NCBI RefSeq assembly: GCF_913060805.1
Contig: NZ_CAJXTC010000045.1
Location: 1 to 39,760, forward strand
Length of the DNA stretch: 39,760 bases
From: an uncultured Draconibacterium sp.
GTDB taxonomy: Bacteria > Bacteroidota > Bacteroidia > Bacteroidales > Prolixibacteraceae
Direction of reading: 5' to 3'
Below are positions 1-39,760 of the stretch, one piece after another; within the stretch, counting starts at the first letter, position 1, and each line of letters opens with the position of its first letter. The notes under the pieces were generated by a model, which was not told where the DNA came from, did no database searches, and saw only the letters and a program-made list of their open reading frames with translations. A program made the position numbers and the translations under genes.

Positions 1-94
1 TTTCTTTTTAATATGTTTTGTTTATTTCAAAATTACATCTTTGCTATATTTGAAACTATAGGTGTAAATCTAAGGTATCGGGCCGATTCTACTC

Positions 95-464
95 TTTGGC
101 TTAGCCCAAACAGTAGACAGAAAACCCAAGGCTGCGCCCGCTTCGCTCGGAAAAGCTACATGATGCCGGCTAAAATTCCTGAAACTCGTCGTACCTCCTC
201 AAACATCAGTAATTTTTTAACGCCGTCACCACTTGTTTTCCGGCTCACCGACCGAGGCCAGGCTTCGATGCAGCTGACGTTACATTTTTGGACGGCCTCT
301 TTTGGTCTTTGCCTGGAGTTGAAATAGAACCTTAGTGAGAGCGGGAAGCTCCGAGTGAGCGAGGAGATCACCCGTCCGAACTTAGGTTTTATGAAAACGA
401 AGGGTAAAGATCAAAAGCAGCCTTGAACTTTTTGCATCGTTTTTGGTTCAAGCCAAAAATGATG
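95..464. repeat. Composite intergenic element bordered by inverted copies of one module
   Basis: No recognisable gene lies in positions 1-539. The stretch is bordered by two inverted copies of the same module. On the plus strand at 418-460 it reads CAGCCTTG, about 15 bases, TTTTTGG, three bases, AAGCCAAAAA. At 95-134 the reverse complement of the same layout is present (CAAGGCTG at 127-134, TTTGGCTTAGCCCAAA at 95-110). The right copy contains a 12-bp hairpin (435-446 with 453-464). A 71-codon open frame on the minus strand (156-371) lies inside but has no recognisable domain. The layout resembles repeated intergenic sequences seen in Bacteroidota genomes, but copy number cannot be checked here. 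Confidence 0.45.
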
Positions 465-539
465 GCCGCCGGCAGGCAGTAAATCTTAACATTTCTATTG
501 TCGCTTCATAATTTTAGTTTGCCAAAGTTTGAAGAGATT

Positions 540-1589
540 CTAACCATTAGTATTTCTGTAAATTACCAATTTATCTTTTCCAATTGATTCCGATTGCCCG
601 GAAACTACGGACAACGAAGGTCCTTTTATGCCATTACCAAAATAGGTGTGTCCGGTATAAACATGTGCTTCGTCCCATAAACCGGCTTCGATAAAAGTAG
701 AGAGTAATTGCTGCCCCCCTTCAACAATTAACGAAAGCACATTTTTTTGATGAAGTACTTCCAAAATCTGAGGAAGAAGCTGATCGGTGAAATCAATTTT
801 TATGAATTCGGTGTTTTTATAGCTATGGTTTTCAAGCCCGTTAAAAACGATTGTCTCGGTTGAATTGTCGAACAGGTTCAGCTTTTTATCCAAACGCAAC
901 TGGCGGTCGAGCACAATTCGCAATGGATTTTTCCCTTTTATCAGTCGTACCGTTAATGACGGATTATCTTTCTCGGCGGTGTTGGTACCCACCATAATTG
1001 CATCTTCTTCGGCCCGCATTTGATGAACCCGCAACAATGCCCGTGGCCCGGTAATCCAGGTTGGTTCGCCGTAGTCTTCAGCACTTCGGTCTTTATCAAT
1101 AAACCCATCAGAAGTTTGTGCCCATTTCAGTAAAATGTAAGGACGTTGTTTTTGGTGAAATGTAAAAAAGCGCCGGTTCAGCTCGTCGCACTCTTCTTTC
1201 AGAATACCTGTTTTTACTTCAACACCGGCATTTTTCAATCTTTCAATTCCTTTTCCGGCCACTTTCGCAAACGGATCGATACTGCCAACTACAACGCGCG
1301 GAATTTGTTTCTGAATGATCAGATCGGAACAAGGGGGCGTTAAACCGTAATGTGCACAAGGTTCCAGCGAAACATAAATCGTACTTTCTTTTAGTTTTCC
1401 CGGATCGGTAACCGAGTTTATGGCGTTTACTTCGGCATGAGCCTGTCCGTGTTTCTGGTGAAATCCTTCGCCGATTATCCGGTCGGAATGAACGATTACA
1501 CATCCAACCATCGGGTTTGGCGAAACATGTCCGGCACCCATTCGGGCCAGCTCGATACAGCGAGCCATATATTTTTCTTCGGTTGTCAT
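540..1589 (-). CDS. ribD: Riboflavin biosynthesis bifunctional deaminase/reductase RibD
   Basis: This 349-residue cytosolic enzyme carries out two successive steps of riboflavin synthesis: deamination of the pyrimidine ring of 2,5-diamino-6-ribosylamino-pyrimidinone 5'-phosphate, then NADPH-dependent reduction of the ribosyl chain. The N-terminal deaminase domain has the zinc motif HAE at residues 51-53 and PCAH...C at 77-87. The C-terminal reductase domain runs from about residue 145 to the end and starts with a typical ILLKWAQTSDG segment. An in-frame extension to 1628 exists, but the ATG at 1589 places MTTEEKYMARCI at the N-terminus, as is usual for the family. The start is 40 bp from that of divergent prmC, so the two share a short promoter region. 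No FMN riboswitch was seen. Confidence 0.95.
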   Translation of the reverse strand: MTTEEKYMARCIELARMGAGHVSPNPMVGCVIVHSDRIIGEGFHQKHGQAHAEVNAINSVTDPGKLKESTIYVSLEPCAHYGLTPPCSDLIIQKQIPRVVVGSIDPFAKVAGKGIERLKNAGVEVKTGILKEECDELNRRFFTFHQKQRPYILLKWAQTSDGFIDKDRSAEDYGEPTWITGPRALLRVHQMRAEEDAIMVGTNTAEKDNPSLTVRLIKGKNPLRIVLDRQLRLDKKLNLFDNSTETIVFNGLENHSYKNTEFIKIDFTDQLLPQILEVLHQKNVLSLIVEGGQQLLSTFIEAGLWDEAHVYTGHTYFGNGIKGPSLSVVSGQSESIGKDKLVIYRNTNG

Positions 1590-1629
1590 TTTCAAGGAAA
1601 GACTAAATTTGCAACTACAAAAGTACACA

Positions 1630-2469
1630 ATGCAGAAAACTATTCAATATATCCGGGCAGAATTGGCGCCGCATTATCCAGAAACTGAAATTTCAGGGTT
1701 TATACAAATGATAATGAATAAGGTGTTGGGATTGTCGTACACGCAGATGATTGTGGAGAAAGACCGCGTGTTGGAAACCTCTGAATCGGACGAGATAAAA
1801 GCGATTGTTGAGCGATTGAAAACACACGAACCCATACAATATATTTTGGGTGTTGCCGAATTTTACGATTTAGAACTCAACGTTCAGCCGGGCGTTTTGA
1901 TTCCGCGACCGGAAACCGAAGAATTGGTGGAGTGGATTTGCAAAACCGAAATTCCGGCGTCTGCAAAAATTCTGGATATTGGCACCGGAAGTGGTTGTAT
2001 TCCTCTTGCCCTAAAAAATGAGCTGCCCACTGCTGAGGTGATGGCAGTAGATGTATCGGAAAAGGCATTGCTGATTGCTACAGAAAATGCGAAAAAAAAT
2101 AAGCTGGATGTTGCATTTGAACACGCCGATATATTAAAGTGGCCGGAGCGTTCGTGGCTGCAATATGATGTAATTGTAAGTAACCCGCCATATGTGATGG
2201 AACGCGAGAAAAAACTAATGGAAGCCAACGTATTGGAGCACGAACCCGAAATAGCTTTGTTTGTGAGCGATACCGATCCGCTGATTTTTTACCGCACTAT
2301 TGCACAGTTTGCATCAAAACAATTAAAAGAAAGCGGCTACCTGTTTTTTGAGATCAACGAAAATTTGGGAGATGAAATGGTGGCGCTTGTTAAGCAATTG
2401 GGATTTAAGTCGATAGAATTACGCCGCGATTTGAATGGAAAAAACCGCATGTTGAAATGTCAAAAATAA
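1630..2469 (+). CDS. prmC: Release factor glutamine methyltransferase PrmC (HemK)
   Basis: PrmC methylates the glutamine of the GGQ motif of peptide chain release factors, using S-adenosylmethionine. The 279-residue protein has a helical N-terminal substrate domain (about 1-100) and a Rossmann methyltransferase domain with the SAM-binding motif DIGTGSG (116-122) and the family signature NPPY (185-188). An upstream TTG at 1609 is in frame, but the ATG at 1630 gives the usual family N-terminus and was chosen. The gene is divergent from ribD and is followed after 83 bp by a membrane phosphatase-family gene. Confidence 0.93.
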   Translation: MQKTIQYIRAELAPHYPETEISGFIQMIMNKVLGLSYTQMIVEKDRVLETSESDEIKAIVERLKTHEPIQYILGVAEFYDLELNVQPGVLIPRPETEELVEWICKTEIPASAKILDIGTGSGCIPLALKNELPTAEVMAVDVSEKALLIATENAKKNKLDVAFEHADILKWPERSWLQYDVIVSNPPYVMEREKKLMEANVLEHEPEIALFVSDTDPLIFYRTIAQFASKQLKESGYLFFEINENLGDEMVALVKQLGFKSIELRRDLNGKNRMLKCQK

Positions 2470-2552
2470 ACTGTGAGCACATCATGAAATTCATTTTTTT
2501 GCGTTTGTTATTGCGAACGATTTTTTATTTTGCAGACAACTAAATCAACATT

Positions 2553-3617
2553 GTGAGAAAAGCACTCCGTAACATATTGTTTCTTGTCAACATACTTTTG
2601 GCGCTGGCCCTTGCGGTATCGTATCTTTCGGTGTACATCGCGCCCGATAAGTATTGGCTGCCGTCGATATTCGGAATGGCTTATCCGTTTTTGCTGGGCG
2701 GCAATCTCCTGTTTATTGTTCTCTGGATTTTGTTTAAGCCGAAATATACCTTGTTGTCGGTTGGAATGGTACTGATTGGCTGGGGCTACTTTACACGATT
2801 TATGCAGATGAAAGGCAAAAGCAGCGAAGAGGCGAATATTAAAGTTGTGTCGTACAACGTGAAACATTTTGTGGCCGACACCAGCGGAACGCAGAAAGAA
2901 AACGCAACAAAGATCATTTCATTTTTGGCCGACCAAAAGGCCGATATTATTTGTTTGCAGGAAGCCCGTTTGCGAAAGAACAATATTTTCAATTTGGCAC
3001 AAACCGTAAAAGATCTTGAATCGATAAAACACTATCAGTTTGCACGTTCGAGCACGAGTTACGGTTCGGTTACCATGACCCGCTATCCGATTTTGGATAT
3101 GGGCGAAATCCGATTTGAAGATTCCCGAAATATCACCATTTATACCGATGTTTTAATCGATTCGGACACTGTCCGTATTTTCAATATTCATTTACAATCG
3201 TATCACATCGATCCGGAGAAATATTCAATTATTGAATCGCCGGGAATAAACGAGGAAAAGGACATTGAAGAAGTGAAAGAAATGAGCGCGAAATTTCGTG
3301 AGGCCTTTCAGCTGCGAGCGAAGCAGGTGCGCGAAATCCGTAAATTCATCGATCAGTCGCCTCACAACGTAATTATATGTGGCGATTTTAACGATACGCC
3401 GGTTTCGTTTTCGTACCACACTTTGGCCGATGGATTAACTGATGCTTTTGTGAATTCGGGAAGTGGAATAGGGCGCACTTACATTGGTAAGTTGCCTTCG
3501 TTTCGTATTGATTATATTTTGCATGGCGACCGGTTTGAGTCGTACAATTTTGAGACGCTCGACTACCGAATGTCCGATCATTTGCCAATAAGCTGCAGTT
3601 TGTTAAAGAGAGATTAG
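2553..3617 (+). CDS. Membrane-anchored endonuclease/exonuclease/phosphatase family protein
   Basis: The 354-residue protein begins with two or three hydrophobic segments within residues 1-85. A soluble endonuclease/exonuclease/phosphatase (EEP) domain follows, with the metal and catalytic motifs QEAR, GDFNDTP and a C-terminal SDHLP. The EEP fold hydrolyses phosphodiesters, and members include nucleases and sphingomyelinases, so the substrate cannot be named. The start is the GTG at 2553, since no ATG fits the first hydrophobic segment. The 3' end overlaps the stop of convergent ribF by 4 bp. Membrane anchoring suggests that the catalytic domain acts at the envelope, but its side is not evident. 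Confidence 0.85.
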   Translation: MRKALRNILFLVNILLALALAVSYLSVYIAPDKYWLPSIFGMAYPFLLGGNLLFIVLWILFKPKYTLLSVGMVLIGWGYFTRFMQMKGKSSEEANIKVVSYNVKHFVADTSGTQKENATKIISFLADQKADIICLQEARLRKNNIFNLAQTVKDLESIKHYQFARSSTSYGSVTMTRYPILDMGEIRFEDSRNITIYTDVLIDSDTVRIFNIHLQSYHIDPEKYSIIESPGINEEKDIEEVKEMSAKFREAFQLRAKQVREIRKFIDQSPHNVIICGDFNDTPVSFSYHTLADGLTDAFVNSGSGIGRTYIGKLPSFRIDYILHGDRFESYNFETLDYRMSDHLPISCSLLKRD

Positions 3618-4549
3618 TAGTCGGTAAGAAGTTCGATCGCTACTTTTTTGTCGGTTTTCAATTGCTCCACCAAAGCCTCAACACCAGCGAATTTCTGCTC
3701 TTCCCTTATTTTATCGATAAAAATTAGCGTGACATTATCGCCGTACATATCGCCCGAAAAATCAAAAATATTCACCTCTATACTTCGATTGTCGGCATTG
3801 TTGTTAAAAGTTGGGCGCGTGCCAATATTCAGCATTCCTTTATACTGCTTGTCTTCCATTTCAATTAAAACAGCATAAACACCGTAACCCGGAATAATTT
3901 TGTATTTATCCGATGCTTCAATGTTTGCAGTAGGAAAACCCAGTTTGCGGCCCAGTTGCATTCCTTTTACCACGGTTCCGTGCAAAGTGAATTCGTAGCC
4001 CAGGTACTGATTGGCTTTTTTTATGTCGCCCGATTGCAGTGCTGCCCTGATCTTTGTAGAACTAACCTTTTCGGCCTCAACCGACAGTGCATCGGTTTTT
4101 TTAACCGTAAAATTGTTCTTTTCGGCGCATTCCAGCAGGTATTCGTAGCCGCCCTCGCGGTTTTTCCCAAAGCGGTGGTCGTAGCCCACAACCAAACAAC
4201 GGGTGCCAATTTTATTCACCAAAATATCTTTTACAAAATTGGTGTACGAAAGCTCTGCAAATTCTTTGTTAAAAGGATAAATGATCAGGTGATCGACGCC
4301 AAACTTTTCAAACAACTTAATTTTCTCCTCCTTGGTTGTTAGCAAACGTAGGCTTTTTTCGTTGGGCGAAGTCACCACCCGCGGGTGAGGATAAAAGGTA
4401 AAGATCACCGTTTCGCCATTAATTTCTTTGGCCAGTTGTTTTAATTCTTCAACAACCGACTGGTGGCCTTTGTGCAGCCCATCGAAAGTACCGATGGTTA
4501 CCACCGGATTAATGGCCTTAAAATCGTCGAGCGAATAATGGATCTTCAC
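3614..4549 (-). CDS. ribF: Bifunctional riboflavin kinase / FAD synthetase RibF
   Basis: RibF phosphorylates riboflavin to FMN and adenylates FMN to FAD. The 311-residue length is normal. The N-terminal adenylyltransferase domain carries the nucleotidyltransferase signature GTFDGLHKGH at residues 20-29. The C-terminal kinase domain has the flavin/ATP motif GFPTAN at 204-209 and the downstream RPTFN segment. It is on the minus strand and converges on the EEP gene with a 4-bp overlap. It belongs to the same cofactor pathway as ribD at the start of the window but is not in an operon with it. Confidence 0.96.
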   Translation of the reverse strand: MKIHYSLDDFKAINPVVTIGTFDGLHKGHQSVVEELKQLAKEINGETVIFTFYPHPRVVTSPNEKSLRLLTTKEEKIKLFEKFGVDHLIIYPFNKEFAELSYTNFVKDILVNKIGTRCLVVGYDHRFGKNREGGYEYLLECAEKNNFTVKKTDALSVEAEKVSSTKIRAALQSGDIKKANQYLGYEFTLHGTVVKGMQLGRKLGFPTANIEASDKYKIIPGYGVYAVLIEMEDKQYKGMLNIGTRPTFNNNADNRSIEVNIFDFSGDMYGDNVTLIFIDKIREEQKFAGVEALVEQLKTDKKVAIELLTDY

Positions 4550-4893
4550 TGGTTTTGTATAAAATGTTTTGCGCTACAAACCTATCGAAAATTTTAAAGC
4601 TATTAAAGAGGGAGTGTCGAATCGAGGCAAAATTATGCTCTAAACAAGGCGTTTTTTATCCTTCTTGCAGAAAATCCTATAAAATCAGTCGGTTTATTTA
4701 CGCCATTGCAATTGCCTTTGTACTCAATTGAAACGATAAAAATTGTTATTTTCTTTGATTGCTATTTTCGATGTATTCAAAATTGTTAATTTTACCGCCT
4801 TTATAACGATATGGGCATATTTGGAAATAACTTAAGTTTAAAACCAATTTGCACGTTTACTACAATACCTTTTTGGTAGATTATATTAATCGA
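4550..4893. other. Intergenic region between ribF and the TlpA-like gene
   Basis: This AT-rich stretch of 344 bases separates two divergent genes and presumably holds the promoters of both. No open frame with recognisable content, tRNA or riboswitch-like structure was seen. No convincing TTG-N19-TAnnTTTG promoter could be fixed. Confidence 0.4.
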
Positions 4894-6051
4894 ATGAAAA
4901 ACATGACGTACAGAGTTTTATTTTTTTTAGTAGCTGCCCTGCTTGTGTTGGGGGGGTGTAAGAAAGAAAAGGAGTTTACAATCCGTGGTAAAATTACGCA
5001 CGCCGAAGACCAAACTATTGTTTTGGAAGAATTGCACACCAATTCGCTAAAAAAGATTGCAGAAACAAAAATCAATAAAAAAGGTGAGTTCGAAATTTCG
5101 GCAATGACCGGAATTCCTACATTTTACCTTTTAAAACTTAACGATCAGAGTTTTATCACACTGCTGGTTGACTCGGCAGAAACCGTTACTGTTGAAGCCG
5201 ATGCAGCTAATTTCGATCGTGAATATAATGTTGAAGGATCAGCCGGATCGGACCAGGTAAAATTGTTGGATTCGAAACTAAAAGAAACCCGACATAAACT
5301 GGATTCGCTTAGATCGTTAGAGAATTTGTATGCCGGAAATCCGGAATATGATAATGTACGACCACTGTGGGCTGAAGAGCACGATAAAATCATTGAAGAG
5401 CAGGTGGAGTTCTCAACAAACTTTGTGCGCGAGAATCCGTTCTCAATGGCAAGTGTTTTGGCGTTGTATCAAAAATTGAACAACCAGTTTATTGTTAGCG
5501 ATATGCAGGTAATGAAAACTGCCGCTTCGGCCTTGAATTCGATTTACCCAAAATCAGAACAAGTTCAGGCACTGTACAATAATACCCTGCAGTTTGTACG
5601 TCAGCAACAGTCGGAAGAAATGCGCAAATTTATTCAGGAGCAAGGTTCAAACAGCCCTGATATTCTTTTACCCGACCCTGATGGAAACGATGTAGCGCTT
5701 TCGTCGTTACGCGGAAAAGTTGTTTTGGTACAGTTTTGGGCGGCTGTCGACCGTGCTTCACGCATTCAAAACCCGGTTTTGGTTGAAGCTTACAATAAAT
5801 ACAAACGCAAAGGTTTCGAAATTTACCAGGTAAGTGTAGATGTAAATCGTGCCGAGTGGGTGGATGCAATCGACCAGGACAAGTTGACCTGGACTAATGT
5901 TGGCGACATGGAAGGAAGTAAACTGGCTGCGGCTGTTTACAATGTGCAAAGCGTTCCGTTTAACTACTTGTTGAACGAAGAGGGCGAAATTGTTGCCAAA
6001 AACCTTAAAGGACCGGCTTTAGACAAAGCACTGGCTCAACTTCTCGACTAG
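4894..6051 (+). CDS. TlpA-like lipoprotein with thioredoxin fold lacking the CXXC cysteines
   Basis: The 385-residue protein begins with a lipoprotein signal peptide ending at LVLGGC (Cys22). A beta-rich N-terminal domain of the DUF4369 type follows (about 27-125), then a helical linker and a C-terminal thioredoxin-like domain of the TlpA/AhpC-TSA type. Where TlpA proteins have WCxxC, this protein reads FWAAVDRASR, so both cysteines are replaced (Asp and Ser). Thiol-disulfide exchange by this motif is therefore not expected, and a binding or structural role is more likely. The ATG at 4894 was chosen because the signal peptide starts there; the frame is open to 4849. It is followed 15 bp later by lpxH. 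Confidence 0.85.
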   Translation: MKNMTYRVLFFLVAALLVLGGCKKEKEFTIRGKITHAEDQTIVLEELHTNSLKKIAETKINKKGEFEISAMTGIPTFYLLKLNDQSFITLLVDSAETVTVEADAANFDREYNVEGSAGSDQVKLLDSKLKETRHKLDSLRSLENLYAGNPEYDNVRPLWAEEHDKIIEEQVEFSTNFVRENPFSMASVLALYQKLNNQFIVSDMQVMKTAASALNSIYPKSEQVQALYNNTLQFVRQQQSEEMRKFIQEQGSNSPDILLPDPDGNDVALSSLRGKVVLVQFWAAVDRASRIQNPVLVEAYNKYKRKGFEIYQVSVDVNRAEWVDAIDQDKLTWTNVGDMEGSKLAAAVYNVQSVPFNYLLNEEGEIVAKNLKGPALDKALAQLLD

Positions 6052-6066
6052 TATAAAACCGGTAAA

Positions 6067-6828
6067 TTGACACAAAAACGGAAAATATATTTTGTCTCCG
6101 ATGTGCATCTTGGCGCTCCGGCTTTGAATAATAACCGCGAGCGTGAGTTGTTATTCGCCCGCTGGCTCGACGATATAAGCGATGATGTTGAAGAGTTGTA
6201 CCTGATGGGCGACATTTTCGATTTCTGGTACGAATACAAAAAGGTTGTTCCCCGCGGTTTTACACGTATCTTAGGACGTTTAGCCGATCTCACCGACAAA
6301 GGAACTCCGGTGCATTTTTTTACCGGAAACCACGATATGTGGGTGTACGATTACCTGGCCGAAGAAACGGGAATCAAAGTTCATCACGATTATATTATAC
6401 GCGAAATACACGGAAAACGCTTTTTTCTGGCTCACGGCGATGGCCTCGATGCATCGGATAAAGGATATATTTTTCTGAAAAAGATATTTACAAACACTAC
6501 CATGCGATGGCTTTTTTCGAGGTTGCACCCTAATTTTGCATTCAATATTGCACATAAGTGGTCTGCGTCCAGTAGGTTATCAAATGCGGATTATGACGAT
6601 GATTTTATGGCAAATAAAGATGGAATGTATAAATTTGCCGCGGATTTTTTACAGACAAATCCTGTAGATTATTTTATAATGGGCCATCGACATAAGCTGG
6701 TAAATGAAAAAATGAACGAAAATACCCGGTTTGTTATACTTGGCGACTGGATAAAAGCGTTTTCATATGGTGTTTTCGATGGCGAAAAATTTGAATTAAA
6801 GACATATAAAGACAAAGCGAAAGCTTAA
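6067..6828 (+). CDS. lpxH: UDP-2,3-diacylglucosamine diphosphatase (LpxH family)
   Basis: LpxH removes UMP from UDP-2,3-diacylglucosamine in lipid A synthesis at the inner face of the cytoplasmic membrane. The 253-residue protein has the calcineurin-like phosphoesterase motifs in order: SDVHLG (11-16), GDIFDFW (48-54), GNHD (87-90), HGDG near 127 and GHRH near 212. The start is the TTG at 6067, giving MTQKRKIYFVSDVH; no ATG is available before the first metal motif. The gene lies 15 bp after the lipoprotein gene and 8 bp before a FabH-like gene, so the three are probably one transcript. A relaxed-specificity phosphoesterase is the main alternative. Confidence 0.88.
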   Translation: MTQKRKIYFVSDVHLGAPALNNNRERELLFARWLDDISDDVEELYLMGDIFDFWYEYKKVVPRGFTRILGRLADLTDKGTPVHFFTGNHDMWVYDYLAEETGIKVHHDYIIREIHGKRFFLAHGDGLDASDKGYIFLKKIFTNTTMRWLFSRLHPNFAFNIAHKWSASSRLSNADYDDDFMANKDGMYKFAADFLQTNPVDYFIMGHRHKLVNEKMNENTRFVILGDWIKAFSYGVFDGEKFELKTYKDKAKA

Positions 6829-6836
6829 ATCGTATT

Positions 6837-7919
6837 ATGGCAAAGCAAACATATACAAGAATTATTGGTACCGGAAGTGCGCTTCCAACTCAAATAATTA
6901 AGAATACACATTTCTTGAATAATGAATTTTACACTCCGTCGAAGAAAAAGATTGAGGATAAAAGTAATGAGGAGATTATTCAGAAGTTAAAAGAGATTAC
7001 CAATATTGAAGAGCGCCGCTACATGGAAAGCAATTTGGTAACATCGGATATTGCAGCAATGGCAGTTGAAGATGCCTGTAAAACGGCCGAAGTTTCCATG
7101 GAGAGCCTCGATTTTATTATTGTGTGCCATAATTTTGGCGATATCTTAGATGGTAATGTACGTACCGATGTGTTGCCAAGTTTGGCGAACAAGGTTAAAA
7201 TGAAGCTGAAGATTAAAAATCCGGCTTGTTTTTGCCACGATGTAATTTCGGGTTGCCCGGGGTGGACACAAGGAATGATTACCGCTGATGCATACATTAA
7301 AAGTGGTTTGGCAAAACGTGGTGTTGTTGTTGGTGCTGATGCGCTTTCGCGTATTTCCGATCCGCACGACCGCGATTCGATGATTTATGCCGATGGTGCC
7401 GGTGCAACAGTTCTTGAAGCCGTTGAAAGCGAAGAACCTGTTGGTATTTTGTCACATTCAAGTCGCTCGGATTCTGTTAAGTATGCCAACCTGTTGATTT
7501 TGGGAGAATCAAGCAATCCCGATTTCGAAAGCGATGAGTTGTTTATAAAAATGGATGGTCGTAAGTTGTACGTTTATGCGATAACAACCGTGCCTGGAGT
7601 TGTAAAAGACAGCATCGAAAAAGCGGGTCTTGAGCTGGATGATATTAAAAAGATATTTATCCATCAGGCCAACGAAAAAATGGACGAGGCAATTCTTGCC
7701 GGTGTGTTAAAGCTGTACGGTAAAAAAGAAGTGCCCGAAGGAATTATGCCAATGAGCATTAACAAATTGGGTAACTCATCTACTGCAACCGTACCAACTC
7801 TGGTTGATTTGGTGGTGAAAGGAAAAATGGAAGGACATGAAGTTAACGAAGGCGACTACACCATTTTCTGTTCGGTGGGTGCCGGAATGAACATCAATTC
7901 TATCGTTTATAAGTGGTAA
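6837..7919 (+). CDS. 3-oxoacyl-ACP synthase III-like ketosynthase
   Basis: This 360-residue member of the FabH (KAS III) thiolase-fold family has a full Cys-His-Asn triad: Cys140 in SGCPGW, His276 in FIHQAN and Asn313 in GNSSTATVP. Such enzymes condense an acyl-CoA or acyl starter with malonyl-ACP. The N-terminal region is longer than in E. coli FabH, and the segment around the catalytic Cys differs from the usual AACSGF, so it may be a Bacteroidota-specific paralogue instead of the housekeeping initiator. It starts 8 bp after lpxH, so coupling to envelope lipid synthesis is plausible. A strong hairpin terminator follows. Confidence 0.82.
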   Translation: MAKQTYTRIIGTGSALPTQIIKNTHFLNNEFYTPSKKKIEDKSNEEIIQKLKEITNIEERRYMESNLVTSDIAAMAVEDACKTAEVSMESLDFIIVCHNFGDILDGNVRTDVLPSLANKVKMKLKIKNPACFCHDVISGCPGWTQGMITADAYIKSGLAKRGVVVGADALSRISDPHDRDSMIYADGAGATVLEAVESEEPVGILSHSSRSDSVKYANLLILGESSNPDFESDELFIKMDGRKLYVYAITTVPGVVKDSIEKAGLELDDIKKIFIHQANEKMDEAILAGVLKLYGKKEVPEGIMPMSINKLGNSSTATVPTLVDLVVKGKMEGHEVNEGDYTIFCSVGAGMNINSIVYKW

Positions 7920-7956
7920 GAAGGATTTGCGGTTTTTAACTGCAACTATTATAATA

Positions 7957-8007
7957 ATCAGCGGGTGACTAAAGTTTTTTACGGATAGTCACCCGCTGAT
8001 TTTTTTT
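7957..8007 (+). terminator. Rho-independent terminator after the FabH-like gene
   Basis: A perfect 15-bp inverted repeat (7957-7971 with 7986-8000, arms ATCAGCGGGTGACTA and TAGTCACCCGCTGAT) is followed on the plus strand by seven T residues. It ends the plus-strand transcript of the FabH-like gene. It also lies at the 3' end of convergent ung, whose stop codon overlaps the T tract, so it may serve both directions although the minus-strand T run is poor. Confidence 0.88.
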
Positions 8008-8668
8008 ACCAGTTTATTGGTTCGAGTCCTTTTGAAACCAGAAATTCGTTGGTGCGGCTAAAATGTTTGTTGCCAAAAAATCCGCGGCTTGCCGAAAGTG
8101 GCGAGGGATGCACCGATGTTAATACAAAATGTTTGTCTTGATCGATAAACTTGCTTTTGCTAATGGCATAATTTCCCCAAAGCAGAAAAACCACATTTTC
8201 TTTCTCCGCGTTTATTTTTTCAATTACCGCATCGGTAAATTGTTCCCAACCCTTTTTTTGGTGCGAAGCTGCCTGATGTGCACGAACCGTTAATGTGGCG
8301 TTGAGCAATAAAACGCCCTGGCGTGCCCAGTCGGTTAAATCGCCGGTTTCGGGAATTGGTTTGCCTACATCGCTATTCAGTTCCTTAAAAATATTACGCA
8401 AACTTGGAGGAAAACGAATACCATCGTTCACCGAAAAGCAAAGTCCGTGTGCCTGCCCCGGCCCGTGGTATGGATCCTGACCAATGATAACCACTTTTAG
8501 TTTTTCAAAGGGGCACTGGTCAAAAGCATTAAAAATAAGTTTACCCGGAGGATAAATACGCTGCGTTTTATATTCTTCGCGAACAAACGCGCTTAATTCC
8601 GTAAAATAATCCTTTGCAAACTCTTCGTTTAACTGTTTTTTCCAGCCTTCTTCAATTTTAACCTCCAT
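8006..8668 (-). CDS. ung: Uracil-DNA glycosylase
   Basis: Family 1 uracil-DNA glycosylase removes uracil from DNA to start base-excision repair. The 220-residue protein shows the water-activating motif GQDPYHGP (63-70, catalytic Asp65), the uracil pocket segment CFSV, LLLNATLTV, and the DNA-intercalation loop HPSPLSA near residue 187. The frame is open to 8716, but the ATG at 8668 (MEVKIEEGW) gives the normal family length. It is divergent from rmuC, with 128 bp between start codons. Confidence 0.96.
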   Translation of the reverse strand: MEVKIEEGWKKQLNEEFAKDYFTELSAFVREEYKTQRIYPPGKLIFNAFDQCPFEKLKVVIIGQDPYHGPGQAHGLCFSVNDGIRFPPSLRNIFKELNSDVGKPIPETGDLTDWARQGVLLLNATLTVRAHQAASHQKKGWEQFTDAVIEKINAEKENVVFLLWGNYAISKSKFIDQDKHFVLTSVHPSPLSASRGFFGNKHFSRTNEFLVSKGLEPINW

Positions 8669-8796
8669 AAAATTCGTGTAATTTTCTCCTAAAAATAGAA
8701 AAATTAACTGCCCCAAAAATTTAATAAACTATTTTTTCTATTCCGCCTTTGGGCTTCTTTTCATTTTTGTATTTTTAAGTTTCAAACAAAATCAAA

Positions 8797-10146
8797 ATGG
8801 AAATTATTTATCTGGTTGCAGGAGTGGTAGTTGGCGGAATTGTTGCATTTCTTTTCCTGAAATTGAAAGCGCAAAGTGGGCAGGCCGACGCCGGGAAATT
8901 GCTTTTTGAAAAGGAAAGTGAGTTTTTGGCGCAAAAAGCTGAAATCGAAAAACAGGGGCTGGTTTGGCAGGAGCGTTACAATGCGCTAAAAACCGAAGCC
9001 GATGAGTGGAAAGCAGAATTACAGGCTTACCGCGAAGAAAATAAAGCTTTGAATGTGCGCCTCGAAAATGCCAAAGTGCAGTTTAAAAACCAGGAAGAAA
9101 AGTTAAACGAGCAGAAAGAGGAACTGGAAAAAATTCAGAAGAAACTAACGGTTGAGTTTGAAAATGTAGCCAATAAAATTCTGGAGAAAAACAGCGAGAA
9201 ATTTACTGCCGCTAACCAGAAAAACATTGGCGAGGTATTAAATCCGCTCAAAGAAAAGATCCAGCTTTTTGAGAAAAAAGTAGACGATACTTACAAACAA
9301 GGTTTAAAAGACCAGACCGATTTGAAAGCTGAGCTGAAAAAGTTATATGACCTGAACAACAAAATTAGTGAAGAAGCCAGCAACCTGACCAAAGCGTTGA
9401 AAGGCGATGTAAAAAAACAAGGTAACTGGGGAGAGGTGGTTTTGGAACGTATTCTCGAGCGATCGGGATTAAATGAAGGAGAGCAGGGCTACCAAAAACA
9501 ATTCAGCGATACTACTGAGGAAGGCAAACGAATTCAGCCCGATATTGTTATTAACCTGCCGGACAATAAACACATTATTGTCGATTCGAAAGTGTCGATG
9601 ATCGCCTATGAACGTGCAGTAAATACCGAAAACGAGGAGGAGAGAGTACGGTTTGTAAAAGAGCATCTTTTGAGTTTGAGAACTCATATTAAAGGACTCA
9701 GCGAAAAACATTATCAAACAGCGAGCAAGCTAAATTCGCCTGATTTTGTGCTGCTTTTTATTCCAATTGAAGCTTCGTTTAGTGTGGCAATTCAGGAAGA
9801 TCAGGAATTATTTTCTTTTGCCTGGGATCAGAAAGTGGTGATCGTAAGTCCGTCGACTTTGCTGGCGACGTTGCGCACCATTTCATCTATCTGGCAGCAG
9901 GAGAATCAAACCCGAAATGCCATTGAAATTGCTAAACAGGGTGGTGCGCTTTACGACAAGTTTGTGGGATTTATTGCCGATATGGAAACCATAGGTAAAA
10001 ACCTGTCAACCACACAGAAGACATACGAATCGGCCGTAAATAAATTGCATACCGGAGCCGGAAACCTGGTTCGTCGTGTGGAGAATATTAAAAAGCTGGG
10101 GGCAAAGGCCACCAAAGAATTACCGCAGAAAATGTTGGAAGATTAA
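8797..10146 (+). CDS. rmuC: DNA recombination protein RmuC
   Basis: The 449-residue protein has an N-terminal membrane anchor (residues 3-22), a long coiled coil (about 30-135, then weaker heptads to about 200) and the RmuC nuclease-like domain from about 205 to 410. That domain shows the conserved KGDVKKQGNWGE segment and PDIVINLPDNKHIIVDSKVS, which resembles a PD-(D/E)XK core. RmuC limits recombination at inverted repeats in E. coli; its biochemistry is not established. The start is the ATG at 8797. Confidence 0.93.
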   Translation: MEIIYLVAGVVVGGIVAFLFLKLKAQSGQADAGKLLFEKESEFLAQKAEIEKQGLVWQERYNALKTEADEWKAELQAYREENKALNVRLENAKVQFKNQEEKLNEQKEELEKIQKKLTVEFENVANKILEKNSEKFTAANQKNIGEVLNPLKEKIQLFEKKVDDTYKQGLKDQTDLKAELKKLYDLNNKISEEASNLTKALKGDVKKQGNWGEVVLERILERSGLNEGEQGYQKQFSDTTEEGKRIQPDIVINLPDNKHIIVDSKVSMIAYERAVNTENEEERVRFVKEHLLSLRTHIKGLSEKHYQTASKLNSPDFVLLFIPIEASFSVAIQEDQELFSFAWDQKVVIVSPSTLLATLRTISSIWQQENQTRNAIEIAKQGGALYDKFVGFIADMETIGKNLSTTQKTYESAVNKLHTGAGNLVRRVENIKKLGAKATKELPQKMLED

Positions 10147-10285
10147 AAAACGGAATAAGGTGATTTCCAACAGTAGAAACCACCTTATGAATGTGTAACT
10201 TATTTAACGAATAAGTTGTGCAGTCATAAACGTATAACTACGAAATAGGTTTACGTGTGGGAATATTTTAGAATGGTTCTACGGA

Positions 10286-11629
10286 CTATAAATTAAACGT
10301 AACCGCCTGCCCGTAATTTGGATGAATGATCCGGTTGTTGTCGTACACTTTCAAACCGTTTACAAAAGTGCTTACCACCTGGTTCGAAAACTCGGTTCGC
10401 TCGAATGGCGACCAGCCACATTTGTACAGGATATTTTCGGGTGCAACAATCCAGCTTTTGTTAGGATCAACCAAAACAAGGTCGGCAAAATAACCTTCGC
10501 GAATGTAACCACGTTTGTTCACTCGGAATAGATCGGCCGGAGCATGACACATTTTTTCAATCACTTTTTCTACCGAAATGAAGCCTTTTTTGCTCAACTC
10601 GAGCATGGCAACCAATGAGTGCTGAACCAGCGGTCCACCCGATGGAGCTTTAAAGTACGAGTTATTCTTTTCCTCCAGGGTATGTGGCGCGTGGTCGGTG
10701 GCGATAACGTCAATTTTATCGGCCAGCAAAGCATCCCAAAGTGCTACTTTATCTTTCTCGCATTTTACTGCCGGATTCCATTTTATGCGTGTTCCGTAGT
10801 CGATGTAGTCACGTTCGTCGAACCACAGGTGATGCACACAAACTTCGGCTGTAATTTTTTTGTCAGTCACTTTTCCCGGTGCAAAAAGACTCATTTCTTT
10901 TGCCGACGAAAGATGTAGAATATGTAAACGCGTATCGAATTTCGATGCCAGTTCTACTGCTTTCGACGACGATTTATAACAAGCTTCGTCGCTGCGAATG
11001 TGGCAGTGGCGCGAAATGGGTACGTTCTCGCCATAACGCTGACGTGCAATTTCGGTATTGGCTTTTATTGTTGCTTCGTCTTCGCAGTGGGTGGCTACTA
11101 AAGTTGGTGCATTTTTAAAAATTTCAGATAAGGTGGCATCGTCGTCAACCAACATATTTCCGGTTGAGGAGCCCATAAAAACTTTTATTCCGCACACTTT
11201 CGATGGATCAGTTTTTAAGACTTCATCAAGGTTGTCGTTGGTGGCACCCATGTAAAATGAGTAGTTTACTGCCGAAACTTCAGCAGCTCTATCGAATTTT
11301 TTCTGCAATTCTTCCTGTGTAACGGCTTGCGGATTGGTGTTGGGCATTTCCATGTATGTGGTAACACCACCTGCAGCAGCGGCTTTACTTTCGGTTGCAA
11401 TTTCGCCTTTGTGAGTTAATCCCGGCTCACGAAAGTGTACCTGGTCGTCAATCGCTCCGGGGATCAGCAATAATCCCGTGGCATCAATAACTTCAGTTTG
11501 GCTGGTATCAAAATCGGCGGGAACAGCGTGGGGAAATATCTTCTCTATTTTTTCACCATCAATTAAAACACTTCCTTTAAATTTCAGTCCCTCGTTTACA
11601 ATTGTTGCGTCTTTAATCAGCGTTTTCAT
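10286..11629 (-). CDS. pyrC: Dihydroorotase PyrC
   Basis: Dihydroorotase cyclises carbamoyl-aspartate to dihydroorotate in pyrimidine synthesis. The 447-residue length and layout fit the amidohydrolase type I family. HFREPG lies at 65-70, the probable carboxylated Lys is in GIKVFMGSS, and further ligands lie in VATHCEDE and HILHLSS. The catalytic Asp is in IATDHAPH. At the HxH metal motif the first His is replaced: the sequence reads DDQVHFR. Many Bacteroidota dihydroorotases seem to share this form, so it is probably still active. The start is the ATG at 11629. The 139 bp downstream contain only a weak 8-bp inverted repeat (10197-10217). Confidence 0.92.
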   Translation of the reverse strand: MKTLIKDATIVNEGLKFKGSVLIDGEKIEKIFPHAVPADFDTSQTEVIDATGLLLIPGAIDDQVHFREPGLTHKGEIATESKAAAAGGVTTYMEMPNTNPQAVTQEELQKKFDRAAEVSAVNYSFYMGATNDNLDEVLKTDPSKVCGIKVFMGSSTGNMLVDDDATLSEIFKNAPTLVATHCEDEATIKANTEIARQRYGENVPISRHCHIRSDEACYKSSSKAVELASKFDTRLHILHLSSAKEMSLFAPGKVTDKKITAEVCVHHLWFDERDYIDYGTRIKWNPAVKCEKDKVALWDALLADKIDVIATDHAPHTLEEKNNSYFKAPSGGPLVQHSLVAMLELSKKGFISVEKVIEKMCHAPADLFRVNKRGYIREGYFADLVLVDPNKSWIVAPENILYKCGWSPFERTEFSNQVVSTFVNGLKVYDNNRIIHPNYGQAVTFNL

Positions 11630-11734
11630 TTCCCCGGAATTTTGATTTTATAACAAAGTTACTAAAATACGCCGAGACCTTTTTAGTCTGCAGTAACGAA
11701 ATTCAGCAACCTTTTGTCAAACGTCGAGTCCGGT

Positions 11735-12346
11735 TTATTGTTCAAATTCGCTGAGCATCGTTTCTATTTTATCAAGTATTGGTTTTTTGTTTTTTGTCCA
11801 TGATTTTTTGCCCATGAAAAATCCAAAAGTCAGTAAGCCAAAATATAAAAGTTGTGCAAGTATGATTGAATTCGTTTGGCTCAGGAAATCGAAATATTTA
11901 GAAATTGAAAACACACTGGCAACATCAACCAATAGTACCACCAAAATGAGCCACAATTGATCGCGATTCCAAAACCGGAATCTTTTTTTGGCTTCCTCCA
12001 AAAAACTTTTTGTTGAAGATAGGAGCATGGTATTTGTAATTCGTTTGTGCTTTTTCTTAAATAGAAATGCAAGAATTAGCGAAGCGAGGATAAATGCACA
12101 ACCCGCCAGCCGGTTCTGTAATGTTAGGTACGGATCGGGATTGATTATGAATACTAAAATATAAACTACGGCTACAACCGATGTGATGATATAGAACTGC
12201 TTCGATTGTTTTTTTGAGTAAGCATCGTGTTTTTTTATCTTTTCAAAAAGACTCTTTGCTTCGCCTGAATCCACGGTTTTAGCTGATAACGGTTCAACTG
12301 GCGATTTTATAGTTCTGTATTTTTCTGATAACTGATCAAAATCCAT
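11735..12346 (-). CDS. Four-helix membrane protein, partner gene of an ECF sigma factor
   Basis: This 203-residue protein of unknown function has a soluble N-terminal part (about 1-48) and hydrophobic segments near 50-68, 80-95, 131-150 and 162-178, with a charged C-terminal tail. Its first 11 bp overlap the end of the upstream sigma-factor gene, so the two are translationally linked. Position suggests a membrane anti-sigma factor or a sensor of envelope state. The N-terminal part shows no recognisable zinc (HxxxCxxC) or FecR-type anti-sigma domain, so this role is inference only. Confidence 0.7.
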   Translation of the reverse strand: MDFDQLSEKYRTIKSPVEPLSAKTVDSGEAKSLFEKIKKHDAYSKKQSKQFYIITSVVAVVYILVFIINPDPYLTLQNRLAGCAFILASLILAFLFKKKHKRITNTMLLSSTKSFLEEAKKRFRFWNRDQLWLILVVLLVDVASVFSISKYFDFLSQTNSIILAQLLYFGLLTFGFFMGKKSWTKNKKPILDKIETMLSEFEQ

Positions 12347-12872
12347 TTTCTTTTTCCTCCATCATTTGTTTAAGTTTCTTTTTTATGCGGTGAAAACGAA
12401 CTCTAACATTTCCTTCGCTTAATCCGCAAACTTCAGCAATGCCTGTGTGGTCTATTCCTTCAAGTTGTAAACTCACAATAGTTTTTTCAAGAAGGGGAAG
12501 TTGGTTGATGGCTTCAAACATTTTTTCGAGTTCCTTATCCTGCCTGAATTTCATGGCAAGTTCTTGCTCGCTATCCGAAAGGATATCCTTTTTTATTTCC
12601 TGACAACGTTTGTCGCTCTTGTTTTGCAGCCGGCAAAAATTAATTGAAGTATTTATTGAAATTCGGTAGATCCAGGTATTGATGTGGCTTTCGCTTCTGA
12701 ACGAATCGAGGTTTTTCCAAACATTGATAAAAATTTCCTGAAACAGATCCTGGCGGTTTTGTTCTCCACGAACATACGAACAGCAAATACGGTAAATGCG
12801 GTCCTTGTTGTCTTCAAATAACTGGCTAAATTTTTTATCCCGTTGGCTCATGATTTGTTTTTCTACTTTCAT
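12336..12872 (-). CDS. RNA polymerase ECF sigma factor
   Basis: The roughly 178-residue protein has the two domains of an extracytoplasmic-function sigma-70 factor. Region 2 includes QDLFQEIFINVWKNL and TWIYRISINTSINFCR. Region 4 has a helix-turn-helix within GIAEVCGLSEGNVRVRFHRI. It would direct RNA polymerase to a limited set of promoters. The ATG at 12872 was chosen; an ATG at 12851 (MSQRDKKF) is also possible. The gene overlaps the following membrane-protein gene by 11 bp. Confidence 0.9.
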   Translation of the reverse strand: MKVEKQIMSQRDKKFSQLFEDNKDRIYRICCSYVRGEQNRQDLFQEIFINVWKNLDSFRSESHINTWIYRISINTSINFCRLQNKSDKRCQEIKKDILSDSEQELAMKFRQDKELEKMFEAINQLPLLEKTIVSLQLEGIDHTGIAEVCGLSEGNVRVRFHRIKKKLKQMMEEKENGF

Positions 12873-12910
12873 AGACAAACAATCTGTATTTTGTTACAAG
12901 TTAAAAATAA

Positions 12911-12932
12911 AAAAGGCTGCACCGGGCAGCCT
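12911..12932 (-). terminator. Rho-independent terminator after the glycosyltransferase gene
   Basis: A GC-rich hairpin (AGGCTGC at 12914-12920 with GCAGCCT at 12926-12932, loop ACCGG) is followed on the minus strand by a T-rich run (the complement of 12902-12914). It ends the minus-strand transcript of the glycosyltransferase gene and separates it from the sigma-factor gene. Confidence 0.8.
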
Positions 12933-12963
12933 CAATTTATATTTCATCATTCATCGTTTATCC

Positions 12964-13698
12964 TTAATTATTCCTTTCGTATTTTCGAGAGAAGCTACGA
13001 AGTTTCATTTTCAGAACGCCCCAAAGTGCTTCGTTAAAAATACCTCCGCTCATTTTCGATGTTCCTTCCTGGCGGTCGGTAAATACAATTGAAACCTCCT
13101 GAATGTTAAAGCCAAATTTGTGGGCTGTAAATTTCATCTCAATCTGGAATCCGTAACCGATCAGTTTTATCTTGTCGAGGTCGATGGTTTCCAGTACTTC
13201 TCGTTTCCAGCAAACAAAACCGGCGGTGGTGTCGCGCACGTCCATTCCCGTAACAATACGCACATACATCGATGCAAAATACGACATCAGTACACGGCCA
13301 AGTGGCCAGTTCACCACATTAATTCCGGTAATGTAACGCGAGCCAACAGCAACATCGGCACCATTGTCAATGGCTGTAAAAAGCCTCAGCAAGTCGTCCG
13401 GATTGTGCGAAAAATCGCAATCCATTTCGCAAACCGCTTCGTAATCTCTTTCCAGCGCCCATTTAAAACCGGCAATGTAAGCGGTACCCAAACCCAGTTT
13501 CCCTTTTCTTTCGAGAATATGAAGCTGGTCGGGAAACTCCTTCATCAGGCCTTTCACAATATCAGCTGTTCCGTCGGGCGAGTTATCTTCTACAATCAGC
13601 AAATGAAAAGGCATTTCCAAAGAGAAGACCTTGCGGATCATCTTTTCAACATTTTCCTTTTCGTTATAGGTTGGAATGATTACTAATTTCTTTGACAC
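12964..13698 (-). CDS. Polyprenol-phosphate mannosyltransferase-like family 2 glycosyltransferase
   Basis: The 244-residue protein is a GT-A glycosyltransferase of family 2 resembling dolichol/polyprenol monophosphomannose synthase. It has PTYNEKENV at 9-17, VEDNSPDGTAD near 36-46 and the nucleotide-sugar/metal motif EMDCDFSHNPDD near 90-101. There is no C-terminal membrane domain, as in the short Bacteroidota and archaeal forms. It would transfer mannose (or a related sugar) from GDP-sugar to a polyprenyl phosphate for use at the envelope. It is monocistronic with its own terminator. Confidence 0.85.
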   Translation of the reverse strand: MSKKLVIIPTYNEKENVEKMIRKVFSLEMPFHLLIVEDNSPDGTADIVKGLMKEFPDQLHILERKGKLGLGTAYIAGFKWALERDYEAVCEMDCDFSHNPDDLLRLFTAIDNGADVAVGSRYITGINVVNWPLGRVLMSYFASMYVRIVTGMDVRDTTAGFVCWKREVLETIDLDKIKLIGYGFQIEMKFTAHKFGFNIQEVSIVFTDRQEGTSKMSGGIFNEALWGVLKMKLRSFSRKYERNN

Positions 13699-13945
13699 TT
13701 TCTTGAAATATTTGAATGAAGTAACGAAAATACGGTTTTTGTAATAAAGTCAAATGGTTTGCCGATCAATTATTCAAATAATGCTTTTGTGTGTTTTTGA
13801 TAAGATATATTACAAATACATTCCTAAATGACAATATATAGATTAATAATGTGTTAAAAAGACGTGTTATTGTTTAGTTGTTTTACAATTGTCTGTTTAA
13901 ATAGTGAAATTTGTTAGTGACGAATATTTAGGAAGAAGACTGTCT

Positions 13946-15502
13946 ATGGAATTTAAATGCAGAAAAGGTGGGGAAGAGTGCTATGGTCTATCGGAGATGA
14001 CTTTGCTTTTTGATATTAGCCAGCGACTCATTCAAAGCAAACAATTAAAGAATGATTTGAATGGGATTGTAAAAATGGTGGCTGAATATCTGGAAGCCGA
14101 AAGTTGTTTTTTAACCATTTTGAACCGGGAGAACGAACGCATTTATATGGAAGCTGCCTATGGTGTGAATAGTACACAACAGGCGCGTGCAAAATATAAA
14201 CTGGGCGAGGGAATTACCGGAAAGGTGGTGGAAATGGGCCGACCGGTAGTTGTCGATAAGATTTCTAAATCGTCGTTATTTCTGAATAAGACGAACCAGG
14301 AACTTTATAAAGACGGAAAGGAACTCACTTTTGTATGTGTACCCGTTATCGATGAAGGAAAAGTTACCGGAACGCTCAGTTACACCCGGGTTTATAATCC
14401 ATATATTGGTTCGAATGAAGATACCCGCTTACTGTCGATAATCGGATCGTTGGTGGTTGGGGCTACTCGTCGCCGCCAGGAACGACTGGAAGAACTGGAA
14501 GCTTTAAAGCAAAAGAATCTGGAGCTGGAAAGTCAAATTTCCGGGCATAAGCAAATGAACATGATCGGTAACTCGGGGAAAATGCGCGATGTATTTTCGC
14601 TGGTTCAGATGGTGGGAAAAACAGCTTCAACCGTGCTCATTCGTGGTGAGAGCGGGGTAGGTAAAGAACTGGTTGCCGATGCTATTCATGAAGCAAGTAC
14701 GCGAAAAGGAAAAACATTTATAAAAGTGAACTGCTCGGCACTTCCGGAATCATTGATCGAGAGCGAATTGTTCGGACACGAAAAAGGTGCTTTTACCGGA
14801 GCAGATACACAACGAAAAGGTCGCTTCGAGCTGGCAAATGGTGGAACTATATTTTTGGATGAGATTGGCGATATTCCGCTATCGACACAGGTGAAACTAT
14901 TGCGAATGATTCAACAGCGCGAGTTTGAACGGGTAGGAGGTACCCAGACCATAAAATCAGATGTACGGATAATTTGTGCCACCAACCGAAAACTGGAAGA
15001 AATGATTCTAGAGGAGGAGTTTAGAGAAGATTTGTACTACCGTATAAATGTTTTCCCGATTTATATTCCGTCGTTGCGCGAACGTCGCGACGATATTCCT
15101 TTGCTTGTCGATCATTTTATCACCAAGTTTAACAAGGCCAATCAAACACAAATAAAACGTATTACAACTTCGGCGCTTGATATGTTAATGGTTTACAGAT
15201 GGCCGGGAAACATTCGCGAACTGGAGAACTGTATCGAGCGGGCTTGCATTTTAAGCACCGACAAAGTTATACACAGTTACAATTTGCCGCCATCGTTACA
15301 GACTGCCGATTCTTCGAATACCAGCTCGAAAGGAGGAATGATGTATACCGTTGAACAGGTAGAGAAGCAGCTGATACGCGAAGCTTTAACAACCACAAAA
15401 GGAAACATTACCAAAGCTGCTGAGATGCTGAAAATAACCGAACGAATGCTGGGTACGCGAATTAAAAAGTATGATATTAATGCCTGGCGATATAAAATTT
15501 GA
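13946..15502 (+). CDS. nifA: NifA-type sigma-54-dependent activator (GAF, AAA+, Fis HTH)
   Basis: The 518-residue protein has an N-terminal GAF sensor domain (about 16-180), a short coiled linker and an AAA+ domain with Walker A GESGVGKE (234-241), the sigma-54 contact loop GAFTGA (281-286) and Walker B GGTIFLDE. A Fis-type helix-turn-helix lies at about 483-512. This GAF-AAA-HTH order with a TERMLGTRIKKY recognition helix is that of NifA/VnfA/AnfA activators. It lies 8.3 kb before nifH, which has a -24/-12 promoter, and this supports the call. The ATG at 13946 follows a GGAAGAAG stretch; a GTG at 13904 would add 14 residues. The interdomain CX4C found in oxygen-sensitive NifA proteins is absent. 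Another sigma-54 activator class is possible. Confidence 0.78.
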   Translation: MEFKCRKGGEECYGLSEMTLLFDISQRLIQSKQLKNDLNGIVKMVAEYLEAESCFLTILNRENERIYMEAAYGVNSTQQARAKYKLGEGITGKVVEMGRPVVVDKISKSSLFLNKTNQELYKDGKELTFVCVPVIDEGKVTGTLSYTRVYNPYIGSNEDTRLLSIIGSLVVGATRRRQERLEELEALKQKNLELESQISGHKQMNMIGNSGKMRDVFSLVQMVGKTASTVLIRGESGVGKELVADAIHEASTRKGKTFIKVNCSALPESLIESELFGHEKGAFTGADTQRKGRFELANGGTIFLDEIGDIPLSTQVKLLRMIQQREFERVGGTQTIKSDVRIICATNRKLEEMILEEEFREDLYYRINVFPIYIPSLRERRDDIPLLVDHFITKFNKANQTQIKRITTSALDMLMVYRWPGNIRELENCIERACILSTDKVIHSYNLPPSLQTADSSNTSSKGGMMYTVEQVEKQLIREALTTTKGNITKAAEMLKITERMLGTRIKKYDINAWRYKI

Positions 15503-15602
15503 TGGAATATTAGAATATCGGAGAATTCGAATGTTGGAATGCAGAAATGACTAATTTTAACTATTATTGCATTAGAGCATTCTGGCATTAAAGCATCAAT
15601 AA
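15503..15602. repeat. Intergenic tract of degenerate GAAT/ATTC units
   Basis: The 100 bp between the NifA-like gene and the acetyltransferase gene consist of short degenerate units. Variants of GAATAT or GAATGT recur in the first half, and the reverse-complement type (GCATTAGAGCATTCTGGCATT) in the second. This gives an overall inverted-repeat character around 15550-15560. It looks like an interspersed intergenic repeat and not a promoter, but copy number cannot be checked. Confidence 0.35.
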
Positions 15603-16070
15603 ATGGAAAAGAAACTCATTCAGGTTGATTTGCAAAATCCTGTTCATTGCGAGCAGGTGCTTCATCTTTTAAACGATTACATGGAAGATGAAATGGGAAT
15701 CAGCGAACCAATGCCCGAAGGACTTGGCCCGAAAATTATTGAAGGTCTGAAACGGCATTCGGCGTACATGGGTTTTTTTGTTTGTATTGGCGACGATTTT
15801 GCCGGTTTGGCCAATTGTAATCTGAATTTTTCTACATGGAAAGCCAGTCCGCTAATTAATATTCACGATTTGATTGTATCTCCCGATTTCCGTCAGCAGG
15901 GAGTTGGCCTCTTTCTTTTAAAAGGTATTGAAAAGTATGCCGAAGAAAACGGATACTGCCGTATAAACCTCGAGGTGCGCCACGACAATTTTAAAGCACA
16001 AAACCTATACCGAAAAGCCGGATTTAAAGAGTGCGAGCCCAATAACTTCTTCTGGGAAAACAGGATATAA
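15603..16070 (+). CDS. GNAT family N-acetyltransferase
   Basis: The 155-residue protein has the GNAT fold. The acetyl-CoA pyrophosphate loop is in DFRQQGVGLFLLKGIEKYA (about 98-116), and the C-terminal segment NLEVRHDNFKAQNLYRKAGF is typical of the family. The substrate is unknown. It starts at the ATG at 15603, 100 bp after the NifA-like gene, and converges on the efflux operon. The name rests on the fold only. Confidence 0.85.
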   Translation: MEKKLIQVDLQNPVHCEQVLHLLNDYMEDEMGISEPMPEGLGPKIIEGLKRHSAYMGFFVCIGDDFAGLANCNLNFSTWKASPLINIHDLIVSPDFRQQGVGLFLLKGIEKYAEENGYCRINLEVRHDNFKAQNLYRKAGFKECEPNNFFWENRI

Positions 16071-16098
16071 AAAAGGGCCATCCGTTTCCGGACGACCC
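16066..16098 (-). terminator. Terminator at the end of the efflux operon
   Basis: An imperfect GC-rich hairpin (16075-16084 with 16089-16098, loop TTTC) is flanked on the plus-strand left side by six A residues. On the minus strand it is therefore a hairpin followed by a T run, directly after the last gene of the efflux operon. It may also stop the convergent acetyltransferase transcript. Confidence 0.65.
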
Positions 16099-16132
16099 CC
16101 TTCTGGTTATGAATCTACTTGTCTTTCAAATT

Positions 16133-17521
16133 CTATCTCCAACCTCCGCCTAATGCGCGATACAAGGAAACTACCGCGTTCAATTGCTGAATCTGGTCGT
16201 TAACATCGCTCAATTGTGCATTCAGCAAACTTTGCTGTGCATTTAAAACTTCGGTGTAGGTTGCCGAGCCGTAAACCAGCAACTCTTTGGTATAGTCAAC
16301 CGATTTCTCCAGCGCATCCAATTGTTTGTTGCGCAGGTCTATCTTTTGCATCGAGGCATCGTACATGCTAAGTGCATCGTTTACTTCAGCACCGGCATTT
16401 AGCAAAGTGCTTTTAAAGTTTAGCAGCGCCTCTTCCTGTTGGGCTTTGGCAACTTCCAAACGTGTTTTGTTGGCCCGCTTGCTAAAAATTGGCTGAACCA
16501 AACCTCCCACAACATTGGCGGCGAACGATGCCGGATCGAAAAGATCTCCAAATTCCAACGACTCTAAACTGGCGCTTGCAGTCAATGTAACCGCCGGGTA
16601 GAAGTAGGCTTTGGCACTGTTGGTCATGTGGTAGGCACTGATAACACTATATTCAGCCTGCATCACATCGGGGCGGTTATCCAAAAGCTCGGCAGGTACA
16701 CCAACTTCCAACAGTTCGTGCGCTTGCTGATTTTCCAGCTTTCCGCGTTCTACGTTTCCCGGAGTTCTGCCCAAAAGAATACAAAGTGTATTTTCGTTTT
16801 CACGAATTTGTTGCTCAATATCCGGAATGGTAACTTCGGTGGCATAACGCGCCGCTTCACTTTGCACAACAGCAGCACCCGTTACGCTTCCACTTTCTTT
16901 TAATGCTTTCATGGTTTCAACCAGTTCGGCACTGTTTTTTACCGTTTCTTTTGTAATCGCCAGGTTGGCATCCAAAGCCAGCAAACTGTAATACACCGAA
17001 GCGATGTTGGCAACCAAACGTGTTTGCACTGCTTTATGCGCTGCATCGGTTGCCAAATAGTTGGCGTAGGCCGATTTTTTTGCGTTGTTCAGTTTACCCC
17101 AAAAGTCGATTTCCCAACTACTTTGCAAAGCTATTTGCGATGCATTGTAATGATCGGGACCATTCGGACTGGTTGACTCTGAGTTTTTAACGTAAGTATG
17201 TCCGGCCTGTCCCGACAACGACGGCGCCAGTGCTGCTTTGCTTTGCAAGAAATTCGACTCGGCAGCAACAACACGCTGAACCGCAGCCTGCAAATCAAAG
17301 TTGTTTCTCAATCCTTCGGCAATTAAACTGTCAAGAATCGGGTCGTTAAACAGGTTTTGCCAGCTTTCGTTTGCCAGGTTGGTTTCGGCAGTGTCTGCTT
17401 CGCCGTATAATCCGTCGGTTAAATCCTGGCTTCGCTGGTATTGATTGGTCGTACTACACGAAACGATCAATACCGAAACTACGGCAATAAGTAGTATATT
17501 TTTTATTGAATTTGTCTTCAT
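16133..17521 (-). CDS. RND efflux outer-membrane factor lipoprotein (OprM/NodT type)
   Basis: The 462-residue protein has a lipoprotein signal ending at VLIVSC (Cys22). Two repeats of the outer-membrane efflux (TolC-like) family follow, rich in alanine, glutamine and asparagine in long helices. Trimeric proteins of this family form the outer-membrane exit duct of tripartite pumps. It is the last gene of an operon, 20 bp after the RND pump gene. The substrate cannot be read from the sequence. Confidence 0.92.
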   Translation of the reverse strand: MKTNSIKNILLIAVVSVLIVSCSTTNQYQRSQDLTDGLYGEADTAETNLANESWQNLFNDPILDSLIAEGLRNNFDLQAAVQRVVAAESNFLQSKAALAPSLSGQAGHTYVKNSESTSPNGPDHYNASQIALQSSWEIDFWGKLNNAKKSAYANYLATDAAHKAVQTRLVANIASVYYSLLALDANLAITKETVKNSAELVETMKALKESGSVTGAAVVQSEAARYATEVTIPDIEQQIRENENTLCILLGRTPGNVERGKLENQQAHELLEVGVPAELLDNRPDVMQAEYSVISAYHMTNSAKAYFYPAVTLTASASLESLEFGDLFDPASFAANVVGGLVQPIFSKRANKTRLEVAKAQQEEALLNFKSTLLNAGAEVNDALSMYDASMQKIDLRNKQLDALEKSVDYTKELLVYGSATYTEVLNAQQSLLNAQLSDVNDQIQQLNAVVSLYRALGGGWR

Positions 17522-17541
17522 ATCTAATCTTTTCTAGCGGA

Positions 17542-20500
17542 TTAACCCAAACTGTTCATTTCTGAGATTTCTTGTTCTTCCTTCGGTTTCTTCACTTTTT
17601 CTTCCAAAATCTGGAAAACCACGAACATGGCCGGAATAACCAAAATACCAATCATAGTACCGATAAACAGACCTCCCACAGCACCGGTTCCGATGGAGCG
17701 GTTACCGTTGGCGCCAACTCCGGTTCCGATAACCAGTGGAATCAATCCAACGATGAATGCAAACGATGTCATCAAAATCGGGCGAAGTCGGGCAGTGGCC
17801 CCTTCAACGGCAGCCTCAATAATCGACAGACCTGATTCGCGTCGTTGTCGGGCAAACTCTACAATAAGAATCGCATTCTTAGCCAGAAGTCCGATAAGCA
17901 TTACCAGCGAAATTTGCAGGTAAATGTTGTTTTCAACACCTAAAATGCGGGCGAAGATGAACGCTCCGGCAATACCAATTGGCAGCGAGACAATAATCGA
18001 AAGTGGCATGATGTAACTCTCGTACTGGGCAGCCAGCAGGAAGTATACGAAAATCAAACTCAAAATAAAGATGATGATGGTTTGATTTCCTGCGTTGATT
18101 TCCTCGCGGGTGATACCCGAGAATTCGTAGTCGTAACCCGTTGGTAAAAGATCGGCAGCCACTTCGCGAACAGCTTCAATGGCGTCACCCGAACTGTAAC
18201 CCGCATTTGGGTTGCCGTTTACCGTAATGGCGGTGTACATATTAAAACGGTTAATCGTTTCAGGTCCGTACACTCTTGTTAGCGTAATGAACTCCGAAAT
18301 AGGAGCCATTTCGCCGGTGCCGGTACGTACTTTAATATTATTTAAGTCTTCAGGATTTCCGCGGTATTGTGCTTCCGACTGTACCATTACACGGTATTGT
18401 TTACCAAAACGGTTAAAGTCGGAGGCGTAATATCCACCAATGTACCCTTGCATTGCCGAAAGAACGGAGCTCACTTCCAAACCCGAACGCATACAACGAG
18501 CAGCATCGACATCAATTTTGTATTGCGGAAAATTGGTGTTAAATGCCGTACGTGCATATTGAATTTCGGGACGCTGATTTAGGGCGCCAAGGAAATTATT
18601 GGCCACTTTCTCAAAGTCTTGAATATCGCCACCGGTTTTGTCTTCCAATTGTAATTCGAAACCGCCGGTAACACTAAATCCGGGAACCATTGGTGGCGAG
18701 AAGATAATAATACGTGCACCTTTAATTTGCGAGGTAAGCATGTACAGTTTTTGCACAATGCTGTTCAAATCCTGTCCTTCACCTTTTCGTTCGTCGAAAG
18801 GTTTTAAACCGGCAATGATCATCGCGTAAGGCGATCCCTGTCCTCCCATAAATGAGAATCCGGTTACAACAGTTCGTCCGTTAATTTCTGGTATTGTTTC
18901 TAATATTGCATCAACTTGTTTCGCAACTTCTGCTGTTCTTTCTCCCGAAGAAGCCGGAGGCATAGCAATATCAACAAACATTCGGCCGGTATCTTCCGCA
19001 GGAACAAAACCTGTCGACGTTGTTTTCATCAGGTAACCAAGCACGGCAACAAAAATGATGATCATTGTTCCGGCCAGTAATTTCTTATTGATAAAGAAAT
19101 GGGTTACCTTTTTGTATTTCCCGGTCATACTTTCAAATGCGGTGTTAAAAGCAACATAAAAGCGTTTCATTACACCTTTTTGTCCTTTTTCTTCTTCGCT
19201 GTGTGGTTTTAGGAAAAGCGCACAAAGGGCAGGACTCAGGGTAAGCGCATTAATTGCTGAAAGTATGATGGCGACAGTAAGCGTAATACCAAATTGTTTG
19301 TAGAACACTCCGGTGGTTCCGGTTATAAATGTTACCGGAATAAACACCGCTGCCATAACCAGGGTAATAGAAACAATGGCTGTTGAAATTTCGTTCATTG
19401 CCGAAATTGCAGCGTTTTTAGCACTCCGCGCCCCGGAGTCGAGTTTGGCGTGAACCGCTTCCACCACCACAATGGCATCGTCGACCACAATACCGATGGC
19501 GAGTACCAGCGCGAACAGCGTTAGCAGGTTGATGGTAAATCCAAATAAGTTAAGGAAGAAGAAGGTACCAATAATTGATACCGGAACGGCGATTGCCGGA
19601 ATAAGCGTTGCCCTGAAATTTTGCAGGAACACAAAAACCACAATAAATACCAGGATAAACGCCTCGAGCAAAGTGTGCAATACTTTTTCGATTGAGGCAT
19701 CGAGGAATTCGTTGGTGTTCATGAGCTCCATATAATCAACTCCCGGAGGAAATGACAGGGAAGCTTCTTCAAGTGTGCGTTCGATTTCCAGAATTACTTC
19801 GCGGGCGTTTGATCCGGCCGATTGGAAGATGGCCATACTAATACCCGGTTGTCCCTGGGTTTGTGTCATTGCTGTGTAATCGAGCGAACCAAATTCAACT
19901 CGGGCAACATCACCAAGTCGCAAAATATTTCCGTCTTCGTCTGATTTTATTACAATGTTTTCAAACTCTTCAGGCTGGGTGAGTTTTCCACGGTAACGGA
20001 TTACGTACTCAAAACTCTGACCGTTTTCGCTACCAAAACGACCGGGAGCGGCCTCAAGGTTTTGTGCGTTCAGTGCACCCACAACATCGGCAGGTATTAA
20101 ATTGTAGTTCGACATGATATCCGGTTTTAACCAAATACGCATCGAGTAGTCTTTTCGCCCAAAAACCATCGCTTCACCTACACCATTAATACGTTGTACT
20201 TGTGGCAGCAGGTTAATTTTCGAATAGTTCTGCAGGAATGTTTCGTCGTATCTTCCGTCTTTACTGTACAGCGAAAATACCATTAACATGTTGTTCTGGC
20301 GCTTGGCAGTAAGAACTCCCGCACGCGTAACCTCGGCAGGTAACAGCGCGTTGGCACGTGCCACACGGTTCTGAACGTTAACGGCTGCCATATCCGGATC
20401 GGTTCCTTGTTTAAAGTACACCTGAATTGTGGCCGACCCGTTGTTACTCGCTGTTGAACTCATGTAAATCATGTCTTCAACACCGTTAATCTGTTCTTCG

Positions 20501-20694
20501 AGCGGAATAACCACACTGTTCAGAACGGTTTGCGCATCGGCACCGGTGTAGTTAGCCGATACCCGGATTGTTGGCGGAGCAATATCGGGATACTGCTCGA
20601 TGGGTAAAGTGGTAATTCCCAGCACACCGAGAATAACCAGCAGGATTGAAATAACCGTTGAAAGTACCGGCCTTTCTATAAATTTTCTAAACAT
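17542..20694 (-). CDS. RND multidrug efflux transporter, HAE1 (AcrB-like) family
   Basis: The 1050-residue inner-membrane protein has the full AcrB architecture: a transmembrane helix at 10-30, a periplasmic loop, a helix block at about 340-550, a second periplasmic loop and a final helix block from about 870. The proton-relay residues are present: the Asp pair in GIVVDDAIVVVEAV of helix 4 and the Lys in GLLAKNAILIVEFA of helix 10. The sequence MFRKFIERPVLSTVISILLV is the usual start. It exports hydrophobic or amphiphilic compounds by proton antiport with the flanking adaptor and outer-membrane factor. Confidence 0.96.
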   Translation of the reverse strand: MFRKFIERPVLSTVISILLVILGVLGITTLPIEQYPDIAPPTIRVSANYTGADAQTVLNSVVIPLEEQINGVEDMIYMSSTASNNGSATIQVYFKQGTDPDMAAVNVQNRVARANALLPAEVTRAGVLTAKRQNNMLMVFSLYSKDGRYDETFLQNYSKINLLPQVQRINGVGEAMVFGRKDYSMRIWLKPDIMSNYNLIPADVVGALNAQNLEAAPGRFGSENGQSFEYVIRYRGKLTQPEEFENIVIKSDEDGNILRLGDVARVEFGSLDYTAMTQTQGQPGISMAIFQSAGSNAREVILEIERTLEEASLSFPPGVDYMELMNTNEFLDASIEKVLHTLLEAFILVFIVVFVFLQNFRATLIPAIAVPVSIIGTFFFLNLFGFTINLLTLFALVLAIGIVVDDAIVVVEAVHAKLDSGARSAKNAAISAMNEISTAIVSITLVMAAVFIPVTFITGTTGVFYKQFGITLTVAIILSAINALTLSPALCALFLKPHSEEEKGQKGVMKRFYVAFNTAFESMTGKYKKVTHFFINKKLLAGTMIIIFVAVLGYLMKTTSTGFVPAEDTGRMFVDIAMPPASSGERTAEVAKQVDAILETIPEINGRTVVTGFSFMGGQGSPYAMIIAGLKPFDERKGEGQDLNSIVQKLYMLTSQIKGARIIIFSPPMVPGFSVTGGFELQLEDKTGGDIQDFEKVANNFLGALNQRPEIQYARTAFNTNFPQYKIDVDAARCMRSGLEVSSVLSAMQGYIGGYYASDFNRFGKQYRVMVQSEAQYRGNPEDLNNIKVRTGTGEMAPISEFITLTRVYGPETINRFNMYTAITVNGNPNAGYSSGDAIEAVREVAADLLPTGYDYEFSGITREEINAGNQTIIIFILSLIFVYFLLAAQYESYIMPLSIIVSLPIGIAGAFIFARILGVENNIYLQISLVMLIGLLAKNAILIVEFARQRRESGLSIIEAAVEGATARLRPILMTSFAFIVGLIPLVIGTGVGANGNRSIGTGAVGGLFIGTMIGILVIPAMFVVFQILEEKVKKPKEEQEISEMNSLG

Positions 20695-20714
20695 AACTGT
20701 TGTCTTCTAAATTA

Positions 20715-21890
20715 TTAATTGTTCGAAGGTTGGTTGCTGTTGGCTACCGCTTGTCCGGCTAACTTGGGTTTAATTTGCATGCCATCGCGAAGAGTTGTAA
20801 TTCCTTCAACCACAATTTTATCGCCGGCTTTAAGTCCCGAGGTAACCACAAAAACGTCTTTCAAATCGCCGGCTACTATCTGAATTTCAGTATTTACAAC
20901 TTTGTTTTCGCTGTTGGTTACGTATACAAAATGTTTTCCCTGAATTTCGTAACTGGCCGGTTGCGGAACCAGCAAAACATCTTCCATGTAATTTGGTAAA
21001 CGAATATTTCCGCTTCCTCCCGAGCGAAGGTTTCCTTCAGCGTTAGGGAACGAAGCACGCATATTTATCGCACCGGTTTGCGGATCGATAACTCCACTGG
21101 CAATTTCGATTTTACCTTTTTGCGCGTAAACCGATTGATCGGGTAAGATCAGGTCAACTTCCGGCAGGTTTGCCAGTTTTTCGCCGGTGGTAGCACCTTC
21201 CAGGTTTTTAGTCAATTGTAAAAATGCCTTTTCGTTGATCGAAAAATAAGCACGCATAGTTGATGTATTGGAAACAGTTGTAAGCGGCTGCGCCACCGAA
21301 CTGCTAACCAAACTACCAACGCGGTAAGGGAAAGTTCCGATATAACCGTCCGTTGGGCTGCTTATCATGGTATATTCGAGGTTGGCTTTTGCATTGGCTA
21401 AATTAGCCTGTGCCTGTGCCAACTGTGCTTCGGCCGCTTGTAAATTGGTTTTAACCGATTCGAGCTGAAACTCGCTGACAATGTTTTTCTCTACCAGCGG
21501 CTCGGTTTTCTCCAATTCGATTTTTGCTGTGGCTACCTGCGATTCGGCAACTTTAATCTGTGCTTCGGCCGATCGAACCTGCGCACGAATATCGTTGGCA
21601 TTTATCTGAAAAAGAAGCTGGCCTTTTTTCACATAGTCACCTTCGTCGACAAAAATTTTCTCGATGTAACCGGCAACTCTCGGGCGGATCTCAACGGTTT
21701 GTTCACCTTCCAGAGTGGCTGGAAAAGCCTGATAAAGCGTAATGTTTTGCGGCTTAAGCTCTTGTATAAGGTACTCAGCAACCTGTCCGCCCATCATTGG
21801 GTTAGCTCCCTGTTGTTTGTTCGAACAGGAAGAAAAAAGTAAAAGAATGGCAACTGTGGCCACGCTTGTAAATTGTGCAATTGTTTTCAT
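20715..21890 (-). CDS. RND efflux periplasmic adaptor (membrane fusion protein, AcrA-like)
   Basis: The 391-residue lipoprotein (signal MKTIAQFTSVATVAILLLFS, then SC) has the membrane-fusion-protein order: split lipoyl domain (VAGYIEKIFVDEGDYVKKGQ and later EYTMISSPTDGYIG), a helical hairpin of about 90 residues between them, a beta-barrel domain and a membrane-proximal domain. It links the RND pump to the outer-membrane factor. The ATG at 21890 starts the signal peptide; the frame is open to 21926. It follows the MarR gene directly and precedes the pump gene by 20 bp. Confidence 0.95.
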   Translation of the reverse strand: MKTIAQFTSVATVAILLLFSSCSNKQQGANPMMGGQVAEYLIQELKPQNITLYQAFPATLEGEQTVEIRPRVAGYIEKIFVDEGDYVKKGQLLFQINANDIRAQVRSAEAQIKVAESQVATAKIELEKTEPLVEKNIVSEFQLESVKTNLQAAEAQLAQAQANLANAKANLEYTMISSPTDGYIGTFPYRVGSLVSSSVAQPLTTVSNTSTMRAYFSINEKAFLQLTKNLEGATTGEKLANLPEVDLILPDQSVYAQKGKIEIASGVIDPQTGAINMRASFPNAEGNLRSGGSGNIRLPNYMEDVLLVPQPASYEIQGKHFVYVTNSENKVVNTEIQIVAGDLKDVFVVTSGLKAGDKIVVEGITTLRDGMQIKPKLAGQAVANSNQPSNN

Positions 21891-21927
21891 GTTTTCGTAT
21901 CTATAATTTTTAATTTTCAATATCATG

Positions 21928-22377
21928 TTAGCAACCCGACAGGCAGTCTTTAAAACCTGTGTTTAATTGTATTTTAGAAATCACATTCTCAAAAATTGTA
22001 AGTTCTTCCTGCGAAACTCCATCCAATAGCTCCGACGATACTTCCACTGACTTGGCTTTGAGCTGCTCAAATATTTCCAATCCTTGAGTGCTTAGCATTA
22101 AGTGTTTTTTGCGTTTATCGTCTTCGTCTTGTGTGCGTGTTACATAACCCAAATCAATAAGCGTATTAATCTGGCGTGTAATAATTGATTTGTCCTTCAA
22201 AAAATGATTAGCAAGATCTTGCTGTGTAGATTCTGAGTTTTCGTTGATGAAGTGTAGAACTACAAACTGTTCCAGGGTCAGTTCTATATTACTGTCCTTA
22301 TATTTTTCCATTAACTTGTAGCGCACCAATTTCATGGTTTGCCCAAGTAAATAGGTTAATGGTTTTTGCGTTTTCAT
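21928..22377 (-). CDS. MarR family transcriptional regulator
   Basis: The 149-residue protein has the MarR winged helix-turn-helix: DLANHFLKDKSIITRQINTL as recognition region and DEDDKRKKHLMLSTQG as wing. MarR proteins are dimers that usually repress efflux genes and release DNA on ligand binding. It is the first gene of the efflux operon, 37 bp before the adaptor gene. Two identical-pattern palindromes upstream are probable operators. The ATG at 22377 gives the normal length; the frame is open to 22425. Confidence 0.92.
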   Translation of the reverse strand: MKTQKPLTYLLGQTMKLVRYKLMEKYKDSNIELTLEQFVVLHFINENSESTQQDLANHFLKDKSIITRQINTLIDLGYVTRTQDEDDKRKKHLMLSTQGLEIFEQLKAKSVEVSSELLDGVSQEELTIFENVISKIQLNTGFKDCLSGC

Positions 22378-22416
22378 GACTTTCTCTCGTTTCTGTGGCA
22401 CAAAGCTAAAACAAAT

Positions 22417-22435
22417 TAGTTGCAAAAGTCAACTA
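22417..22435. promoter_or_regulatory. Probable MarR operator, proximal copy
   Basis: The sequence TAGTTGCAAAAGTCAACTA is a perfect palindrome of 6-bp arms around 7 bases, 40 bp before the MarR start codon on the minus strand. The same arms and spacing recur at 22532-22552, as expected for a dimeric MarR protein regulating its own operon. Confidence 0.65.
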
Positions 22436-22531
22436 GTTTTGTGAAATTTATTTTAAGAAATTCTAAATAAAACATAATCTATTGATAGATAGCGTGGTAT
22501 TAAGCGTTTGGTTTGTTAACACAAAATAAAC

Positions 22532-22552
22532 ATAGTTGTAAAATGCAACTAT
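22532..22552. promoter_or_regulatory. Probable MarR operator, distal copy
   Basis: The sequence ATAGTTGTAAAATGCAACTAT has 7-bp arms around 7 bases and shares TAGTTG-N7-CAACTA with the proximal copy, with centres 116 bp apart. It lies between the efflux operon and the 3' end of the unknown gene at 22610. Confidence 0.6.
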
Positions 22553-22609
22553 AATAGATAAAAGTAGCTTAGGAGGAAAAGTGGATAGATTGTTTACGAG
22601 AGCGAACTT

Positions 22610-23323
22610 TTATTCCTCTATATCGAAAACGAACTCAGTGTTTGGGTATTCAGGAGTGACAAACTTATTCGTGTACTGTTCAATCTCCTTAATCCGGTTT
22701 TTAAAATCCTCACTTGGGGTTCCATTAAATTTTGAGATATTTAATATAAAGTGGAAATCCAATCCGGAATGGCGTTGTACATTATTAATAGTATCAACAA
22801 TTAAACGTTGAATATCATGCAGCAAACGCTCTTCATTCATGTTGCCAACAAGAAAAACAATACTTTTTTTGCCTTTAATTTCTTCGTCCGGTTCCATGGC
22901 ATTGCTTGAGCTTTCTTCAAAATCAGGAGCCTTGACTTCACAAAAAATATTCTTTTCAAGATTGCTAAATTGCAATTCCCCTTTAGGCATCAGTGTATCC
23001 TTATCGATTACCTGAAAATAAACCAATCCATTTTCAGTCTGATTATTATACCCTTTATACAGCCAGTAAGTGAGTTCCTGTCCTTGCGCATTCATTGTTG
23101 CCAAATCTGTAATTATAAATGATTCAGAACCAGGAAGAGATGCCAATGTTGCAGATACAAAATCATTGGTATATTCGGTCATAGTCACTTCAGTAACAGA
23201 ACCATCTGAAAGTTTTACAAACATGATGTTTGGATTTTTCTGACTTAATTCCTTCCCAATTATCTGCTGATTGATCTCTTTGATATACTTTTTAAGCTCT
23301 ATGGCCGCCTTCAGGTATTCCAT
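22610..23323 (-). CDS. Protein of unknown function divergent from nifH
   Basis: The 237-residue protein is not recognised. It has no signal peptide or membrane segment and is acidic towards the C-terminus. The N-terminal region (1-95) looks alpha/beta, with GSESFIITDLATMNAQGQELTYW near the middle. A low-complexity acidic linker (about 140-155) follows, then a second part starting KGKKSIVFLVGNMNEERLLHDIQRLIVDTINNV. The ATG at 23323 was chosen; a TTG at 23344 is possible. It shares a 449-bp regulatory region with nifH, so a nitrogen-related role is possible, but nothing in the protein shows one. Confidence 0.7.
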   Translation of the reverse strand: MEYLKAAIELKKYIKEINQQIIGKELSQKNPNIMFVKLSDGSVTEVTMTEYTNDFVSATLASLPGSESFIITDLATMNAQGQELTYWLYKGYNNQTENGLVYFQVIDKDTLMPKGELQFSNLEKNIFCEVKAPDFEESSSNAMEPDEEIKGKKSIVFLVGNMNEERLLHDIQRLIVDTINNVQRHSGLDFHFILNISKFNGTPSEDFKNRIKEIEQYTNKFVTPEYPNTEFVFDIEE

Positions 23324-23486
23324 ATTCCAATAAATTTTCTTCAAAAATATTCCATATCAGCAATCTACCTAAATGATTTCCCAAATGAGAGTTATGCTTA
23401 ACCTTAAATTGAAAATTAAAACACTGCGGAGCGGTGTATTTTACGGTGACCTTATTTCTTTCCACTTTTTCACATTCACTTCCATT

Positions 23487-23502
23487 CCTACCAAAATGTA
23501 GG
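23487..23502. promoter_or_regulatory. Distal palindrome of the nifH control region
   Basis: The sequence CCTACCAAAATGTAGG has 5-bp perfect arms and a 6-base centre. It is the same site as at 23585-23604 and is exactly 100 bp from it, centre to centre. It lies about 247 bp before the predicted nifH transcription start. Confidence 0.55.
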
Positions 23503-23584
23503 TTACCTCAATGTTAACACCCCGAATGCCCTTTAAACATGGGCTTCTTAAAAATTTCCACCTTATTGTGCGTTATACGGTATC

Positions 23585-23604
23585 ATCCTACAAAAATGTA
23601 GGAT
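23585..23604. promoter_or_regulatory. Proximal palindrome of the nifH control region
   Basis: The sequence ATCCTACAAAAATGTAGGAT has 7-bp perfect arms around AAAAAT. It lies about 147 bp before the predicted transcription start, within the range from which enhancer-binding activators act on sigma-54 promoters. It is a candidate site for the NifA-like protein, though a separate repressor is equally possible. Confidence 0.58.
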
Positions 23605-23715
23605 TACTTCTCTTGAATTTTCCTGAAAATAAAATTTATAAAATTTTTTAGCTACAGAATATCAGTTGGTTAGCGGTGGTTTGTGTTGTAAAACTATGTT
23701 GTCGAGCATATTCTT

Positions 23716-23731
23716 TGGCACCAATATGGCA
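23716..23731 (+). promoter_or_regulatory. Sigma-54 (-24/-12) promoter of nifH
   Basis: The sequence TGGCACCAATATGGCA has the invariant GG and GC with exactly 10 bases between them. The -24 block TGGCAC is perfect and the -12 block differs from TTGCA by one base. Transcription would start near 23742, about 31 bases before the nifH ATG. Confidence 0.82.
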
Positions 23732-23760
23732 CATAGGAAATCAAACGATTTAAACTTTAA

Positions 23761-24597
<837 letters not shown>

Positions 24598-24651
24598 GTC
24601 AACCAGATCAACTAACAAAACAAAATTAAAAACCTTTAAAAATCAGTAGTT

Positions 24652-24978
24652 ATGTTAATGATAAGAGCCATTGTGCGCCCAGAGAAATCAAGTAAAGTTT
24701 TAAAAGCCCTGTTTGAAGCAGGATACATCGCAGTTACTAAGATTCCGGTAGTGGGTAGAGGTAAACAGCGTGGTATTAAAATCGGTGATATTACTTATGA
24801 CGAACTTCCGAAAGAGATGTTGATTATGGTGATTAAAGATGAAGACAAAGACTTCGCAATCAGCACCATTATGGAAGCAGCTCGCACGGAGCCGAAAGGT
24901 GCATTTGGAGACGGAAAAATATTCGTTACTGCAGTAGATGAGGCCTACACCATCAGCCGCGGAACTAAAGAATTATAA
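24652..24978 (+). CDS. nifI1: Nitrogenase-associated PII protein NifI1
   Basis: The 108-residue protein is a PII (GlnB family) member of the NifI1 branch. It starts MLMIRAIVRPEKSSKVLKAL, with VGRGKQRGIKIGDITYDELPKEM spanning the T-loop, and ends with GDGKIFVTAVDEAYTI. Its position directly after nifH and before nifI2 and nifD is the arrangement of methanogens, clostridia and green sulfur bacteria. There NifI1 and NifI2 bind the MoFe protein and switch activity off when nitrogen is sufficient, with 2-oxoglutarate as antagonist. The role here follows from that known system. Confidence 0.95.
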   Translation: MLMIRAIVRPEKSSKVLKALFEAGYIAVTKIPVVGRGKQRGIKIGDITYDELPKEMLIMVIKDEDKDFAISTIMEAARTEPKGAFGDGKIFVTAVDEAYTISRGTKEL

Positions 24979-24996
24979 TTCTAAAATCAGACGACT

Positions 24997-25371
24997 ATGA
25001 AGATGGTATTGGCGATCATCAGGATCGATAAAATGAATGCAACAAAAAGGGCTTTAACCGCGGCAGGTATCACATCGATGACTGCAACCGGAAAAGTTTT
25101 CGGACGCGGAAAAGGTGCCTGGGATGCACAAGTGTTGGAAGGTGTAAAACAAGATATGCCTGAAGCAATTGCCCATCTCGGAAAAGAACCAAGACTGAGA
25201 CCACAGCGTGTACTAAATATTGCGGTTTCCGACCACAATGTACAGTTAACAGTTGATACGATTATCGAAGTTAATCAGACGCCTGCTCCCGGCGACGGAA
25301 AAATATTTGTTCTTCCGTTGGATGATACCTACAGGGTTCGTACCGGCGAAACAGGAACGACAATCCTTTAA
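24997..25371 (+). CDS. nifI2: Nitrogenase-associated PII protein NifI2
   Basis: The 124-residue PII-family protein is longer than NifI1 because of an enlarged T-loop region (VFGRGKGAWDAQVLEGVKQD and following). It has the PII C-terminal segment GDGKIFVLPLDDTYRVRTGE. It starts 18 bp after nifI1 and ends 16 bp before nifD, so the two PII proteins and nitrogenase are co-expressed. NifI2 forms hetero-oligomers with NifI1 in the known systems. Confidence 0.95.
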   Translation: MKMVLAIIRIDKMNATKRALTAAGITSMTATGKVFGRGKGAWDAQVLEGVKQDMPEAIAHLGKEPRLRPQRVLNIAVSDHNVQLTVDTIIEVNQTPAPGDGKIFVLPLDDTYRVRTGETGTTIL

Positions 25372-25387
25372 TTAAAAAGACAAAATT

Positions 25388-27019
25388 ATGCCAAATAAAA
25401 AAGATTATACAAACGGTTTGCCCGATCCTTCTCAACTGAAGGAGGAGATGCTGGCAAAATATCCCCGGAAAGTAGCTAAAAAGCGGTCTAAGGCAATGGT
25501 AATCAACGATCCTGAAGAAAATCAGGAGATTGCAGCCAATATTCGTACCATACCCGGGATTATTACACAGCGTGGATGTACCTACGCAGGATGTAAGGGT
25601 GTGGTTTTAGGACCAACACGCGATATCATCAACCTGGTTCACGGACCAATTGGATGTAGTTTTTACGCCTGGTTAACGCGTCGTAACCAAACACGTGTTC
25701 CTGAAGGTGGAGATAACTTTATTACTTATTCTTTCTCTACCGATATGCAAGACGAAAACATTGTATTTGGTGGCGAAAAGAAACTGAAAGAAGCAATTCG
25801 CGAAGCATTTGATATTTTCAATCCAAGTTCAATCGGTATTTTCTCAACTTGTCCGGTAGGTTTGATTGGTGATGACGTTCATGCAGTAGCCCGCGAAATG
25901 AAAGAAGAATTGGGTATCAATATCTTCGGATTCAGTTGCGAAGGTTACCGCGGAGTATCACAGTCAGCCGGTCACCACATTGCCAACAACGGGGTATTTA
26001 AAAACGTGGTTGGTAATAACGACCGTCCTCGCAAAGGTAAATTCCAGGTGAACTTACTGGGAGAATACAATATTGGTGGTGATGCTTTCGAAATTGAAGC
26101 ATTGTTCGAAGAAGTTGGTGTTGAATTGTTGTCTACTTTCTCTGGTAACTCTACTATCGAAAGTATGGAATATTCACACACTGCCGACCTGAACATGGTT
26201 ATGTGTCACCGTTCCATCAACTACATTGCCGAAATGATGGAAGAGAAATACGGTATCCCATGGTTTAAAGTCAACTTTATCGGAGCCGAATCAACTGCAA
26301 AATCATTGCGTAAAATGGCCGATTACTTTGGCGATAAGGAATTATCAGCCAAAGTTGAAGAAGTTATCGCTCGCGAGATGGCGAAAGTAAAAGCAGTTGC
26401 CGATGTGGTTAAACCTAAAACGGAAGGCAAACTTGCCATGATGTTCGTTGGTGGATCACGTGCTCACCATTATCAGGATTTGTTTACAGAGCTTGGAGTA
26501 AAAACAGTTTCTGCCGGATATGAATTTGCGCACCGCGATGATTACGAAGGTCGTGAAGTTATTCCTAACATTAAAATCGACGCTGATACCCGTAACATCG
26601 AAGACCTTGTGGTTGAAAAAGACGAAGCCCATTTCCGCGATGACCTGGTAGAGAAAAAAGCCAAGTTGGAAGAAAGCGGTTATCAGTTTAAAGACTACAA
26701 AGGTATGATGCCAGATATGAAAAAGAACTCGCTGGTAATCGACGATGTAAACCACTGGGAAACTGAAAAGCTGATCGAATTCTATAAGCCTGATGTATTC
26801 TGCGCAGGTATTAAAGAAAAATATGTTGTTCAGAAATACGGAGTGCCATTAAAACAGTTGCACTCGTACGACTACGGCGGTCCTTATGCTGCATTTGGAG
26901 GAGCCATTAATTTCTACACTGAAATGGAGCGTATGCTGGGAACCAAAATATGGAAACTGGTTGATGCACCTTGGAAACTCGAACCAGAGATTGTAGGAAG
27001 TGTAACTGTAGATGCTTAA
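25388..27019 (+). CDS. nifD: Nitrogenase molybdenum-iron protein alpha chain NifD
   Basis: NifD carries FeMo-cofactor, the site of N2 reduction. The 543-residue chain has P-cluster cysteines at 64, 90 and 155 (in RGCTYAGC, GPIGCSF, FSTCPVG), and the cofactor ligands Cys273 (MVMCHRS) and His492 in LHSYDYGGPYA. HSYDYGGP marks it as molybdenum type and not the vanadium or iron-only type. It is about 50 residues longer than the Azotobacter chain because of an insertion around 385-440, as in Clostridium pasteurianum NifD. It lies 16 bp after nifI2 and 18 bp before nifK. Confidence 0.98.
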   Translation: MPNKKDYTNGLPDPSQLKEEMLAKYPRKVAKKRSKAMVINDPEENQEIAANIRTIPGIITQRGCTYAGCKGVVLGPTRDIINLVHGPIGCSFYAWLTRRNQTRVPEGGDNFITYSFSTDMQDENIVFGGEKKLKEAIREAFDIFNPSSIGIFSTCPVGLIGDDVHAVAREMKEELGINIFGFSCEGYRGVSQSAGHHIANNGVFKNVVGNNDRPRKGKFQVNLLGEYNIGGDAFEIEALFEEVGVELLSTFSGNSTIESMEYSHTADLNMVMCHRSINYIAEMMEEKYGIPWFKVNFIGAESTAKSLRKMADYFGDKELSAKVEEVIAREMAKVKAVADVVKPKTEGKLAMMFVGGSRAHHYQDLFTELGVKTVSAGYEFAHRDDYEGREVIPNIKIDADTRNIEDLVVEKDEAHFRDDLVEKKAKLEESGYQFKDYKGMMPDMKKNSLVIDDVNHWETEKLIEFYKPDVFCAGIKEKYVVQKYGVPLKQLHSYDYGGPYAAFGGAINFYTEMERMLGTKIWKLVDAPWKLEPEIVGSVTVDA

Positions 27020-27037
27020 AGAATAGGAGGAAAAATT

Positions 27038-28420
27038 ATGTTATTACGTCATACAACAAAAGAAGTTAAAGAGAGAAAAGCATTAACCGTTAACCCGGCG
27101 AAAACTTGTCAGCCGGTAGGTGCAATGTATGCTGCCCTGGGTGTGCACGGATGTTTACCACACAGCCACGGTTCGCAAGGGTGTTGTTCTTATCACCGAA
27201 GTGCGTTAACTCGTCACTATAAAGAGCCGGTAATGGCTGCAACCAGTTCGTTTACTGAAGGTTCATCGGTATTTGGTGGACAGGCAAACTTACTGCAGGC
27301 CATCGATAATATCTTTGGTATTTACGAACCTCAAATTATTGCCGTTCACTCAACCTGTTTGTCTGAAACCATTGGCGACGACCTTGGACAGATTGTTGGA
27401 AAAGCAAAAGACGATGGTAGAATTCCTGAAGGAAAACACGTAGTTCAGGCATCAACACCAAGTTATGTAGGTTCGCATGTTACCGGTTACGCCAACATGT
27501 TGGAAGCATTTGTAAAATACTTTGCCTTTAAAACGGACGAAAAATTGCGCCAGGTAAACCTGCTTTCAGGTTGGGTTGAACCATCGGATATGCGCGAGTT
27601 AAAAAGATTGGCTGGTTTAATGGATGTTAAAACAGTTCTTCTTCCCGATACATCAGATGTAGTAGATACACCGATGACGGGTAAATACCAAATGTATCCA
27701 AAAGGAGGTACTACTATTGACGAAATGGTTAGCATGGGAAATAGTATGGGCACTGTTGCTTTGGGCGAATGGGGTGCAAAAAGCGCAGCCATTGCTTTAG
27801 ACAATAAATGTAAAGTACCATTTTCAATGAACGATGTGCCAGTTGGTATCAGTGCAACCGACCGCTTTATACAGGCACTTTCAACTGCCGGAAAAGTTTC
27901 TATTCCTGAAATTATTTCTGAAGAACGTGGTCGCTTAATGGATATGATGACTGATATGCACCAGTATTTCTACGGAAAACGTGTGGCATTATTTGGTGAT
28001 CCGGATACTTTACTTCCGTTAACTGAATTCTTGTTAGACCTGGATATGAAACCTGTTTACATTGTTTCAGGAACACCAGGAAAACGTTTCACACAACGTA
28101 TGGAAGAGATTTTAGGCGACAAAGTGTCTGAAACTAAATTCAAAAATGGTCCGAATGCTGATATGTTCTTATTACACCAGTGGATTAAAGAAGAGCCTGT
28201 TGACTTATTGATTGGTAACACCTACGGTAAGTACATCGCTCGCGATGAGAATATACCATTCGTTCGCATGGGATTCCCAATTATTGACCGCGTTGGACAC
28301 AGTTATTTCCCAACTGTAGGTTACCAGGGAGGTCTTCGAATCCTTGAGAAGATTCTGGGTGCTATCATGGATAAAATCGATGCTACAGCTCCTGAAGAAT
28401 CATTCGAACTTGTAATGTAG
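27038..28420 (+). CDS. nifK: Nitrogenase molybdenum-iron protein beta chain NifK
   Basis: NifK pairs with NifD in the alpha2-beta2 MoFe protein and supplies half of the P-cluster. The 460-residue chain has its cluster cysteines in NPAKTCQPVGA (Cys24), GSQGCCSYHRS (49/50) and HSTCLSETIGDD (107). It lacks the N-terminal extension of about 50 residues of proteobacterial NifK, as do clostridial chains. An AGGAGG-like sequence precedes the ATG at 27038, unusual among these genes. A large stem-loop follows the stop codon. Confidence 0.97.
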   Translation: MLLRHTTKEVKERKALTVNPAKTCQPVGAMYAALGVHGCLPHSHGSQGCCSYHRSALTRHYKEPVMAATSSFTEGSSVFGGQANLLQAIDNIFGIYEPQIIAVHSTCLSETIGDDLGQIVGKAKDDGRIPEGKHVVQASTPSYVGSHVTGYANMLEAFVKYFAFKTDEKLRQVNLLSGWVEPSDMRELKRLAGLMDVKTVLLPDTSDVVDTPMTGKYQMYPKGGTTIDEMVSMGNSMGTVALGEWGAKSAAIALDNKCKVPFSMNDVPVGISATDRFIQALSTAGKVSIPEIISEERGRLMDMMTDMHQYFYGKRVALFGDPDTLLPLTEFLLDLDMKPVYIVSGTPGKRFTQRMEEILGDKVSETKFKNGPNADMFLLHQWIKEEPVDLLIGNTYGKYIARDENIPFVRMGFPIIDRVGHSYFPTVGYQGGLRILEKILGAIMDKIDATAPEESFELVM

Positions 28421-28441
28421 TTGCAATATAATTCAAATATG

Positions 28442-28492
28442 ATTTCGAGGTGGGTTCAGCTGAGTCGCTCTCAGCTGAACATCACCCGAAAT
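28442..28492 (+). other. Long stem-loop between nifK and nifE
   Basis: An 11-bp perfect inner stem (28454-28464 with 28470-28480, loop TCGCT) is extended by GGTG/CACC and ATTTCG/CGAAAT with only a bulge and a 1x2 internal loop, giving about 21 pairs. No T run follows, so it is more likely a transcript-stabilising or processing structure, or a leaky end to the nifHI1I2DK message, than a simple terminator. Confidence 0.65.
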
Positions 28493-28593
28493 AACTGGCA
28501 CTACATAAGAAGAATCAGAGATAATAAATCAGAATTGTAATTAGGATAAGACCTGCTTGCAGGCAACTTCGTCCATCTTTTAACATTTGAATT

Positions 28594-29922
28594 ATGAGCA
28601 ACTATCTAAAAGATCGCGAAAATCAAATCCTTACAAAAGGAACCGATTCAGCAGAAATATCCTGTGAAAAGAAGAGTCTGGCCGGATCAGTTTCGCAACG
28701 AGCTTGTGTGTTTTGCGGATCGCGCGTGGTGCTTTATCCAATTGCCGATGCACTGCACGTTATTCACGGACCGGTTGGTTGTGCTTCTTATACCTGGGAT
28801 ATTCGTGGTTCCCTTTCGTCGGGACCACAGTTACACCGCCTCAGTTTTACCACCGATTTAAAAGAAAGAGACGTGGTTTTTGGCGGCGAAAAGAAATTGT
28901 ATCACGCCCTTATTGATTTAATCGACAAACATCAGCCAAAAGCAGCCTTTGTATTTTCAACCTGTATAATCGGAGTTATTGGCGACGACGTAGAAGCCGT
29001 TTGCCGCCAGGTTACAAAAGAAAAAGGCATCGACGTTATTCCGGTAATGTCGGAAGGTTTTAACGGAACAAAAAAAGACGGCTACAAAATTGCTTGTGGC
29101 GCGCTTTCAAAATTAGTTGGAACAAACAACGACTATGAAGCTCCCAAATATTCAATCAATATTCTTGGTGACTTTAACCTTGCCGGTGAGTTGTGGATTT
29201 TGGCTGAATATTACAAGAAACTAGGTGTTGAAATTATTTCATGCATGACCGGCGATGGTCGTGTTGAGCAGATTCGTCGCGCTCATAAAGCCTCGCTGAA
29301 CGTGGTTCAGTGTTCGGGATCGATAATGCACCTCGCCAAAGAGATGAAGGAAAAATACGACATTCCTTTTATGAAGGTTTCCTATTTCGGAATCGAGGAC
29401 ATGTCGGAAGCTTTATACGAAGTGGCAAAGTTTTTCAAAGACGATGAAATGCTGGCTAAAGCCCGCGAACTCGTTACCAACGAAATTTCAAAACTGTTAC
29501 CGGCATTGCAACCATACCGCCAAAAGCTGGAAGGTAAAAAAGCAGCCATTTATGTAGGCGGCGCTTTTAAAGCCATCTCGCTTGTAAAAGCCCTGCGATT
29601 ATTAGGAATGAAAACAGTGGTTGTTGGTTCGCAAACCGGAAATGCAGAAGACTATAAACTACTAAAAGACTTGTGTGATGAGGGAACCATCATTGTTGAT
29701 GATTCCAATCCAAATGAACTTTCTGAATTTGTGAAGCTAACCGGTGCCAACCTGTTTATTGGCGGAGTGAAAGAACGCCCTATTGCCCATAAACTTGGCC
29801 TTGGTTTTTGCGATCACAATCACGAAAGAAAAGAAGCACTGGCCGGCTATGTCGGCATGATGAATTTTGCGAAAGAAGTTTACGCCTCGGTTACAAGCCC
29901 GGTGTGGAAGTTCGTGAAATAA
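28594..29922 (+). CDS. nifE: FeMo-cofactor scaffold protein NifE
   Basis: NifE forms the NifEN scaffold on which the NifB-derived iron-sulfur precursor is matured to FeMo-cofactor with molybdenum and homocitrate. The 442-residue protein is related to NifD and has N-terminal cysteines in ACVFCGSR (38, 41), GPVGCASYTWDIRG (63) and FSTCIIGVIGDD. The cofactor-ligand histidine motif of NifD (HSYDYGGP) is not present in that form, as expected for NifE. It starts 173 bp after nifK. Confidence 0.96.
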   Translation: MSNYLKDRENQILTKGTDSAEISCEKKSLAGSVSQRACVFCGSRVVLYPIADALHVIHGPVGCASYTWDIRGSLSSGPQLHRLSFTTDLKERDVVFGGEKKLYHALIDLIDKHQPKAAFVFSTCIIGVIGDDVEAVCRQVTKEKGIDVIPVMSEGFNGTKKDGYKIACGALSKLVGTNNDYEAPKYSINILGDFNLAGELWILAEYYKKLGVEIISCMTGDGRVEQIRRAHKASLNVVQCSGSIMHLAKEMKEKYDIPFMKVSYFGIEDMSEALYEVAKFFKDDEMLAKARELVTNEISKLLPALQPYRQKLEGKKAAIYVGGAFKAISLVKALRLLGMKTVVVGSQTGNAEDYKLLKDLCDEGTIIVDDSNPNELSEFVKLTGANLFIGGVKERPIAHKLGLGFCDHNHERKEALAGYVGMMNFAKEVYASVTSPVWKFVK

Positions 29923-29927
29923 TAAGC

Positions 29928-29964
29928 AACACAAAATCGGTTAGTTACAGACCGTGATTGTGTT
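29928..29964 (+). other. Hairpin after nifE
   Basis: Arms AACACAA (29928-29934) and TTGTGTT (29958-29964) enclose a second pair CGGT (29938-29941) and ACCG (29951-29954). It begins 6 bp after the nifE stop. A smaller AAAGGG/CCCTTT hairpin (29969-29984) follows. These may be mRNA-processing or weak attenuation structures ahead of nifN. Confidence 0.45.
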
Positions 29965-30021
29965 TTAGAAAGGGGGGACCCTTTAATGAATCGGAAAAAA
30001 TATTGAATAAAAACAAATCGG

Positions 30022-31428
30022 ATGTTTGAACTCAATTCAGTACCAAAAGCAAAAGAAAATTACAAGGCAACACAAAATGCCTGTAAACTTTGTTCGCCAC
30101 TGGGAGCCAGTGTAGCCTTCAAAGGTTTTAAAGGCTGTGTTCCGCTTATTCACGGCTCACAGGGCTGCGCAACTTATATTCGCCGCTACCTGATCTCTCA
30201 TTACAAAGAGCCCATCGACATTGCCTCGTCGAATTTTACCGAAGATGCAACCATTTTTGGTGGCGACGAAAACTTTAAACTGGCTGTCCTTAATATTATT
30301 AATCAATATAAACCGGAAATTATTGGCATCGCTTCAACCTGTTTGAGCGAAACCATTGGCGACGATGTTAGCCTGTTCGTACACTCTTTTCTGGAGAAGC
30401 ATCCTGAAATTGACACTGATTTCGTGATGGCTTCAACACCCAGCTACCAGGGAACACACATTGATGGATTTCACGAAGCTGTTTCCGGCGTGGTAAAAAG
30501 CTATGCTAAAAAAGGCCCATCGCAAGAGCATGTAAATCTCTTCCCCGGTTTTGTTTCAACCGAAGATTTGCGCTTGCTGAAAGAGATAATGGCCGACTTT
30601 TCGTTGGAAGACATTATGATGCCCGATTATTCAGAAAGCCTTGATAACCCGGTTTGGGATACTTATCATCGTATTCCGGAAGGCGGAACGTCAAAAGAGG
30701 ATGTAGTAAAAAGTGGTTCTGCCAAAGCCAGCATCGAATTCGGTACAATTCTGAACAGAGGAAAATTATCAGGCCGCGTAAAAAGCAAACAATTGTCGCG
30801 CACCGGAGCACAGTTCCTGAAAAACGAAATGGACGTGCCGTTAGTAAATATGCCCATGCCAATTGGTATCACTCAAACTGATGCCTTTTTCGAGGAGCTG
30901 AAAACTCTTTCGGGCAACGATATTCCTGAAAAATATACCAAACAACGTGGTCGGCTGGTAGATGCCTATGTTGATGCACATAAATACACCTTTGGGAAAA
31001 AGGCTGTGGTTTATGGGGAAGAAGATTTTGTAGTTGCCATGGCGGCTTTCCTCGATGAAATTGGAATTGAATTGGCGCTAGTTGCTACAGGTGGCGAAAG
31101 CGGTATCCTGGAGGAAGAAATAAAAAAATATTGTCCTGAAAATAAAGATAAAGTAGTGGTTCGCGAGGGATACGATTTTGAAAGTATTCGCGAATGGAGC
31201 CTTGAAAATAAACCTGACATCCTGATAGGACACAGCAAAGGCTACTACATCGCCCGCGAGCTGAATATCCCAATCGTTCGTGTAGGTTTCCCGGTTCACG
31301 ACCGTGTGGGCGGACAACGCATAAAACATCTTGGTTATTCTGGTACGCAGGAGCTATTCGACAAAGTAGTGAATGCACTAATTGAACACAAACAAAGTAA
31401 TTCGCCGGTAGGCTATAAATATATGTAA
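30022..31428 (+). CDS. nifN: FeMo-cofactor scaffold protein NifN
   Basis: NifN is the beta-type subunit of the NifEN scaffold. The 468-residue protein resembles NifK and has cysteines in NACKLCSPLGA (21, 24), FKGCVPLIHGSQGCATYIRR (39, 49) and ASTCLSETIGDD. Later segments PSYQGTHIDGF and MPIGITQTDAFF are typical of the NifN/NifK family. It begins 99 bp after nifE and ends 37 bp before nifB. It is a separate chain and not fused to NifB, as it is in some clostridia. Confidence 0.95.
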   Translation: MFELNSVPKAKENYKATQNACKLCSPLGASVAFKGFKGCVPLIHGSQGCATYIRRYLISHYKEPIDIASSNFTEDATIFGGDENFKLAVLNIINQYKPEIIGIASTCLSETIGDDVSLFVHSFLEKHPEIDTDFVMASTPSYQGTHIDGFHEAVSGVVKSYAKKGPSQEHVNLFPGFVSTEDLRLLKEIMADFSLEDIMMPDYSESLDNPVWDTYHRIPEGGTSKEDVVKSGSAKASIEFGTILNRGKLSGRVKSKQLSRTGAQFLKNEMDVPLVNMPMPIGITQTDAFFEELKTLSGNDIPEKYTKQRGRLVDAYVDAHKYTFGKKAVVYGEEDFVVAMAAFLDEIGIELALVATGGESGILEEEIKKYCPENKDKVVVREGYDFESIREWSLENKPDILIGHSKGYYIARELNIPIVRVGFPVHDRVGGQRIKHLGYSGTQELFDKVVNALIEHKQSNSPVGYKYM

Positions 31429-31465
31429 TAACAAAGCGAGAACTCGCAGCTAAAAACAGAAGGTT

Positions 31466-32725
31466 ATGATTGACATTAAAACACATCCCTGTTTCAATAA
31501 GCATGCAAAAGGCAAATATGCCCGCGTGCATCTCCCGGTGGCACCGCAATGTAATATTCATTGTAATTATTGCAAACGCGATTACGATTGCGTAAACGAA
31601 AGCCGCCCTGGTGTTACCAGCGAAGTACTATCACCTGAGCAGGCCCTGGCCTACACCATCAGGTTAAAAGAAAAAATGCCGCATTTGTCGGTAGTGGGTA
31701 TTGCTGGTCCCGGCGATCCGTTCGCCAATCCAATTCAAACGATGACAACGCTTCGTTTAATTCGTAAAGAATTTCCGGAAATGATCCTTTGTCTTTCGTC
31801 AAACGGACTGAATGTTTTGCCGTATGTTGATGAATTGAAGGAACTGGAAGTAAGCCACGTTACAATTACACTCAACGGAACCGAGACTAAAACATTATCT
31901 CAATTATATAAATGGGTGCGTTTCGAGAAGCGTGGGTATTTTGGAGAACAGGCAGCTGAAATTCTGCTTAGAAACCAGATGGAAGCAATTCGTGCTTTGA
32001 AACGTGCAGGCATTACCGTAAAAATCAACTCGATTGTAGTGCCGGGAATCAATGACAATGTGATCGTTGATATTGCCAAAAAAATGAAAGAGATGGAAGT
32101 GGATATTATGAATACCATTCCGCTCTACCCGGTTGAAGGGACTCCTTTCGAGGATTTTGAAGAGCCTTCGCCAAAACGAATGAAAGAATTACAAAACGGT
32201 ATAAAAGAATATTTGCCACCAATGACTCACTGTGCACGTTGTCGTGCCGATGCTGTCGGATTGCTGGGTAAAGACGATGCTGAAGCAAAACAGATTTTGT
32301 CAGAAGTGTCGAACCTGTCGGTAAATGTTGACCAAACAAAACCATACGTTGCTGTTGCCAGTCACGAAGGATTATTGGTAAACCAGCACCTGGGCGAAGC
32401 TACACAACTGTACATTTTCAGAGAAACGCCAAATGGATATCGAATGGTTGAGCAACGTGCAACACCAAAACCAGGAGCAGGTAATAGTCGTTGGGCAGTA
32501 CTGGCTGATGTGATCGATGATTGCAGGGCCTTGCTGGTTGGCGGAATCGGACCATCGCCATCGTCGATTATTGGCCGTGCCGGAATCAAGATCGTTGAAA
32601 TGACCGGTTTGATCGATGAGGGATTGGATGCTGTTTATAAAGGCAAAGAACTCCGGACACTGAAAAAAGCCGATGTTTTCAAATGCGGATCAGAATGTTC
32701 GGGAAAAGGAACCGGTTGCGGTTAA
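31466..32725 (+). CDS. nifB: FeMo-cofactor precursor synthase NifB with C-terminal NifX-like domain
   Basis: NifB is a radical-SAM enzyme that inserts carbon and fuses two [4Fe-4S] units to form NifB-co, the core of FeMo-cofactor. The 419-residue protein has the SAM-cluster motif CNIHCNYC (Cys29, 33, 36) and further cysteines in RDYDC and MTHCARCRADAVG. From about residue 290 a NifX/NafY-like domain (AVASHEGLLVNQHLGEATQLYIF and following) ends in a Cys-rich tail (KCGSECSGKGTGC). It lies 37 bp after nifN. Confidence 0.97.
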   Translation: MIDIKTHPCFNKHAKGKYARVHLPVAPQCNIHCNYCKRDYDCVNESRPGVTSEVLSPEQALAYTIRLKEKMPHLSVVGIAGPGDPFANPIQTMTTLRLIRKEFPEMILCLSSNGLNVLPYVDELKELEVSHVTITLNGTETKTLSQLYKWVRFEKRGYFGEQAAEILLRNQMEAIRALKRAGITVKINSIVVPGINDNVIVDIAKKMKEMEVDIMNTIPLYPVEGTPFEDFEEPSPKRMKELQNGIKEYLPPMTHCARCRADAVGLLGKDDAEAKQILSEVSNLSVNVDQTKPYVAVASHEGLLVNQHLGEATQLYIFRETPNGYRMVEQRATPKPGAGNSRWAVLADVIDDCRALLVGGIGPSPSSIIGRAGIKIVEMTGLIDEGLDAVYKGKELRTLKKADVFKCGSECSGKGTGCG

Positions 32726-32740
32726 TGAATAATAATTAAT

Positions 32741-32813
32741 GTCATTTCGAACGTAGAGAGAAATCTGTTTCAAAGATGAGATTTCTCCCCGTCAGTCGAC
32801 GGATCGAAATGAC
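32741..32813. repeat. Nested palindromic intergenic repeat between nifB and the NifX-like gene
   Basis: Outer arms GTCATTTCGA (32741-32750) and TCGAAATGAC (32804-32813) enclose inner arms GAGAAATCT (32758-32766) and AGATTTCTC (32779-32787). The pattern resembles a class of interspersed palindromic repeats in Bacteroidota genomes; copy number in this genome cannot be checked. Confidence 0.6.
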
Positions 32814-32830
32814 AACCAAGATAAACTGAA

Positions 32831-33172
32831 ATGAGAATAGCAGTAACAACAAGTAACGGAGAAAAAGTAGATCAGCACTTTGGAAAAGCCACTCGCTTTG
32901 ATGTGTACGACGTGGAAGGCGAGGAAATGAAACTCGTGGAAACACGCGAAGTTGATTCGTATTGCAGCGGAGAAGGCCAACCGGTTGCTGATCATAAATT
33001 TTCTTCCGATCGATTTACAACAGTAAAAGAAAAACTCGAGGATTGCGAAAAGCTGTACACCGTGCAGATTGGTGAAAAACCAAAAGAGCAACTCGATATA
33101 ATTGGAATTGCTGTACAAAACTGTACTTGCCAGGTGGATAAAATCCCCGGGTGTAGCGGAAAATGCAAATAA
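32831..33172 (+). CDS. NifX/NafY-like FeMo-cofactor-binding protein with Cys-rich tail
   Basis: The 113-residue protein belongs to the dinitrogenase iron-molybdenum cofactor family. It starts MRIAVTTSNGEKVDQHFGKA, where HFGKA is the family motif, followed by a Cys-containing loop (DSYCSGEGQP). Proteins of this family bind NifB-co or FeMo-cofactor and pass it between NifB, NifEN and apo-NifDK. The C-terminal tail NCTCQVDKIPGCSGKCK carries four cysteines and resembles the end of NifB in the same cluster. It could also be a more general MTH1175-type protein, but its place after nifB favours a nif role. Confidence 0.85.
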   Translation: MRIAVTTSNGEKVDQHFGKATRFDVYDVEGEEMKLVETREVDSYCSGEGQPVADHKFSSDRFTTVKEKLEDCEKLYTVQIGEKPKEQLDIIGIAVQNCTCQVDKIPGCSGKCK

Positions 33173-33212
33173 AAAATCAACAAAGTATAAATCTTCGCAG
33201 GTTGCTTCTTTT

Positions 33213-33253
33213 CTCCCCTTCAGGGGAGATCCCGATTCATCGGGAGAGGGGTG
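33213..33253. repeat. Double-hairpin intergenic repeat before the ferredoxin gene
   Basis: Two adjacent hairpins are present: CTCCCCTTCAGGGGAG (33213-33228) and CCCGATTCATCGGG (33231-33244), followed by AGAGGGGTGA. This composite resembles intergenic repeats frequent in Bacteroidota. It sits inside the nif gene run, between the NifX-like gene and the ferredoxin gene. Confidence 0.6.
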
Positions 33254-33276
33254 ACTTCCGATAAAAGAAATCAGAC

Positions 33277-33582
33277 ATGAAAAAACCAGAATTTCACATT
33301 TTAGTATGCAACTCGTACCGGGTTGCCGGGGATGCACAAGGTTATTGTAACAAAAACGGTTCATCCGATTTAATTCAATATATAATGGAAGAATGTAACG
33401 ACCGCGGCATGGACGTCGCGGTCTCTTCCACCGCTTGTTTAAACGTTTGCTCACAAGGGCCGGTAATGGTTGTTCACCCTAATAACTATTGGTACGGAGG
33501 AATTAACGAGGAAAAAATCGACGAAATTTTAGATGCACTGGAAGAGGGGGAGGCCGTTGAGGATTATCTCATAAGCGAGTAA
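33277..33582 (+). CDS. Thioredoxin-like [2Fe-2S] ferredoxin
   Basis: The 101-residue protein is a Shethna-type ferredoxin with a thioredoxin-like fold. The four probable cluster ligands are Cys11, Cys24, Cys54 and Cys58 (spacing matching 11/24/56/60 of the Clostridium pasteurianum [2Fe-2S] ferredoxin); Cys40 is extra. The clostridial protein is known to interact with the MoFe protein. Its place between nifX-like and nifV suggests a nitrogenase-related electron-transfer or protective role here. Confidence 0.9.
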   Translation: MKKPEFHILVCNSYRVAGDAQGYCNKNGSSDLIQYIMEECNDRGMDVAVSSTACLNVCSQGPVMVVHPNNYWYGGINEEKIDEILDALEEGEAVEDYLISE

Positions 33583-33803
33583 GTTAAACTGCTAGCTCAA
33601 TTGATTTTCCCCTCTTATCCAAATTGTTTTCAGAGTGAGCACTAAGCGAAACTATGAAATTACAATGGATAATGCCGATAGTTGTTTAAAGTTAAACACT
33701 CATCGGTATAACCAGAACTAATCAAACTTCAACTTGTACCGTATTCCCGGCTTATGCCGGGGGTACTTTTTATCGGATTAAAAACCAATAACAATTATAT
33801 ATT
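33583..33803. other. Structured intergenic region ahead of nifV
   Basis: The 221 bp contain a stem-loop at 33673-33708 (TGCCGAT and ATCGGTA outer arms, TGTTTA and TAAACA inner arms) and then the terminator-like hairpin at 33736-33770. No -24/-12 or TTG-N19-TAnnTTTG promoter was found between the hairpin and nifV. Transcription into nifV would therefore need read-through or a promoter not recognised here. Confidence 0.5.
33736..33770 (+). terminator. Terminator or attenuator before nifV
   Basis: A CCCGGC/GCCGGG stem (33746-33751 with 33756-33761, loop TTAT) with flanking GTACC/GGTAC pairs (33736-33740 with 33762-33766) is followed by a run of T residues (33767-33771). It lies 34 to 68 bases before the nifV start codon. 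Confidence 0.65.
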
Positions 33804-34928
33804 ATGAAGGATGAGAAGTTCCCATATTTGATCGACACTACGCTGCGCGACGGCGAACAAGCGCCTGGTGTAGTATTTTCACTGAAAGAGAAACTCGAAA
33901 TAGCTCAAAAGCTTGATGAAATTGGCGTGCCTGAATTAGAGATCGGCACACCGGCCATGGGCGAAAAAGAGCAGAGCGACATTCATTGTTTGATCAACCA
34001 GGGATTTTCCTTCGCTTCAACCTGCTGGTGCAGGGCAACTTTCAACGACTTGGAAGCTGCCCTGGCTACAGGAGCAAAAAGGGTCAACCTTTCGTTTCCG
34101 GTTTCCGATATACAACTTGATACGCTTGGGAAGTCGCGCGACTGGGTGCGAAAAAACCTTCCCAAGATCATGAATTTTGCCACAAACCATTTCGAATTTG
34201 TGGCCGTTGGTGCGCAGGATGCTTCGCGTGCCGATTACGATTTCCTTAAAGAATACATCTATCTAACAACTTTATACGGTGCCAAACGTGTGCGCATTGC
34301 CGACACGGTAGGAATTTTAAATCCACTTTCTACACAGAACCTGTTTTCCCGTTTAAGCAGCGATTTTGCTGATGTAGATTTTGAATTTCACGGGCACAAC
34401 GATTTGGGAATGGCAACAGCCAACCACGTTGTGGCTTTACAGTCGGGCGCACAAAGTATAAGTTTAACGGTAAACGGACTGGGCGAACGTGCCGGAAATG
34501 CCTGTTTGGAAGAAGTGGCTTTTGCCCTGAAATACTCCTGCGGTTACGATTTTAATTTCGAAGGTGAAAAAATGGTTCAGCTTTCGAAACTGGTGGAACA
34601 GGCATCAGAACGAAAACTGGCACTGTCGAAACCTGTATCGGGAGAATTGGTTTTCTCGCACGAATCCGGAATTCACTGCCGCAGCTTAAAAGAGAATCCA
34701 CTTTCATATCAGCCATTTAATCCAAACGAAATTGGCCGACAAATGGAGCTGGTCATCGGAAAACACTCGGGAATGGGGGCAGTTGACGAAATGCTTCAAA
34801 AACGAAATATTTTTCTGCCTAAAAACGAACTGGCCATTCTTGTAGCTAAAATTAAAAAGCTGTCGACCGAGTTAAAGCGCGATTTGCATTTTAACGAGGT
34901 GAAAAACCTGATTTCGTCGAACATTTAA
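33804..34928 (+). CDS. nifV: Homocitrate synthase NifV
   Basis: NifV condenses acetyl-CoA with 2-oxoglutarate to homocitrate, the organic ligand of FeMo-cofactor. The 374-residue protein has the DRE-TIM barrel signatures [12 protein letters not shown] (12-23), with metal and catalytic residues in RDGEQ, the second motif [13 protein letters not shown] near 196-208, and [15 protein letters not shown]. The C-terminal part is the short NifV form without the large regulatory domain of isopropylmalate synthase. The context of nif genes on both sides supports NifV over a lysine-pathway synthase. The next gene starts 10 bp after its stop. Confidence 0.93.
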
Positions 34929-34938
34929 TTCTGCGGCA

Positions 34939-36108
34939 GTGAAATTTAAAGGAATTCTCATATGGCTGCTTTTGGCAGAACTTGTGGCTACGGCAGGAAA
35001 AACCGTTCAGGAAAAACCGTTCAAGCCAACCATCACTCCTTATGTAAAGGTCCAGTTTTGGAATGTTGTCAGTCAGGGAGTGACTACCGATGACGAAGAA
35101 GCTGCCGATCGTTTTGCCTCATATTTCAGACGCGGCCGTTTGGGAGTGAAAGGAAATGTTCTACCCGAGTTATCGTACGACGTAATGGTCGCTTTCGATA
35201 ACCTGGCAAAGGATGGTTTTTCATCCACAAAAGGAGTTGTGAATGCCGGAGCAGTAGCACTTTGGAGTGCTTATTTTACCTACGATCTTCTTCCTGAGAG
35301 TGACTGGCTGAATGTAACAGGTGGTTATTTTCTACCTCACGTAAGCCGCGAATCTACAACTTCACCATGGACGACCAGTTCGCTAGACAAAACAGAAAAC
35401 TCATGTTACCTGCGCCAACTGGTTACCGGAAAAGCAAACGGAATAAGTCCCGGAATTAATTTGGGTGGTTTAGGCGAGTTGGGAAAACAAACACTTATAT
35501 ATAATATATCAATAATCAACCGACAGGATGCGGTGAGTATTATGGAAACAAACTGGTCGCCGGTTTTGCTGGGACATTTTATGCTCAACTTCGGCGATAA
35601 GGAATTTTCGAAATACAAATATTGTTTCTCGAACAACCTACTGAAAAAACAAACAAGTGCAACTTTTGGAGTGGGATTCTCCACACAAGGGAAAACGGAC
35701 ATTTTTGAAAGCACCCAAACAGTAAGTGCCGATGCAACCATTTATATCGGGCATTTGAAAATCGACGGAGAGTACAATCATTTAATTCGGAAAAACAACC
35801 TCGAATACCACGCCAATTGTTTTATGGTTCGCTCCGGTTTCAACATATTTCTTAAAAAGGATTGGGTACTGGAACCGACAGCAATGTTTGAAAAATTCTC
35901 CGGTGACGAGAATTATGAAGATGTTTCGTTTTTCGACGGGACCGATACAAAGCTTGATTTTGGAGTGAATCTCATTTCTGCCAAAAAGAAAGTGAAGGTG
36001 AATCTTCACTATGTAGTTCACGATGGCGACGGAATTAAAAATCGCTATATTAAAAATACCACGTATCCGGGAAATTACATTTCGCTTGGATTACAATTAA
36101 TAGTATAA
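34939..36108 (+). CDS. Phosphate-selective porin-like outer-membrane beta-barrel
   Basis: The 389-residue protein starts with a signal peptide (MKFKGILIWLLLAELVATA). It continues with alternating beta-strand pattern typical of porin O/P family proteins: TPYVKVQFWNVV early, FRRGRLGVKGNVLPELSYDVMVAFD, and a terminal ISLGLQLIV strand. OprO/OprP porins take up phosphate and other oxyanions. The GTG start is 10 bp after nifV, so the two are probably co-transcribed, and modABC follows. A role in molybdate entry is therefore an inference worth testing; the porin could equally be general. Confidence 0.75.
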   Translation: MKFKGILIWLLLAELVATAGKTVQEKPFKPTITPYVKVQFWNVVSQGVTTDDEEAADRFASYFRRGRLGVKGNVLPELSYDVMVAFDNLAKDGFSSTKGVVNAGAVALWSAYFTYDLLPESDWLNVTGGYFLPHVSRESTTSPWTTSSLDKTENSCYLRQLVTGKANGISPGINLGGLGELGKQTLIYNISIINRQDAVSIMETNWSPVLLGHFMLNFGDKEFSKYKYCFSNNLLKKQTSATFGVGFSTQGKTDIFESTQTVSADATIYIGHLKIDGEYNHLIRKNNLEYHANCFMVRSGFNIFLKKDWVLEPTAMFEKFSGDENYEDVSFFDGTDTKLDFGVNLISAKKKVKVNLHYVVHDGDGIKNRYIKNTTYPGNYISLGLQLIV

Positions 36109-36130
36109 ATCTTTAAAAAATAGAGGCCTT

Positions 36131-36526
36131 ATGGAACAGACATGGAAAAAATATTTCGACGATGCTAATGATTATTCAAAAGCAGCAATAGGCTCGTTTG
36201 GTAAAATGAAGTTTGGAAGCCAGGTTGTTTATAATTTGATAAGTATGGCTATCGAAAATTATCTGACAGCCTTGTGTATAAGCAGTGGCGAAATGCCCGA
36301 GCACGAAGGGATTTCTTACATGCTCCGTCAGGTGGCTAAGAATATCGAAATACCCGAGCCGTTTCATCAGGAAGCCCGGTTTATGAATCGTTTTATGAAT
36401 TACTGTTCGTTGGAAGTGCAGGAACAAAAAGATCCAACACATGAAGAACTATCTCGTATGATCGGTTTCATGGGTGATTTGAAAAGTTTTTGCGAGGGCT
36501 TACTATTAAAAGGACAAACGGTTTAG
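36131..36526 (+). CDS. Small HEPN-like helical protein of unknown function
   Basis: The 131-residue protein is predicted all-helical with no signal or membrane segment. The order of helices and the segment SQVVYNLISMAIENYLTALCIS, followed by a second helix with EGISYMLRQVAKNIEI, resemble HEPN-domain proteins, which often bind nucleotides or act in toxin-antitoxin pairs. The catalytic RX4-6H motif of nuclease-type HEPN proteins is not seen. It lies 22 bp after the porin and 145 bp before modA; no antitoxin partner is adjacent. Confidence 0.55.
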   Translation: MEQTWKKYFDDANDYSKAAIGSFGKMKFGSQVVYNLISMAIENYLTALCISSGEMPEHEGISYMLRQVAKNIEIPEPFHQEARFMNRFMNYCSLEVQEQKDPTHEELSRMIGFMGDLKSFCEGLLLKGQTV

Positions 36527-36593
36527 CAAATCGATCTCAGAATTCGACTTTCGGTTATCCGAAATGCTGTCAGGAATCTTTCGGCGTTTAAGG

Positions 36594-36623
36594 TTGTTTT
36601 TGCGTAATAATTACTTACTTTTC
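36594..36623 (+). promoter_or_regulatory. Probable housekeeping promoter of modABC
   Basis: TTG at 36594-36596 is followed after exactly 19 bases by TACTTTTC at 36616-36623, one base from the Bacteroidota -7 form TAnnTTTG. A small hairpin (36549-36564) lies upstream. The expected start near 36630 leaves about 42 bases before the modA ATG. No molybdenum-cofactor riboswitch was seen. Confidence 0.45.
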
Positions 36624-36671
36624 CATGGGAGGATTAGAATGAAATTTCGGCATTGGCTAAAATTATTATTT

Positions 36672-37433
36672 ATGAAGAAACTAATATTTTGCTTTCTGGT
36701 TATTGTAATGACTTTTGCCTGCACCAACAAAAACAAATCGCAGCAAACGGAGCTATTGGTTTTTAGTGGGGCAGGATTAACAAATGTGGTTACCGAACTT
36801 GCCGAAATCTACGAAGCAGAAAATGACATCGATATCAAACTGAATTTTGCCTCGTCGGGTACGCTTGCACGACAAATTGAACAGGGAGCACAACCTTCAG
36901 TCTACATTTCTGCCAACGAAAAGTGGGTGGACTACCTTATTAATCTGGATTTGGTTGTTCCTGAATCAAAAGAAAAAGTTGTTGGAACATCAATGGCAGT
37001 AATCGTTCCTTCTGATAGTGAAACGGACGCCATCACATTTTTGGATCATTTTCCCTCACAATTTAAAGGACGCTTATCTATTGGCGATCCGAAACACGTA
37101 CCGGCAGGCGACTATGCATGGAAAGCAATTGAGAGCGGTGGTTATGCTGAAGCTTTAACTGACCGCATCTTGCCTGCAAAAGATGTGCGTTCGGCATTAA
37201 TGGTGGTAGAATTGGGCGAAGTGGAAATGGGAATTGTGTACAAAACCGACGTCCTGAAATCGAAAAAAGTTAAGATCGTTTCCATTGTTCCTGATGATCT
37301 GCATCCGCCAATTGGTTTCTATGCATCCATTTTAAAGAACAAAAACAACGAACAAACCAAGCTTTTTTATAATTTTCTGACCTCAAAAGAAGCAAAAGAC
37401 ATTTGGATAAAACACGGATTTAATATTGAGTGA
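36672..37433 (+). CDS. modA: Molybdate ABC transporter substrate-binding lipoprotein ModA
   Basis: ModA binds molybdate (and tungstate) outside the inner membrane and hands it to ModBC. The 253-residue protein starts with a short signal ending at FAC (Cys17), which is probably lipidated. The family segments LLVFSGAGLTNVVTELAEIYE, FASSGTLARQIEQGAQPSVYISANEKWVD and a C-terminal LTSKEAKDIWIKHGF follow. The ATG at 36672 begins the signal peptide; ATGs at 36639 and further upstream are in frame. Its stop overlaps the modB start by 8 bp. Confidence 0.92.
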   Translation: MKKLIFCFLVIVMTFACTNKNKSQQTELLVFSGAGLTNVVTELAEIYEAENDIDIKLNFASSGTLARQIEQGAQPSVYISANEKWVDYLINLDLVVPESKEKVVGTSMAVIVPSDSETDAITFLDHFPSQFKGRLSIGDPKHVPAGDYAWKAIESGGYAEALTDRILPAKDVRSALMVVELGEVEMGIVYKTDVLKSKKVKIVSIVPDDLHPPIGFYASILKNKNNEQTKLFYNFLTSKEAKDIWIKHGFNIE

Positions 37434-38127
37434 ATTGTTTAAATATACGGCAAGCGAGTGGTCGGCAATACAATTATCGTTAAGTGTTGCGCTAATTTGT
37501 GCTGTAATAACCTTGCCGCTGGCAATAGCCGTGGGCTGGTTTCTGGCCCGCAAAAAGTTTTTCGGCAAGTCGGTGGTCGAGGGAATCATCCATTTACCAC
37601 TTGTTTTACCTCCCATTACAACCGGCTATTTATTATTACTGGTTTTCGGAAACCGCGGATTCATCGGTAAATTCTTTTACGAAGTATTCGGAATTCAAAT
37701 TGCCTTTTCATTTTATGCCGCAGTAATCGCAGCTATTTTTGTGTCGTTTCCGTTGGTCACACGCTCCATTCGTTTATCCATCGAACTGGTAGATCAGAAA
37801 CTGGAAGAGGCTGCACGTACTTTGGGAGCATCTAATCTAAGAGTGTTTTTTACTATTACACTTCCGCTGGCATTGCCAGGAGTAATTAGTGGATTCATTC
37901 TGTCCTTTGCAAGAAGTCTGGGCGAATTTGGAGCCACTATTTCATTCGCGGGAAACATCGAAGGAAAAACACAAACACTTCCGCTAGCCATTTTTTCGGA
38001 AATGCAGGTGCCCGGACAAGAAGCTTCAACCATGCGTTTGGTTGTGGTATCTGTTATATTATCGCTGCTGGCCATGATCGCTGCTGAGTTCCTAAACCGA
38101 CGTGTAATTAAAAGTAAAACGGCATGA
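37426..38127 (+). CDS. modB: Molybdate ABC transporter permease ModB
   Basis: The 233-residue protein has five to six transmembrane helices and the EAA-loop motif EEAARTLGASNLRVFFTITL that couples to the ATPase. It starts at the TTG at 37426, which overlaps the end of modA by 8 bp. This start gives a short cytoplasmic N-terminus before the first helix (IQLSLSVALICAVITLPLA). It forms the membrane channel of the molybdate importer and overlaps modC by 4 bp. Confidence 0.93.
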   Translation: MSELFKYTASEWSAIQLSLSVALICAVITLPLAIAVGWFLARKKFFGKSVVEGIIHLPLVLPPITTGYLLLLVFGNRGFIGKFFYEVFGIQIAFSFYAAVIAAIFVSFPLVTRSIRLSIELVDQKLEEAARTLGASNLRVFFTITLPLALPGVISGFILSFARSLGEFGATISFAGNIEGKTQTLPLAIFSEMQVPGQEASTMRLVVVSVILSLLAMIAAEFLNRRVIKSKTA

Positions 38128-39206
38128 CTTCGGCATTGAGTTTCCATATAAAACTGCAGCGAAATGATTTTACGCTCGATGTAAAAGCCGAAATCCCAAA
38201 TGGGATTACCGGTATCTTTGGACCGTCGGGGCATGGAAAAACCAGTTTGCTGAATTCCATTGCCGGGATTGTTACACCTGATTCAGGTTATATTCATTTG
38301 AATGGCGACACACTTCTTGATACCAATAATAAGATAAATGTCAAGATCCGGCAGCGAAAGGTAGGCTACGTTTTTCAGGACGAACGACTTTTTCCACATT
38401 ATACTATTAAGAAGAACCTATTATATGGAGAAAAGAATCCCGATCAGGAGTTTTTCGATGAGGTGGTTGATACCTTGCAGATCGCACATTTATTAAATAA
38501 GAAACCCGAACAGTGTTCCGGCGGAGAAAAACAGCGCGCAGCAATTGGGCGTGCCATTATCAGTGGTTCGAAAATATTGTTGATGGACGAACCGTTTTCG
38601 GCACTGGATGTAAACCTGCGTCGCGAAATAATTCCTTATTTAAACCGGGTGCATCAGAAGTTTTCGCTCCCTATATTAATAGTAAGCCACGATCTTCCCG
38701 ATCTTTTAAGTCTTACCGATAATTTGTTGCTATTGAAAAACGGGCAGTTATTGGGGCATGGAAAGTTTACCGATCTGTTGGATCAACCCGAAAATTTAGA
38801 GTTGATGCACGAGTCGGGCTGGTACAATGTAATGCACCTGTCGGTATTTGCGCACCTCGAGTCGAAGAATATGGTTTTGCTGAAAAGCAATAAAAGTAAC
38901 CTGCAGATACAGGCGTTAGCGCAAACTATTGGAAAAGATGTTGAGGTTAATCAGGAATTAAAAGTCCTGATCAAACCCGAAAGCATAGCCTTGTCAAAAG
39001 AGCCTGTGCAAAATATCTCCCTCCGCAACCAGGTAGAAGGCACCATGAAAGAAGTATTTTTAAAAGACGGCCTTGCTTTTTGCGTAGTCGATGTAGGGGA
39101 AAACATCATCGTAGAAGTAACGGAAGCCTCACAAAAAAGTATGTGCCTTGAGAAAGGGCAGCGGGTGTACTGTCTTTTTAAATCAGCATCACTAAAAATT
39201 TATTGA
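38124..39206 (+). CDS. modC: Molybdate ABC transporter ATPase ModC
   Basis: The 360-residue ATPase has Walker A FGPSGHGKTS, a Q-loop in YVFQDERLFPHYT, the ABC signature CSGGEKQRA, Walker B ILLMDEPFSALD and the H-loop IVSHD. A C-terminal TOBE/MOP-type domain (about 295-360) that may bind molybdate follows. The ATG shares an ATGA overlap with the modB stop. It drives import together with ModB. Confidence 0.94.
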   Translation: MTSALSFHIKLQRNDFTLDVKAEIPNGITGIFGPSGHGKTSLLNSIAGIVTPDSGYIHLNGDTLLDTNNKINVKIRQRKVGYVFQDERLFPHYTIKKNLLYGEKNPDQEFFDEVVDTLQIAHLLNKKPEQCSGGEKQRAAIGRAIISGSKILLMDEPFSALDVNLRREIIPYLNRVHQKFSLPILIVSHDLPDLLSLTDNLLLLKNGQLLGHGKFTDLLDQPENLELMHESGWYNVMHLSVFAHLESKNMVLLKSNKSNLQIQALAQTIGKDVEVNQELKVLIKPESIALSKEPVQNISLRNQVEGTMKEVFLKDGLAFCVVDVGENIIVEVTEASQKSMCLEKGQRVYCLFKSASLKIY

Positions 39207-39279
39207 AACCCTCTATTCAGATAATCAGCCACTTGCGATTTTAGGCTAAAAATACTTTCAATTTATTTTGCCAAAGCGC

Positions 39280-39309
39280 TTGCATTATTAAAAACCTTGA
39301 TTACTTTTG
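39280..39309 (+). promoter_or_regulatory. Upstream rRNA promoter
   Basis: TTG (39280-39282), 19 bases, then TACTTTTG (39302-39309), an exact match to the Bacteroidota -33/-7 form. It lies about 420 bases before the 16S gene. Confidence 0.75.
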
Positions 39310-39454
39310 CACCCGCTTTAGAGATAAAGCAACGTTCAAATGACAAGTTGATGGTAAGAGCAGAGTGATTGAAAGGCTGGTGGAACGGCACTGCAGATCA
39401 CGTCAAAGCCGCAAGATTTTGGAAACAAAATTTTCGAAAAAACTTTAAAAAAGT

Positions 39455-39485
39455 TTTGGGGGTTTTGAAAAAGTAATTACCTTTG
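39455..39485 (+). promoter_or_regulatory. Downstream rRNA promoter
   Basis: TTTG (39455-39458), 19 bases, then TACCTTTG (39478-39485), again an exact match to the Bacteroidota form. It lies about 245 bases before the 16S gene. Confidence 0.78.
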
Positions 39486-39622
39486 TCGCCCCGTTAAAAG
39501 GGAAACGAGTTCTGGTGGTTGAGAGCGATTTTGAGAAGAAGGAAACGCCAGAGTGAAAAATACAAGAAAAGTAGATGACCGGCATTAAGAGGTAAGATTG
39601 AGGTGCTGGTTTTTTTACGCGA

Positions 39623-39633
39623 GTTCTTTAAAA
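39623..39633 (+). promoter_or_regulatory. boxA-like antitermination site
   Basis: GTTCTTTAAAA in the rRNA leader resembles the boxA element (TGCTCTTTAACA) that recruits the Nus factors for antitermination. Position about 100 bases before the 16S gene is typical. Confidence 0.5.
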
Positions 39634-39730
39634 TTTTGAAGCACAAAAAAGCAAGGTTATTTAAAACAACTTTGTTGATTTCTGAGAGACAAGTAAACCT
39701 GGAGCGAAAGATATTAAACTTTTTATATTT

Positions 39731-39760
39731 ACAACGGAGAGTTTGATCCTGGCTCAGGAT
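39731..39760 (+). rRNA. 16S ribosomal RNA, 5' end only (partial)
   Basis: The conserved 5' sequence AGAGTTTGATCCTGGCTCAG is present from 39738 on. By comparison with the E. coli numbering, the mature 5' end is near 39731. The gene continues past the window end. Confidence 0.95.

Follow-up and report, generated by a model that had tools for sequence, protein, structure and literature searches.

Overall, we propose that the two palindromes upstream of nifH in the window, the whole stretch of 39,760 nucleotides of a marine bacterium analysed here, are very probably the binding sites (enhancers) of the NifA-like sigma-54 activator encoded on the same stretch. The sites are a lineage-wide variant of a known mechanism, with a half-site that differs from the classical NifA word. 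Their presence, conservation and geometry, the co-occurrence of the activator with nifH and its linkage were read from genome sequences. In the putative mechanism, activator dimers would bind both palindromes through the C-terminal HTH and would then assemble into an active ring. The -24/-12 element lies approximately 128 bp downstream; there the ring would contact sigma-54 RNA polymerase and so switch on the nif operon. We infer the physical binding, the activation and the control by nitrogen or oxygen status.

An earlier note on this DNA had suggested either a NifA-like activator or a nitrogen-responsive repressor as the protein that binds here. The first suggestion gained good support from conservation, promoter geometry, the co-occurrence in 28 of 100 family genomes and the linkage found where nifH is missing. 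If it is correct, the sites would supply a cis-code for nitrogen fixation in two groups, Bacteroidota and green sulfur bacteria, in which the proteobacterial motif fails to find nif regulons, and possibly an orthogonal pair of activator and promoter with which nif expression could be engineered.

The palindrome pair and the promoter of nifH

Upstream of nifH, the starts of CCTACCAAAATGTAGG and CCTACAAAAATGTAGG are separated by exactly 100 bp (Table 1), and both palindromes have perfect 5-bp arms and the AAAAT core in common. These features, as described in the earlier note, were all confirmed, and the -24/-12 promoter that it placed downstream of both sites was found as TTGGCACCAATATGGC. The note had seen no further copy in the nif intergenic regions; allowing up to one mismatch, we found none in the whole window, and at this looseness two matches were reached in 3 of 100 shuffles.

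Table 1. Features of the window discussed in the text
Feature	Position	Strand	Basis or remark
NifA-like sigma-54 activator	13904-15502	+	GAF, AAA+ and Fis-type HTH (Pfam); helix TERMLGTRIKKY
GNAT acetyltransferase gene	15603-16070
Efflux genes, MarR gene and 244-aa ORF	16133-23344		between the activator-GNAT pair and nifH
MarR gene	21928-22425		Pfam; near nifH
Divergent 244-aa ORF	22610-23344		adjoins nifH
Distal site CCTACCAAAATGTAGG	23487-23502	+	candidate activator site, read from sequence
Weak third site TCCACCTTATTGTGCG (AC-N6-GT)	23557-23572	+	30 bp upstream of the proximal site; PWM scan
Proximal site CCTACAAAAATGTAGG	23587-23602	+	candidate activator site, read from sequence
-24/-12 sigma-54 type promoter TTGGCACCAATATGGC (GG-N10-GC)	23715-23730	+	sequence; TGGYA spacing in relatives
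nifH	23773-24597	+	TIGR01287, 444 bits vs cut-off 394
nif operon body	24652-32725	+	nifI1, nifI2 (P-II-like), nifD, nifK, nifE, nifN-like, nifB; NCBIfam scan
Palindrome TGTTTAAAGTTAAACA	33683-33698		7-bp arms, fits TGT-N10-ACA; 106 bp before nifV

Exact copies of the palindrome number three in the whole 5.48-Mb genome, namely the nifH pair and one with another core on contig C10. The reversed-pattern control also gave three, so there is no genome-wide enrichment and the palindrome alone means little. The signal rests on position and conservation, not on genome-wide number. Copies away from nifH stay at control level, and a dispersed repeat, which would have told against the earlier note's reading, was rejected: among 395 genomes of the window's class, the double-site pattern occurred in 9, compared with 18 for the reversed control. 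In the window genome its sole match is the nifH promoter; two other genomes with nifH (G172 and G269) contain no match to it. The site plus the -24 element likewise occurs once in the window genome, at nifH. Across 15 genomes this search returned 16 matches, of which 9 belong to nifH (7 assigned by coordinates, 2 judged by sequence), 1 is the same promoter read backwards and 6 lie elsewhere. A larger regulon in the genus was rejected, since these 6 compare with 11 control matches.

The claim that the classical NifA site is absent from the whole region needs to be corrected: TGT-N10-ACA is missing from the nifH promoter of the window, where the -24/-12 promoter expected of a NifA regulon is present, but the window as a whole contains four occurrences against approximately 10 expected by chance. 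One of the four, the palindrome TGTTTAAAGTTAAACA, was observed near nifV and may belong to a larger inverted repeat.

According to excerpts of the sources, the upstream activator sequence of proteobacterial NifA is TGT-N10-ACA (PMC7294313, PMC4999443). The system described here resembles it in combining a GAF-AAA-HTH activator, a sigma-54 promoter and nif genes, and the site is likewise a 16-bp dyad whose outer triplets share that frame (CCT-N10-AGG compared with TGT-N10-ACA). In contrast, the half-site is CCTAC rather than TGT, the strong sites stand 100 bp apart, and the activator scores below the NifA equivalog cut-off, with its HTH outside the best-matching stretch. The site of Rhodobacter capsulatus AnfA is given in the excerpted text as TAC-N6-GTA, with distal and proximal copies both needed for full expression (PMC7294313). 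Both window sites contain exactly this core, again with two sites per promoter and a GAF-AAA-HTH activator; unlike those of AnfA, they precede the nifH of a Mo-nitrogenase and their half-site is extended to CCTAC. No ANFD match, which would have pointed to alternative-nitrogenase control, was detected in the window genome at E 1e-150. For Azotobacter vinelandii VnfA, the same kind of excerpts describe the motif GTAC-N6-GTAC or GT(T/A)C-N6-GTAC, of which most promoters contain two copies (PMC7294313, PMC9542535). The pairing and the TAC-N6-GTA core of GTAC-N6-GTAC recur here, whereas VnfA is a regulator of vanadium nitrogenase and its outer bases differ.

In the excerpted part of a 2025 sigma-54 survey, nitrogen-fixation genes were enriched mainly in Proteobacteria, less so in a list of classes that includes Chlorobiia, and not in the survey's other classes (PMC12316311); no activator motif is given there. 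Among open-access titles and abstract openings, with subscription papers outside the search, we found no report of CTAC-N6-GTAG or, for Bacteroidota or Chlorobiota, of a site for a nif activator, and TAC-N6-GTA appeared in PMC7294313 only.

Conservation and geometry of the sites in relatives

A NifD search returned 80 loci, the closest being that of Draconibacterium mangrovi (98% NifD), and 46 loci of Bacteroidota type with a nifH promoter (L004-L034, L036-L046, L066, L077, L079 and L081) formed the promoter set. In the 350 bp before nifH of these 46 loci, CTAC-N6-GTAG occurs 51 times against 0.14 expected, whereas TGT-N10-ACA shows no excess (4 against 5.2 expected); the loci are related by descent, so these counts are not independent. 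The motif search upstream of nifH in related genomes, as the earlier note had advised, thus found the palindrome conserved. The best score of the proximal site in the window and 43 loci (44 rows, leaving out L044 and L045, in which no CCTAC-type site was seen, and L066) was 10/10 in 24, 9 in 16, 8 in 3 and 7 in 1. Scores in four control windows were mostly 5-6 and reached 8 once, and 880 shuffles reached 8 in 16 cases and never more.

De-duplication at 90% removed one row, and in the remaining 43 aligned proximal sites the A and C of TAC and the G, T and A of GTA are invariant, while the first T is kept in 42. This bears on the idea that the palindromes function in RNA, as hairpins or terminators. 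The proximal copy could form a six-bp stem with an AAAA loop, but the bases themselves are fixed and not just their pairing, no T-run follows the palindromes, and both stand upstream of the promoter. We consequently rejected this explanation as scarcely credible.

Within a 100-genome sample of the family, the proximal site scored 9-10/10 in all 28 nifH-bearing genomes. The distal site reached at least 9/10 in 24 of them and 6-7/10 in the other four, and its distance from the proximal site in the 24 was 99 bp (2 genomes), 100 bp (19) or 101 bp (3). These 28 genomes and the named loci overlap; L004 and L085, for example, are one contig. In the wider 43-row set, a distal copy scoring at least 8 at 98-102 bp was present in 23 rows and the score was 7 or lower in 20. 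The 100-bp pair is not universal, because the distal copy is weak in part of the relatives.

The activator might bind here while the distal copy at 100 bp retains little function, as a relic. The weak distal scores in those 20 loci speak for this, as does the spacing in green sulfur-type promoters (families f83 and f85): in 23 of 30, exactly 28 bp separate the members of the best pair, and no other spacing occurs more than twice. However, the strong distal copy has been kept at 99-101 bp in 24 of the 28 family genomes despite the poorly conserved sequence between the two sites, and we regard the relic as rather unlikely, though a serious minority case.

The position of the sites relative to the promoter is also constrained. 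In 44 of 46 loci, the start of the proximal site and the TGGYA of the -24 element are separated by 125-132 bp, most often by 128 bp, with L045 (91 bp) and L046 (158 bp) as exceptions, and the promoter-to-start-codon distance is 50-95 bp in the 46 loci. A PWM scan of 43 promoters revealed preferred offsets of 0, -100/-101 and, more weakly, -30. Site pairs of 28 bp and 30 bp recur in green sulfur-type genomes and in a genus that lacks nifH. In B-DNA, 100 bp corresponds to approximately 9.5 turns and 28-31 bp to approximately three turns; the strong pair would therefore lie on opposite faces of the helix unless the DNA bends. As a separate observation, GTGCCAAA, the reverse of TTTGGCAC, lies just 3' of the proximal site in L016, L021, L022, L028 and L038 and possibly represents a divergent sigma-54 element.

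The NifA-like activator and its gene neighbourhood

The activator contains the domains of NifA, namely PF01590 (GAF), PF00158 (sigma-54 AAA+) and PF02954 (Fis-type HTH), the HTH spanning approximately residues 475-532. We call it NifA-like because it scores just under the NifA equivalog cut-off (TIGR01817, 500.8 bits compared with 528.85, profile positions 4-437 of 534). Its start is probably ATG 13946, which gives 518 aa, rather than the listed GTG, 14 codons too early; many of its relatives are 518 aa long. It is the only match in the window genome that covers the GAF part. A plasmid search for NifA relatives returned mainly proteobacterial NifA and one unplaced Desulfovibrio regulator.

In the family sample of 100, nifH (E < 1e-150) and an activator of at least 60% identity occur in exactly the same 28 genomes; this identity threshold was chosen after seeing the gap to 54-56%. 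Three genomes of the same genus without nifH gave no activator match at E 1e-110, and five further genomes carry a 54-56% homologue with no nifH detected. On the larger scale, 395 genomes of the phylum contained 83 with nifH (E <= 1e-90) and 86 with an activator match (E <= 1e-100): 78 had both, 5 had nifH only and 8 had the activator match only.

Gene arrangement was scanned in 46 loci (L004-L046, L077, L079 and L081, with L035 lacking nifH on its contig), and the activator is on the same stretch as nifH in 29 of them. It is divergent, at 430-580 bp from nifH, in eight (L024, L030-L034, L044 and L046), lies downstream of nifH in L041 and is 2-8 kb upstream in the rest. Of these 29, 23 have a GNAT acetyltransferase gene close to the activator. 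The efflux genes that follow this pair in the window comprise an outer-membrane factor and an adaptor by Pfam, with a 1050-aa ORF between them. In the nif operon, the nifI and nifN names were inferred from gene order, as their NCBIfam scores are below the cut-offs; downstream of the cluster are a NifX-type protein, a 2Fe-2S ferredoxin, a homocitrate synthase-like gene and a molybdate transporter.

Two genes between the activator and nifH suggest other roles for the palindromes. Because the sites lie 143 bp upstream of the start of the divergent 244-aa ORF, they could serve that gene and not nif; however, the ORF was found in only one of the 46 loci scanned, that of D. mangrovi (L004), which largely refutes this reading, and we rejected it with next to no probability left to it. 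Alternatively, the palindromes may bind another regulator, such as a repressor that responds to nitrogen or redox state, or the MarR protein encoded next to them. Upstream palindromes are typical of many dimeric regulators, and the MarR gene is nearby. Yet MarR is encoded near nifH in just five of the 46 loci (L004, L008, L010, L016 and L028, in the last four together with an efflux adaptor), whereas the proximal site persists in nearly all. Moreover, the sites are approximately 130 bp upstream of the promoter, which is an enhancer position rather than one over the promoter, and in the genus without nifH they adjoin the activator gene. We found no support for the repressor that the earlier note had considered, a MarR site was rejected, and binding by another regulator in general appears very improbable.

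The homologues in genomes without detected nifH are consistent with a link between the NifA-like activator and the dyad. One of the five, G013 (84% complete), contains a NifE-like gene, and beside its activator are a ferredoxin gene and a homocitrate synthase-like gene, behind a dyad of the same type; these gene names were read from the sequence by eye. Most probably, its nifH was left out of the assembly. The remaining four belong to one nifH-less genus (L184, L185, L186 and L188, two of them single-contig), with an activator of 55-56% identity. There, the activator gene directly precedes the gene for a secreted-looking protein of 128-130 aa, which has a weak DUF3244 match below the cut-off. 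The promoter of this small gene contains TCTAC-N6-GTAGA, then middle and proximal sites 30 bp apart and then TTTGGCAC, and the distance between its distal and proximal sites is 146 bp, not 100. A second similar-looking small gene with this promoter layout occurs elsewhere in two of the four genomes (loci L272 and L273). The pattern search behind it gave 4 matches and 4 control matches in five genomes, so this second case rests on layout. If our proposal is correct, the activator was kept in this genus and apparently switched its target to small secreted-looking proteins.

Half-sites and recognition helices in nif and anf activators

The same dyad extends to most of the green sulfur-type nifH promoters read. 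In the nifH promoters of 32 of the 83 nifH-bearing genomes of the phylum, 30 of them from families f83 and f85, [CT]CTAC-N6-GTAG[GA] scored 10/10 in 16, 9 in 11, 8 in 4 and 7 in 1, whereas shuffles of these promoters reached at least 9 in 20 of 640. The FMO protein of green sulfur bacteria is present in all 10 of the green sulfur-type genomes tested and absent from the window genome, G172 and G269. CCTAC-type pairs were also found 29 bp apart in a Deltaproteobacteria MAG (L053) and 31 bp apart in a Lentisphaerae MAG (L059).

Helix and half-site tend to change together, which speaks for the activator as the protein that binds the sites. Helices of the TERMLG type in Bacteroidota activators (L013, L017 and L018 left out of the comparison) pair with [CT]CTAC half-sites. 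All 27 green sulfur-type activators read have the helix [ST][DE]R[IV][MI]GLR, also paired with [CT]CTAC, and the 10 genomes of this type in which both protein and promoter were read have dyad scores of 8-10. Where the second helix residue is Asn, the half-site is TTTAC in L044 and L066 and in four of the eight half-sites of L057 and L062, whose others are TGTAC and TATAC; none of these four rows has C at half-site position 2. In the 36-row tree, which does not include L066, L044 and the Glu/CCTAC row L046 are sisters (support 99/98), and L057/L062 group next to nif activators of the green sulfur type (91/90, less than the tool's star level). Since these are separate branches, Asn at this residue seems to have arisen twice. 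Several rows speak against a helix code: the Glu rows L045 and G172 each have one T half-site, L054 and L068 (Val) are mixed, and L067 and L071 lack a clear dyad.

The helix is TRR.LSL in five activators whose genes share a stretch with anf genes. Strict TGT-N10-ACA occurs at 7 sites in 5 of 12 anfH promoters of green sulfur-type genomes, with 0.117 expected per locus. The best 28-32 bp pair scored at least 15 in 11 of the 12, compared with 48 of 1200 shuffles; the 10-position anf-type score was derived from the same anfH promoters, and only the strict word is independent. The nif-type word matched at 8/10 in one anfH promoter (L177). Both activators and both promoters were read in G497 and G585, and they fit the pairing of helix and word. 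A plasmid search for alternative nitrogenase found three Nostoc records, one of them annotated vnfD.

Asn-A and Arg-G contacts are textbook pairings and might operate in these activators as well. We tentatively speculate that the two words are swapped relative to Proteobacteria across Bacteroidota and the green sulfur lineage, with the AnfA-like CTAC-N6-GTAG serving nif, the NifA-like TGT-N10-ACA serving anf, and the second helix residue helping to set the word. At half-site position 2, Glu or Asp would go with C, Asn mostly with T and Arg with G. This reading falls a little short of an even chance. If our main proposal is right, these activators would offer a natural set of helices and half-sites for a specificity code of nitrogenase activators.

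A further dyad in the same 16-bp frame, GAC-N6-GTC, was observed upstream of nifH in Planctomycetes-type, Spirochaetales and Omnitrophota promoters (L073, L074, L075, L076, L052, L065, L058 and L061). In L073 and L074, AAGAC-N6-GTCTT occurs twice, 91 bp apart.
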